From Erigeron canadensis (taxonomy: Eukaryota; Streptophyta; Magnoliopsida; Asterales; Asteraceae), in NCBI RefSeq assembly GCF_010389155.1, contig NC_057769.1:35387548-35451547 (forward strand): DNA of 64,000 nt, in the 5' to 3' direction. How positions within the stretch are numbered: the first letter of the stretch is position 1; each line of letters opens with the position of its first letter. This document shows positions 1 through 64,000 of the stretch, in pieces. Under the pieces are notes generated by a model. That model had not been told where the DNA came from. It was given only the letters and a program-made list of their open reading frames with translations, and ran no database searches. Made by a program: the position numbers and the translations under genes.

Positions 1-227
1 AATGAAAACAACTCAAGATTTTTACTTTACCAATAGAGAATTTATCTCAAAGCTAATGCTTCAAACATAAGTAACGTACTTCCAAAAAAGAAGCTTACGA
101 CAACGACGGTAACATTTGTTGTATTTTCTATTTATTTACTTCAAATATTCCTTTAAAAAATTACATTGTACCAAAATTGGAATGGGGCAGTTGCCCCCAC
201 TGCCCCCATTGTGAGACCGTCCCTGAC
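1..227. other. Intergenic AT-rich DNA with a near-palindrome
   Basis: No gene is seen. Bases 181-191 (AATGGGGCAGT) and 199-210 (ACTGCCCCCATT) are near-perfect inverted repeats around a C-rich loop, in an otherwise AT-rich stretch. Confidence 0.5.
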
Positions 228-376
228 TGTCAATATACATGTGATCATCAATATCTACAAATTACTTGCATACATATGTTCATATTACTGTCAGTATACA
301 TGTGATCATTAACATTTACAAAATACTTACATACATATGCTCATATAATTGTCAGTACATATGTGATCATCAACTA
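228..376. repeat. Tandem repeat, 61-bp unit, about 2.4 copies
   Basis: Units start at 228, 289 and 350, each with TGTCA followed by a shared TGTGATCAT motif. The copies have diverged by several substitutions and the third is partial. Confidence 0.8.
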
Positions 377-634
377 ATCTCATGAAACATTTAAGGCAAA
401 CGATAATTTTTAAAATGAGCAAATAACAATAATGAATTAAAAAAAAAGGAGTTGTTCATTAAAATAAATATGAATAAAAAATAATAAATTGTATAATATC
501 ATTGTTTTACAAAATACAATAATATTAAACTTCAAACGAAACACGTATTGTACTTTCGGGAACCATATAAAAATCGAAGCTTGTGGGATTGTATCTTAAT
601 TATGATAAATATGACGTCGCCAATTCCATGTTCA

Positions 635-982
635 TCTTTACTACTTTATAAAAATTATTACATTCTCTCTTCTAACAGTTTTCAACACACTTTCTCTCAT
701 ATAAATGTCCTTATACGAAATGATCATTCGACTCTTAATAATATCCTTAATAAAATAATTATAATACCCTTAATACTTATAATACCCTTAATAAAATAAT
801 TTACAACATAAACCCATTAATTCTAAAATAACCACACCACCCTTTTTACATTAATTATTTTTACGATAATAATCAAACTGCCACCACCTGTGACGCCACC
901 ACCTCTACGAACCAGCACTGCCACTACTACACCGTCGCCAACACCACATTTCTGCTATCACCAACACCGTCGCATTGTACCA
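635..982 (+). mobile_element. Helitron-like element, 3' end damaged
   Basis: It begins A|TCTTTACTACTTTATAA, the same style of start as the better-supported Helitron at 8612. It has the internal stretch with repeated ATACCCTTAATA and the CCACC-rich segment shared with similar sequences near 29133-29360 and 33290-33625. A clear CTRR end is missing; similarity to the family stops where the segment shared with 24575 begins. The short open frames here are not genes. Confidence 0.35.
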
Positions 983-1345
983 TGTAAAATTTTCCATGCC
1001 CCTTTTGGGTTTCATGAAATACCCACAAAATTGTTTGCCTACAACAACAACTTTATACGAGATATATGGAAGGTGAGTTGTAAACAGTCTTATTTCTACC
1101 CAAAGGTGAAATACACAAAGTTGTTTACCTCTTTTTATTTAAAGATAAAGACATACTTACACTTGCAACTACCTAATATCTTGTGAACTTAAGTTTGTAT
1201 AATATATCTGATATCCGTTTGATGATTTAAGGCTATAAATAACTGAAAAAGATATGATTATCCATTGAAAAGTCTATTGTTGATATGGGTTAGCCGATAT
1301 GCAGTTAATTAATCTGTTTGAATTAATCATGCATATACAAATGAT
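983..1345. repeat. Segmental duplication, partner at 24575-24995
   Basis: The sequence from AAAATTTTCC through the phrase ending CATATACAAATGA matches 24575-24995 in the same orientation, with substitutions and some indels. It lies upstream of BURP1, and its partner lies just left of BURP4, so it marks the edges of the BURP cluster duplication. Confidence 0.8.
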
Positions 1346-1560
1346 ACTTTCACAATTCCTAAATTACGCTACCGACACTTACTAACGTATATCATCAAAC
1401 TGTCCAAATGAATTCCCACGTTTCAAATTTTAATTTTCCACGTTCAAATTCTAAAAATCTATAGTACTAATATATTTAATATATATGTAATCAACCAATG
1501 CCTCCTGCCCTACCACTTCTATGTATATATATATTGACAAAATCAATCCATCTCGCACTC

Positions 1561-1567
1561 TATAAAT
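1561..1567 (+). promoter_or_regulatory. TATA box of BURP1
   Basis: CTCTATAAAT lies about 75 bp upstream of the BURP1 start. The same motif sits 54-85 bp upstream of the ATG in the other three BURP copies, which supports both the promoter and the chosen start codons. Confidence 0.7.
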
Positions 1568-1636
1568 TCTTCGTTTCAAGTGCACTCATCAAGCATTGTA
1601 AAATCAAATTCACTTTCAGTTTCCAATCTCTCTCCA

Positions 1637-4382
1637 ATGATGTTCAATCTTTTCCTAGTTTTCACAATTGTTTATGTAAGTGTCATTACAAACCTTTTTC
1701 CATACTTGAAGAAAATTCCAACCAACCATCAACGATTGATTGTCTCAAGTTTTAATTTTAAATATTGGTATGAGTAAAATGTTTTTAAAAATGAAAATAG
1801 ATTTTAAGAATAAAAATAGAGAATTTATTAAAATTTTGGATATATAAAAAAGGTTTTGGTTTAAAATATTAAAGTGAAACAAATAAAAATAATTTTTTTC
1901 TTTTGATTAAAAATCATTATGCATTATAGAAATCTTTATGAATCAATAAATTTTATCATGGTAAAAAGTTTATCCTAGTTGTTTTACTTTAATATTTTAC
2001 AATAATCGGTCTTTATTAAGAGATATATTATTTTTATTTATCCAAAGTTATAGATGTATGACAAATATAACAAACATATAATAATTTTATGTATATATAG
2101 TTATAGAAAGAAATCTCCGCACCTGTAATGCATGCAAACATATATAATTAAGTTTTGTGTACACTTAATATTGCAAAAGTTAAGCATATATATAAGAAAA
2201 GTAAAGTGCGACTTATTGATCCCATACGTTTGTAGCACCGAATTACCGAGTACTTGTTTTTACCCCTACCATGAACAAAAGTATGAGATCTATCATTCAT
2301 GTTTATCTATTAAATTTATAACATCATATATATAACAAACAGAATTAGATAAGTTGGAAAACCTCATCATCACTTTTACAAAGTGGTCGAAATTCCTTTT
2401 GGCTCAATGAACTTTTGTGTCGCAACAAGTAAATTAATTTGGAATACGTTTAAACTACAAAATATTCTTTTCGCTATAGATACTAAAAAAAATACGTACT
2501 GTAATATACAAATGTAATTATGTGATTGCAACATATATATAGGTGCATGTTTCGATCCTGCATATGTGTATTCTTGCTTTTTAGGCATTAATATAATCAC
2601 TCTTTCTCTTGGTACATGTTTTTGGTTACTTTGGATTTGATATATTTGTAAATGTTTATTATTTTTTACCAGGTATCACTTGTGGGAAGTCATGCCGTGA
2701 CTCCTGAAGATTACTGGAAGTCTGTTTTGCCAGACATTCGTATGCCAAAAGCGATCAAGGAACTTTTAGATCCACAAATATATAGAAACGTCGACCCCTA
2801 CACAACATCATCAGCTAAGGATCAGTTTAAAGATCTTCCCGAAGCATTCAAAGATCAATTACATAATAAAGAAAACACATTTTCTAATTCTGCATCCAAA
2901 GATCAGCCTCATACATTTCCATTACTTTATTCTGCATCCAAAGATCAACCTTCCAAAGATCAGCGTGATACATTTCCATTACTTTATTCTGCATCCAAAG
3001 ATCAACCTTCCAAAGATCAGCGTGATACCTTTCCATTACTTTATTCAACATCCAAAAAAGAGCCTGATACATTTCCGTTACTTTATTCCGCATCCAAAAA
3101 AGAGCCTGAAACATTTCCGTTACTATATTCTGCATCCAAAGATCAGGTTGACAAATTTCCGTTACTTTATTCTGTATCCAAAGATCAGCCTGAAACATTT
3201 CCGTTACTTTATTCTGCATCCAAAGATCAATCTTCCAAAGATCAGCGTGATACCTTTCCATTACTTTATTCGACATCCAAAAAAGAGCCTGAGACATTTC
3301 CGTTACTTTATTCCACATCCAAAGATCAGCCTGAAACATTTCCGTTACTATATTCTGCATCCAAAGATCAGCTTGACAAATTTCCGTTACTTTATTCTGC
3401 ATCAAAAGATCAACCTGAAACATTTCCGTTACTTTATTCTGCATCCAAAGATCAACCTTCCAAAGATCAGCGTGATACCTTTCCATTACTTTATTCCGCA
3501 TCCAAAAAAGAGCCTGAAACATTTCCGTTACTATATTCTGCATCCAAAGATCAGGTTGACAAATTTCCGTTACTTTATTCTGTATCCAAAGATCAGCCTG
3601 AAACATTTCCGTTACTTTATTCTACATCCAAAGATCAGCCTGACAAATTTCCGTTACTTTATTCTGCATCCAAAGAGCAGCCGTCCAATGATCACCTAAA
3701 AGATGACCCTAACGCCGCATTATTTTTCTTAGAAAACGACTTGGATCAAGGCAAAGAAATCAAGATACATCTCACAACAAAGGACCAAAAAGCTTTGCTT
3801 TTACCCCAAAAAATTGCTGATTTGATTCCCTTTTCGTCAAAGAATCTTACTCAAATTTACAACATGTTCTCAGTTAAACCATTTTCAGTAGAAGCCGAAA
3901 TCATGAAGCGTACACTTAGTCTATGCGAGCAGGAAAGAATCGAAGGTGAGGAAAAATATTGTGCCACATCCTTAGAATCCATGGTCGATTTTAGTACTAC
4001 AAATTTAGGTAAAAAAGTAAAACCGATAACAACAGAGGTGAATACTAAAGAAAGTAGTACCACACTTTCCAAGTACAAAATCAAAGGGTCCAGAAAGCTG
4101 GCTACAAATAAAGCCGTGGTTTGCCATAAGCTCAATTACGCGTATGCTGTGTTTTATTGCCATGCGGCAGTTAACGTTAAAGCATACGCCGTTTCTTTGG
4201 TGGGTGAAAATGATACCAAAGTGAATGCTGTGGCGGTCTGCCATATCGATACTTCCAAATGGGACCCACAACATATGGCATTTCAAGTGCTTAAAGTGAA
4301 ACCGGGAGGTGTTCCAGTTTGCCATTACTTACCAGAGGGTCATGTTGTTTGGGTTCCACGAACAACAACAAACTCGGCATGA
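1637..4382 (+). CDS. BURP1: BURP-domain protein with 17 FPLLYS repeats, candidate burpitide precursor-cyclase
   Basis: Two exons, 1637-1675 and 2673-4382, encode 582 residues. The 997-bp intron has GTAAG and a pyrimidine-AG acceptor. Exon 1 is 39 nt, as in the other three BURP copies here. The start is a hydrophobic signal peptide, probably cut after GSHA (about residue 21), followed by the conserved TPEDYWKSVLP segment. Residues about 94-349 are 17 tandem units, each containing FPLLYS followed by variable K, D, Q and E-rich linkers. The BURP domain runs from ALFF at 362 to the end and keeps the four CH motifs, spaced CHX10CHX25CHX25CH. RD22-type BURP proteins have glycine- and valine-rich repeats instead. 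BURP proteins with repeated aromatic-ended cores are known to be copper-dependent autocatalytic cyclases (burpitides); I infer that role here. Intron 2 of the neighbours is absent: the frame reads straight through. A repeat-bearing wall protein without cyclase activity is the alternative. Confidence 0.9.
2913..3680 (+). repeat. Coding minisatellite in BURP1, 42- and 57-bp units
   Basis: Seventeen units encode TFPLLYS or KFPLLYS plus a linker. Most units are 14 residues; four are 19 residues because the linker gains an extra SKDQR-type segment. A five-unit higher-order period (75 residues, 225 bp) is visible in units 3-7 and 8-12 and partly in 13-17. Proline uses CCA or CCG, leucine CTT or CTA, and serine all four TCN codons, yet FPLLYS never changes. 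Confidence 0.95.
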
Positions 4383-4430
4383 GAAAACATCTTATCTATC
4401 TATATATGTTTGTATCTCTGTCTGCATACA

Positions 4431-4500
4431 GGTATGTATGTATGTATGTATGTATGTATGTATGTATGTGTATGTATCAATGTATGTGTGTATGTATGTA
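4431..4500. repeat. TATG microsatellite
   Basis: An uninterrupted tetranucleotide run at about 4431-4469, then interrupted copies to 4500. It lies just 3' of BURP1, probably in its 3' UTR. Confidence 0.9.
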
Positions 4501-4569
4501 TTATGTGTTGGTCAACTCCTCATCATAATGTTCTGTTTGGGCTAATCTGCAATATTTGTAAATTTAAGA

Positions 4570-4575
4570 AATAAA
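4570..4575 (+). terminator. Likely polyadenylation signal of BURP1
   Basis: AATAAA about 190 bp after the BURP1 stop. It is the first good match downstream; the cleavage site is not resolvable. Confidence 0.5.
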
Positions 4576-4730
4576 TGCAGTCTTTAATTATATGTGTGTA
4601 ATGATTAACTGACGCGTCTTCGTTCATACATACATATGCATATGTCCAATGTTATCTCGCCTATCTATGATCTATCGGCAATTGCATGCTTAATAAAAAT
4701 ACGTATATGTGTATCATAAAACTACCTCCA

Positions 4731-4909
4731 AAGTGGTTTAATGGTTTGCATCTTGGACATTTTTATAAAAGATATGAGGTTCATGCGCGCTAGGTAATAT
4801 CTTGGAGGGGGCCAGAGAAAGGTTCAGCAATGGTTATAAAATACCCTGGTAAACCGCGTACATCTGAGAAAAAAAACTTACCTTCCCCAGGGTAACCTGA
4901 ATAGAGAAA
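4731..4909 (+). mobile_element. tRNA-derived SINE
   Basis: An A-box-like segment (GTGGTTTAATGG) and B-box-like GAGGTTCATGC about 45 bp apart are followed by a tail resembling the Au-type SINE 3' domain (CCGCGTACATCTGAG, then CCTTCCCCAGGG). A 7-bp repeat ACCTCCA flanks it at 4724-4730 and 4910-4916. Confidence 0.6.
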
Positions 4910-4916
4910 ACCTCCA

Positions 4917-5304
4917 TTTATATATGTTTATTTAAATGAACCCATTTGAGTTTACATCTTTTCCTCTATTAGAGAATAGTGATCCAGTTAAAATAGGGAA
5001 GAATGATTTCATCAATGATAGCTTCTGGTCAAAGCAAACCCTGTTTTGGGTTGTTCACATAACCCAAAAATCCGTTTGGAAAGCAACATCGACTTGAAGT
5101 GTTTTCTTGGTGTCCGGTCATAGTCGGCCCAGGAGAGAAGCCCATCCATTAATGGTCTAGTGAGAAGGATCTCAGTGATTATTCATCAAGCTTTTAGGAG
5201 ATTTCTTACAGTGATCGATGGCTAGTATTGGGCAAACAAATGTTCGGCAGTTTCGGTTAATAAGTTACAGAGAGGACAGCTGAATGAAGAGATTTGGATG
5301 TTTC
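4917..5304. other. Intergenic, no gene seen
   Basis: No open frame of note and no recognisable terminal repeats. The segmental duplication shared with the BURP3 region begins just to the right. Confidence 0.5.
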
Positions 5305-5369
5305 AAAGTTAATGCAAAAGTTTTGTCTTACTAAAGTTTAACATTATATAATGCATATAAATTACTAAG

Positions 5370-5633
5370 GCGGGATAGCATAAGACATAACTTCTTGGAA
5401 CTTCTTGCTTGCCTACTCAGCGCCACATCACCCATAAGAAAAGCTTCTCGGAACTTCTCACGATCACATTTCTATATCTTATCTCACTACCCCACTCCCG
5501 GTCCCACTTCGAGCTTCTCCCAACTTCTTCCAGGAGAAATTACGTTGGATACAGCCATGTAGACGCTCGGTGCCATTGATATTTAGCGTCTTGGAGCTTA
5601 GGGACCCACAGCAAGACTTTTATAGGCACCTGC
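5370..5633. mobile_element. 264-bp insertion with 5-bp target duplication CTAAG
   Basis: CTAAG lies at 5365-5369 and 5634-5638. The paralogous site near 15440 reads CTACG followed directly by AAAACAG, so it is an empty site. The insert is GC-richer than its surroundings and repeats GAACTTCT-type phrases. It has no clear terminal inverted repeat or coding content, so its class is unknown. Confidence 0.65.
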
Positions 5634-5803
5634 CTAAGAAAACAGTATATATATTTATATCTTGACGTTACATTATGATATAAAAATAAAAAAAAAAAAA
5701 AGTTGCAACAATACGTTACTAAATAGTCCCACAACTGATCAACCTTATAGATTATTGAAGCCACATATACTCACACATTGTATGTGTGTTTTTCTGGCTA
5801 AGT

Positions 5804-7491
5804 TTATTCATATGGAACCCAAACAACATGATCTTCAGGCAAAAAATGACAAATTGGAACACTTCCTGGTTTCACATTAAGCACTTGAAACGCCAAATGT
5901 TTTGGGTTCCATTTTGCGGTGTCTGTATGGCAAATTGCCACTGCATTAACTTTAGTACCATCTGCACCAGCCATTGAAACTGCATATGCTTGAATACTTA
6001 TGGTTTTATGGCAATAAAACCCAGCGTACATGTAGTTTTGCTTATGGCAAACCACTGCTTTCTTTGCAATGAGCTTTTTGTATAATTTAATTTTGTACTT
6101 CTGTAGAGTAGTAATGCTTGATCTAGCCCTTACTTCTGTTGATAATGCTTTCACTTGCTTACCTAATTTTGAAGTACTGAAATCGACCATGGATTCTAGT
6201 GAAGTCGCACAATTTTGTCTTCACCTGCAATGCCTTTGGCCTTGCATTCGTTAAGTGTTTGTTTCATATTTTCTGCTTCCATAGAGTCAGGCTTAATTGA
6301 AAAAACATTGCAGATTTGGGGAAGATTCTTTGAAGAAAAGGGTATCGAATCAGCAACTTCTCTAGGTAAAAACATTGCCTCTTGGTCATCGGACTTTATG
6401 AAATGCAAATTCATTTCTTTGCCTTGATGCAAGTCTTTTTCCAAGAAAAACAAAGCTACATTTGGATTATTCTTGAGCTGATCCTCAAAGGCAGCGTAGT
6501 GGTACACAAATGGATTTCGTGTTGGATGTACCCCCTACAGAAATTGGCCTCCTCTTGGGACCCGTATGCACCCCAACACCGCCTCTTCCAACACCAACAT
6601 TTGTCCGCCTCCCTGGTCTTCCAGTTTGCACACCTATACCACCCCTTCCCATCCCCATGTTAGTTCCTCTCTGGACTCCGGCTTTCTCCTCATTCTGTTC
6701 TGTAAATCAACAAAAATATTTCCAAAATTAGTTTAAGTATATATTACAAACAAAACGGAACAGTTAAGATATTACAAAACAATGGTCAACCTGTAGTATA
6801 TAGAAGATCCACAATGGCTTTTGGCATAGGACTGTTTGGCAAAACAGACTTCCAGTACTCTTCAGGAGTCACTGCATGACTTCCCGCAAGTGCTACCTAA
6901 TAACCAATCAATAATTAATGAAACATTAAAAATTACTACAAAAATAGTCGAACATATGCACACACAACTAGCTAGCGAGGATCAAATGAAACACTAAACA
7001 TTCAGAAGATCCTAAATTTCATAATGCCAAGCTTCTGCCCATGTATATATGTTACTTTGTTACAAATTCAGTGACGTATACATGTGAGAAGTTTTAGACG
7101 AGAGGCAACTTGGGAAAACGGTTTTTGATTATGTGTTTATACGCATAAAAGATAACCATGTCTATCAAAACGAGTCGTTGATGAACATTTGTCAGAATGC
7201 ATACAGCAATATGTATATGTACATGCATACGAGGGATAGCAAGACGCCAAACTGGATGCAGTGTTGTTAGAGAAACACTTCTAAGAATACTTGTAGCTTG
7301 TGCACAGTGATTGTTGTTTGTAACACAAGATCAAGAAACCGAAGTTAAAACTTTCTTTGACCATTTGGTTTCAAGAAACATATTATAGAGTTATAGACTA
7401 AGAGTTTTAAACTACCCAAAATCTAAGAACGATGAAAAATTATTATACTTACAGGAAAAAGTGCAAAAACCAGGAGATGATTAATTTTCAT
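5804..7491 (-). pseudogene. BURP2: RD22-like BURP gene, two frameshifts
   Basis: Exons in gene order: 7453-7491 (39 nt), 6791-6896 (106 nt), 5804-6699 (896 nt), with GT-AG introns. Exon 1 gives a signal peptide start (MKINHLLVFALFP); exon 2 gives the TPEEYWKSVLPNSPMPKA segment; exon 3 gives glycine-rich TXV-type repeats and the BURP domain, whose four CH motifs are still readable. Against BURP3 and BURP4, the C run at 6531-6535 has one extra base, which shifts the frame in the repeats. One base is missing near 6213, so the frame ends just before the conserved YCATSLESM segment. The two shifts cancel in length, but the whole linker and first half of the BURP domain lie out of frame. The remaining coding sequence is well kept, so the loss looks recent, or it could be a sequencing error. 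Confidence 0.85.
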
Positions 7492-7575
7492 TGGGGAGAG
7501 AAAGTGATGATGAATATCTGAATCAGTTTGTTAGGATTGTGATAATGCTTGAAGGGTGGTTTGATATGATGTATA

Positions 7576-7582
7576 ATTTATA
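7576..7582 (-). promoter_or_regulatory. TATA box of BURP2
   Basis: CTCTATAAAT on the minus strand, about 85 bp upstream of the ATG at 7491. Same motif as in BURP1. Confidence 0.65.
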
Positions 7583-7599
7583 GAGTGGAATAAAGTTCA

Positions 7600-8611
7600 T
7601 TAACACTCGTCACCAATTAGGACCACCGGGCAACCTACCTATAACTTAACCTGCTTCGAGTATGCCAACTACAGTACAAATAGGGGTTTTTTCGGTTAAG
7701 ATATGTCATCTTTGGTGTTTACGATGTGGACATTTAATTTGGGGCGGATGGAGTTATAAAAAGTTGTGTGTTCGTTGGGCTCATCCGCTCATGTAGTTTA
7801 CATTAAACCAAATTGGTGTAGTTTCAGCTGATTGTGATATGGTCACACAATCTCACTACGTAACTTATTAAGTTTATATGATCATCCTCACCTATGCTGG
7901 CAGAGTGTCTTTTGGTCAATCTGTGATGTTAAGTACAATTTTAACTCTGGACCTACTACATATATGAAAGGGGAAATTTTGCATAAACTAAAAAAGGCAA
8001 TTATACGTTCATGAATGTGATGAACTTTTGACTATAAAAAGGCCACCAATTATGGAGACGGTTCGATAGTTATTGCCATATAATATTAATCTATAAGTTT
8101 AGATGCTAATAATCAGCCACGCCTAAATGTAAAGTTACCATTGATGTAATAAATAACCAAACCGGAACAACACGTCACACTAGAAGTCCCAAAGTGAAAA
8201 CACTATGGAACTGTAACTAATTTCATTAGAAATGGTAGTTTAGGAGTAGGTCACTAGGTTGCATGTGTGAGCAATACTTGGTGTGGGTTGATAAGGAGCA
8301 TATTCTAATGAGAATCATATCAGCCCTTTAAAGAAGCCCAAATTCAGAGGAAAATGGGTTATACAGAAGCCCAACTTCAAACAAGCACGAATTTAATTTT
8401 TGAAAGTGATACAAGTTAGTTTATATGATTAGACCGACGATACCAAAGGGTTTTTGGAATAAGCAGAGACAGAAATTTATACTAGATGGGTCCGATTGCT
8501 AAACTTATAAAATGAGAATGAAGATACTAAGGCCATTTGGGATTTGCTTATTCTTTATTTTTATGACTGATAAACAGCAACAAACATTCTTTGAAAAACT
8601 AATTCTTCTTA
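7600..8611. other. Upstream DNA of BURP2, shared with copy B
   Basis: No gene. The stretch is collinear with about 22380-23480 upstream of BURP3, with small indels in each copy. Both retain motifs such as TATGCTGGCA followed by GTCTTTTGGTCAATCTG. Confidence 0.7.
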
Positions 8612-9525
8612 TCTCTACTACATTATAAAGCATTTGTTCCCTCCATTGGTTGAAAACCCCAAAATACGCCTGTCACTTATTCATAACACCCTTAGAAGAA
8701 ATCTCAACCACTCATTTTTCTCTTTGTCCTCAAATCCCAACCACTAATATATTTTCTCTCTCCTCTATAAATCATTTTATTCCTCTACTTCATTCAAAAT
8801 CTTTTATCTCAAAAACCGTACATCGATAAATTATAAAAACTATATGGGTGTTTTTAAAATTTCATGCTCTTTCGTTAGGGATGTCATTCGATATATTTTC
8901 AACGAATTTTTAAATCCGAAGGCGGTCTCTATACGGCTAAGACATTTGGCTATCACACTTTATGACCTATCACCTCCTATGGGCTATGGCCTATCACACT
9001 TTGTGACCTATCACTCCCATCATATCACCGCCGCAACGCGCAGGTACTTTTGCTTGTCTATCTATATCTATATCTATACTACCTTATAAAACATATTCTC
9101 CCTCCAAAATTTTCAACTTTAAGTAGTTGAAAACCCCAAAATACCACTCCCATTTATTCATCAATTTAAAATTCTTCACCTAACTTACCCATAATACCCT
9201 TATTAAAATTATTTTTCTCTCTCTCCTCAAATCTCAACCACTCATTTTTTTCTCTCCTCCATAAATCATTTTATTCCTCTAATTCATTCAAAATCTTTTA
9301 TCTCAAAAACCGTACATCAATAAATCATAAAAAAATTATATGGGTGTTCTTAAGCTCTTTCATTATAGAGGTCATTTGATATACTTTCGATGAATTTTTA
9401 AATCCGAGTTTGGAGCCTGTACGACTAAGGGCGGAGCTCGTCAAATAGATCACCCCTACGACCTATCCCCTACGACCTATCACCCCCTATGATCTCACCG
9501 TCGCATCGTGCAGGCATTTGGCTAA
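8612..9525 (+). mobile_element. Helitron, two tandem units, with empty site in the paralogue
   Basis: It starts TCTCTACTAC after an A and ends TTTGGCTAA before a T, the expected Helitron ends and AT target. The duplicate at 23461-23490 reads CTTCTTATTTTATTAG without the insert. A second Helitron-type start, TCTATACTACCTTATAA, at 9073 follows a GC-rich 3'-end-like segment near 9040, so the element looks like two related units in tandem. It is non-autonomous; no Rep/helicase is present. Confidence 0.8.
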
Positions 9526-10596
9526 TGTTATTAGAAATGTACACTTAATATTAAATAGTTCGATACCTTCTTAAAGTTTAAGCAAATAATTAGCACTTTC
9601 AGTCTAAAGTGACCAACCCTAAACACCTCGGAAGCCATATTTCTATGGAAAATTCAAACTTTCTTTTTGTCTGTGTTCCTCTTTCGATATGACAGATTAA
9701 AAACACATGGCATGCCGAAATGTTTGGACAGGTAGTCCAGTCCCACGCGATTTTGGGCCCAAACTCTTTGCAAAGTATTACTCGCGGCCTCGCGCGTTGC
9801 CGCGAAATACGTTTTTTTATAGTAAAGTCACGGATACAAATAATATATAGTAGTATTAGTGTAATACAAATACATATACTTCAAATCTTCAAACCTAAAT
9901 TTTAAAAAAGACAACAAAACGTAAAGCTATATTAAACATAACTTGTATCAACAATAAAAATAATAAGATGTATAAAAAAATAAAGCATAAAATAACTCTA
10001 TCAATGCAAATAATAATACTCTGACAACGGTGAAATAATACAAAGTCTTACTTTACTACTCGTAAAATAGTGATATTATTTTTTGTATAAAAGGAGGTTA
10101 TACACTTATAATGTTGTATGCATTAGAAATACTCTTTGGGCAACTTCCAGAGTTTCAGCCCACTTTACCTATTTCATTTAATCTCTTGACTCAGAGATAT
10201 TATACAACCCACAATAGCCCATTCATAAGTGCATAGGTCGAATTGCCACCTCTTGTTACTTGATTTAACATGGGATCCCTTTAGTTTTTTTGTTCATGAA
10301 TGCACAGTAATGGACTAATGGGATCACATTTGTCACAAGTGATTACTACATTTTAACATTTTGTTACATTCGAAATTGATCTAAAGTTAAGTAAGAAGAG
10401 GTGGGCTTCGTATTTGATCTTTTATGGAAAGCATCTTATTAGAGGCCTGTTTCACTACTCGACCGATGAATTACAAAACTTGAAAGTAACCAACCTCTTA
10501 CTTTATATGGTCTACAATGAACCAAGTATATAAATTGCAAAGTTGCACAGACCCAGCGGCCCACTAAGGAAAGGTCCACCCATATTGGGAAACATG
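9526..10596. other. Duplication remnant and possible Helitron 3' end
   Basis: 9526-9776 matches 23490-23995. At 9777 the match stops at a GC-rich segment with CGCGGC/GCCGCG arms, which on the minus strand resembles a Helitron 3' hairpin but ends GTAA rather than CTRR. A possible element could run to about 10076. The rest is AT-rich with no gene. Confidence 0.35.
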
Positions 10597-10601
10597 ACCA
10601 T

Positions 10602-10951
10602 TGTTGGGTTTATGGAGACTTGATAGGCAAGCCCAGTTTAGAAGGCTGTTAAGGCAGCATGCCTTACAACTTAAGTCACAGCAGGCCCTTTAATTAACTT
10701 AGGCCTGGTTACATGGTAACTTGGGAATTAAGTCATTAACCCTAATCTATCTATTATAAATATATTGTTATGTACATGTAATTCCTCATCATGGGAGTGA
10801 GAGGCAGAAAGCTTTAATAAAACATTCTAGTTGCAGCCGGTGGATTAGTTCACAAAGTTTAGTGTGAGATACCACGTTAAATCTCTCGTGTCCTTCATTC
10901 TTGTTATTTTTCTGGTTCCTATTGTGTGTGTGTACAGCTTTATTCCTAACA
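10602..10951. mobile_element. Solo LTR, 350 bp, target duplication ACCAT
   Basis: It begins TGTTGGGTTTATGG and ends TTCCTAACA, so the ends are TG..CA with matching TGTTGGG/CCTAACA arms. ACCAT flanks it at 10597-10601 and 10952-10956. There is no second LTR or internal region, so it is a solo LTR. Strand cannot be assigned. Confidence 0.85.
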
Positions 10952-10956
10952 ACCAT

Positions 10957-11495
10957 ATTCACAAAGTCTCCTTCCGGAATCAACATAGCTATAAGCATGA
11001 AAGCTACCCCCAGAATTAGAGAGTGGGGATTGAACATTAGCTTGCTAACTTAATACTCGAATTAAGAATCCACAAAAAGGGTGTTTGGGAGAGGATATTT
11101 TCAAATGTGTGTCCTAAGACCCGCGGTATATTAAAAATAAGTGTGTGCTCCCTAAAAATAAGCTAAGCTAAACTGCTAAAGCACATCCACTATCCACATT
11201 CAAATACTTCAATCTACAGTCCGCCATTCAGAAAACACAATAAGTTAATAGCTATAAACACCCGATTACAATTCTGATAAAAGGCAAAACCCGAAACAAC
11301 TTAGCAGCCTCTAGAGTCTAGACACAACTTAAACAAACAAATTAATGATTCTACTCAATAACTTACACTTCCACCAACATGATCAATAATACAAGCATTT
11401 AGATTGCAATACAAAATCCTCAACTAATAGTATGTATATACACATAAACGGGTAAATATAGGAAGTTTTCCGCGTTTGACTCGGTTTTACACGGC
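10957..11495. other. Intergenic, possible SINE remnant
   Basis: On the minus strand near 11020 there is a B-box-like GTTCAATCCCC, suggesting an old tRNA-derived SINE, but no clear A box or target duplication. No gene is seen; later exons of bL28m were sought here without success. Confidence 0.3.
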
Positions 11496-11631
11496 TTAAT
11501 AGTTTTTCAACCACTTTCCCCGGCTGCCCCAAAAATGTTTACAAATATACATATACATAATATATACATACATACATATACACATATATATTATACAAAA
11601 AAAAAAATGAAAGATAAGTGTGAGTACTAAC

Positions 11632-11831
11632 TTGTTTCCACCTTTCTCACTAACTTGATTACCAAACTGAATATGGCGGCCAGCAAAGATTCCACGGTGG
11701 GCCCTACCCATAACCACCTTACTATCCGGCAAACATTTTTTCAGTGATTCTTTAACTCCTGGATTCAAATTCTTTTCACCCCCAATATTTTTCATAATCT
11801 TTTTCACCATTTCCTTTGATCTGAATGCCAT
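11632..11831 (-). CDS. First exon of mitochondrial ribosomal protein bL28 (partial gene)
   Basis: The minus strand encodes MAFRSKEMVKKIMKNIGG and continues to GRAHRGIFAGRHIQFGNQVSEKGGN, which I recognise as the N-terminus of plant mitochondrial large-subunit protein L28. The exon is 200 nt (66 codons plus two bases) and ends at a good donor, GTTAGT, at 11631. A telo-box about 115 bp upstream fits a translation gene. The family is roughly two hundred residues or more long, and I could not find the downstream exons (expected to begin SRRCWKP-like) in the next 2 kb, which instead contains a solo LTR. It is either a broken or partial copy, or a gene with a very long first intron. Reading on past the donor gives a shadow extension into low-complexity DNA. 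Confidence 0.7.
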
Positions 11832-11944
11832 TTTTGTGATTTTAATTTCTGGGTTTTTGTTGGTTTATAATAAAGTTTTGATCTTTATGTCAAAATGAGT
11901 GTTTGGATCGAAAATTAAGATGATTGAAATGTTTCATTTGGGGG

Positions 11945-11955
11945 GTTTAGGGTTT
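11945..11955 (-). promoter_or_regulatory. Telo-box upstream of bL28m exon
   Basis: The minus strand reads AAACCCTAAAC, the telo-box typical of plant ribosomal-protein and translation-factor promoters. It supports 11831 as a genuine gene start. Confidence 0.65.
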
Positions 11956-12289
11956 TCTTGGATGTTATTTTCTTATATTTTTTACATCTCTCATATAGAT
12001 ATTTAGAGATTTTGTATAAATGGTCCCTAATCAATAGCTATATTACACATCTTGCATATTAGTTTTGGACCTTTGAAGTAGGCGTGTAATAAATGAACCG
12101 GAAAACTGAAAAATCAGTCCGAACCGCGTGATCCGAAACAGAAAAAATTAAAACCGGAAAAAACCGAAATTCAAAAAAACCGAAAACAAAAAAACCGAAG
12201 TGTAACGGTTCGGTTATGATTTTTAATATTCATTACCCGCGGTTAACCGAACTGAACCGAATTTTGATATATACCTACATAACTATATA

Positions 12290-14174
12290 TCTATTAAAAG
12301 AGTAGTTATGCTAGGATTTTTAGGCCATCCACCTTAATTTAAACTTTCTTCCAACAATGCCACATATGATTTATCCTACGTGTCATCTTCGTAAATTTTT
12401 TGACAATATTTAATTTATTTATTATGTATATATAGATATTTTTATAAAAATTATGACTTACCTAATTTTCAAATGTTATATGGATCTTAAAATTATTTAT
12501 TTTAGATAAAAATTTATTTTTTTAACCAAAATTGAAAATCCTGTAATTAATGGCTATTAAATTGATTTTTCAAAATTTTAATTTATAGTTAGAATTAGGG
12601 ATGTGCACGGGTTCAAAACCGGCCCGGCCCGACCCGAACCGTCAAAACCTGTGACCCAAAAATGCATGAAAAATGGAACCGAGACCCGACCCGTTGAACC
12701 CACGGGCGGGTCGGTTCGGATCCGGGTTTAGACGGTTCGGGTTTTTATGGGTGACCCGAAAATGACTTTCTAGATAGATGGTTGCTGCTTTTTGGGCTGA
12801 AAATGAAGATGATGGAGAAGAAACTAATTTCTGGGTTTGGCATGGAAACTGAGCTTTATGGGATCTAAAATCGGACGTGAATACGTGATGATGTGCGGTG
12901 TAGCCTGCAACTTATCGGAAGTGGTGGAGGGGATAGGGAGGCTCTATATATTCTTTTATCTGTACTTATAAAATATATTATATTCATTATTATACTTATA
13001 GATATATACATGTGGGTACTCGTGATTTTCAAAGGTGGTGAACTAGTGTGTAACAGGCTGTCACAAAGTAAATAAACAATAAATAAATTAATAAATAATT
13101 AATATTGGTATAGGAAATTGGTGATAGAGTGAAACGTGTACATTCATCATTCATTTACTTCACACTATTAATTATAAAAATAGTTTGCTCCATTTCCATA
13201 TTCTTGACATTACATCTCCATCGATGGATTCAAATGGCACTCAACTACTCAAGTTTCACACTCAAGATATTCCTTTCTTTACATCCTTATTATTGAAGAC
13301 ACATAGTTTGCTTTTCCTCCTTCTTTTGTATATATACATATATATACGCTTATATACACATGAATATATATGAATTTACAAACGTCGAAGATGAGTCTTA
13401 CAAGGAGAAGATAAAGCATGGAGTCATGGAATTAAAAATTACAAACGTCGAAGATGGCATATTTTCTTATGTCTGCACGTTGGACTTGGTACTTGGTAGT
13501 CAACTTATGAAAAACCCAACTATATTTAGCCCAAATATCACTTACACCCACATATTAAGGTATTCACGGGTTTTGCCGGGTCAAACCGGCAACCCACGGT
13601 TTTGACCCGACCCGAACCGAAAACCAAGAACCACGAATTTTATGAACCGTAAACCGGCCCGTTTAAGCGACGGGCGGGTCGTGCAGGTCCGGGTTGCGGG
13701 CGGGTCACGGGTTTCGGTCCAAATGCTCATCCTTAGTTAGAATGTGTTGATTAAAAATTTGCAATGTAAAAGAATAGACCAATAAATTGAATATAAAAAA
13801 CATTTAAAGAAAACAACAATCATTACTCGCAAAAATGAGTGTATCTAATTCTTTTTATAGTGACGATTAAAAATATTTAAATTAAATTATTTTAATATTT
13901 TTATGAAAATTATGACTTACCTAATTTTTAAATGATATATAGATCTTAAAATTTTTTATTTTAGGTAAAAATTTATTTTTTTTAACCAAAATTGAAAATC
14001 CTGTAATTAATTGTACATTTTTATCAATCCAACGAATGATAAGGTTGTATAAATTAATACAAAACACTTTTACTAATTATCAATATCCACATCTAGCTAG
14101 ATAATTTTTCTTATGTATATTCCATTAACGATATTTTAATTAGCCGCACATCGTGCGGGTAAAAGACCTACTAA
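12290..14174 (+). mobile_element. Helitron nested in the outer hAT-like element
   Basis: It starts A|TCTATTAAAAGAG and ends GACCTACTAA|T. A hairpin CCGCAC-ATC-GTGCGG lies 12-15 bp before the 3' end, as Helitrons require. Without its own insert it is about 740 bp. A 115-bp segment occurs twice in direct order (12436-12551 and 13894-14011), on each side of the inner element, so the Helitron itself carries an internal duplication. Confidence 0.75.
12596..13735. mobile_element. Inner hAT-like non-autonomous element, 8-bp duplication GTTAGAAT
   Basis: The ends are TAGGGATGTGCA and, on the opposite strand, TAAGGATGAGCA. GTTAGAAT flanks at 12588-12595 and 13736-13743. Subterminal regions are rich in GACCCG and GGGCGGGTC motifs. 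The middle (about 12770-13560) is unique, with a direct repeat ACAAACGTCGAAGATG at about 13379 and 13440, and no convincing gene. Confidence 0.85.
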
Positions 14175-14843
14175 TCATATATATGTATATTTACACATAT
14201 ATGTATTACATGAATCCATCATTTACATATTTATTTAACTAATTTTTTGTATTCGTTGTCTAAAATATTAATAATTTTACTAACTTTCTTTCAAAATCTA
14301 TGATTAATTTTGGATATTCTAAGTAAATTTCTTATATATATACTTTTTTTAAAAAAAATTGTTCACTTTGTTTAAGATACCAAACATATTAATAATATCA
14401 TATAAAAGACATTTTAAGTAGTAAATCATGACACTCTTAAATAGAAACTTGCATTGTATAAATATAGAGTTAGAGAAAAATAATTCACAATTAGATGTAA
14501 TGTATATTTAAATATATATTTATAAAATAAAATATTAATTTAGTTAAATAACTATTATACATATAAAAAAATAATTAATGTAATGTAAATTGACTATTAT
14601 AATTGAAAACTTAAATTTTATATTAGCATAACTTTAATAAATGGTTAACCGAAAATAAAACCGAAATTAACCGACTTTTTTGGGTAACCGATTTGCGGGT
14701 AACCGAACTTAACGGTTCAAAATTTCTCACTAACCGAACCGAAACCCGAAAAACGGTTCAAAATTTCTAACTAACCGAACCGAACCGAACCGTTTACATC
14801 CCTACTTTGAAGATAACTATCTAGTCAATCGTAACATGATGTA

Positions 14844-15345
14844 TCAAGGCAAAGAAATTTTTTTTTGAACAGCAGTGGTGATTGGACTCAGGGGCATGCC
14901 TCTTCATCGTTCGGTAGAGGTCGACCACGTCACCAGCACAGTCAATCCGAGGGCATGACAGGCGGTGGAAGTCCCACTACCGTTCTGGAGGAAACTAGCT
15001 AATACTAGAGAAAACCCCCATGCTCCACCTCATTGGCAAAGACTTCCCAATATATCTTTCAAAGGTTTTGAAACCGTGACCAATATTTGGCTGAAAGACA
15101 TAAGGACATTAAATGTCCAGTTGGGCTAATCAGGCAAAGAAATAATGATGCATCTCACAAAAAAGGACCAAAAAGCTTTTACCCCAAAAAAATGTAGATT
15201 CAGTTCCCTTTCCGTCAAAGAATCTTACTCAAGAGTTACACCTGATTCAGTATAGATGCCAAAATCATGAAGCGGACACTCGGTCTATGCAAGCAGAAAA
15301 GAAACGAAGGTGCGGAAAAATATTTTGCAACGTCCTTAGAATGAA
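14844..15345 (+). pseudogene. BURP gene fragment, split by a SINE
   Basis: From TATCAAGGCAAAGAAAT at 14844 and again from 15133 to 15345 the DNA follows the middle of the BURP1 domain (the segments encoding GKEI, KDQKAL, FSSKNL, EIMKRTL and EKYCATS), with deletions and frame breaks. Nothing of the signal peptide or CH motifs is present. It is closer to BURP1 than to BURP2-4, for example in its AAGGACCAAAAAGC phrase. It lies directly left of segmental copy B, in the opposite orientation to BURP3. Confidence 0.8.
14859..15132 (-). mobile_element. tRNA-derived SINE inside the BURP fragment
   Basis: On the minus strand it begins near an A box (TAGCCCAACTGG), has a B-box-like GGTTTCAAAACC, and ends in a poly-A run (T run at about 14858-14866 on the plus strand). 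The 11-bp duplication GGCAAAGAAAT lies at 14848-14858 and 15133-15143, and removing one copy restores the BURP-like reading at that point. Confidence 0.8.
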
Positions 15346-16548
15346 GGAAAATGGATGTTTCAAAGTTAATGCAAAAGTTTTGTCTTACTAAAGTTTAACA
15401 TTATATAATGCGCATTATATAATGCGCATATATATATTACTACGAAAACAGTATATATATTATATCTTACATTATGATAAAAGAAAGTTGCAACAACACA
15501 TGACTAAATAGTCCCACAACTAATCAACCTTATAGATAATTGAAAAGCCACATACTCACATAATGTATGTGTATTTTTCTGGCTAAGTTATTCATATGGA
15601 ACCCAAACAAAATGATCTTCTGGCAAAAAGTGACAAATTGGAACACTTCCTGGTTTCACTTTAAGCACTTGAAACGCCAAATGTTTTGGGTTCCATTTTG
15701 CGGTGTCTGTATGGCAGATTGCCACTGCATTAACTTTAGTACCATCTGCACCAGCCATTGAAACTGCATACGCTCGAGTACTGATGGTTCTATGGCAATA
15801 AAACACGGCATACACATAGTTTTGCTTATGGCAAACCACCGCTTTCTTTGCAGTGAGCTTTTTGCATAATTTTATTTTGTAATTTTGTAGAGCGGTAATT
15901 GTTTTAGGCCTTACTTCTGTTGAAAATGCTTTCACTTTTTTACCTAATCTTGTAGTACTGAAATAGACCATGGACTCTAGTGAAGTCGCACAATATTTGT
16001 CTTCACCTTCAATGCCTTTGTTCTCACATTCGCTAAGTGTTTATTTCAAATTTTCTGCTTCCAACGAGTCGGACTTAATAGAAAAATCATTGTAGATTTG
16101 AGGAAGATTCTTTGATGAAAAGGGTATCGAATCAACAACTGCTTTAGGTAAAAACATTGCCTCTTGGTCACCAGTTTTCATGAACTGCAGATTCATTTCT
16201 TGGCCTTGATACAAGTTGTTTTCCAAGAAAAAGAAAGCTACATTCGGGCTATCCTTGAGCTGATCCTCAGAGGCAGCATAGTGGTACACAAATGGATTTC
16301 GTGTTGGATGTACCCCTACAGAAATTGGCTTCCTCTTGGGGTCAGTATGCACCCCAATACCGCCTCTTCCAACACCAACATCTGTCCGTCTCCCTGGTCT
16401 TCCAGTTTGCACGCCTATGCCACCCCTTCCCATCCCCACGTTAGTTCCTCTCTGTACCCCGACTTTCTCCTCATTCTGTCCTGTAACTCAACAAATTAAT
16501 TTCAAAAATTAGTATAAGTATATATTACAAACAAAGTGAAACAGTTAA

Positions 16549-16756
16549 TATAGAAAGTATAAGTTTAAGTTTTTTTTGTATCAAGTTGGAACTACAGGGA
16601 CTAGTATTGTAAATATTAGGTGTAAAGCTGTTAGGAAACAGTTAGCTTGATTATTGTATATATATCATTGTAATTATATAATTAAAATGTAATAACAATC
16701 ATATTTTATGAAAATTCTTTAATTCATTCTAATAATTCCGCACTTATAATTTCATA
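16549..16756 (+). repeat. 5' LTR of Copia A
   Basis: 208 bp, followed without a gap by the primer-binding site. It lies in inverted orientation relative to the BURP3 gene. Confidence 0.9.
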
Positions 16757-16768
16757 TGGTATCAGAGA
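16757..16768 (+). promoter_or_regulatory. Primer-binding site of Copia A
   Basis: TGGTATCAGAGA directly after the 5' LTR. TGGTATCAGAGC-like sites pair with the 3' end of initiator tRNA-Met, as is usual for plant Copia elements. Confidence 0.85.
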
Positions 16769-16990
16769 ACGAGGTGTTCGTCATGAATCTTCTTCTCCGA
16801 TGAAGATTCCGGCGATTTGAATATCGGATAATCACCATTTCTGTGTAATCAAGATCGTTAGGGTTTTGATTTCGGTTTTCCGGCCACCTTCTAGTGATAC
16901 ATCTTCTTGATATCGTTAATTGTTGTTTCTATTACTTTTATTGATTGCTATTATTTCCATTAGGAAATTAGGTCATTTTCTGCTATAAAA

Positions 16991-18103
16991 ATGGCTGCTA
17001 CTGGTAATTTTGTTCCTCCGATCAATCAGATTCAATCTCAATCAAATGATTCTTTATTTCTAACTAGTTCTGATCATCCTGGCATGATGTTGACTAATGT
17101 ACCTTTTAATGGAAGTAATTTCTTTGGATGGAGTAGAACTATTTAAATGGCTCTTGGCGCCAAATTGAAATTAGGGTTTATAGATGGATCTACTCCTAAA
17201 CCTGATGCTGCTCATGAGGATTTAGGGAGGTGGATTAGGTGTGATTATATGGTCACTTGTTGGATCTTGAACTCAATGACTGCATAATTGTCAGAAGCAT
17301 TCTTATATGCTAAATCTGCCAAGGAGCTTTGGACAGAATTGGGTGAAAGGTATGGTCAGAGTAATGGACCTCTCATTTATCACATTGAGAGGGAATTGAG
17401 TAAAGTGAGTCAGGGTGATTTATCTGTTGCTGCATATTACAATAAGATAAAGAAATTTTGGGATGAATTGACTAGTCTTCATGGAATTCCAGTCTGTACT
17501 TGTGGTAAAATGCAGGAGTGTACTTGTGGTATAACTAAGAAATACCAGGAGATAGAAGGGAGGACAAGATTGATGCAATTCTTGATGAAGCTTAATGATG
17601 GTTTTGAGTCTGTAAGGAATCAAATACTCTCCATGGATCTTCTGCCTACTATCAACAAGGCTTACTATATTGTCCAACAAGTTGAGAAACAAAAACAGGT
17701 CACCACTACTAATCCAGATCCCACTGCTTATTTTACAAACCAACAATATGCAAAATATAATCAGGGACAGAAGAGAGATTTCAAGATTGACAAAGGAAAG
17801 AATTGTACCTATTGTAAACAAGATGGACATTTGTATGAACAATGCTTTGAGAGGCTTGGCTACCCTGATTGGTACAAAGGTAAGAAAGGAAAGAAGGTCA
17901 ACAGGATGGCTGCTCAAGTTGGTGCTGATATTGGAATTAAGGATTCTCCTTTTGATTTTAACTATGAAAATGAAATTCATAATGAGCAAAAGAGTGATTT
18001 TGACAAGAATCTTGTGGATGCTGTTTGTTTTGAGATGATGAAGATGATGCAAGAAAAGAACATGGTGATGACTTCTAATGTGGATTTGGCTGGTCCTTTC
18101 TAA
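16991..18103 (+). pseudogene. Copia A gag, two in-frame stops
   Basis: The frame opens at ATG 16991 with a short leader, then the retrotransposon gag domain (LSEAFLYAKSAKELW and onward), and a CCHC knuckle CTYCKQDGHLYEQC. TAA stops at 17144-17146 and 17285-17287 interrupt the first third, and the frame closes with TAA at 18101-18103. The pol frame overlaps the last 26 nt in a different phase. In most plant Copia elements gag and pol are one frame, so a small indel near 18100 is likely. The stops make it non-functional unless bypassed. Confidence 0.85.
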
Positions 18104-21100
18104 GCTACATGCAGGTATATCTGCTGATTTCTATGAAAGAGTTTATGCTCTTTCTTGTGTTGTGGATATTGATATAGATAAGGACTGGGTTACTGACTCT
18201 GGAACTACAGATAGTATGACACCTCACTTGCATTTACTAGAGTCCATTAAAACTCTCAAATATCTCATTAGAGTCAAACTGCCAGATGGTACTATCAAAT
18301 TAGTCACCAAAATGGGTCAAGTCACAATTAATCCTTCTCTTATTCTGAAAGATGTCTTTTATGTGCCTGATTTCAAGGTTAACTTGTTATCAGTAGGTCA
18401 ATTATTGAATTCTCAACCATTAATTGCTATTTTTGGTCCAACTTGGTTTGCTTTTCAGGACCTTTCAACTAAACAACTTGTCACAGTTGGGAAAGGTCAC
18501 AAGAAACTTTACATCTGCAAGCCTTCAACAACTCAATCTCATGTCAACTTCTCTGCTTCATTGCTGCCTATTATTACTAGTTTTGTTAATCAAGTTACTA
18601 GTAATTCTAATGTTCCTTTTGAATTGTTGCATGCTAGACTTGGTCATACTTCTATGTCTAAGTTGATTCATGTAGATGGTTACAAAAATGTTGATGTTTC
18701 TCATTTTATGTGTGATACCTGTTTGTTATCCAAACAACATAGGTTGCCTTTTCCAAGAAGTGAATCTAAATCTTCAATTCCTTTTGAGTTGCTCCATGTG
18801 GATCTTTGGGGTCCTTATCATGTTCCTGCACTTAATGGTGCACATTACTTCTACACTATTGTTGATGATTTTAGTAGAAGTACTTGGACCTATCTTTTGC
18901 ACACTAAGGACCAAGTTTGTTCTATTCTGTCTAATTTCTTCTCTTTTATTCACAATCATTTTGCTAAAAGACCAAAGTTCATTCGTTCTGATAATGGGAC
19001 TGAAATAGTAAATAGTGAGGTGTCATCTCTTTTGAGGTCCTTAGGAATTGTGCATCAAAAATCTATGTCTTATACACCCCAACAAAATGGAAGGGTGGAA
19101 AGGAAACATAGACATTTATTGGATACTGCTAGGGCAATTAAGATGAATGCAGGATTGACAAAGAAATTTTGGGGGCATTGTATTTTAGCTGCTACATACT
19201 TGATTAATAAAATGCCAATGAAAATTCTGAATTGGAAGAGTCCTTTTGAGATGTTGCATGGAAAACCACCTTCTTACACAAATCTGAGAATTGTTGGATG
19301 TCTATGTTATGCTATTAATCCTAAACCTCATAGAGATAAGTTTGATCCTAGAGGTAATAAGTGCATATTATTGGGATATCCTCCTGGTCAAAAGGGCTAT
19401 CTGGTATATGATTTGGATTCAAAAGAAGTATTTACTAGCAGAGATGTTGTTTTTGATGAAACAAATTTTCCTTTTAAGAAACAAATTGGTACTTCTCATC
19501 AGTACAATCACAAGGGTCCAATGGTTAGTTTATCAAAAGAAACTGGTGAAGAATTAGTTAATATTGGATTTGATGTTCAACATGATGTTTCTTCTAAGCA
19601 AATGATTGCTAGTGATCAAAGAAATGAAGAGGGTATTGAAAATGGTTTTCAAGAAAATGCTAATATACAATCTGGTGGGCCAGAAATTATTAACCCTATC
19701 AGAAGATATGCAAGAAGTACCACTGCCCCAGTCTGGTTAAGGGACTTTGTGGTTCCTAATAAGAAGGGGTCTGCTTCATGTGTTGTCACCAAGCCAAGTT
19801 ATCCTATTTTTAAGAATTCTGATTTTGAAGCCTATACTCCAGATTATGTTGCTTCTTTAGCCCATGTTCTTGCTACTGATGAACCTTCCACCTATAATCA
19901 AGCTTCTCAAAATCCTGAATGGATTGAAGCCATGGATAAGGAACTCAAGGCTTTAGAACAAAATGATACTTGGGTTTTGACTGAATTACCACAGGGTCAT
20001 AAAGCAATTTCATCTAAATGGGTGTACAAAATTAAGTACAAGTCTGATGGAACCATAGAAAGGTATAAAGCAAGGTTGGTAATTAGAGGTTTTGATCAAA
20101 AGCCAGGAGTGGATTACAAACATACCTTTTCCCCTGTAGCAAAGGCTGCAACTGTTAGAGTATTGATTGCTATTGCTACTGCCAAGGGGTGGCCTCTACA
20201 TCAATTGGATGTAAATAATGCTTTTCTGCATGGTTTTGTGGATGAAGAAATATATATGTTTCCTCCACAAGGGTATAAAATGGCACTTCCTAATCAAGTC
20301 TGCAGATTGAATAAATCTTTATATGGGTTAAAACAGGCTTCTAGGCAGTGGAACCAAGAACTATCTAAATTTCTAATCTCATTGGGATTTATGCAGTCAA
20401 AGAATGATTACTCTCTTTTTGTCAAAAGAGAAGGGGAGGTGTTTACGGTTGTTTTGGTGTATGTTGATGATATATTAATTATTGGCAATTCTGATTCTGA
20501 AATAAGAAACACCAAAGCTGAGCTTGATAAAAAGTTTACCATTAAGGATTTAGGTCTTGCAAGGTATTTCCTTGGTATTGAGTTATGTAGGACTGATGAT
20601 GGGACATATTTGAATCAAAGAAAGTATATTCTGGATTTGTTAAAGGATGCAGGCATGACTGCTGCTAAGCCTGTTGAATTTCCTTTACCTACTCACCTTA
20701 AATTGTCTTTGGATGAAGGGGAGAGTCTTCCTGATTCAGAATCCTATCAAAGGTTAGTGGGCAGACTGCTCTATTTGTCAATGACTAGACCAGATATATC
20801 ATATGCAGTTCAACATCTTAGTCAATTTGTTTCAAGTCCTAAATTGCCTCACATGAAAGCTGTAATGCATTTACTGAGATATTTAAAGGGCTCAATTTCA
20901 AAAGGATTGTTTTATCCAATGCAGTCTAATCTAAAGGTTACAGGCTTTAGTGATGCTGATTGGGGATCTTATGTCATGACAAGAAAGTCTCTCACTGGGT
21001 ATTGTATATTTTTGGGACATTCTTTGGTATCTTGGAAGACTAAGAAACAGGCAACAGTTTCAAGATCATCTACAGAAGCTGAATACAGGAGCATGGCAGC

Positions 21101-21410
21101 AACAACATGTGAACTGATATGGCTCTCTTATTTATTGAAGGATTTAGGCATCAATGTGCAGATTCCAGTCACCTTATTTTGTGACAATAAGGCAGCTCAA
21201 CAAATTGCAGCCAACCCTTGTTATCATGATCGTACCAAGCATTTGGATATAGATTGTCATTTTACTAGAGATAAAGTGCAAGATGGATTCCTGCAAACAG
21301 CTTATATACCCACGAATCTTCAACTGGCTGATGTAATGACTAAGGCCTTGGGTCAGATGCAGCATTCTGTTTTGAGTAGAAAGATTGGTTTAAAGGAAGT
21401 TCCAACTTGA
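18078..21410 (+). CDS. Copia A pol: protease, integrase, reverse transcriptase, RNase H
   Basis: 1110 codons open from ATG 18078, though the true join with gag is lost. In order: protease with DSGT at residue 40; the GAG-pre-integrase zinc site (LHARLGH, then CDTC); integrase core with D242, D305 and E341 (D-x35-E spacing); reverse transcriptase with VYVDD (YVDD at 795-798); RNase H beginning near SDADWGSY and containing STEAEY. All catalytic residues I can identify are present, so pol has decayed less than gag. It ends just before the polypurine tract. The protein would act in cytoplasmic particles to copy element RNA and integrate the product. Confidence 0.9.
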   Translation: MWIWLVLSKLHAGISADFYERVYALSCVVDIDIDKDWVTDSGTTDSMTPHLHLLESIKTLKYLIRVKLPDGTIKLVTKMGQVTINPSLILKDVFYVPDFKVNLLSVGQLLNSQPLIAIFGPTWFAFQDLSTKQLVTVGKGHKKLYICKPSTTQSHVNFSASLLPIITSFVNQVTSNSNVPFELLHARLGHTSMSKLIHVDGYKNVDVSHFMCDTCLLSKQHRLPFPRSESKSSIPFELLHVDLWGPYHVPALNGAHYFYTIVDDFSRSTWTYLLHTKDQVCSILSNFFSFIHNHFAKRPKFIRSDNGTEIVNSEVSSLLRSLGIVHQKSMSYTPQQNGRVERKHRHLLDTARAIKMNAGLTKKFWGHCILAATYLINKMPMKILNWKSPFEMLHGKPPSYTNLRIVGCLCYAINPKPHRDKFDPRGNKCILLGYPPGQKGYLVYDLDSKEVFTSRDVVFDETNFPFKKQIGTSHQYNHKGPMVSLSKETGEELVNIGFDVQHDVSSKQMIASDQRNEEGIENGFQENANIQSGGPEIINPIRRYARSTTAPVWLRDFVVPNKKGSASCVVTKPSYPIFKNSDFEAYTPDYVASLAHVLATDEPSTYNQASQNPEWIEAMDKELKALEQNDTWVLTELPQGHKAISSKWVYKIKYKSDGTIERYKARLVIRGFDQKPGVDYKHTFSPVAKAATVRVLIAIATAKGWPLHQLDVNNAFLHGFVDEEIYMFPPQGYKMALPNQVCRLNKSLYGLKQASRQWNQELSKFLISLGFMQSKNDYSLFVKREGEVFTVVLVYVDDILIIGNSDSEIRNTKAELDKKFTIKDLGLARYFLGIELCRTDDGTYLNQRKYILDLLKDAGMTAAKPVEFPLPTHLKLSLDEGESLPDSESYQRLVGRLLYLSMTRPDISYAVQHLSQFVSSPKLPHMKAVMHLLRYLKGSISKGLFYPMQSNLKVTGFSDADWGSYVMTRKSLTGYCIFLGHSLVSWKTKKQATVSRSSTEAEYRSMAATTCELIWLSYLLKDLGINVQIPVTLFCDNKAAQQIAANPCYHDRTKHLDIDCHFTRDKVQDGFLQTAYIPTNLQLADVMTKALGQMQHSVLSRKIGLKEVPT

Positions 21411-21418
21411 GGGGGGTA
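21406..21418 (+). promoter_or_regulatory. Polypurine tract of Copia A
   Basis: CTTGAGGGGGGTA lies directly before the 3' LTR and overlaps the pol stop codon. This is the normal plus-strand primer site. Confidence 0.8.
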
Positions 21419-21626
21419 TACAGAAAGTATAAGTTTAAGTTTATTTTGTATCAAGTTGGAACTACAGGGACTAGTATTGTAAATATTAGGTGTAAAGTTG
21501 TTAGGAAACGGTTAGCTTGATTATTGTATATATATCATTGTAATTATACAATTAAAATGTAATAACAATCATATTTTCTGCAAATTCTTTAATTCATTCT
21601 AATAATTCCGCACTTATAATTTCATA
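21419..21626 (+). repeat. 3' LTR of Copia A
   Basis: 208 bp, same length as the 5' LTR, with about 7 substitutions and no indels. Confidence 0.9.
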
Positions 21627-22366
21627 GTTAAGATATTACAAAATACCAAAAAATGGTCAACCTATAGTATATAGAAGATCAGTGACGGCTTTTGGCATAG
21701 GACTGTTTGGCAAAACAGACTTCCAGTATCTTTCAGGTGTTACTGCATAACTTCCCACAATTGCTACCTGATAACGAAACAATAAATAACTAAACATAAC
21801 AAAATATATAAAAACAAAATAATCAAACATATACACAAGTAGCAAGCGAGGATCAAAATTCAAATGAAACACTAAATATTCTGAGGATTCTAATTTTCAT
21901 AATGTCGAGTTTCTGCCCAAGTTTGTTAGTTTGTCGCAAATTCAGAGACATAGACATGTGAGAAGGTCTGACAGTTTGTGAAACGAGTCGTTGATGACCA
22001 TTTGTCAGCATGCCCACCATAATATGTCTATGTACACGCATATGAGGGATATTTATAGCATGACTCAAAATTTGGATGCCATAATGTTAGAGAAACACTC
22101 CTAACAATACTTGTAGCTTGTGCACAACGATTTTTGTTTGTATCACAAGGTCAGGAAACCAAAGCTATGAATTCTCTGATCATTTGGTTTGCAGAAACAT
22201 ATTATAGAGTTTTAGTGTTAATAAACTACCCAAAAATTAAGGACCATATATGAAGAATTATTATATATACTTACAGAAAAAAGTGCAAAAACCAGGAGAA
22301 GATTAATCTTCATTGGAGAGAAACTGAAGTTGAATATCTAAATCATTTGGTTTGATATGATGTACA

Positions 22367-22373
22367 ATTTATA
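22367..22373 (-). promoter_or_regulatory. TATA box of BURP3
   Basis: TATAAAT on the minus strand, 54 bp upstream of the ATG at 22313. The promoter appears intact although the gene is broken. Confidence 0.6.
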
Positions 22374-22380
22374 GAATGCG

Positions 22381-23987
22381 AAAAAGTTCATTACCACTCG
22401 TCACCTATTAGGACCACTGGGCAACCTACCTATATGTTAACCTGCTTCAAGTATGCCAACCACTATATAAATAGGGGTTCTTTCGGTTAATATATGTCAT
22501 CTTAGTGTTTTAGTATATGTTTACCTTGTCCATGATCAGATATAGCTGTGGGGCGTAACATATTGCACATTTTTGACAGTGTATCAAACATCGAATAATC
22601 CTTTTTAGGTTTGTTATTCAATTTAGTGGTTGTGAATTTCTACAACTTTGTGTTTTTTCAATGTGAACATTTAATTTCGGGGGAATGGAGTAATTAAAAG
22701 TTGTGTTTTCGTTAGGCTCATGTAGTTTATCGATATGTTTTAACTTTAATTTTAATTGTTAAAAACAAGAATACATATATGATCATCTTCACCTATGCTG
22801 GCAAAGTGTCTTTTGGTCAATCTGTTATAGTACAAACTTAACTCTGGACCTACTACATATATGAAAGGGGGAATTTTGCATAAACCAAAAAAGGCAATTA
22901 TACATTCATGAATGTGATGAACTTTTGACAAAGGTCAAGAATTATGGAGACACTTTGATAATTATTGTTGTGTAATCTACATGTTTAGATGCTAATAACC
23001 AGCCACGCCTACTAAACCAAAATGTAAAATTACCATGGATGTAACAAAAAACCAAACCAGAACAACAACACTGGAAGTCCAAAAATGAAAAGACAATGGA
23101 ACTGTAATAAATTTCATTAGAAATGGTAGTTTAGGACTTAGGAGTAGTTGCATAGTGTGGCAATACTTGGTGTGGGTTGATAAAGAAGCCCAAATTCAGA
23201 GAATAATGGGTTACAAAAAAGCCCAACTTGAAAGAAGCACCAATTTTATTTTTGAAAGTGATACAAGTTAGTATAGAAAATTAGACCGGCGATTTCAAAG
23301 GGTTTTTGGAATAAGCGGAGCCAGAAATTTAGGCTAGATGGGCCCGATTGCTAAACTTATAAGATGAGAACGAAGATACTAAAGGCCGTTTAGATTGTTT
23401 ATTGGCTTATTCTTTATTTTTACGACTGATAAACAACCAAAAAATTTTTTTTGGAAAACTAATTATCTTCTTATTTTATTAGAAATGGACACTTAATACT
23501 AAATAGTTCGATACTTTCTTATAGTTTAAGCAAATTAGATGGGTGTCACGCGTTGCAGCTATAAAAATAGACAACGTTCGAGGTGTTGTGACAATGTTAA
23601 TTTCAAATCAAATACTTAATCGGAAATTTTATTTGTATGGTAGTTAACAAACAAAAAAAATATTTGACGGACAAAGAGATTTTAATAAAGTCAGGTATTT
23701 TACTCAAGTAGAAATAGGGATGTATTAAGATGTATGGTAAATTAAACATATCAAGTTCTTAAAAGTTTAAGGAGGGGGTCAATTTTCTTTATAAAGGAGT
23801 ATAGATAAGTAGCACTTCAGAGTTTCAGTCTAAAGTGACCACTGACCAACCCTAAACGTCTCGGAAGCCTTATTTGTTTAGTTTGTCTGTGTTCCTCTTT
23901 GGATATGACAGATTAAAAACACATGGCGGACCGAAATGTTTGGACAGGTAGTCCAGTCCCACGCAGTTTTGGGCCCAAGCTCTTTGC
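22381..23987. other. Upstream DNA of BURP3
   Basis: Collinear with 7600-9776 minus the Helitron. No gene is seen. The stretch 22500-22640 is absent from copy A, or inserted here, with no clear ends. Confidence 0.6.
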
Positions 23988-24004
23988 AAAGTATATTACT
24001 AAAA

Positions 24005-24363
24005 ATAAGTAACTGCTCAGTGCCGCCTTCTGCGGGTTTTGAGCCCCAATACCTCGACGGTGTATGGGGGAGGTTAAGATGTAGGCAAACCTTACCTCTA
24101 CCAAAGTAGAGAGGCTGCTTCCAGTTTCTACATAAATGGTAGAAAAGGCCCTCCAACCTTTGCATGGGATGAGGATCGAACCCATGACCTCTGTCTCCAG
24201 AGGCATGAGTGTTTACCACTGATCCAACCATGCTGCTTTTTAAAGGGTTGCAACACGAGGACTTCCCAGAGGGTCACCCATTCTAGTACTACTCTCGCCC
24301 AAGCGTGGTTAACTGCGGAATTCTGATGGGATCCAGTGCATTAGCGCTGGTATGATCGCAACC
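24005..24363 (-). mobile_element. SINE with a 5S rRNA-like head joined to a tRNA-derived Au-type body
   Basis: A 17-bp duplication, AAAGTATATTACTAAAA, flanks it at 23988-24004 and 24364-24380, so the 359 bp moved as one unit. On the minus strand the first 119 nt (24363-24245) are a near-complete 5S rRNA sequence starting at its first base. An 8-9 nt TTTAAAAA linker follows, then a tRNA-like part with A box TGGATCAGTGG and B box GGTTCGATCC. Next comes the 3' domain of Au-like SINEs (GCAGCCTCTCTACTTTGG, then CCTACATCTTAACCTCCC). The tail is short and not poly-A. The open frames at 23878-24231 are shadows of this element. Confidence 0.85.
24245..24363 (-). pseudogene. 5S rRNA-like sequence (head of the SINE)
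   Basis: From GGTTGCGATCATACCAGC to GTCCTCGTGTTGCAACCC it follows plant 5S rRNA almost throughout, including GGATCCCATCAGAA and GGGCGAGAGTAGTACTAG. From memory of the plant consensus I see roughly ten changes. The ends GGTTGC and GCAACC still pair, so helix I is kept. It is not part of a 5S array: there is one copy, no spacer, and it is bounded by the target duplication on one side and the tRNA-like body on the other. Confidence 0.85.
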
Positions 24364-24574
24364 AAAGTATATTACTAAAAGTGAATCCCCAAATACTTCT
24401 CAAAGAGCATATACAATGATGATGGATTATTTTTATTTAGTCCAACTTTTGTTCTTTTTTTCTAGTCTAACTTTTGTTGGTTGATATTTGGATTTACATA
24501 TTGTTTTAATTTGTCATTCCCCTCTTCAATTTTCTAATGATTGATTTCTTTTATCACGCTAAATGGTTAAAATC

Positions 24575-24995
24575 AAGTAAAATTTTCCATGGCCCTTTTG
24601 TGTCTATGAAATACCCACAAAGTTGTTTTAACTCTTTTTATTTAACGGGAAAGACATACTTACACTTGCAACTACCTAATATCTTGTTAACTTAAGTTAA
24701 TTTGTATAATACAAAAAGTAGCTGAGATGACCCATAATTAGTTTGTGTCATTATCTTTAAGCTATGTACGCCGAAAATGACTGAATTATTATGTGTCACT
24801 TGACTCATGGTCTATAGCGAATGAATTATTAGGTGTCAGTAAATAGGTAGTTGAAATATCTGATATGCGTTTGATGATTTAAGGCTATAAATAACTGAAA
24901 GAGATATGATTATCCATTGAAAAGTCTAGTGTTGATAGGGGTTAGCCGATATGCAGTTAATTCGTTTGAATTAGTCATGCATATACAAATGATTG
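24575..24995. repeat. Segmental duplication, partner at 983-1345
   Basis: Same orientation as the partner. This copy has an additional stretch of about 90 bp around 24715-24850 with GTGTCA-rich phrases. No gene is present. Confidence 0.8.
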
Positions 24996-25244
24996 GGGAC
25001 TACAGTTATAAGAAGAACAAAGTAACAGGCATATGGCTATGATGATGATGATGCAATTATTTCTCTTCTTTGAGATGTAGTGGTCGCAGGCCACATATGT
25101 TAAGACTATGTGGGCTTTTGCTCGGCTTATTAGAGTTGTTTGACGTTGTTATAGCTAATCTCGATCATTTGTTGAGTGTCGTATAGGGACAAACTAGCGG
25201 AAGAGGCAAGGGCAAAGAGTAGATATTGGTGGATGGCATATATG

Positions 25245-25510
25245 GTTAGCTATTATTCTGGTGTATATATATGTAAATGATGGTTATTTAATGGTTGCAT
25301 ACTCGAGTAACCCTCTTTTGTAGCATTATAATTGTGTTCTGGTTTTGATAAATTAATCAAATCTAAGGTTAGCTATTCTTTTGATGTACATATATGTAAA
25401 TGGTGGTTATTTAATGGTTGCATACTCGACCAGGGCAGTTTTGTATAATTTGATGTAGTATAAAAATATACTCCTAGTTTTGAGCATTATAATTGTGTTC
25501 TGGTTTGTAC
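25245..25510. repeat. Direct tandem duplication, 122-bp period
   Basis: GGTTAGCTATTCT-like starts at 25245 and 25367, and both copies share GTTATTTAATGGTTGCATAC. The second copy has an insertion before the shared GCATTATAATTGTG phrase. Confidence 0.75.
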
Positions 25511-25917
25511 TAACTGAATCCTACACATGTTTTCGTTTCACTATTTGTAGATAATAGTGATTGGTCCGGTCCAGTCAAGTTCAAAATTGAACTATTTAGC
25601 GGGTCTAATCTAATAAACTCAAAAAAATGTTGTTGAAGCAAAATGATCAATCACACGAGTATTCATATATAAATTTGAGATGCAATACATTTCATCCTAA
25701 CAAAAGAGCATAAACAAAGTTGTATAACATGGTTTATATGTCTCAAATAGACAAATACTCAGTAAACCGATACTTATTTCGTCGCTTTACAGATACTGAT
25801 GATAAACCAAACTTACCTTAACAAATAGTCTATTACTCGTCCTTTATAGATATACTTGAAAATACACATGCACATACTCGCTCACACTCGGTATTATGTG
25901 TTTTCTTGCTGACTTTA
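25511..25917. other. 3' flank of BURP4, no gene seen
   Basis: Downstream DNA of BURP4 (minus strand), probably including its 3' UTR next to 25918. No other signals are recognised. Confidence 0.5.
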
Positions 25918-27874
25918 TTAGTATGGAACCCAAACAACGTGATCTTCGGGTAAGAAATGGCAAATTGGAACACTTCCTGGTTTCACTTTAAGTACTTGGA
26001 AGGCCAAATGTTTCGGGTTCCATTTTGCAGTGTCTGTATGGCAAACTGCAACCGCTTTCACTTTAGTACCGTCGGTACCCACCATAGAAACCGCATATGC
26101 ACGAGTACTGACAGTCTTATGGCAGTAAAATACAGCGTAGGCGTAGTTTTGCTTGTGGCAAACCACAGCCTTTTTTGCAGCCAGTTTTTTAGCTACCTGG
26201 ATTTTGTACTTCTGTAACGGGGTGTTTACTTTAGAATTTACCTCAGTAGAAATTGCTTTTACCTTTTTACCTAGTTTCATAGTACTAAAATCGACCATGG
26301 ATTCTAATGAAGTCGCACAATATTTTTCTTCACCTTCAATGCCTTTGTTCTCACATTCGTTAAGCGTTTGCTTCATAATTTCAGCTTCTGTTGATTCTGG
26401 TTCAACAGAGAACTCATTGTAAATTTGGGGAAGTTTGTTTGATGAAAAGGGTATCGAATCAGCCACTTTTTTAGGTAAAAATGTTGCTTTTTGGTTCTCA
26501 TTTTTGGTGAAATGTAGATTCATTTCCGCGCCTTGATGCAAATCGTTTTCCAAGAAAAACAAAGCGACATTTGGATCATCTTTTAGCTGATCCTCGGATG
26601 CAGCATATACATAAGCGAATGGACTGTATCCTTTATGTACTCCTACATAAACGGGCTTCCCTTTGCGACCAGTGTGCACTGCCACACCGCCTTTGCCAAC
26701 ACCAACATCTGTCCGTTTTCCTGGTTTTCCAGTATGCACACCGACGCCTCCTTTTCCAACGCCCACGCTAGTTCCTTTTCCTGGTGATTTAGTGTTAACA
26801 GCCACACCGCCTTTATGAACACCTACATATGTTCCCTTCCCTGGTTTTCCAGTGTTCACTGCTACACCGCCTTTTCCAACTCCCACCGCAGTATTTTTCT
26901 CATCGTCCCACTCTAAAAATTATAACAAAAAAAATTTTCATTTTTTTTTTTTTTACAATTTATAAGCTAACAAGAAGCAATTAATCAATAAATTATATAT
27001 AGAGGAATGAATTAATCAATAATAAACCTGGTAAAAGATCAGAGACTGCTTTTGGCATAGGACTGTTTGGCAAAACAGATTTCCAGTAAACATCAGGAGT
27101 CACTGCATGAGCCCCTACTACAAGTGCCACCTGATATATTATAAAAATTAAACACCAACCACAAATAAATGTCATAAATCAAACACTTTTGCCAAAAAAC
27201 ATGACATGTATAGCAAACATGGGATAATGTATGGATCTTGCTACAAGAATACTTTGGTATAAACACACACCATAATGGTAAGCATATACTTGTACTGATA
27301 CTTCCTGAATGGTACTTTGACTTTTCTGGTCAAAGTTTTAATACGGACATATAACGGAATACTTACCAAGAAGTGGGTGTTTTGCCGAATTTATGGGTGT
27401 GTGAATAGACGGATTCGTATGTATCTGTGTATATATAAACACGTACATCCGCATATAGACAAAGTTGGGGTTATTTCAGATAAAACAAATTTTTTTTGGT
27501 AAATTTGTACCACATTGTACGTACATAAGCCAAAACCAAATCAAAACTTTCTACGGTCATATGCGTTAAAACACATCAAAGTTTAAGACGTCATAATCGG
27601 AGATGATTTGTAACCGAAAACTTTACTTTGTAGTTTGTACACATATAAAGATTTAATCATGCAACATAGTATACATGATAACTTAACATAGTTCATTTAA
27701 AAAAAATTGGAACCCTTCTTATTGGATGATCAATAGCATGGACTTGCTAAAAAATCGAAACTACATACACACATACCGAGATAACCAAAATTTTATGATG
27801 TTGATGAAAGATATATAAAAATAGTATATACTTACGGAAAAAAGTGCGAAAATGTGAAAAAGATTGAACTCCAT
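25918..27874 (-). CDS. BURP4: intact RD22-like BURP-domain protein
   Basis: Exons in gene order: 27836-27874 (39 nt), 27028-27130 (103 nt), 25918-26912 (995 nt); GT-AG introns; 378 residues. A signal peptide (MEFNLFHIFALFS joined to VALVVGAHA) precedes TPDVYWKSVLPNSPMPKA. Residues about 57-144 hold four full 20-residue repeats and a partial fifth of the type VGVGKGGVAVNTGKPGKGTY, the TXV repeats of RD22. The linker SPFAYVYAASEDQLKDDP follows, then the BURP domain from ALFF at 164 to 378 with CHX10CHX25CHX25CH. RD22 itself is a drought- and ABA-responsive extracellular protein of Arabidopsis; a wall or apoplastic role is likely here. It is the only undamaged RD22-type copy of the cluster and the best reference for BURP2 and BURP3. 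I see no burpitide-like repeated core in it. Confidence 0.95.
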
Positions 27875-27953
27875 TGGGGGGAGGAAGTGGAAGTGAATAT
27901 TTGGAACTAGATTCTGATGATGTTTGATGAATCATGAATGTGTTGATGTAGAA

Positions 27954-27961
27954 TATTTATA
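27954..27961 (-). promoter_or_regulatory. TATA box of BURP4
   Basis: TATAAATA on the minus strand, about 80 bp upstream of the ATG. Confidence 0.65.
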
Positions 27962-28569
27962 AAGCGAGAGGGAGTTCATAATTATTACATATAGTAACAC
28001 TCACCAATAAGGACGACTAGAGGTTTAAATATGCCCCAACTACCACCTATATACATGTTGATTAATTTCAAGCATGCCAATTACGTCCACATGTGTGGAT
28101 CGATCGATATCGAATAGGACTAATTTTGAAATGACGGGTTGAACCGATCGATGGCTAATAATAATCCTTTAATACGAGCATGTATATATGGTTGAGTTAA
28201 TTTGTTATACAAAATATTGAGTCGTATAACTAATATAACAGCTATCGTGACTTAGTGGTCAGTTATCTTAACGTTGTTAAAAAGCATATCAAGTTGAAGT
28301 CTCGATATAGGTAAACATTTTGATGAAGATGACCTAATAAGAGAATAATGTTTGAAATGTGTAACAAATATACCCGGTTAATACAATCGATCATGTATAT
28401 TGGTTGTTTTAAATTGTAAAAAGCTTAATTTAGTCCGATAAGTAAACAATGTGCACTTCAATGATGGCTTAGTACGTAGTCCGATTAGTCTTAATGTTCA
28501 GTTCAAACTTCTCTAAGTAATATTTAATAAAAGATCTTGACGATAACCAATTATATATTTATATATATA
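27962..28569. other. BURP4 upstream DNA
   Basis: No gene is seen. The GTCACCAATTAGGACCA-like phrase of the BURP2 and BURP3 promoters has a weak counterpart near 27990, as expected for related promoters. Confidence 0.5.
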
Positions 28570-28917
28570 CTAGCCTTGTACCCGTGTGATGCAGCGGGGC
28601 ATAGGAAACAAACGTTGGTTAAGTAGTTGTACCGTGTTATTACATGAATGTATGATTTAACTCAAGTGTTTCTTACTGCCGTTGTTGTTTTAGAGTGACG
28701 TTTTTATGTTGATTGATTATTAAATTCGGTAATGCATGTGTGTGTTTTTGGTATATTATGTGAGCAACTTAAGGGAAGGGACACGCGTAAGGTTTTTTTC
28801 AAGGTATTTTTAGAATTTCAGGAATAAAGTGTTTGATGGTAATATAGATTAAAAGGGTAAATTTGAAATTTTAAAGGTAAAATGTTAAATTTTAAGAAAG
28901 ATAATTTGTTTATATAG

Positions 28918-28918
<1 letters not shown>
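28570..28918 (-). mobile_element. Short Helitron
   Basis: On the minus strand it starts A|TCTATATAAACAAATT and ends CAAGGCTAG|T. An imperfect hairpin (CCCGCTG-CATC-ACACGGG) lies about 10 bp before the 3' end. It is 349 bp with no coding content. Confidence 0.7.

Positions 28919-28949
<31 letters not shown>
28919..28949. repeat. AT dinucleotide microsatellite
   Basis: A run of alternating A and T directly beside the Helitron 5' end. Confidence 0.85.
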
Positions 28950-28953
<4 letters not shown>

Positions 28954-29075
28954 AACGGTATAGTATAGAGAGGTTACTTATAGATTAAGGACTTCTGGTC
29001 TCGCAAGACATAGTAATAAAACGTTTGACCTCTGTCTCAGAGACAAGGTTGTTAACCATTTATCCAAGTTTGATG
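28950..29075 (-). mobile_element. Degenerate Au-like SINE
   Basis: On the minus strand it reads TGGATAAATGGTTAACAA (A box region) and CTCTGAGACAGAGGTC, the same core as the SINE body at 24005. A 3' part with TAACCTCTCTATAC resembles the Au 3' domain. No target duplication is visible. Confidence 0.55.
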
Positions 29076-29132
29076 TTTATAACCAAGAATGTTCAAAATA
29101 GATAACAGAAATATTTAAGTTACGGTATGCAC

Positions 29133-29360
29133 CTTCAATAAACTACTTAAAATACCCTTAATAAATTAATTTATAATATAAATCCTTCAATCCATAAAAT
29201 ATAACTACACTACCGTTTGTAAATAAAAAAATTTTACATTAATAATCACTCTACTTTGTCTCCACCCACGCCACCATCGACTTCGTTATCACTCGTTGCC
29301 GCCACTACCATCCGTCATTGTTGCCGCCAACGTAGTCTCATTTTGCAGGTATACATCTAG
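29133..29360 (+). mobile_element. Helitron-like remnant
   Basis: It shares AATACCCTTAATAAA, ACACTACC and TTTTACATTAAT phrases with 635-982. It ends GCAGGTATACATCTAG|T, a valid Helitron 3' end. The 5' end is unclear. Confidence 0.45.
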
Positions 29361-29828
29361 TAGTTAACTTTTAAGTAACCTACAAGGCTACAACAATCCA
29401 TGTTTTTCATATTTGATTGCAGCCTTAGATCAAATTTAAATTTTCATTATTACATTCATTTATTGTCGAAATCAAATTTAATCCTCTAGTAAGTTATAAT
29501 CTTCACAGCGTACGTCCTCATAACTATTCATTTGAATCTACCTAAATCATGTTTTTATATTGTAGAAATGTTAGGCAAAACATGCAGTACCTATCTCAGA
29601 TAAAGTAGGGGTTATGTAAAATTCAGGGGAAGGTTATGTAAAATTCAGGGGCTATGTATATTTATCAAATTCAAAGGTTTAATTTGTAACTTTTTTTAAA
29701 GTGACAAGACCTAAGTTTAGGTGCAGTACGGATCATTTTCCTTTTTATATTTATTTGTTGTTTAATAAAAATCATCGTTAAGTTGGTAATGATTAAATAT
29801 GTCTCGTTAAAAGTGCTATAGTAAAAAA
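29361..29828. other. Intergenic, no gene seen
   Basis: It contains a local duplication of TTATGTAAAATTCAGGGG around 29610-29650 and nothing else recognised. Confidence 0.5.
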
Positions 29829-30443
29829 TCTCTTATATAAATAAAATAAAATTCTAATGACATCATGATTTTTTAAATAATGCTTAGTTGTCATTATTAC
29901 ATTTATCTCTATCAATTATATCTTTTTTATTTTCTTGATTTATGACATCATTTTATAAAAAGTTTAAATTATTTTTAATAGATTTATGATATCTTTCATT
30001 TTTTGCTTAAGTCCAATGTAAAATAAAATGTAATTATCTAAATTTTTTTTAAACGACTATATGTAAATTTTTAAATATAATATCACCATCTATTTTTGTC
30101 TTAATATTATCAATCAACCCGTCTATATTAAATAATAAAACAATTGTTATAAAATTATCATTTAAAAAAAATTAAAATAGCTTAATTGTCATCTCTAAAT
30201 TCTTTTTAAAGTTAAGGTTTTTTTTTATTTAATTTTCTTATGATATTATAAGCACTTTTCTTCTTTAAGTTTATATAATTTTTATTTTTGTTATTTATGA
30301 TGTTCTTTTCTATATAAAAAAAAATTATTTTCCTTTGAAAACTCTAATATTTTATACATGGTCTTTTAATTTTTCATCATATAAATTGTTTTATCATAAT
30401 AGATTTTTAAATTATCTGCATATTATGCAGGTTAATAAGCTAA
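29829..30443 (+). mobile_element. Helitron-like element
   Basis: It starts A|TCTCTTATATAAATAAAA and ends TTAATAAGCTAA after a CTGCATA-TTATGCAG hairpin. The base after the end is A, not the usual T, which lowers confidence. Confidence 0.4.
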
Positions 30444-31044
30444 ATATACATTCAAAATATAAGATATAATATTTCGAGATTATGAATATGGTTGAACTAT
30501 CTCATAGTTCTTAAATATCGACATAACTTAATATTACAAAAGTTTTATTTATAAGCTCGGGTTGAACTCGGGTTAATTGGTTAGTTGTTTATGTATCAAG
30601 AAACGTTCATTTAATTTTGTAGATATACTTTCTTGAAACTGGTATCTTTATAACTAAAAGTTATAAAGCATAGATTATATTATACTCAGTAATAAATTAA
30701 GTTAGATAATTAAATAACAAAAAACAAATATATACTTTTTTGAAAGACAGAATGATAATTGGCTTATACCTTTAACTTTAATACGCACATCTAATAAGGA
30801 TTGAATTTTGGTTACGCTTTAAAAGGTTTACTCATAAAATAACATTTTCATTAAAAAAATTTCCTTCATGAAAAAATAGTGTAACAAATTATTTTATACT
30901 CTTTTAACTATTAAAACACAAACAACAACCAAAATAATAGTTGGTCAGGTAACATTGCTAAAATAAATATATTAACAGACAGTCAAATATGTATTACCAC
31001 TTATCATTTGTGAACAACTGAACATCATGTGGCCATATGTGATA
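30444..31044. other. AT-rich intergenic DNA
   Basis: No gene, repeat boundary or RNA is recognised. Confidence 0.5.
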
Positions 31045-31415
31045 CTAGTATGGTGCCTGAGCGTTGCGGCGGCTAGAAAACAACTGTTAATATTAGAAAA
31101 ACCTTTGTTGATGGTGAGGAATCTGGCGGCAGTGGTTGAGGGTGATGAATCCGGCGAGAGAGAGAGGGGTTGTGATTTAATTGTTCATGGTGATGAATTG
31201 ATGGCAAAGATTGCGATAGAGAGATCGGTTAGAAAAGAATTATGAATTTTTTTTTTATATGAGTTTCTTTTTTTGTGGGTTTAAATTTTGATAGAGATAA
31301 TTTTGGCATTTAGAAAAGAAAGTGTAAAATATAATATAATTAAGGAAGGTATTATCGAAATAAAAAAATACTTAAAATTTAATCCAATACCCTTTATAGG
31401 GTTTATAAATATGAC
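31045..31415 (-). mobile_element. Helitron-like element, 3' end clear
   Basis: On the minus strand it ends GGCACCATACTAG|T after the GCCGCCGCAACGC segment, and it contains the ACCACTGCCGCC-type stretch seen in related copies. The 5' end near 31400 is not resolved. The short open frame at 31027-31245 is a shadow. Confidence 0.45.
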
Positions 31416-32517
31416 TAAGGCCATACGTCAAGTGGTAGGGGGCAACTACCTCAAGAGTTCATTATTATTATTGTTGTATTTTGTAAATATTAGAATTGTG
31501 GATCCCTTAGTAACTATGAATGTCATTACTCATTAATACTTCTTAATGAGAATGGTATGTTTATAGAAACTATAGTAAATTCACAGGAACACATCCCATG
31601 AGATCTAGTCTTAAAATGGGAAGTTAGTTCATACAAAGATGCTATTGGACGGATTGGACTTAGTTAATTAATCATGCAAAGCTGCACTTGTTGGGTCAAT
31701 AATGATATTTTGTATACCTAATCATTAAGTTCCAATTAATACAAAAGGGCTTAATTGTTATTGGACAATGACAAATTGATTGTTCAACAACTCCTTATGC
31801 TATCGGGCGCATGGTAAATTTCTACCCACGAATGAAATCGATGCAGAATCAAATAATGTAAATGCAGACATGTGCTTCATAAACATTATATAAATTTTTT
31901 GCATATCTAATAAAGAAAATATTTTTCAGCACACGGTCTTTTGTTCGCCATTTTCTTTACTAATTCAATGTTTTTTATTTTAAAATATTTTTATTTTTAT
32001 TTTAATGAAATGTTTTATTCTTAATCTAATTATATTTTGTAATGTTAATTAAAATAATATTAGGTTCAGTATTATAATGATGTGTTACGGAGAAAAAGAA
32101 AAAATGATAATAATAATAAGATATGATGTTGACGTGACAATACTTTTGGCAAAACAAAATTTTCTAGAGGGTTTTTTAGTTTTCTAGAAACAAAATGTGA
32201 AAGAATAAGAAAGTGGGTTATGCTGAGAAATTAAGTTGTGAAGTGAGAAAAATAAGATGGTGAGAAAGAGAAGATGTGAGGAAATAATTAGATGGTCACG
32301 GTGGAAAAAAAAAACACGCCATACATTTTTTTTAAATATAGTAATTAAGAATTTAAGATATTTGAGAATTAAATGAAAAATATGGGAGAAAAAAAAAAGG
32401 TTGATAGTGATATTTTCTGGAAATAAAAGTTAGAAAGAGATGGTGGTGTAATGTGATGATATGATAATAAGAAATAGGTAAAAAAAAAAAAATGATATGA
32501 ATTGGATAAAGTTAGGT
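31416..32517. other. AT-rich intergenic DNA
   Basis: No gene is supported. There are A- and GA-rich low-complexity tracts around 32200-32480. Confidence 0.5.
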
Positions 32518-32648
32518 AGTGTTTGTTTAGATTTTAATTAAGAAATCATTATACTTAATCCATTAAATTATAAAAATGTTTGTTTTTTTATTTAATAATA
32601 AAAAAACAAGTGTATATATATTATTTATCACTTTAATAAACAAACACT
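32518..32648. mobile_element. 131-bp MITE
   Basis: Perfect 12-bp terminal inverted repeats AGTGTTTGTTTA and TAAACAAACACT enclose AT-rich DNA. The target duplication is not clear. The GTGTTTGTTT start suggests a Harbinger/Tourist type. Confidence 0.65.
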
Positions 32649-34073
32649 TTAATAATAATAATTTAAACCATTTGCTTTGGCCTAGTGGATGCTATCATCT
32701 ATCAAATACGAGCTATTACTTTCACTTGGGTTAATCAGGTAATAACAAAATAATTGTTAATTTAGATATATGTTTTACAATTAATAGTTCAAAATCATGA
32801 AGCATAACCAAACCGAGAGAAATAAAGAAAAAGGCCAGTTCGGTTAACCATACTAAAGTTAATATATACTCGTATAAAATATACGGTTCGATAAACTTAA
32901 ATTTTGTTACGGTCCATCGGTTTCTCTTTTTCGAATAACTTTTAACACTCAAACAACTTCAAATTTATACATTCAAATGACAATGATCTGATTGATGCTT
33001 TGTTGTAGTGATGTTTAACATATTATTTTATTTAATAATTTAAGGTAAAAGAATATAATATAATATTAACGTAGTGTAGAATGTACAATAAAGCATATAT
33101 ATATTTTGAATAAGAACGAAAATCTTTACCGTACCTGTAATCATAGTTGGACTTTTTGCATCGAAGTATCAACAAACAACTACTAAATTTATTAAGGTTG
33201 TTCGATGTAAATCGAAGTTAGATATATTCGCTTTTGTGTATAATATACAAAAATGTCTTTATAATACCTTTTGGGAATATATAATTAGGAGAGGAAGTTT
33301 TACTACTAAATCTTTATCTTTATTTTTATTTTTACCCTCTTATAAAATAAATGATCTCTTTTTATTTTAGGTAATTCTACCTTTGAATTATCAGAATTAA
33401 CATTGACTTTTTATGTTTTGTCCTTAATTAATTATAATTTACACTTTATACTTTTATTTTAACAATTAACACTTTAAGTCTATTATCTTCTAAAAATTTT
33501 CACTATCACAATTAAATCAACATACACTACTTGTCACCGCCACCACCACCACCACTACCAATAATACCATCACTGACACCACTAGACCACCTTCCCTACC
33601 AATGTCGCCGTATTGTGCGGATACCATACTTATTTATAATAGCTTAATTCAATAGTTGATACAAAGGGTAAGGATATATTGCAACTTTTCATTGAATGAA
33701 TAAGTTTTGACACCAACTTTCAACTAATGACATAGTGACATATGGCCTTATCAAAACTTACCAAATTATGAGGGGTGATAGCATTTTTTTTACCAATACT
33801 AACACAAAAACAATAAATAACTTTGCATGTTTTTTCTGCTTATCGGTTTTTTCCACAATCGCTTCCACGGGGGCGATTAAATTGTTGTCAATTTTTGCCA
33901 CAAGATTGGGCCAAGGAAACCATCATGCCAAAAAATTGTCAATGTTCCTTGTCGAAGAAGAGCTCCTAATGTTTACTTTTAATTTTATGCACATAGGTGC
34001 ATTTACTTTTGAAATAATTCAAATAAGAGTAACTCACATTATTTATATATAACAAATTAAGGTAGCCTTGGCT
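32649..34073. other. Intergenic DNA with a Helitron-like remnant
   Basis: 33290-33625 resembles the family at 635 and 29133 (start-like TTTACTACTAAATC, a run of CACCAC codon-like triplets at 33537-33563, then CGTATTGTGCGGATACCATAC) but has no valid CTRR end. The open frame at 33735-34052 has no recognisable domain. Confidence 0.4.
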
Positions 34074-34930
34074 ATTAGTAATTTTTTTAACTTTTCTATT
34101 TTTACCACTAAACTTTTAGTTTTTCTACTTTTGCCACAAAATGTTACTACTTTTATTGTTTTACACTTTTACCCTAAACTTTCACATCTTCTATTTTTAA
34201 TACAAACTTAGATTATTTATTTAGGTTTCTTAATTTTGCCACATAACTTTAATCTTTTAACTTTTGTCACATAATTTTAATTTCTTTTACTTTTAGCACG
34301 AAATTTTGGTTTTATTTAGTTTTTGAACATATGTTTTTCTAACTTTTGTCACGAAAGTTTCATTCTCTTTACTTTTTATCACGGAAACTTTTAATTTTTT
34401 ACTTTTTATCACATAAATTTAATTTTTTTTACTTTTGGCAGGAAAGTTTTGTTTTATTTAGTTTTTAAACTTCCGTTTTTCTAATTTTGCCACGAAACTT
34501 TATTTTTTTTACTTTTTATCACATAAACTTTTAAACTTTTATTTTTTTGTCACATAACTTTTATTTCTTTTACTTCTTGCACGAAATTTTTGTGTTATTT
34601 ACTTTTTAAACTTTTGTTTTTCTAACTTTTATCACGAAAGTTTCATTCTCTTACTTTTTATCACATAAATTTACTAAAGTTTTCGTCCTTTTACTTTTTG
34701 TCACATCACTTTCGTTTCTTCTATTTTCCACACAAAAGTTTGTTTTATTTACTTTATTTACTTTTTTTTTTCAACTTTTACCAGAAAAGTTCATTCTTTT
34801 TTTTTTTACCACATAACTTTTTTTAATAACTTTTGTCAACAATTTTTACTACATAATTTTTGGATTTTTAACTTTTATCAACAAAGTTTTGTTTTCTTAA
34901 CTTTTTACCATATAACTTTAAGTATTTTAC
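34074..34930. repeat. T-rich tandem array, about 142-bp period
   Basis: Phrases such as TTTATTTAGTTTTT recur at 34311, 34453, 34595 and 34744 (spacings 142, 142 and 149). Each unit is built of shorter pieces like ACTTTTTATCACATAA. The same short pieces extend back to 34074 in less regular order. Confidence 0.75.
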
Positions 34931-35343
34931 AAATTTTTCTACATATGTAGATGTTACGTAATGTCTTCCGGGATAACTCCGGAGACAAAAAACTAGTTAA
35001 TAGTAAAATAGGAAGCTATTAAAAATCTGTAAAATTTTTTTTTAAGAAATGAAAAGTTCTTCTCATCCAACTAAATTGAGCAGGAAGAGCTAATCACTAA
35101 ATTTAAAGAAAAGCTCAAGAGACTTATCATTTTAAAATTAAACCCCTAGACAAAACAAAAAAACCTTTTCACAATTCTTAAACAATTACGAGTTGATTTG
35201 TACATGTAGCGTTTATTTGTTACTTTAGATAATTATGTGAAACGGTTGTCATTAATTCCTTCCTGTACGGTAGATTTGCTATAAATTTACTAGATTCAAC
35301 TATTTGCATAATGGTTAAGGTATTGTCTAATTTAGAGTGAATT

Positions 35344-37150
35344 TGATGAGCGTCCATTTTGTGATAAAAATCCTTATTGAAATGCTTCATTTTAATGCTT
35401 AAATTAGTTAATATTTCGGAACTATCGGTACTTAATGGATCGTATGATTATGCAGGTTACGGAAGATGCGAAAGAGAGTAAATGACATCAAAAGACTCAA
35501 GAAGGAAGCCTATGAAGTTACAGGACACAAGGAAGTGATTCGGGAGTTAAACGAATAAGCGAAAGCTGCAGTAGGAGCCACCAGCGCCGCTAGCACCTAG
35601 CCAACGCCGCTGGCCATCAAGAACCAGCGCCGCTCCTTAATAACCAGCGCCACTAGCTCATTCAAGCCCAGTACCAGTGTCGCTGGTAAGCCCAGTTCAG
35701 CAACCGACTTTCACCTCTATTTAAGCCGAATTAACCCTCAAAACCCTAACAGAGAGAGAGAGCCGATTCAGCAGCCCTAGCCGCCCAGCAACAACCCTAG
35801 ATTGACTTTGCAGATTTCAAAGAGGTTGTGGAGCTTCTAACACCTTCCAATCTTCATTCTTGGTCTAGATATTTCATCTTTATTTAGTTTATATTATCAA
35901 ACTATGTCTTTTATCTTTTCAAACTTTGTTATTCCTTTAATAATGATATGCTAGTAGGCTGAATACTTGTTTGAATCGATGTGATCATGTAGACGCTTAT
36001 TGTTTTACTGTGTTTGTTTAGATTCTGTTGGAGTGTATTTTGCTGTTTATCGTAGATCCATGTTTATTAGTAATTCATGTTGCTATTGGTTTTATATCTG
36101 AACATATTAGTTTAATTCTGATGGTTGTCTATGATCATACACTAGGACTAATATTCTAGGACAGAAAATGACTATTCAGTCTTTAACTAGAAGTAAAAAG
36201 AGATTCATTTGTAACCGAGGGATCCAAAACCATAGTAATTAGGATGAATTGAACATGAAGCTTCACAATATCATACGCGATCCTTTGACTTTGTAACCGA
36301 GCACTGTGGTCACCGGAGAGAGTTATATCTAACCATGACTTAACGGTTGGGTAATTGAACATGATTCTGTTGGAGTGTATTTTGCTGTTTATCGTAGATC
36401 CATGTTTATTAGTAATTCATGTTGCTATTGGTTTTATATCTAAACATATTAGTTTAATTCTGATGGTTGTCTATGATCATACACTAGGACTAATATTCTA
36501 GGACAGAAAATGACTATTCAGTCTTTAACTAGAAGTAAAAAGTGATTCATTTGTAACCAAGGGATCCAAAACCATAGTAATTAGGATGAATTGAACATGA
36601 AGCTTCACAATATCAAACGCGATCCTTTGACTTTGTAACTGAGCACTGTGGTCACCGGAGAGAGTTATATCTAACCATGACTTAACGGTTGGGTAATTAA
36701 AAGATGAATTAGTAACACAAACTTTAGGTCATTAATGCTTCAACAATGAATCTAGCGAGAATTTGTCTATAAGGCAGTGTATGTCTAGCGACAGCACTAC
36801 TATTTAGGCGAAGTGAATTTAACAAGAATCTGAGCCGCGATGAAGTTTCCAACAGACTAGCAAACCAGTAGGATAGTATTTGGTCGTACCCTGAGATCGG
36901 AGATGCCAAACAAGTATTTTAATTTAATTACTGTTATTTGCTTTTTCAAAATATTTTCAGACCTAGCCTCTCGCTGAAAAGCGATTACGGCTATTTATTT
37001 ACTGTTAAGTATTAGTTTATTAGGAGTTCGTGACAAATCCCCAAAACAAACTAGAATTATACATACTACTAAATTAGGTAAAACAACGCGTCCCTGAGAA
37101 CGATCCTGTAAACTAGGCTATATTACACTGACCGCGTTCTCTGCTCATTA
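35344..37150. mobile_element. Possible long LTR of a Ty3-type element, boundaries uncertain
   Basis: The left part (GATGAGCGTCC onward, then GATTATGCAGGTTACGGAAG) and the right part (CGCGTCCCTGAGAACGATCC) resemble long LTRs of plant Ty3 elements, and TGAGC/GCTCA can serve as terminal arms. I find no target duplication and no gag-pol. 35565-35690 holds several degenerate CCAGCGCCGCT repeats. Confidence 0.35.
36021..36703. repeat. 342-bp tandem duplication, very similar copies
   Basis: GATTCTGTTGGAGTG occurs at 36021 and 36363, and the copies run to the shared TTAACGGTTGGGTAATT. Only a handful of differences are seen, so the duplication is recent or an assembly effect. Confidence 0.85.
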
Positions 37151-37440
37151 AGTGTGTTTAAGTTAGATAGTTACTTGTACAACATAAATTTAAAAACAAG
37201 AAATAAAACACACATATCAAAATGTCATACTATTCTTTTCTCTAGTTAGTAAAACATTAATACACATTAGTAATGGGAACTTATATTTATACCACTTAGT
37301 TTTTATATAATGTACTATAATTGCAAACAATTCAAGTATATAATACATAATAATGGTGAATTGAAAAAAAAGTGTGATACAATTATGATTTCTCAATAGT
37401 ATTACTTTCAATCTAACAATTAAGAATTAAGTTGCATCTT

Positions 37441-37687
37441 TTTTTACCATTGGGTTAATAACCTAATAGTAAGAAAGTCTCTCCATAAGGGCTTTGATTT
37501 AGGAAACTTTTGTTCAAATTTTATAAGACAAAGTTTTCCTTGTTGTCGTGCATTTGGGTAAATTATTATGAGATTTTTTCTCTTATTAGGTATTGGGTGA
37601 ATAGACTCTTTAACGTGGACCCGGTTAATACAACATAGTCTAAACCATCCAATGTAATACTCGAACCTCACCTTTCTAAAAAAATTT
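37441..37687 (+). mobile_element. Degenerate SINE, same family as 53490-53838
   Basis: The 3' part (ATTGGGTGAATAGAC, GTGGACCCGGTTAATACAAC, then ACCTTTCTAAAAAAA) parallels the better copy at 53490. The tRNA-like 5' part is eroded and no target duplication is clear. Confidence 0.5.
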
Positions 37688-37928
37688 CTTATTTTTGTGA
37701 ATTAAATTTTTAAACATAAAGGGTCATTCGACACCTCAAAAATTTATAACTATTTTTTTTCATGTAAATTTCATTTTTATATATATCATTTCCAAAAAAA
37801 ATTACAATATAATGATAGGTAACATGCCACAATTAGCGCAATTACCTCTTTTTAATGACAAACCTAATCATACTAAATACAATATTTGGGGCCTTAATGA
37901 ACAAAAAATTAATATTCACTAACCCGTT

Positions 37929-38857
37929 TGTTTTGGTCAAAAATCACCTAAGATAATCTACGTCGAAGACTTAGATCAATTAAGTAACCAAACTTTCGTT
38001 CGTGAGGTTGTGTGCTTGTAAAATATGTTGAGTTACAAAGATGCGTTGATAAAAAGACTTTTGAAAACAGATTATGTCGACTAAACAATAAAGAAGGTCA
38101 ATGTAATCGCAAACTAATGTAAATAATGTAAGATATGTTAAGATAAACAAGATATTGAGCAAGAATCAAATAAATAATGCGTAAAGTAAAGAGTAAAGAG
38201 CAAGAACACCGATATTTGATGACGAGGAAAAGCCCTTAATCCTTAGAGGATCGCCGACATAAAAACCCCGGGAGGAAACAATCGTTCCTGCCTTGTTATT
38301 TTATTAATTATCATTGAAATGAATACAATTGGTGGAAGCAGGTTGATCGATCTTTCTAAGTGTGTGAGTAGCGAAAAGAGTAAAATGCAATGTGTGTGAA
38401 TACAAGTGAGTGATAGCAGGTGAAAAGTAAGTGCCTATGATCGATCAAGCCTCTTCTATTTATAATGCTAGTGATAAACTAACTATCCGATATTGTAGGG
38501 ATCTTCCACGTCTTCAGTTCTTGAACGTTGGTGAAGATCTTGACTGGTCAAGTGACCGTTAGTGTATATTGCCTCATGTTGAATTCAACTTGAAGTCTGA
38601 TTATGTTGGGGACTAAGTCTTCTTTGCGTGTTGAATAGATTCTTCACGTGTATTCTTGATTTCATACCGTTAGAGGTATTTCTCCATGTGAGATATTGAA
38701 TAATATCAACCCTGTATGTATAACTCAAGAGAAGATAATAATAACATATGTAACAATACGTTAGTAATCTTCCGGATGTTCCGCTGTGTCAAGATCCTGA
38801 GATGTCAAGATCTTGGGCTTTCAAGATATTGGTACCTGAAATTTTCCAGGCATAACA
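37929..38857. mobile_element. Solo LTR, 929 bp, target duplication CCGTT
   Basis: It starts TGTTTTGGTC and ends CAGGCATAACA (TGTTTTG/CATAACA arms). CCGTT flanks at 37924-37928 and 38858-38862. The interior has the AACCCCGGGAGGAAAC and GCCCTTAATCC-type phrases common in plant LTRs. There is no internal domain, so it is solo. Confidence 0.8.
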
Positions 38858-38862
38858 CCGTT

Positions 38863-39170
38863 TAAGAAGTTGCACAACTTTGGGGTATAAAACAACAAAA
38901 GTATCAAACCCAAATGGATAAAAAAAACCCCACCAAATGCTTAAAACTTTATACTTATAAATTTATGTGTATTGATTTTTGTTATAAATTACAAAACGAA
39001 AAATTGTAGTGTTTATTATTTCACATGAAGTTTTAAATTATTTGGTCAAAAACACACTATTAGTGCACATTTTGACAATTCAATTGATAGATAAGTCAAT
39101 AAAAAATATACTTGTATAATCCAACGGTGCAGAATATGTTAGTATAATAGTATTATGAACTTTACCGCAA
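38863..39170. other. Intergenic, no gene seen
   Basis: AT-rich DNA between the solo LTR and the atp1-like fragment. Confidence 0.5.
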
Positions 39171-39258
39171 ACTCCCAAGGCGTTGACCACACGCCCTAAC
39201 ATAGCCTTTCCCGTAAGGACATCCACAATGAAGCCATTGCACTTGACAAGATCCTCCA
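39171..39258 (-). pseudogene. Fragment of mitochondrial ATP synthase alpha (atp1), probable NUMT
   Basis: The minus strand reads EDLVKCNGFIVDVLTGKAM and on to LGRVVNALGV, matching the start of the nucleotide-binding domain of F1-ATPase alpha (family: DLVKRTGSIVDVPAGKAM). About 29 codons are recognisable; similarity ends on both sides. The DNA is close to plant mitochondrial atp1, so transfer from mitochondrial DNA is the simplest source. It is not functional. Confidence 0.7.
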
Positions 39259-40178
39259 TCGTAGAAGTGTGACCACTAATTAAGGTTTCAAAGGATGACT
39301 GGTTCCAAGCCCACATCCTGGTTGTCATCGCTAGATCACTTCTTTTTCCATTGAGTGATTGTTTAGGGACCTTAGCCTACCAATTAGCTAATGGAGATCG
39401 GGTTCTCACTACCATTCCAAGTGGGAGTTCTTTTATGTGGCAGCGACAACGGTATAGTGGTGTCGATGACGGGTGATGAGGACTACGAATATTGGTGGCG
39501 GCGGTGATGTCGAGTAGCGTTAGTTGATGCAAATGTGATAGTCAAGTAATTTTTTCCAAATATGAACAAACATGATAAAAACATTTACATAATAAAATCT
39601 GTTAAAAAACTTGTTTATTGACATTTCAGGTCTTAAAATAACGATGGAAATAAAAGTCCATGAAAAATTCACAATAATTACTTTAACACAATAATCCTTG
39701 AACAAATAAATGTTCATTGAAGTTTTAAATATTTTTGCTGTTCAAATATAAAATTCTGAACTAATACGAGTACATATCATTATTAAATATCAAAATGAAA
39801 ATCATAACATTCATTAAGAATTATTCTAACGGGTCAATCTGTTACATGAAACTTGTTATCCTATTTTATCATGTAATTATTTATCCAAAAAGGAGCATGG
39901 CACGATAACTAAGTGTGATTTAATTTGTCGATTATTAACAACACGAAACTTGATAAAACCTAATACAAAATAAAATTAATAATGTGTCATGTTAATAAAT
40001 CCGTGTCCGAATTTGCCAACTTAACATTCAAGTCAAGTTTCTATCAAGTTTGATCTTAAGGTCAATATGACAAACATTAATAATTTTATATCATTTCCCT
40101 AACAACGATATATTTACATAATAATAAATTTACACACAAAACATAAATTTAAACTCTGTAAGTAAACATAATAATAGA
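39259..40178. other. Upstream region of eEF2
   Basis: No gene is seen. A GGTGGTGTCG-type segment near 39440-39530 may be another Helitron-like remnant in reverse orientation, unproven. Confidence 0.4.
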
Positions 40179-40189
40179 TTTAGGGTTTT
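40179..40189 (+). promoter_or_regulatory. Telo-box of the eEF2 promoter
   Basis: TTTAGGGTTTT lies in the probable core promoter or 5' UTR, followed by C/T-rich tracts (40200-40330). This combination is typical of plant translation-machinery genes. Confidence 0.65.
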
Positions 40190-41321
40190 GGTGAGACAAC
40201 CGCCGCACCGCTCCCTCTCTATCTCTCTATATATTTCTCACATTTTCTCACTCTCAAAATTTTAGGTTAACTGAGAGAGCTTCTCTTCTCTCAATTCTCC
40301 ACCGCCGCTGCTTCTATTTCTTCTTTTTGTTTTTTCTGGTAAAATCCTCTTCTTTTACTTATTATCTATTCCGATCTGCTATTATCTCATCGGCATGTAA
40401 TATACATTGATATAGATTAGATGTATGTTTATCTGAATCTGATTTTTTGAATATATATATATATATAATTTATATATGATTTTGTTCTGGTTATATTTAT
40501 TGAATTATTGATTGTTACTGTTATTAATGATTTATATATGTATATATATATATATATATATATTTAGATATCAATTGCTATATGAATATGAATTTGATTT
40601 CGATTATAGTTATTAATTGTTGCTATTTTGATCTGTTTTTGATGATTATTTGTTATTGAAATTGTTGTGTATTTCATGCTATCTATCCATTGCTATGTCA
40701 TAGATTATATTAGATTTAACATGTGATATACATACATGTAATATATATTATATCATATGTTGATGAATATAATATCTGATATATATAAATATATCTGTTT
40801 ATACTTGAATCAGATTCAAACATGTTGATTATCATTTGATATGTTTATGAATGTATAGACTATAGTGTATTTAACTTATATTCTTTTTGAATATGATTGA
40901 GTTTAATCGTTTTATATAGTATTTAATTATAGTTTTCTGTATAAGGTGGTTATACTTAAGTTGCTTCACTTCACAAACAGAGTAAAATTTACATTTTATT
41001 ACATGTGAAATGATTTTTTGATTTGGATTGGTGATGTGTATAAATTTATGCATTCTCTGGTAATTGTAATTCTGTTTCAATTTATTTGGATGATTTGTGA
41101 CGTGGCTTTATTTTAATGAATTTTTGATGATGTTTTCTGTCGTGTTATTGTTCCCGGTCTGTGATTTTGATTTGATTAATGTATCCTATGCTTTATAGGA
41201 GCTGTTATAGCTGTGTGATTTTCTGCTGCTGACAATTATGTGGTTTGTTTATTTGGCAGGTTTTCTTATTCTTACTAGCGTTATATTACGATTGTTCTTT
41301 GAGATCTAAAAATTTAGCAAA

Positions 41322-44084
41322 ATGGTAAGTGATACCTCTTTTCCATTTTCTCACTTTATTGCAATATTAGGAGTTACAACATTTGCTTATTATGTACTGT
41401 TCTTTTGTCAAACCACAGGTGAAGTTTACAGCTGAAGAGCTTCGTGGCATTATGGACAAGAAGCACAACATTCGTAACATGTCTGTTATTGCTCATGTCG
41501 ATCACGGTAATGAAACAGCTTAATTAGTTTGTTTAGTTATATAATGTCTGTGCATATCTTCTTGATATTACATAGTATTCTGTATTTTTTAATGGAAGTT
41601 ATAGTTCTAATTCAGTTGCTAACCTTGCTTTCCGTGTTTATAGGAAAATCCACACTGACTGATTCACTTGTGGCTGCTGCTGGTATTATTGCCCAAGAAG
41701 TTGCTGGTGATGTTCGTATGACCGATACCCGTGCTGATGAAGCAGAACGTGGTATTACTATCAAATCCACTGGCATCTCTCTTTACTATGAGATGACTGA
41801 TGCAGCTCTTAAAGCCTTCAAGGGAGACCGTGATGGGAATGAATACTTGATTAATCTTATTGATTCGCCTGGGCATGTTGACTTCTCTTCTGAAGTTACT
41901 GCTGCTCTGCGTATCACTGATGGTGCCCTTGTTGTGGTAGATTGTATTGAAGGAGTATGTGTTCAAACCGAAACTGTCCTTCGTCAAGCTCTTGGTGAAA
42001 GGATCCGACCGGTTCTGACTGTCAACAAGATGGATAGGTGTTTTCTTGAGCTTCAAGTTGATGGAGAAGAAGCATATCAAACCTTCCAGAGGGTTATTGA
42101 AAATGCTAATGTGATTATGGCTACATATGAGGACCCACTTCTCGGTGATGTCATGGTTTACCCTGAGAAGGGTACTGTTGCATTTTCTGCTGGGCTCCAT
42201 GGTTGGGCTTTTACTCTTACCAACTTTGCAAAGATGTATGCTTCCAAGTTCGGTGTTGATGAATCAAAAATGATGGAAAGGCTTTGGGGTGAGAACTTTT
42301 TTGACCCAGCAACCAAGAAGTGGACCACCAAGAGCACTGGTTCTGCTACATGCAAGCGTGGTTTCGTTCAGTTTTGTTATGAACCTATTAAGCAAGTTAT
42401 CAATACTTGCATGACTGACAAGAAAGATAAGCTCTGGCCTATGTTGGCGAAGCTTGGTGTTACCATGAAGGCTGAGGAGAAAGAGTTGATGGGCAAGGCT
42501 CTTATGAAACGTGTCATGCAGTGCTGGCTTCCTGCTGCTACTGCTTTACTTGAGATGATGATCTTTCATTTGCCTTCCCCTCATACGGCTCAGAGATACC
42601 GTGTGGAGAATCTGTATGAGGGACCTTTGGATGATCAGTATGCCAATGCTATTAGGAACTGTGACCCTAATGGCCCTCTTATGCTTTATGTTTCTAAGAT
42701 GATTCCCGCTTCTGACAAAGGTAGATTCTTTGCCTTTGGTCGGGTTTTTGCTGGGAAGGTTTCCACTGGTATGAAGGTCAGAATCATGGGTCCCAACTAT
42801 GTCCCTGGAGAAAAGAAGGATTTGTATAACAAGAGTGTTCAGAGAACTGTTATCTGGATGGGTAAAAAGCAAGAAACTGTGGAAGATGTTCCCTGCGGTA
42901 ACACAGTTGCTTTGGTTGGTTTGGATCAGTTTATTACTAAGAATGCCACATTGACAAATGAGAAGGAAACTGATGCCCACCCAATTCGTGCCATGAAGTT
43001 TTCTGTCTCCCCTGTTGTGCGTGTTGCTGTTCAGTGCAAGGTTGCATCTGATCTCCCTAAGCTTGTTGAGGGTCTTAAACGTCTTGCTAAGTCTGACCCT
43101 ATGGTTGTATGTACCATTGAGGAATCTGGTGAACACATCATTGCTGGTGCTGGAGAACTTCATCTTGAAATCTGTTTGAAGGATTTGCAAGAAGATTTCA
43201 TGGGTGGTGCTGAAATCAATGTTTCAGACCCAGTTGTGTCCTTCCGTGAAACTGTCCTTGAGAAATCAAGCCGCACTGTTATGAGCAAGTCCCCTAATAA
43301 GCACAACCGTCTCTACATGGAAGCCAGGCCCTTGGAAGAGGGACTTGCTGAGGCTATTGATGATGGCAGAATTGGTCCACGTGATGACCCAAAGGTTCGC
43401 TCCAAGATCTTGTCCGAGGAATTTGGATGGGACAAGGATCTTGCCAAGAAGATCTGGTGTTTTGGACCTGAGACAACTGGTCCCAACATGGTTGTTGATA
43501 TGTGTAAGGGAGTCCAGTATTTGAATGAAATTAAGGATTCAGTGGTTGCTGGTTTCCAGTGGGCTTCCAAGGAAGGTGCTTTGGCAGAAGAGAACATGAG
43601 AGGTATCTGTTTCGAAGTGTGTGATGTTGTTCTCCATGCTGATGCTATCCACAGAGGTGGAGGTCAAGTCATCCCAACAGCCAGAAGGGTTATCTATGCT
43701 TCTCAGCTCACTGCCAAACCCCGCCTTCTTGAACCCGTCTACCTTGTTGAAATCCAGGCACCTGAGAATGCTCTCGGTGGAATCTACAGTGTTTTGAATC
43801 AAAAGCGTGGGCATGTGTTTGAGGAGATGCAGAGGCCTGGAACTCCATTGTACAACATCAAGGCGTATCTTCCTGTCGTGGAATCATTTGGGTTTTCTAG
43901 TGCTTTGAGAGCATCTACTTCAGGACAAGCCTTCCCGCAATGTGTGTTTGATCACTGGGATATGATGGGATCAGATCCGTTGGAAGCTGGATCACAGGCG
44001 AACAATCTTGTTACTACTATCCGTAAGAGGAAGGGTTTGAAGGAGCAGATGACACCACTCTCTGATTTCGAGGACAAGCTGTAA
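41322..44084 (+). CDS. Elongation factor 2 (eEF2), complete
   Basis: Coding exons 41322-41324 (ATG only), 41419-41506 and 41644-44084 join to 843 residues plus stop, the usual plant eEF2 length. A non-coding first exon ends at 40338, and a 921-bp intron in the 5' UTR leads to 41260. Visible motifs: P-loop AHVDHGKST (26-34), T57 in RMTDTRADE (the site phosphorylated in animals), [18 protein letters not shown], and [12 protein letters not shown] with the diphthamide histidine at 700. It is the GTPase that translocates tRNA and mRNA on cytosolic ribosomes; in Arabidopsis the gene is LOS1. An intron placed directly after the start codon is notable but cleanly spliced (ATG|GTAAGT). No damage is seen, and the telo-box and pyrimidine-rich leader suggest strong growth-linked expression. 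Confidence 0.97.
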
Positions 44085-45402
44085 GTGCTGGCAAAGGTAC
44101 CTGTTGAGGGAATTTTGTGTGTCCTTATCTTATCCATACCATATTTTGCTACAATGTTGTGTTGGAATTACTGTTATGGTTTACTACTTTAGACTATGGT
44201 CATGAGAATATTTTCAGACTATGATGATCTTTTAAATTTTGAGATTCATGTTTTTACTATATTGCTCTGGTTTGGTTTTCCTTTTCTGGTTTTAATTTTT
44301 GGTTTGTTAATTTTAGACCTAAACACCAAGATTGGCATATCGTTTTTAAGCAGCAGCACAAATCTCCTCTGCTGGTCGGACTTAAAGTTACAGTTAACCA
44401 TTTGATTGTTGTGTTGCAGGTTATAGTTTAAATTTTATGAAAAACTTACACATATATTTCATCAGCTTCTGTACATGGTATTGTGTTGCTGATAATTCTC
44501 ATCAGCACTTGATAACTATGTTGCAGGTTATAGTTTAGATCTGATAAACATTATATGAGTATTGATGCTATGTTTGAGTTTTTGAGTATTCGATAACTTA
44601 TATACTTTGCTTTTTCAACCTACATCTAACTTATGTAATTGCGATTTGTCTGTTTCCCAAGTTTTTTAACCTACCTTATATTTTCTCTGAAGAGTTGTTT
44701 AAACTGAATTTTTTGGAAAATTCGTCCCATTTGGCATTTGCATCATTAAGGTGGTATCTGTTTCTACTTGAAAAAAGTCTGCAATATATGTTATGTATGC
44801 TATAAAGAGTTTATCTGAGAAAGAAACGCAAATCTTATTATATCTTCATTTGATCTAAAAAAAAGCATCAATTTCTTTTTTTGCTTCTAGAAACAACTGA
44901 ATGTTTAGACTTCATTCCAACTTGTTCAGCCAGGGTAAATGAATTTAGTATGAACGTTTATAAACTTTTAAGTTGTTGGCTATACATAAAATTTGGACTT
45001 TGGTAGCAACTTGTACTCTTGTAGGTTGATCTAAAGGGTAATTGGGTGACTGACTTGTCCCTAACAGATATTGTCATTGTTATAACAATAACCGAATTCA
45101 CTAGCATAGTAAAATACTAACATACAAGTTCAAAAAAATAAAGGTTGCATGAAAAAAATTCGTAACCCACATTACACTTCACTTTTTGCTATTGTCGATC
45201 ACCAATATACTCTATGGGAAATGTGTATCGCGTAAGTGATTTTTTTTCCCCCTCTATATTTAATACTTAAGGATATACTCTCACGATATTACTAACATTT
45301 TTTCCCTTTTCGTTTGAAAGCATCTTTATAACAAATTATTCGCTACATTTCTTTTATACTCTTACGTAATAGGGTGCCACACTGTCACATCTTCCTCCAA
45401 TT

Positions 45403-45441
<39 letters not shown>

Positions 45442-46432
45442 ATATTAAATTTATTGAAGTTTTGTAGTGTTAGAAAGATTATGAAACATATTACTAAAGC
45501 ATATATATCTTTTTTCTTTTGGGTAAAAAGGTTACCCTATTTAAACTTTTATACCAACAACATTAGAACATTACAAAACGAGTAATGTGGCTGAATGCCA
45601 CATTAGTTCCTTTCCTATGCCAGTAAAGGTTATCAAAGCTAAATTGACAAAAACTAAGCTAATCCAAAAAACACCTACATCAATAATAAAACAACTAAAG
45701 CATATATCATATTCAACATCAACATGAAAAAAACGATAACAACCTATCGGTCCTACATTGCTCGATACAAGATCATCAAACATATATATGAAATTCTCAG
45801 ATATCACTTATATTATTTTTACCCAAATACACGATAATAATTATTCAAAAAGAAAAGTACCCAATAAGGCAATAATATGCCTATGTGCGATTATTTAATA
45901 TATTATAATCAAAATCTATTGATACTCATAGAATTAATGCGTCTCATATTACCGAATTAGGCAATATCTAAGTGTTTGTTATCGACTTTTAGCCATCCAA
46001 TCACATACAAGCAAGTTGTATGTAGATGTTGTTGCTAATAGGTTGATCGACTTTTCAACCTTGTGCACTAAATTAGTTTTTGGATTGTTCCAAAAGGCTA
46101 TCCATATATGATATGCCAATTACTTGAGTAACTATCGAGACTGTGCAAAGTTAATTGAAGAAATGTTATAAGCAAGCACGTTTTATGTAGAAACCCGGAT
46201 GCGCCCAATGCTTGTTTTGTACTCGTATGATCGATGGATTGGCGGCACAAGGGGTCACTGACCAATTCCGACATATTATGTACTCGTATAATACCAGCCT
46301 TGGCTCACATAAGCCTTGGATCTTTCTATTAGTACGTTTTAAGGAAATCTATTTATTCCAAAGGTAACTTATTTCTTTAAAGATATAACGAAACATGAGT
46401 TAACATATTAAATATATATCAAGCCTAGCTAA
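44085..46432. other. eEF2 3' UTR and intergenic DNA
   Basis: The first 400-500 bp probably include the 3' UTR. Short T-rich phrases such as TTGCAGGTTATAGTTTA occur at about 44415 and 44522. Beyond that no gene is supported; the frame at 45571-45807 (minus) has no recognised domain. Confidence 0.5.
45405..45438. repeat. Poly-T tract, 34 bases
   Basis: Uninterrupted T run. It could mark an old retroposed tail on the minus strand, but no target duplication was found. Confidence 0.9.
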
Positions 46433-46441
46433 TTAACTTTA

Positions 46442-46596
46442 GGGGTTTGCTAAATACAGCCATTAGGGCTGTGTTTAAGGTGCATAAATTGTTTGTACAT
46501 TTACCATGAAAATCAGGGACGGATTTTTAATATGGAAGGTACAAGTTTTTTTATACATGTTAAATACAACCCTTAGGGCTGTATTTAACATTTCCC
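46442..46596. mobile_element. 155-bp MITE with 9-bp duplication TTAACTTTA
   Basis: TTAACTTTA lies at 46433-46441 and 46597-46605. The ends form inverted repeats of about 38 bp (GGGGTTTGCTAAATACAGCC against GGGAAATGTTAAATACAGCC). Each end is also itself a palindrome around GCC-ATTA-GGGC. A 9-bp duplication suggests the Mutator superfamily. Confidence 0.85.
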
Positions 46597-46605
46597 TTAA
46601 CTTTA

Positions 46606-48194
46606 ACACCAAAGAAATCACAAAACATGGGTTATCACATCAAAAGATATTGATACTGTTATAACACGATATCAAAAAGTATGTTGCGTTTTTGATGACT
46701 TCGGTAATACTAATGAACCCAAATTTAATAATTTTATTATAGAAAAACAGAAAAATTCCGCGGTACAAATGCAACTAGCGACAAGTTGTTAAACCTATCG
46801 ACTTTGTATATTTGGATTAGTATCCGATTTAAATGTTTTACCTTTTTTTGGACTATGTAGCACAATAGCCCGAGTCATTTCATGTAATTTTTAATTCTTT
46901 GGTGTCTTGCTGAAAATCTTGAATTATGCTTTAGCCGTTTTGAAATAAACTACTCTTGACTAACCCACACATATAACTTGATAGTTTATATGTGAATAAA
47001 TATGTGACTATCATTCATATATGGACATCAAATTATACTATAAAACTTTTCATGATTTCTCTAATTTAAATAGTTATCACATGAACTTTATCTAAATAGA
47101 TTTTATGTAAAATATAGCAAGTATTAAAGTAAAACAAATAATACATATATTTTTTTTTACACTGAAAATCACCGTGCATGATGAAAATCATCGTGCATCA
47201 ATTGCTTCGTGAATCTTCATGCATCAATCTAACAATGATCTAAGGGTCAAGATCATGTATTACTTATTTTACTTTAATAATTGTTTTACAATACCCAATC
47301 CCTAAATAAATAATATATACCTACAAAATTATCGATAACTATTAAAGCACAATATCACGACGTACCTTTTTTCATTTTTCTTCTCGTAATGATGTAAACA
47401 TTTTAATAATTTAATAATTATAAACTCGTGGAATGCTGGCTCGATTCACTTTGTCAATCAACACGTCTTGATCGAGTAGATACTCATTTGTGCACTATCA
47501 TTATATATGATGATGGGATGGGATATATCTGCCATTATTATGTTTTATTTTTAATTTGCTTTTAAAGGACATGTAAGTAAAATGCCCTAATTTTTATCAA
47601 TAGCAAATAAGCAATCATTTGGGTGAGCTGATCCCACTATAAACTATCTTTTCATGTTCATCAAAACCCCCAAATCATATCATCTATCGCTCTTCTTGTC
47701 CACCTTCCATGCATCACCGGCCAGTAGGAAAAAGAAAATAAATTTATATCATCTTAATTAACTTGATATGATATAAATTATTGGTCCTTTTTGTTTTTCA
47801 CTTTTAAGCACTTCAAAGTGATGATCATCTTTGTTAAACTATATTAGAAGCTCAATTAAGTGGTTAAGAGAGTCGTAAATCTATATATATCTTGAATCTG
47901 TGTCGTTTTATTTTTCTTGTTTTATTTTGCGGCATGTTTATGAAAGACATGTATTTCTCTATACAAGTACTCTTTGATCGACATATATCGTTCCAACTTG
48001 TAATACTTACTATACATATGATCTGAACTTATATGTAATTTGTAACTTTGAAAGGATATGTATGGTTCATTTTAAGTGTAACTTTTAATTCATACTTAAT
48101 TGAAATATCTTTTCCATATCTTTTATTTTTCTCCACTATACTATAACTGATATAAAACATAGACAACACAAATTATACGCTAGTCGTTAAAAGA
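46606..48194. other. AT-rich intergenic DNA
   Basis: No gene is recognised. A short repeated ATCGTGCAT phrase around 47172-47226 is the only local structure. Confidence 0.5.
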
Positions 48195-48196
48195 TA

Positions 48197-48439
48197 CTCC
48201 CTCCGTCCCATTTTAATTGTCCAATTTTGACTGGTCAAGTCTTTTTCTTCCGACTTTGACCGTAAATATCTTTGTTTGTGTTATATATTAGTTGATGAAA
48301 GTTATATCAATAAAAAGTACATGTAAAACTCAATCAATTCATATATATTATATAATACAAACAAAAATATTTACGGTCAAAGTTCAAAGAAAAAGACTCA
48401 AAAAATCAAAATAGGACACTTAATATGCAACGGAGGGAG
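48197..48439. mobile_element. Stowaway-like (Tc1/mariner) MITE
   Basis: Terminal CTCCCTCCGTCCC and CGGAGGGAG, flanked by TA on both sides (48195-48196 and 48440-48441). This is the classic plant Stowaway signature. Inverted similarity continues inward (GGTCAAGTC against GACTC and TTTGACCGTAAATAT against ATATTTACGGTCAAA). 243 bp. Confidence 0.92.
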
Positions 48440-48441
48440 TA

Positions 48442-49714
48442 AAAGATTAAAAGGAAAGCTTTAGATCAAGAAAATAACGATCCTACATGTAGTAACAAGG
48501 AAAGTGATCCGGCATTTTGTTTTGGAACAGTGTGTTTCGAATCATCTCCATTCTTGAACTCACTGTATAGACTTAATACGTGTAGACTATATTGTGTTAA
48601 TTGGATATACACTAAGTCTACATTACCGTAATGTGAGTAATGTGAATTCTCAGAAAAAAACATCTAAAAACTTATCAGCTACAAGACTCGGACTTAAACT
48701 TTAAAGAAATACCGTATATATCTTTGATTCGCTAAGCTGACCTTCGTTAATTAACAAATTATTTATATTACTTAAGTGGTAGTTTATTACGGTATATGAA
48801 GAGGCATTACCTTATTCACTATTATATTATATTATATTATTATATTAGTCAACGAATGATTAATCTGGAGTTTCTCAACTACTCTTTCAAAAAGTGCTTT
48901 TATTATGCATCCAGTTATAAATGCACATTAGAAAGACAAAAATAAAGATTCTTTGGTACATAAATATTATATATAAAAAAATTGAGATGTAACTTTTCTC
49001 CAAAACAAGTTTTAAAAAACTGGTATCTATATGATAACAATGTCAGTTTTGATTATATCAGGAGCAAGTTAATTAAAAATATTTGTATAAAAATGACATG
49101 TCGAAAACCATATGTGTTTAAATCAGAGCCAAAAATTTAAGCCTATTAACATGATTGTCGACTTTTAAAATATATATTTACTGATCATAATTTTTTTTTC
49201 CTAAAAAAACGGATAAATAACTAACACCCATAATTTTGAAAAATCCATGCCGGATTCAAATCACAACAACGCTATAAAAGGTTTGCTCTCCCATGTACGG
49301 ATGGATATACTTTTGATAAGATCTACTCACAATATTTGCCTAAGACAAATTTGGGATCCTTGATCCCGGTCCTAGAAAAAAACCATAAAGTAGAAAATTC
49401 TTTAACTATTAGATTATCACCCCATGACTACTAATGATAACTAATACACTAATATTTTATGAACGTCCTAAGGCGAGAGAGTTGTATCGTATGATTGTCG
49501 AATGACGGGACGTTAACTTTATAGAGGGTTCTTCATACGAGGAATGGTTACTTCGGTTTTTAAAAATCCAAGTGACTTCTATAATGAAAAAAAAACGAGG
49601 AGGTGTTTTATGTATCATGTGGTGGCTCTAGGGGTAGATCAATAGTACCACGTGATTAGCCGATTATTTTAGGCCCCCAAAATTTCAAGGCCTCCAAAAT
49701 TTTGTATATTATAT
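48442..49714. other. Intergenic DNA
   Basis: It includes a TATTA-type microsatellite near 48824-48848. No gene or element boundary is found. Confidence 0.5.
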
Positions 49715-49717
49715 TTA

Positions 49718-50217
49718 GGGTATGTTTGGCAAAAGTAGCTGTAGCTGGTAGTTGTAGCTTTTAGTTAGAGCTGTAAGCTGTAACTTTTTGTCAAAGCTGT
49801 TAGCAGGAGCTTTTAGTTTTAGTGGTGTTCGACACAGTAGTTGTAACTTAAAAATATAAAATAAATATTAAAAATTTTATAAGAAAAATCAATATTTTAC
49901 ATATATATTAGCCTACAAAATGATCTTTATATATAAATTTAGTGAGAGATACATTGCATCAGGTATAATATACACAAACCTATATGTATCTGATTTATTT
50001 CACATAGTAATAAAGTAGGTTATTTAAGTATAATTATAATATGAAAAGCTTGGAGTTGTACATGAAATGTTAGTAGCCTAAGCATTTTTTAAAAGAGTTT
50101 TTCAACATATTTAAAAGCTTGGAACTTTTTTCACCAAACACTGCTTTTAGGATTATAGGAGCTTTTAGTTTAAAAATAAAAGCTAAAGTTTCTGAAAAGC
50201 TTGTGCCAAACATAGCC
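49718..50217. mobile_element. Tourist-like (PIF/Harbinger) MITE, duplication TTA
   Basis: Terminal GGGTATGTTTGGCA and TGCCAAACATAGCC, with TTA on both sides (49715-49717 and 50218-50220). Length 500 bp. The interior has repeated AGCTTTTAGTT phrases in both orientations and no coding sequence. Confidence 0.85.
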
Positions 50218-50220
50218 TTA

Positions 50221-50538
50221 ATGTTTGGATTTTGGACTAAATACCATACTATAATTTACATTGCAGTAACATCCATTTAGTTTTTGCATCAACATCTGTA
50301 ATTTTTTTTTATTATTATTAGTAGTAGTTTAATTATAAAAGTCGAGTTACTTTGTTTTCTTTTTTACTTTAATTTGTATAGTAATGAACTAGGCCCAAAA
50401 ATGAATTACGTGTGAGCCTTCCAAAAATCTTAAGCTGCCACTGGTTGGCTCATATGGAAATTTCGAAATAAATCGCTTTTTGGATCTAGTGTTCCATTCA
50501 AAGCGATTCTATTTGATGAGTTAACACAACCATCATTT
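50221..50538. other. Intergenic DNA
   Basis: No features are recognised between the Tourist-like MITE and the Helitron-like element. Confidence 0.5.
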
Positions 50539-51246
50539 TCTCTATATAATTAAGAGATGATATGTTTAATCCTACGTGGCACTTCCTTTCACTCGTCACA
50601 TTAGCTTTTTTCCTACGTGTTAATTCTATGACTTTTGTGTTTTAAAATCTGATATATAATTTGCGATCTCATTCATAGCGACACCATGGATATTTATATT
50701 TTTTAGTTAAAAGGATTTAAAATATTGTAGAGAATCAAACTTCACTCTTAAGATTTAAAGGAATACATGCCTTCGAATTGAACTATTAATTCATTTATGT
50801 TTTGTTGTTGAAAACAAATATTATTATAGGTCTAAAGTGTATGGCTTGAATTAGTAAAAAGAAAGAGTATTTTTTTTTATTTTCATCATTAGTCTCTCTG
50901 TATAATTAAAAAAGAGTATTTTTTTTAAATGACATTTTTAGTAATTCAATGATAATTATCTTTTTTTCTAATAAGATTTTTTATTATATTATATTTATTT
51001 AAATATATATCATAAGAAAGATTTTTATGATTTATAAATATTTATGTTTCATTAGTCATGTTTTAACATATTTAACGTACGTATGTCAAATATTCATAAA
51101 CTATAACTTTTTTTTTTACATCAATTGTAATCTAACAGCTTTTTATGTCATAAATTATGAATATACAAGTATAATGTAACTATCAGTTATTGTATTTTTT
51201 ATTTATTTTTTCAGTTAGTCTAACACAACGTGTGAGTTTAATCTAG
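50539..51246 (+). mobile_element. Helitron-like element
   Basis: It starts TCTCTATATAATTAAGAGATG and ends GTTTAATCTAG|T with a CACAACGTGTG short hairpin just before. It shares the TCCTACGTGGCA-type phrase with the Helitron at 12290 (TCCTACGTGTCA). The base before the start is T instead of A. A second start-like TCTCTCTGTATAATTAA lies at about 50890. Confidence 0.5.
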
Positions 51247-51302
51247 TTTAATATAAATGTAGATGCATGACTAGGTTTAGCAAGGTAGATCGGCTAAACA
51301 GT

Positions 51303-51442
51303 GTCATCACCATTTAAGTGGGGTGGTAGAGATTCTTGCATCTTAAAGTATAGATCAAGGTTCAATCCTTGACAATGGTGTAATTTAATATTATAGGGTG
51401 TAATTTAATAGTGTATTATATTTGTCGTTAAAAAAAAAATCT
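51303..51442 (+). mobile_element. Short tRNA-derived SINE
   Basis: An A-box region (GTGGGGTGGTAGAGAT) and B box (AAGGTTCAATCCTT) are followed by a poly-A run near 51430. GCTAAACAGT flanks at 51293-51302 and 51443-51452. Confidence 0.8.
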
Positions 51443-51588
51443 GCTAAACAGTCCTACTATTTGTAAATTTTTTGTTTAATGTAAATCCTGACTAGTTATT
51501 AATTAATAGAATTTCATGTGAAATAAAAGTATACTACTTGTTTATCGTTTAGAGTGTCTTTATTTTTTCAAAGACAGAAAACTAGTCA

Positions 51589-52294
51589 GGGGGAAAGGAG
51601 TCATGCCTCCCAAAATTTCATCCCTCCCAAATCCCACCAATCAAATACCTCTAACCCAATCTTACTTTTCAACCCTTCCAACCATCCCCCTCAACCATTT
51701 TTAATGGCATTCATGACTTTCTCAACCCTATCAAAATTTTTTTTTTCTTTTTCATTTAATTTAATCAAGCTTCTTCTTTTTTAATAAAAACTTAAATATT
51801 TCATTAAACTTAAACTAAACATTACATAAACATGAATTAAAAAGTACATAACAATATAAACCGAAATTAAAATTCTACATGATAATGAAGACAACTAAAT
51901 CAAACTCGCAACTGATGGTGGTTGCATCGCTGGAACACAAAATGAAGAAGACGAGGAAGATGAATCCATTTTTTTTTAAAATGTGGTGTTTTTTTTTTTT
52001 GAAAGTGTGAAGATATGTTTTTGTTTGGTGATTTTTTTTTGTTAAAAATGAAGTGTATATATAGATAAAGAGGTAGGGAATTTTTTTTTTTTTTTTTTTT
52101 TATGGCTTCAAACAGTCAAATTTCATCCCTCCCAACACATCACACGCTCCCCCCCTAACGTTCAAATTCTCCAACCCACACAGGGCTTTAATGCCGCCAA
52201 CCTTCATGCCGCTTTGATGCCTCCTTGATGGCGCCGGTGTTCGTTCAGCGACATGGGCATGCCACCATCCATGCCGTGACCACTCCTCTCCCCC
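51589..52294. mobile_element. Harbinger-like non-autonomous element
   Basis: Inverted ends GGGGGAAAGGAGT and GGGGGAGAGGAGT (opposite strand) enclose 706 bp. The flanking trinucleotides are TCA and TAA, close to the TNA duplication of this superfamily. Inside are T-rich tracts (23 T at about 52080) and no transposase. Confidence 0.55.
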
Positions 52295-52297
52295 TAA

Positions 52298-53474
52298 CTC
52301 TCGGCTAGTTGGTTAATTAATGTTTATCGATAGGGATAATTTTGGTCAAAATTATTGATAGGGATGACATTTACTCGTTAATATAATTCTTAGTAGGTGA
52401 TGAACAATAAAGATACTTTGAACGGTTATTATTGAAATTTTTTCCAATTAACACCACATTTAAATTAACTACACTTAACTTTTAACAATCACAAATAAAA
52501 ACCTTTAAAAATGAAAATTTTGCCGATCTTCATCCTTCATATCATAGTTTGATGAACCACATAGAAAAGCCGTGTCAACAACATTAGCAGACTACCTCAA
52601 GTTCTTGACATTTTCTTTTTTTTTTGTATGTTGAAAATCGAGCTATCCTAAGAAGGCTCTGATCAGCTATGTGCATGTGATCGAGGCATTTTTTAACTAA
52701 TTATTTAACTTGCTTATACATTAATTCATTTATATATGTAAAGGAATTGAAGTATATTAACATTAAGGCCATACACAAATAAATTCTTTCTACACATTTT
52801 AGTGTTCCTTCCAAACTTCGCTGCGAAGTTATACGATTTTGCATTTTTTAAAGCCCAGTATTTTATTATATATGTTCATTTTGATAATAATTTAGGCGAT
52901 AGTGCTAGCTTTAACTTTGATTAAATTTATTTATATGAACTTCCAAAATGGGGTACTACATATACTTTCCTTAGTAGATTTAGCATTTATAACGTTGTCA
53001 TAAATTGGTAAACAAATTACTGATGTTTTACAAATTAATGGTAGACGCGCAGTATCACATAGAGGGCCAATGCCCCCTCAAATTGTTTTTTTTTTTTTTT
53101 AAATAAAATTTTTATCTTATTTTGAAAATTTCCTATAAGTTTTTAATATTTTGACCTCTTTTATATTTATTTTTTTATGAATTTTTTGATTTTTTCATAT
53201 TTGAAATTTTTTATTGTTATCACTTCTGAGTAGATGGATCTCTTTATATAGGTTACCGGTAAGAAGAAAACTTTTTAATAAAAATATATACTTTTTAATA
53301 AAAATATATACACTACTTTATCGGAATTTTTCATGACCGATAGTAAAAACATTCAAGATGTTATACACTAGTCCACCTAAAAAGTGGTTAACTTTGGCAT
53401 AAATCAAAAATGCATTATTATAAAGTTAAATTAAATCTTTGAACTTATAAGGTTTTCATATAAATTATGACGTT
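52298..53474. other. AT-rich intergenic DNA
   Basis: A direct repeat ACTTTTTAATAAAAATATATA at about 53268-53310. No gene is supported. Confidence 0.5.
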
Positions 53475-53489
53475 AGCTATAAGCCTATA

Positions 53490-53838
53490 ACTAACGCCAT
53501 CTAGTTTGTTCAAGTGGTTGAGCACATGTCTTACAAGCAGGAGGTCTTGGGTTCAAGACTTGGGAGTACATATGAAGTCTTTTTATGAAAGCTTGGCTTG
53601 GGTATACCTAGGTTTAAGTCTGAAGAGGCAGGGTTTACCCCTATTGATCGTCGTGCCTTCGGACGGATTAGTAGGGTTTTTTCCCCCATTGGGTATTTGA
53701 AATAGACATTTCTACTTCAAGGGAGCTCTCTAGCTTGGACCAGGTTAAGACAACGTATGTTAGACCTCTCGCTGTCAAATCACGACACGAAGTTTTCAAG
53801 CGAAATTCACCTTTAAAAAAAAAAAAAAAAAAAACCCC
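53490..53838 (+). mobile_element. Full-length tRNA-derived SINE with 15-bp duplication
   Basis: AGCTATAAGCCTATA flanks at 53475-53489 and 53839-53853. The head has A box TTCAAGTGGTTGAGCA and B box GGGTTCAAGACTTGG. The body is 349 bp and ends in a poly-A run of about 20 followed by CCCC. The open frame at 53506-53700 is a shadow of the SINE. Confidence 0.9.
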
Positions 53839-53853
53839 AGCTATAAGCCTATA

Positions 53854-56800
53854 GCTAAACTATCACCTATACCGTTCAAATAATCATATCACTTTCGGTT
53901 TGATTAATTATGTCGAGCAATAGTATATTAACTAGCTTAAGAAATAAATTAGTGCACTTTGAACTTGGTTTAAAGTAGTAGTAGTACTGTAATACTTAAC
54001 GCACGCTCTTGAATTCATTAATTAATAAATTACGCATCTTTTCTAAAAAGTCCATGGAAAAGATCATATTTGAACTGTAGCATCGAGAATCTACTTCTTT
54101 TCCTTTTTGTTTTTCTTTTATACTTTTGTTTTAGTTTCTGTACGGAATATATAAAGATTAAAGAGACTACTATACTACATAAATTATCAACGTTTAATTA
54201 TTTACTTATTTTTTGAACGGCAAATTTCAGGTTAGGGGTTTAAATCACAATATATTGTCTTAACTCACGCTAGAGTATCCCAAGGGATTAAATGTATGCG
54301 CATGGCTGTCGAGAAAAAGAAGATGGTGGAACTTTTCGCGTTTGTTTCATAGAATTTGATGGAATCTAATGGAATTGGATTGAATTTCATTCCTTAGTGC
54401 GTTTGGTTGTTCAAAGAAGGAGGAATCTCACTTGGTAGAAATGTAAGCATTCTATCATTTGATGCTCAAAAAAAATATTCCTTCGTATTCCATTCCTTCA
54501 TATTTCAATTCCTTCGAAAGATTCCAATTCTTCCAAAAACATTCTGTAAACCAAACGAAATAGTTGTTATATGATTCCGTTACTTTTTATTCAGTTTATG
54601 GTATTCAAGCAGATGTAGTAAACGTACTATATTTAGTTGGAGTGGCTAAAAAGCACTCCTTTCTATGTAATTTACATTCCTTATATTTTCAACGGTTGAA
54701 TTTTTTTTCAAATCTTTTTACGCTTTTCTAGTTACGTAATTATATATATATATATATTGCCACCGATAAGTATGGTTTTATTTAATTATGATCATTGGAT
54801 TGAAATTTCATTTGATCCTAGCCGTACAAACTACTCCATTTAAAACGGGACTTTTGTTACTCGGATAATCAAAACGTGAACATTTACCAGCTATTGTTTA
54901 GTAGAATTAGTTCTGTTTTGACCCGGTTTAACGTGAGTATTAATTGGTTATGGAATGGAACTACCTAACCTATTCTCTAGGAGTAAATTTAGTGTTTATT
55001 GTTTTATCATTTCCACGTCTATAGTTAGTTAGGCTATATATAAGCTTTAATAGTTAATGAAGAATTGTTGATTAGTATTATCTACATGCAGGTTCATATA
55101 TATAGTGATCATCATACATCGGATCAATGATAATAGCCAAATTATACATATTTGAATTATTAGTTTAATGGCTAATATCCTTTACTTTTATGCATTTTGA
55201 GTCTAATTTGTATGTTTTTTAGTTATTCATTATTTGCGCAAGTATTCTATAGGTTCATCGTGCGAGTTGGATGATTTCGAGATCAAAAGCTAACTAGAAT
55301 GCGCGAATAACGGCTGAAAATGGTATAATCAAGTAAAGTGACAATATTCGTCAATGAAGCCGAAGTTAGTCAATATAATGAGTTTTTATATATTCTTGAT
55401 AAATAGAAACCAACATATTGATTTGGGATGATTTATTGTTTATATATATGGTCATGGTTTTATGAAAAATCGGTTGTAATCATCCGAGAGATCTCCGAGC
55501 TGTCTCCCGTAGTTTTTCTATCCGATTAAATTGTAGATGTGTTTATGTCTTTATGAAGCAAGAAAATTTAAAATAGGTGTTTATGTCTGTGCATCTGGCT
55601 TGGAAATAACATTGCCAGTTATGGTTGGGATGGCTGGAATGTGACGACGAGTTGAGGGTGTCTGTGATTGTGGTGGTGTCAGGGTTTTGGTTGGTAGGGT
55701 TTTGGGTGTGTATTTGGTGGCGGGAGGTAGATAATGGTTCTTTGGTGGTTATGGATTCTTGGAACCTTGTCGTCGGCCATGAGAGACTGTCGTCGATATG
55801 AGTATTGGTTTTATTTAATTAAATATAGATGGAAGAGACTGAATATTCAATTCGTTGTTGTTGAATTATATACGTTATGTTAGATTGTTGGAAATAAGTT
55901 TTTATTCTAATCAAGATTGAGGTATTTCATCATGTGTAAAGAGACAAAACCATTATCAAGTGGAACAACTTAGAGACGAGCATGCATATCAGATTTATAG
56001 TATGAGCACTTTTCATTATAAATTTGTGTTCCTTATAATAAAGAGTAATAAAGTTGATATATAGAACATAAATGGAGTACAAGATATGTGGATATTAGAT
56101 TCTATTTGAGTTGCCATTTAGCTATGTTTAACTTAAATGTAAGTTATAAAAGACATTAGATTCTATTTGAGTTGCTATTTAGCTATGTTTAACTTAAATG
56201 TAAGTTATAAAATACATAAATGGAGTACAAGATATGTGGTTATTAGATTCTATTACGCTTAATCCGAGCTATGCACGAGTATTGTCTAAGTTATTGTTTA
56301 GTACGAATACCTCTTATTAATGTTTTGTAAGTGGCATTTATCGGGTTTACTTAGCTAAACTCAACGTCTAACATAATGTATCAAAATATATATCCTTGTA
56401 AGGTGAATTGATATATTATAGTAACTTTATAAGTAAAATTAAAATAATTTTTATTTAATTTTATATTAATTAAAATTAATAGTTAAGATTTAAAAATAAT
56501 TTTTTAATCTTAACTATTAATTTTAATTTAATAATCCACGTCTATCAACTTTATCTATAAAGCTCAATCCTAATTTAATATTAGGAAGGCATGACCCATC
56601 TCCATTTTTTTTATTTATCCGAGATTATTTGAAATTGAAAACAACCTACATAAAATTGTGAGATCTTAACTAATTCAAGTTAAAAGTTTAAATTCAAAAA
56701 ATGGGTTTTCACCTTTGACAATTGATTTTAGCGACGAACTTAATTAATATCACTCAGGCAAGAAGCTGCCAACATGATTAAAATATACTAAGTGAGCACA

Positions 56801-57676
56801 TAAAAAAACCCGGCCCTTCCATTAATTGATTTTAGCGACGAACTTTCCACATGAATCACCATAGCACATAAAAAACCCGGCCCATTCCATTATTTCTTTC
56901 TGCTTAAACATGCATTAATTAATTACCTTATTTGCTCGACTAATTAAGCTCACCCTACAATAATAATATTCTTTCATGTAAATTCAATAACCCAACTATA
57001 CTCTTTTTATTAATTGGAGATGGTCTAATGATTGAAGAAATATTGGTCTGGGCCCATGTTGATTGTGTAGGCAACACATCTAAGTGGTGTAAGTTATAAG
57101 TGGAAAAGACATCTAAGCTAACTATATATCACTATATCAATTTGTTAGGTACCTCGTCATCCAACCCATTGCCAACCTTAACTAAATAACTATCCATTTT
57201 GTTATATATTCACAGTGAGGGTTTATAAATGCCTAAATTAAGTACAATATTTAGTGCTTTAAAGTTTAAACTTATTCATTTTACATCACAATTGATCACT
57301 GTCGACGGTTAATGAAATCAGATATTATTACAACTGTACAACTATATTCATTGTATGGGTACAATTCAAGTCACAAAGGAACACGGCGAATTTGTGAGGC
57401 ATAATGCCTTAATTTTATTGTATTCATCTAACTAATTTCTTTAGGGTACCCATTACTATACTTAAAGGATCAACTTTCTATTACAGTTTAAAAAAGGAAA
57501 ACCACTTACTAAATTAACTAGTTGATGAGGTCCGTATAATATATTTATTTTTGGTTTAAAGTTGATTTGATATCACTAGTTAGAACATATTCAAAAAAAA
57601 TACTTTTAAAATATAGTTATAGTTATATAGTTGATCATTATAATATTGAGAAACTTTATGCTAACTTTACATTACT
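53854..57676. other. Long AT-rich intergenic stretch with minor repeats
   Basis: No gene is found in 3.8 kb. Minor structures: a MITE-like segment at about 54335-54585 (TTTCGCGTTTGTTTC against TTTCGTTTGGTTTAC); a 61-bp tandem duplication at 56094-56215; and a hairpin with 22-bp arms at 56469-56490 and 56506-56527. A SINE-like remnant may lie near 54200-54310 on the minus strand. Confidence 0.5.
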
Positions 57677-57685
57677 ATTAAAAAT

Positions 57686-58699
57686 GGCCAAAGTATCTTT
57701 TTTTCGTCGATGTGGTTTTTCGAATAAGCATTTTTCATCTACGTTATTACTTTTGGCTAAAATCATATATGTAGTTTGCATTTCGTCTATGCCGTTATAA
57801 CTTTACTGTTAACCCCCTCACATGCAAGTCACATGAGGGGCATTTTCGCCTTTTTATAGAGCTGAGTGCAAAAATCGTCCTTATGGTTTGTCGTTTTTGC
57901 ATTTTTTATCCTCGTCATTAACAAATCTAGAAGAACTTTTCAAACAAAACAAACAAAAATTACAAATAACAATTTAATACAAACAAAACAAAAAGCTATA
58001 TACCTATATTTGAGGATTTGGTCAATCACTTTCAAATGCAAACACGTACATACAATGTATTAAATACCGGAATTATTACTTGTAATACCGGTATTAGATT
58101 GTACTCCGGTATAACTATATCCGCTATTTTTTGGTATTAACATTCCGGTGTTTCTGGTATTCTCATTTTTTATTTTTTAAATTTTTAAAAAAATTATTTT
58201 TATAATACTTTAATGTTATTTTTTTTTTGTAATTTGTGAACTTTCTTATATTTTGTTATAAAATACCTATTTGGTATTTTTTTTTTGTGAATTGTAATTA
58301 TATTTTGACTATTTCCGTTAAATTGTAAGTTTTATAAGTTTTTTTTTATAAAAATAAAATAAATTAAATTAGCCGTATCGACCGGTATTAAATTAGATCC
58401 TCATATGTAGGTATATACAGGTTTTTAATTTGAGTTTATTTTTGATTAAATTTTTGTTTCGAGGTTTATTTACAAGGATGAAAAATACAAAAATGACAAA
58501 CTATAAGAACGAATTTTGCACTTAACCATAGGGACAAACCATGAAAATGGGTGAAAAGACATAAATGCCCCTCACGTGAGGGGGTTAATGGATCCAAGGA
58601 CGAAATGCAAACCATATGGATGATTTTAGCCAAAAGTTAACGGCAAGGATGAAAAGTGTTTATTTGAAAAACAACAGGGACGAAAAAAGTACTTCGGCC
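57686..58699. mobile_element. Mutator-like element with very long inverted repeats
   Basis: ATTAAAAAT (9 bp) flanks at 57677-57685 and 58700-58708. The ends GGCCAAAGTATC and GGCCGAAGTACT (opposite strand) begin inverted repeats that I can follow for roughly 300 bp, through CCCCCTCAC, GCATTT, AGTGCAAAA and TATATACCTA. The central loop of about 370 bp has scattered ACCGG/CCGGT motifs. No transposase. The frames at 57567-57800 and 57866-58063 are shadows. Confidence 0.9.
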
Positions 58700-58708
58700 A
58701 TTAAAAAT

Positions 58709-59863
58709 TTAAAATGTACGTAATATATTAGGTTTCAAACAATATGGCGTTTGGTAGAGGAATCATATATAACGAAATGTAATTAAGAATGGAGAGAGTG
58801 AAAAATTGAATGAGTGATTTGTTTTTTTTTCATTCTCACTCATTTTCTACTATTTAATTATTTATAAAGAATGAGAAGAATGGAAATTTGGTAGAAAATA
58901 TATATCAAACATATAAATTTATGTAATGTGTCGTTTATATTATGTGGTTTTAAAAGTTGCGAACTACCCGCGAATGTCGGAAGGTTTAGCATACCCTGTT
59001 TTAACCGTATGGACGTTAGGGAGCTCATGGTTCACTAGATCTCTAACTTAAACTCCTCAATGCGAAACCCTATATCACCAAAGTTGAAGCAGAGACGTAC
59101 ACGAGAAAATTCACTTAAACCCATCATAGTTAGTTGCCAGGTTATGTTAGTTATATATATCATATGATAATTAAGGACACTTCTTTTTGTAGAAAATCGA
59201 TGGATGGCGTGGCGCATTTTAGTGAACATATCGGGAATGCCAAAGGCCAAAATGTACAGTTACAACTATCGAATCGAATGGAAATTTTGATGATCGGTGA
59301 GCTCATTGAGTACGTACGTGGTTTTTGTGTAAAATAAACTAATATATTACTGTTTCCTTTTTTATCCACCTTGTCCAATGAGTTAAAAGTTTCATCTACA
59401 AATCAGCAAATTCTATATCTTCAACGTCATTTGAATTGTGATATTGACGTGACAATCCTATTCGGTAGTAATTAGTAGTGGAGTATTATATACTTATTAT
59501 TGACCAATAGAGTGATCGAGACCAATAGAAAATTAATTCTCTAACTTAAGAGTTCTGCTCTAAAACTATATAGTTATAAATGGAGTAATCACAAGCTTAT
59601 ATACATTCTTAGGGTTTATTTTTTTTTTTCCAAGTTGGGATATGGGTTTTACACCCAACACTAAGAATAGGCGAATACCTAAAACATCGCATTATTATGG
59701 AAATCCTAATTTTTGCTACTACAGGGAAACTTGAGCAAAACGGTGGCGACACTGGTGGTGATAGAGACGAGTAGTGTAAATTATTGATGTAAACTTAATT
59801 AATTTCATGTGAAACTAGTGGCATGTAGTCGGGCCACCAACTCAAAGAACAGGTTGCTTAACT
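58709..59863. other. Intergenic DNA left of Copia B
   Basis: 58740-58920 has MITE-like GGCGTTTGGTAGA and CATTCTCACTCATTT phrases without clear ends. The overlapping short frames at 59035-59378 on both strands show no domain. Confidence 0.45.
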
Positions 59864-60304
59864 TGTTAAAATTATATATATATATTTAGTCTTAATTCTG
59901 GAAATATACAAACTAGAGGGACCAAAATTGTATTATGAGTAAGCTGTTTTGCAGAATTATGACTTTGGACTAGAAGTGACAAGAGGAAGAAGATCAAGGG
60001 AGAGATGGTTATTCTGAAAAAGTGACTGTGTATACTGCATATAACCCATTTAGGCCTTAAGAACAAAATATACACACACACATCCATATATCGATATTCT
60101 GTATTTTTTTTTATCAATCTTGATCTTCAAGTTTAGGTAAATTGTTTGTAATAGAACTATTATCATTAGATAATAGATCCACAACAGAATAGTTGTGGTG
60201 GATTGTGGTTGTTTAAATCTGCTTGAGATCAGATTTGTGTTGGTTGTCTATTGTTGAATTGAGATTCAATAAGAGAAAGGTTGATTGTGTTTGAGTTTTT
60301 ATCA
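59864..60304 (+). repeat. Probable 5' LTR of Copia B
   Basis: 441 bp with TGTTAAAA/TTTTATCA ends. The right end is fixed by the primer site; the left end is inferred from the inverted ends only. Confidence 0.6.
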
Positions 60305-60317
60305 TGGTATTAGAGCC
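60305..60317 (+). promoter_or_regulatory. Primer-binding site of Copia B
   Basis: TGGTATTAGAGCC, directly after the LTR. Confidence 0.8.
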
Positions 60318-60825
60318 AGGTTACGAAAAACGTAATTGTGTTTAATCGAATTAAAATATTCTAATAATAATTTTAGGGTTGTTGATCGAATTTGGGGTTT
60401 TTTTTATTATAGATCTGGATTTTCAAACGGCGTATAATTATTAAATCACCGGTTGATTAATTATCTAGATTCATTCGTTTTCTGAAAACCCTAATTTTTT
60501 GAGAAAAATTAGGGTTACGAATTCAAGTTCTTATTGAAGAAATTTTTAGGTTTATTTTATTGACTAAGTGAATCAATAAATAAACCTAATCTCCTGGTTT
60601 ATTCACTGCAGATTTGTATTCAGATCCTACTACGATTATTGACTAAGTGAATCAATATATATATTTTTATTTCTGTTTCTATTGTGGTTAATTGAGATTA
60701 ATTACTTTTGAGTGGCTGTTAATTGAAATTAACTTGCTTATTTGTTTTAGTTATTCTGGTGCTGTTAATTGAGATTAACTTTGTTATTGCTTATTTGAAG
60801 ATATTTGCCTGTATTATATGCTAAG

Positions 60826-63800
60826 ATGGATGATGATAATCTAAGAGGCTATGGTTCTGGTTATGAGTCTGATGATACTGTTTTAAGTGATAATGTGACT
60901 AGGATAAGTAAGCTTGATGTGAGTCATCTTTTACATTTACATCCTAATGATTCTGCTTCCTTGACTGTTGTGTCTATTAAGCTTAAAGGTACTGAAAATT
61001 ACTCTGTGTGGTCTTGTGCTATGTTACTTGCCCTTGAAGGAAAAAATAAGACTGGTTTTATTGATGGCACATGTAGAAGGTCAAATACTGATGAAGTTTT
61101 AGGAAGACAATGGGATAGGGTAAATGCAGTTGTGTTAGGATGGATCCTTAATTCTATATCTGAGGAATTATTTCTTGGTCAAATTTTCTCTAAAAGGGCT
61201 TCTCATGTTTGGAAAGAATTAAAAGAAACTTATGATAAAGTTGATGGTTCTGTTACATTTAATCTGCATCATAGAATAAATTCTTTGTCTCAAAATGGTG
61301 CTACTCTAGCTGAATATTATCATAAATTGAATGCTATGTGGAAACAATTTGATGCTCTTGTTAAACTGCCTAGATGTACTTGTCATGCTGCTGAGGATTT
61401 TAAGAAACATAATCAACTTATAAAGTTAATGCAGTTTTTAATGGGATTGGATGATTCTTATATGCAAATTAGGAGCAATATCTTAACTAAAGAACCTTTA
61501 CCTGATGTTAGAAGTGCATATGCTATTATTTCTAGTGAAGAGTCACATAGGATGCTTGCTTATGGTAATTCTAGTGGGTCTCATAAAACTGGTACTTCTG
61601 CTTTTGCTTCTAATGTGCCTGCTAAGTCAAATTTTCAAAGGTTTCAATCTCAAAGTTCAAAATCTGACTTTGTTGAAAAAAAGAATAATAATACTGGTAG
61701 TTCTGTTATCGGTGATCACTGTGGTTTTAATGGACACACTATTGATAAATGTTTTAAAATCATTGGTTATCCTGCTAATTTTGGTAAAAAGAAATTTGGT
61801 CAAGATTTTAAAGGAAAAGGTGTTTCTAGCAATAATTCTGTTGAGAGGCATGCTTCTGGTTTACCTTCTTCTTCTTCTAGCACTGGTTTCACAGATGAAC
61901 AGTTTGCCACATTAGTCTCTTTGATCAAAGGAAATTATGAGAATAACAAGAATGTGCAAGTCAATATGGCAGGTACTATTATGAATAGACGTAAAATATT
62001 TAACTCAAATTTTAAAAGATTTTTCTGTTCTAATAGTATAATGCATGTTAAATTAGTCATAAAAAGATTTATTTGTGATTCAGGGGCTAATCAACATATG
62101 ACACACTCTGAAAAGTATTTAATTAATGTAGTTGATATTTCACATTTAAAAATAAAAGTTACTCATCCTAATGGAATTGAAACTTATATCACAAAAATAG
62201 GTGACATGATATTAACTGATAAATTAACTTTATTTGATGTCTTGGTTGTTCCTGAATATTGTGTAAGTCTTATGTCTATACATAAAGTGGCTAGGGATAG
62301 TAAGATGATTGTTGCCTTTGATGAGATAAATTGTTACTTTCTGTCCCAGGATTTGAGGGCAGAGAAGGTCTTGGGGACTGGTAGACAATATGATGGACTT
62401 TATTACTTTGATGAGAACAAAGGTAATATGTTTAAAAATTATTTGTCTGAAACAAAATGTTGTGTCTCAAAATTTATTTGGCATTGCAGACTTGGTCATC
62501 CTGCAGATCAAGTATTAGATGTTTTAAAACAAAGTTTGTTTTTTGAAAATTCTGAAAATTTTTATGTTTGTGATGTTTGTCAAAAGGCTAAACAAGCCAG
62601 AAAACCTTTTCCTCTTAGTGAGCATAAATCTGCTAGTTTGGGTGACTTAATACATTTAGATGTTTGGGGTCCCAATAAGGTGACTAGTAAAGATGGGTTC
62701 AAATATTTTCTTACAATTGTAAATGATTTCTCAAGTGCAGTTTGGGTTTATTTATTAATTAAAAACCAAAAATGAAGTTTTTGATTCTGTTGTTGTTTTT
62801 TATAATTTGGTTAAGACACAGTTTAATAGAAGGATTAAAATTCTTAGAAGTGATAATGGAGGAGAGTTTGTCAATAATCAGTTTAAAGGTTTTTGTGAAA
62901 AACAAGGTACTTGCATCAATCAACCTTAAGTTATACTCCACAACAAAATGGAGTGGCTGAAAGAAAACATAGACATCTGCTTAACGTTGCTAGATCCCTT
63001 CTTTTTCAGGGGGGGGGGGATACCTTTGAATATGTGGACTGAATGTGTTCTAACTGCTGTTTACTTGATTAACAGATTGTCTTCTTCTGTGTTAGGTGGA
63101 AAATCTCCTTTTGAACTTCTTTTTAAACATTCTCCTTCTTTGATGCATTTAAGGGCTTTTGGTTGTCTTGCTTATGCTAAAATTTTAAATGTGCATGATA
63201 AATTTGCTAGTAAATCTGAAAAGTGTGTATTACTTGGTTATGCTAATTCTCAAAAAGGTTATAAGTTGATTAGTCTTGAAAACAAACAAATTGTTTATTC
63301 TAGAGATGTTAAGTTTTTTGAAGACATATTTCCTTTCAAACAAAAGGTTTGTGAAAATAATGAACATTTTTTCCAAAAAGATTTAAATCATGAAAATTTT
63401 TTTAATGAGTATAATCTTGACAACTACCCTGATGATCCCTATGATGATGAAGGAGAAAATGACAATCCTAGTAAGGATGGCATATCTTCCTCTCATTCTG
63501 GAAGTACTTCGGGATCATCCAGTGATGGTGAGGATCATCCTTTACATCATGATCATGACCCTATAGTGTCTACTAATGAGAATGGAAGTAATGCAACCAC
63601 TGAGGAAAATACAAATCCTAAGGGTGATGGTTTAGTTGATAATCAAGATAATAATGTGATTAATTTAAGAAGGTCTGATAGAAATCCTGTTATGCCTATT
63701 AAATGTAAAGATTATATTGTTGGTTCTTCTTCTGTCGAGCCTGGTTATAATAGTCTTGTTAAAAACAGTAGTTGTAAATTTGGTTTGGAGAATTATGTGA

Positions 63801-64000
63801 ATTACTCTAAGTTGTCATTTGAGAATAAGTGTTTTGCGTCTCAGTTGAATAAAAGTACTCAACCTAATTCATTTTTTGAGGCTTCTAAATATGAATATTG
63901 GAATGAAGCTATTAATAAAGAAATGGAGGCTTTGTAGAGAAATGAAACTTGGGATTTGGTTGACTTGCCTGCTAATAGAAAACTTATAGGTTGCAAATGG
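60826..64000 (+). pseudogene. Copia B gag-pol, several frame breaks
   Basis: From ATG 60826 (MDDDNLRG) the frame covers gag, the protease (CDSGANQHMTHS) and the start of integrase (zinc site WHCRLGH, then CDVC; first aspartate in HLDVWGP). The gag knuckle reads GDHCGFNGHTIDKC, so its first cysteine is glycine. The frame closes at 62775 because of an extra A in a run near 62770. A second shift lies near 62930, before the AERKH segment. An 11-G run at about 63010-63020 breaks the frame again. After the open stretch to 63937 a TAG at 63935-63937 interrupts just before RNETWDLVDLP, where reverse transcriptase begins. The window ends there. It is not functional. Confidence 0.9.

Follow-up and report, generated by a model that had tools for sequence, protein, structure and literature searches.

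Several described systems can be set beside the gene reported here. The closest proven product is elaeagnin, whose precursor in Elaeagnus pungens, EpuBURP, is likewise a BURP-domain protein with a repeated pentapeptide of the form residue-Pro-aliphatic-aliphatic-Tyr; judged by core pattern, it differs in having Leu instead of Phe first, Ile-Ile instead of Leu-Leu, and 6 cores instead of 17. SkrBURP, the selanine precursor of the clubmoss Selaginella kraussiana, is also fused and multi-core, makes Tyr-ether rings and holds LLY within ILLY and FLLYPY, but its rings are 14-membered Leu-Tyr or bicyclic ones and its product is N,N-dimethylated. AhyBURP, the legumenin precursor of peanut (structures 8sy2 and 8sy3), shares the BURP fold, with the conserved Cys and the four CH motifs in alignment (29–36% identity in structural alignments), whereas it belongs to the USP type and has only one core, which contains Trp and lies within the BURP domain, at its N-terminal end. 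The lotusine A pathway of jujube (ZjuBURP with ZjuPrec-FPIY) offers a Phe-Pro-aliphatic-Tyr core closed at Pro2 but is split, with a BNM2-type cyclase, a four-residue core and a product that is decarboxylated and N-methylated. Finally, Asteraceae RD22-like proteins share the N-terminus (YWKSVLP...MPKAI), a BURP domain up to 72% identical and a linker-like pre-BURP sequence, whereas their typical members display TxV-type repeats and one PFxYxYAA segment with no core array.

Anatomy of the FPLLY gene

In the window (the whole stretch of 64,000 nucleotides from Erigeron canadensis that was analysed), the FPLLY gene comprises two exons with canonical splice borders (donor GTAAGT, acceptor ATTTTTTACCAG), and its spliced translation yields 582 residues (Table 1). 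The initial annotation had described, in one reading frame, 17 FPLLYS repeats and an intact BURP domain with its full set of CH motifs; the 17 repeats, all exact, and the domain with four CH motifs are present in the 582-residue product, and the single frame holds for this spliced product but not for the genomic DNA, where the N-terminal exon sits across the 997-base intron. The N-terminus is hydrophobic (mean Kyte-Doolittle value of 2.29 for residues 2–17), the whole spliced frame is open, and the array stays in frame from end to end.

Table 1. Positions of the FPLLY gene, its parts and the BURP-related copies in the window
Feature	Position	Strand	Remarks
FPLLY gene	1637-4382	+	two exons
Exon 1	1637..1675	+	39 bases; start codon and initial half of the hydrophobic signal-like N-terminus, MMFNLFLVFTIVY
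Intron	1676..2672	+	997 bases, GTAAGT...CAG; spliced product equals P0001 except for one 19-residue unit
Exon 2	2673..4382	+	N-terminal RD22-like segment, then repeat array, BURP domain and stop
FPLLYS array	2916..3665	+	17 core units separated by charged linkers (SKDQ/SKKE type) of 8 or 13 residues
Final core and pre-BURP linker	3648..3719	+	repeat unit like the PFxYxYAA segment of adjacent RD22-type genes
BURP domain PF03181	3720..4358	+	predicted fold similar to the peanut cyclase AhyBURP (8sy2/8sy3)
CH motif 1 (Cys497-His498)	4122..4127	+	aligns with 8sy2
CH motif 2 (residue 509)	4158..4163	+	aligns with 8sy2
CH motif 3 (residue 536)	4239..4244	+	aligns with 8sy2
CH motif 4 (residue 563)	4320..4325	+	aligns with 8sy2
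B2, RD22-like copy	5813..6932	-	frame broken in BURP region; convergent with the FPLLY gene
BURP relict	15132..15342	+	211 bases, 79% DNA identity with the FPLLY gene; nearest to the FPLLY gene's strand order
B4, BURP part of RD22-like copy	15597..16265	-	in-frame stop
B4, N-terminal RD22-like exon	21669-21767		separated from the BURP part by a Copia-like element (named by reading)
B3, RD22-type gene	25918..27874	-	three exons, open, TxV repeats; pre-BURP segment PFAYVYAASEDQLKDDPN

The FPLLYS units span residues 95–344 and are all identical; FPLLY occurs 17 times, whereas none of 2000 shuffled versions of the protein holds it more than once, and it is absent from the remaining frames of the window's six-frame translation. 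Tandem Repeats Finder described the array as a 225-bp super-repeat (3.3 copies, 2952-3694) and, read from the alignment, each 225-bp unit holds five cores. Comparison of the units with one another showed only silent differences in the five core codons (pS 0.221, pN 0.000); in the linkers, three five-codon stretches that overlap or adjoin gave pN values of 0.126, 0.151 and 0.249 at pS 0.174–0.212. This codon comparison is suggestive but not conclusive of a core conserved against linker drift, since the array consists mostly of 3.3 copies of one 225-bp unit and few changes are independent. A search with the array alone gave no match at E<=0.01 among the 7992 candidates with the most words in common, and because these were restricted to lengths of ~144–457 residues, the result informs on split precursors and not on fused ones.

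To the initial annotation the protein itself had looked undescribed, which is true in part: the one open-access paper found to contain FPLLY is unrelated by title, but a predicted BURP protein of Erigeron canadensis is already in public databases as the best match over the BURP region (100%), the gene has an 'isoform X2' model there, and the record P0001 is identical save for the missing unit, thus holding 16 cores versus 17. Among the matches listed in open-access PMC, no burpitide, BURP or cyclopeptide-alkaloid work on Erigeron or Asteraceae was found, and the accessible part of PMC11253845, which deals with burpitides, does not name Erigeron; one further match has a Ziziphus study among its references.

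The BURP domain gave a Pfam match of E=2.4e-81 over residues 363–575, with the conserved Cys pair at Cys431 and Cys443 and CH spacings of 10, 25 and 25 residues, in agreement with the pattern CHX10CHX25-27CHX25-26CH. Its predicted structure has AhyBURP (8sy2/8sy3) as match for the cyclase fold, although the Foldseek TM-scores by query length are merely 0.51–0.54, with an rmsd of 5.2–12.9. The pLDDT is < 50 for model residues 1–17, with three of the last core's five, so that docking of a core is unsupported by the model. Two further Pfam matches were set aside as driven by the repeats, namely Ank_2 (residues 253–330, 28.7 bits for a cut-off of 27.3, with no stretch passing alone) and Sulfatase_C, which lies under its cut-off.

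Candidate product, ring site and competing readings

Taken with the precedents above, this anatomy supports well the reading as a precursor fused to its own cyclase, and we consider it fairly likely that the FPLLY gene, a member of the RD22 branch of BURP proteins, encodes a burpitide precursor with many cores, whichever ring is formed. The 17 Tyr-ended cores lie on the same chain, N-terminal to the BURP domain (residues 95–343), and by analogy with the described systems the gene probably makes a small cyclic peptide. The activity, ring site, processing and product that we infer would run as follows: the chain would be routed into the secretory pathway, copper would be held by the histidines of the four CH motifs (as in the AhyBURP structure), and the BURP domain would remove two hydrogens from each FPLLY of its own array and so link Tyr5 to a carbon atom of a residue upstream of it. 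The bond would most likely link Tyr5-O to Pro2-Cbeta in an elaeagnin-type 17-membered ring, and plant proteases would then cleave the linkers, freeing up to 17 cyclic FPLLY of [M+H]+ 650.355. The masses proposed at the outset were reproduced on recalculation (651.363 for linear FPLLY and 649.348 for the form minus two hydrogens). If the precursor reading holds, a daisy-family, RD22-derived gene would join the known sources of cross-linked plant peptides, as a single gene that encodes one product, of predictable mass, in 17 copies. It may also suggest a concrete route from a common stress protein to a peptide factory, and it draws attention to a possible substrate segment within ordinary RD22 proteins.

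Concerning the ring site, the initial annotation had favoured closure between Leu3 and Tyr5, on the model of X-Leu-X-Tyr cores, which is probably wrong: elaeagnin, with the core LPIIY, has its Tyr joined to the Pro beta-carbon (PMC10349150), despite an aliphatic residue two before Tyr. Two other reports describe closure at Pro2 for jujube cyclic FPIY (PMC12871766) and between residues 2 and 5 for the five-residue arabipeptin cores (PMC12186524), the latter also speaking against Leu3. Since FPLLY fits the residue-Pro-aliphatic-aliphatic-Tyr pattern of LPIIY, Pro2-Tyr5 is the better prediction, and on these analogies we regard it as most likely, about twice as likely as Leu3-Tyr5 and other sites. 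Of 164 close relatives, only P0001, which is the gene's own record, repeats a core of this type; four others had a single match each. Closure of the Tyr5 phenol on Leu3, leaving Phe-Pro outside the ring, is a variant within the burpitide reading, not an addition to it, and seems to us unlikely. Precedents for it include closure two residues before Tyr by ArbB2 on LLLY (Y4-L2) and by ZjuBURP on FPIY (Pro2-Tyr4), the Leu-Cbeta ethers of selanine A, and a five-residue core, FIPFY, reported for ZjuBURP, whose third-residue closure is inferred. Both rings have the same mass and are told apart by the Phe-Pro fragment, for which the calculated b2 ion, when unmodified, is m/z 245.128.

The precursor reading has to be weighed against that of a structural or cell-wall protein, whose Tyr repeats would be cross-linked between chains (e.g., by peroxidases) or remain uncross-linked, with the BURP domain acting as in the stress-related RD22. 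PMC8672867 ties RD22- and PG1beta-type BURP proteins to cell-wall expansion and cell enlargement, and the repeat cores of the relatives are mostly Tyr-rich and not of the elaeagnin pattern. Against the precursor reading as such, PMC11250218 reports precursor cores rich in S/TxY as prevalent, without a known molecule, and the characterised cyclases with a named subfamily are of the USP type (AhyBURP) or the BNM2 type (ZjuBURP), not RD22. Moreover, the four CH motifs are kept in 160 of the 164 relatives, close ones drawn from best-match lists and many of them named RD22, so that they are no marker of a cyclase and their integrity is no proof of activity. All 20 repeat-type or sister proteins retain them, and thus no repeat homologue without catalytic residues, as envisaged in the initial annotation, appeared among these; given their near-universality this carries little weight. 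(A pattern for the Cys pair missed two of the 20, namely P0131, where the pair is present and the pattern too narrow, and P0153, where the pair was not found.) Against a structural role, all 17 units keep the core unchanged though the linkers drift, and FPLLY matches the X-Pro-aliphatic-aliphatic-Tyr pattern of a proven burpitide; we thus hold a structural protein to be a possible but rather unlikely explanation. Still less probable, in our view, is a silent or decaying gene amid BURP duplications and transposons: three of the window's four other BURP copies are either broken or reduced to a relict, and the repeat number varies between window (17) and public record (16), but the open frame, the canonical splice sites, the in-frame array, the BURP dN/dS of 0.20 relative to the neighbour B3 and the public gene model all argue against decay.

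RD22 kinship and repeat-bearing relatives

The FPLLY protein is 63–69% identical at its N-terminus to the RD22 copies in the window, and its nearest BURP domains, among the matches listed, are Asteraceae RD22-like. The TxV-type glycine/valine repeats are absent from its record P0001, which marks the gene as RD22-derived and not a typical RD22. A pre-BURP segment of the form F-x-Y-x-Y-A-A-S/T-x-x-Q-L-x-D-x-P-N, or close to it, is found in 123 of the 164 relatives. In DNA alignments, the consensus repeat unit matches this segment of B3 and B4 (0 of 2000 by both shuffles), with FPLLYSASKDQ in the position of B3's FAYVYAASEDQ; the match to B2 is weak, 29 and 22 of 2000 shuffles reaching the score. 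A 19-column profile of the segment, built from the 123 proteins, was then scored, with 500 shuffles each, on an RD22 as positive control and on 14 proteins of the repeat type or sister to them. No shuffle reached the score for the window gene, P0111 (best 2.3 for a shuffle maximum of 2.0), P0037, P0045, P0030, P0031, P0025, P0138 and the control, while 1, 2, 10, 12, 102 and 106 shuffles did so for P0095, P0131, P0129, P0143, P0123 and P0121, respectively. For the window gene, P0025 and P0138, the profile scored highest on the pre-BURP tail instead of a repeated core; as the profile finds only this tail in the window gene, the likeness of its repeat unit to the segment rests on the DNA comparison with B3 and B4, and an origin from this slot is not shown for every array.

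The 164 relatives, all close ones, came from two lists (best 120 of 498 and best 120 of 820), and repeated Tyr-ended five-mers occur in 17 of the 20 repeat-type or sister proteins (window gene and P0001 included); none was found in P0143, P0153 and P0154. The repeat cores include QPSSY/YFPSY in Smallanthus, QGYIY, KSYIY, QFYTY, TAFFY, QFYAY, LFYKY and FLNRY in sunflowers, PLIRY in Tagetes, YFWLY in Deinandra, QTYSY in Bidens, and RIFLY and LIFTY in Heracleum (Apiaceae). We know of no burpitide matching QFYAY, TAFFY and similar cores, which counts against the precursor reading. P0138, from Heracleum sosnowskyi, has nine units (seven RIFLY and two LIFTY) followed by an intact BURP domain and falls in the Apiaceae part of the tree. 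P0031, from Smallanthus sonchifolius, bears four FPSY units similar to the jujube lotusine core FPIY, which makes it a second candidate gene for a Pro-Tyr burpitide in Asteraceae.

The BURP tree was built on 62 chosen rows, i.e., 59 of the 164 proteins and three window copies (B4 included, B2 left out), 16 of them labelled 'multi', including P0143, P0153 and P0154 although these have no repeated Tyr-ended five-mer. The window gene groups with 11 proteins (96/75, not starred; end branch 0.47), nine of which are repeat-bearing, while Deinandra P0030, sunflower P0025 and P0153, and Heracleum P0138 fall elsewhere. The label changes four times in the best tree, three changes being forced by starred branches, as gains or losses. 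Repeat-type BURP genes may thus have had more than one origin among RD22-type ancestors. A bolder reading, which we hold to be quite unlikely, is that the pre-BURP PF-x-Y-x-Y-A-A segment of RD22-type proteins in many flowering plants is a cryptic single core cross-linked by its own BURP domain, and that multi-core genes arose several times by amplification of this slot and replacement of residues, giving FPLLY in horseweed, FWLY in Deinandra, FLNRY and LFYKY in sunflowers and IFLY in hogweed, which would make the drought marker RD22 a copper enzyme that modifies itself. B3 and 61 chosen RD22-type relatives have, without exception, the Pro, the Phe and the two Tyr of this segment, a result that the choice itself favours. 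In the AlphaFold model of B3, residues 1–30 have pLDDT < 50 except residue 21, and the segment has no confident structure, which suits a free, substrate-like tail and is no proof alone.

Surroundings of the gene and a possible block duplication

Beside the FPLLY gene, the window holds three more RD22-like copies (B2, B3 and B4) and one BURP relict. The convergent pair of FPLLY gene and RD22 copy at 1600-7500 appears to have been duplicated as a block at 15100-22320, where the relict takes the place of the FPLLY-side gene, and the RD22 copy contains a stop and is split by a Copia-like insertion. Copia-like retrotransposon frames, named by reading, lie at 17510-21410 and 60826-63937. Three stretches 5' of the FPLLY gene (981-1345) recur at 24574-24993 with 88–93% identity and probably represent a repeat element lying within its promoter or close to it. 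Farther along, a 342-bp unit stands in two tandem copies with 98% matches at 36021-36698, and a frame at 41544-44084 (+) encodes 846 aa that we take to be translation elongation factor 2.
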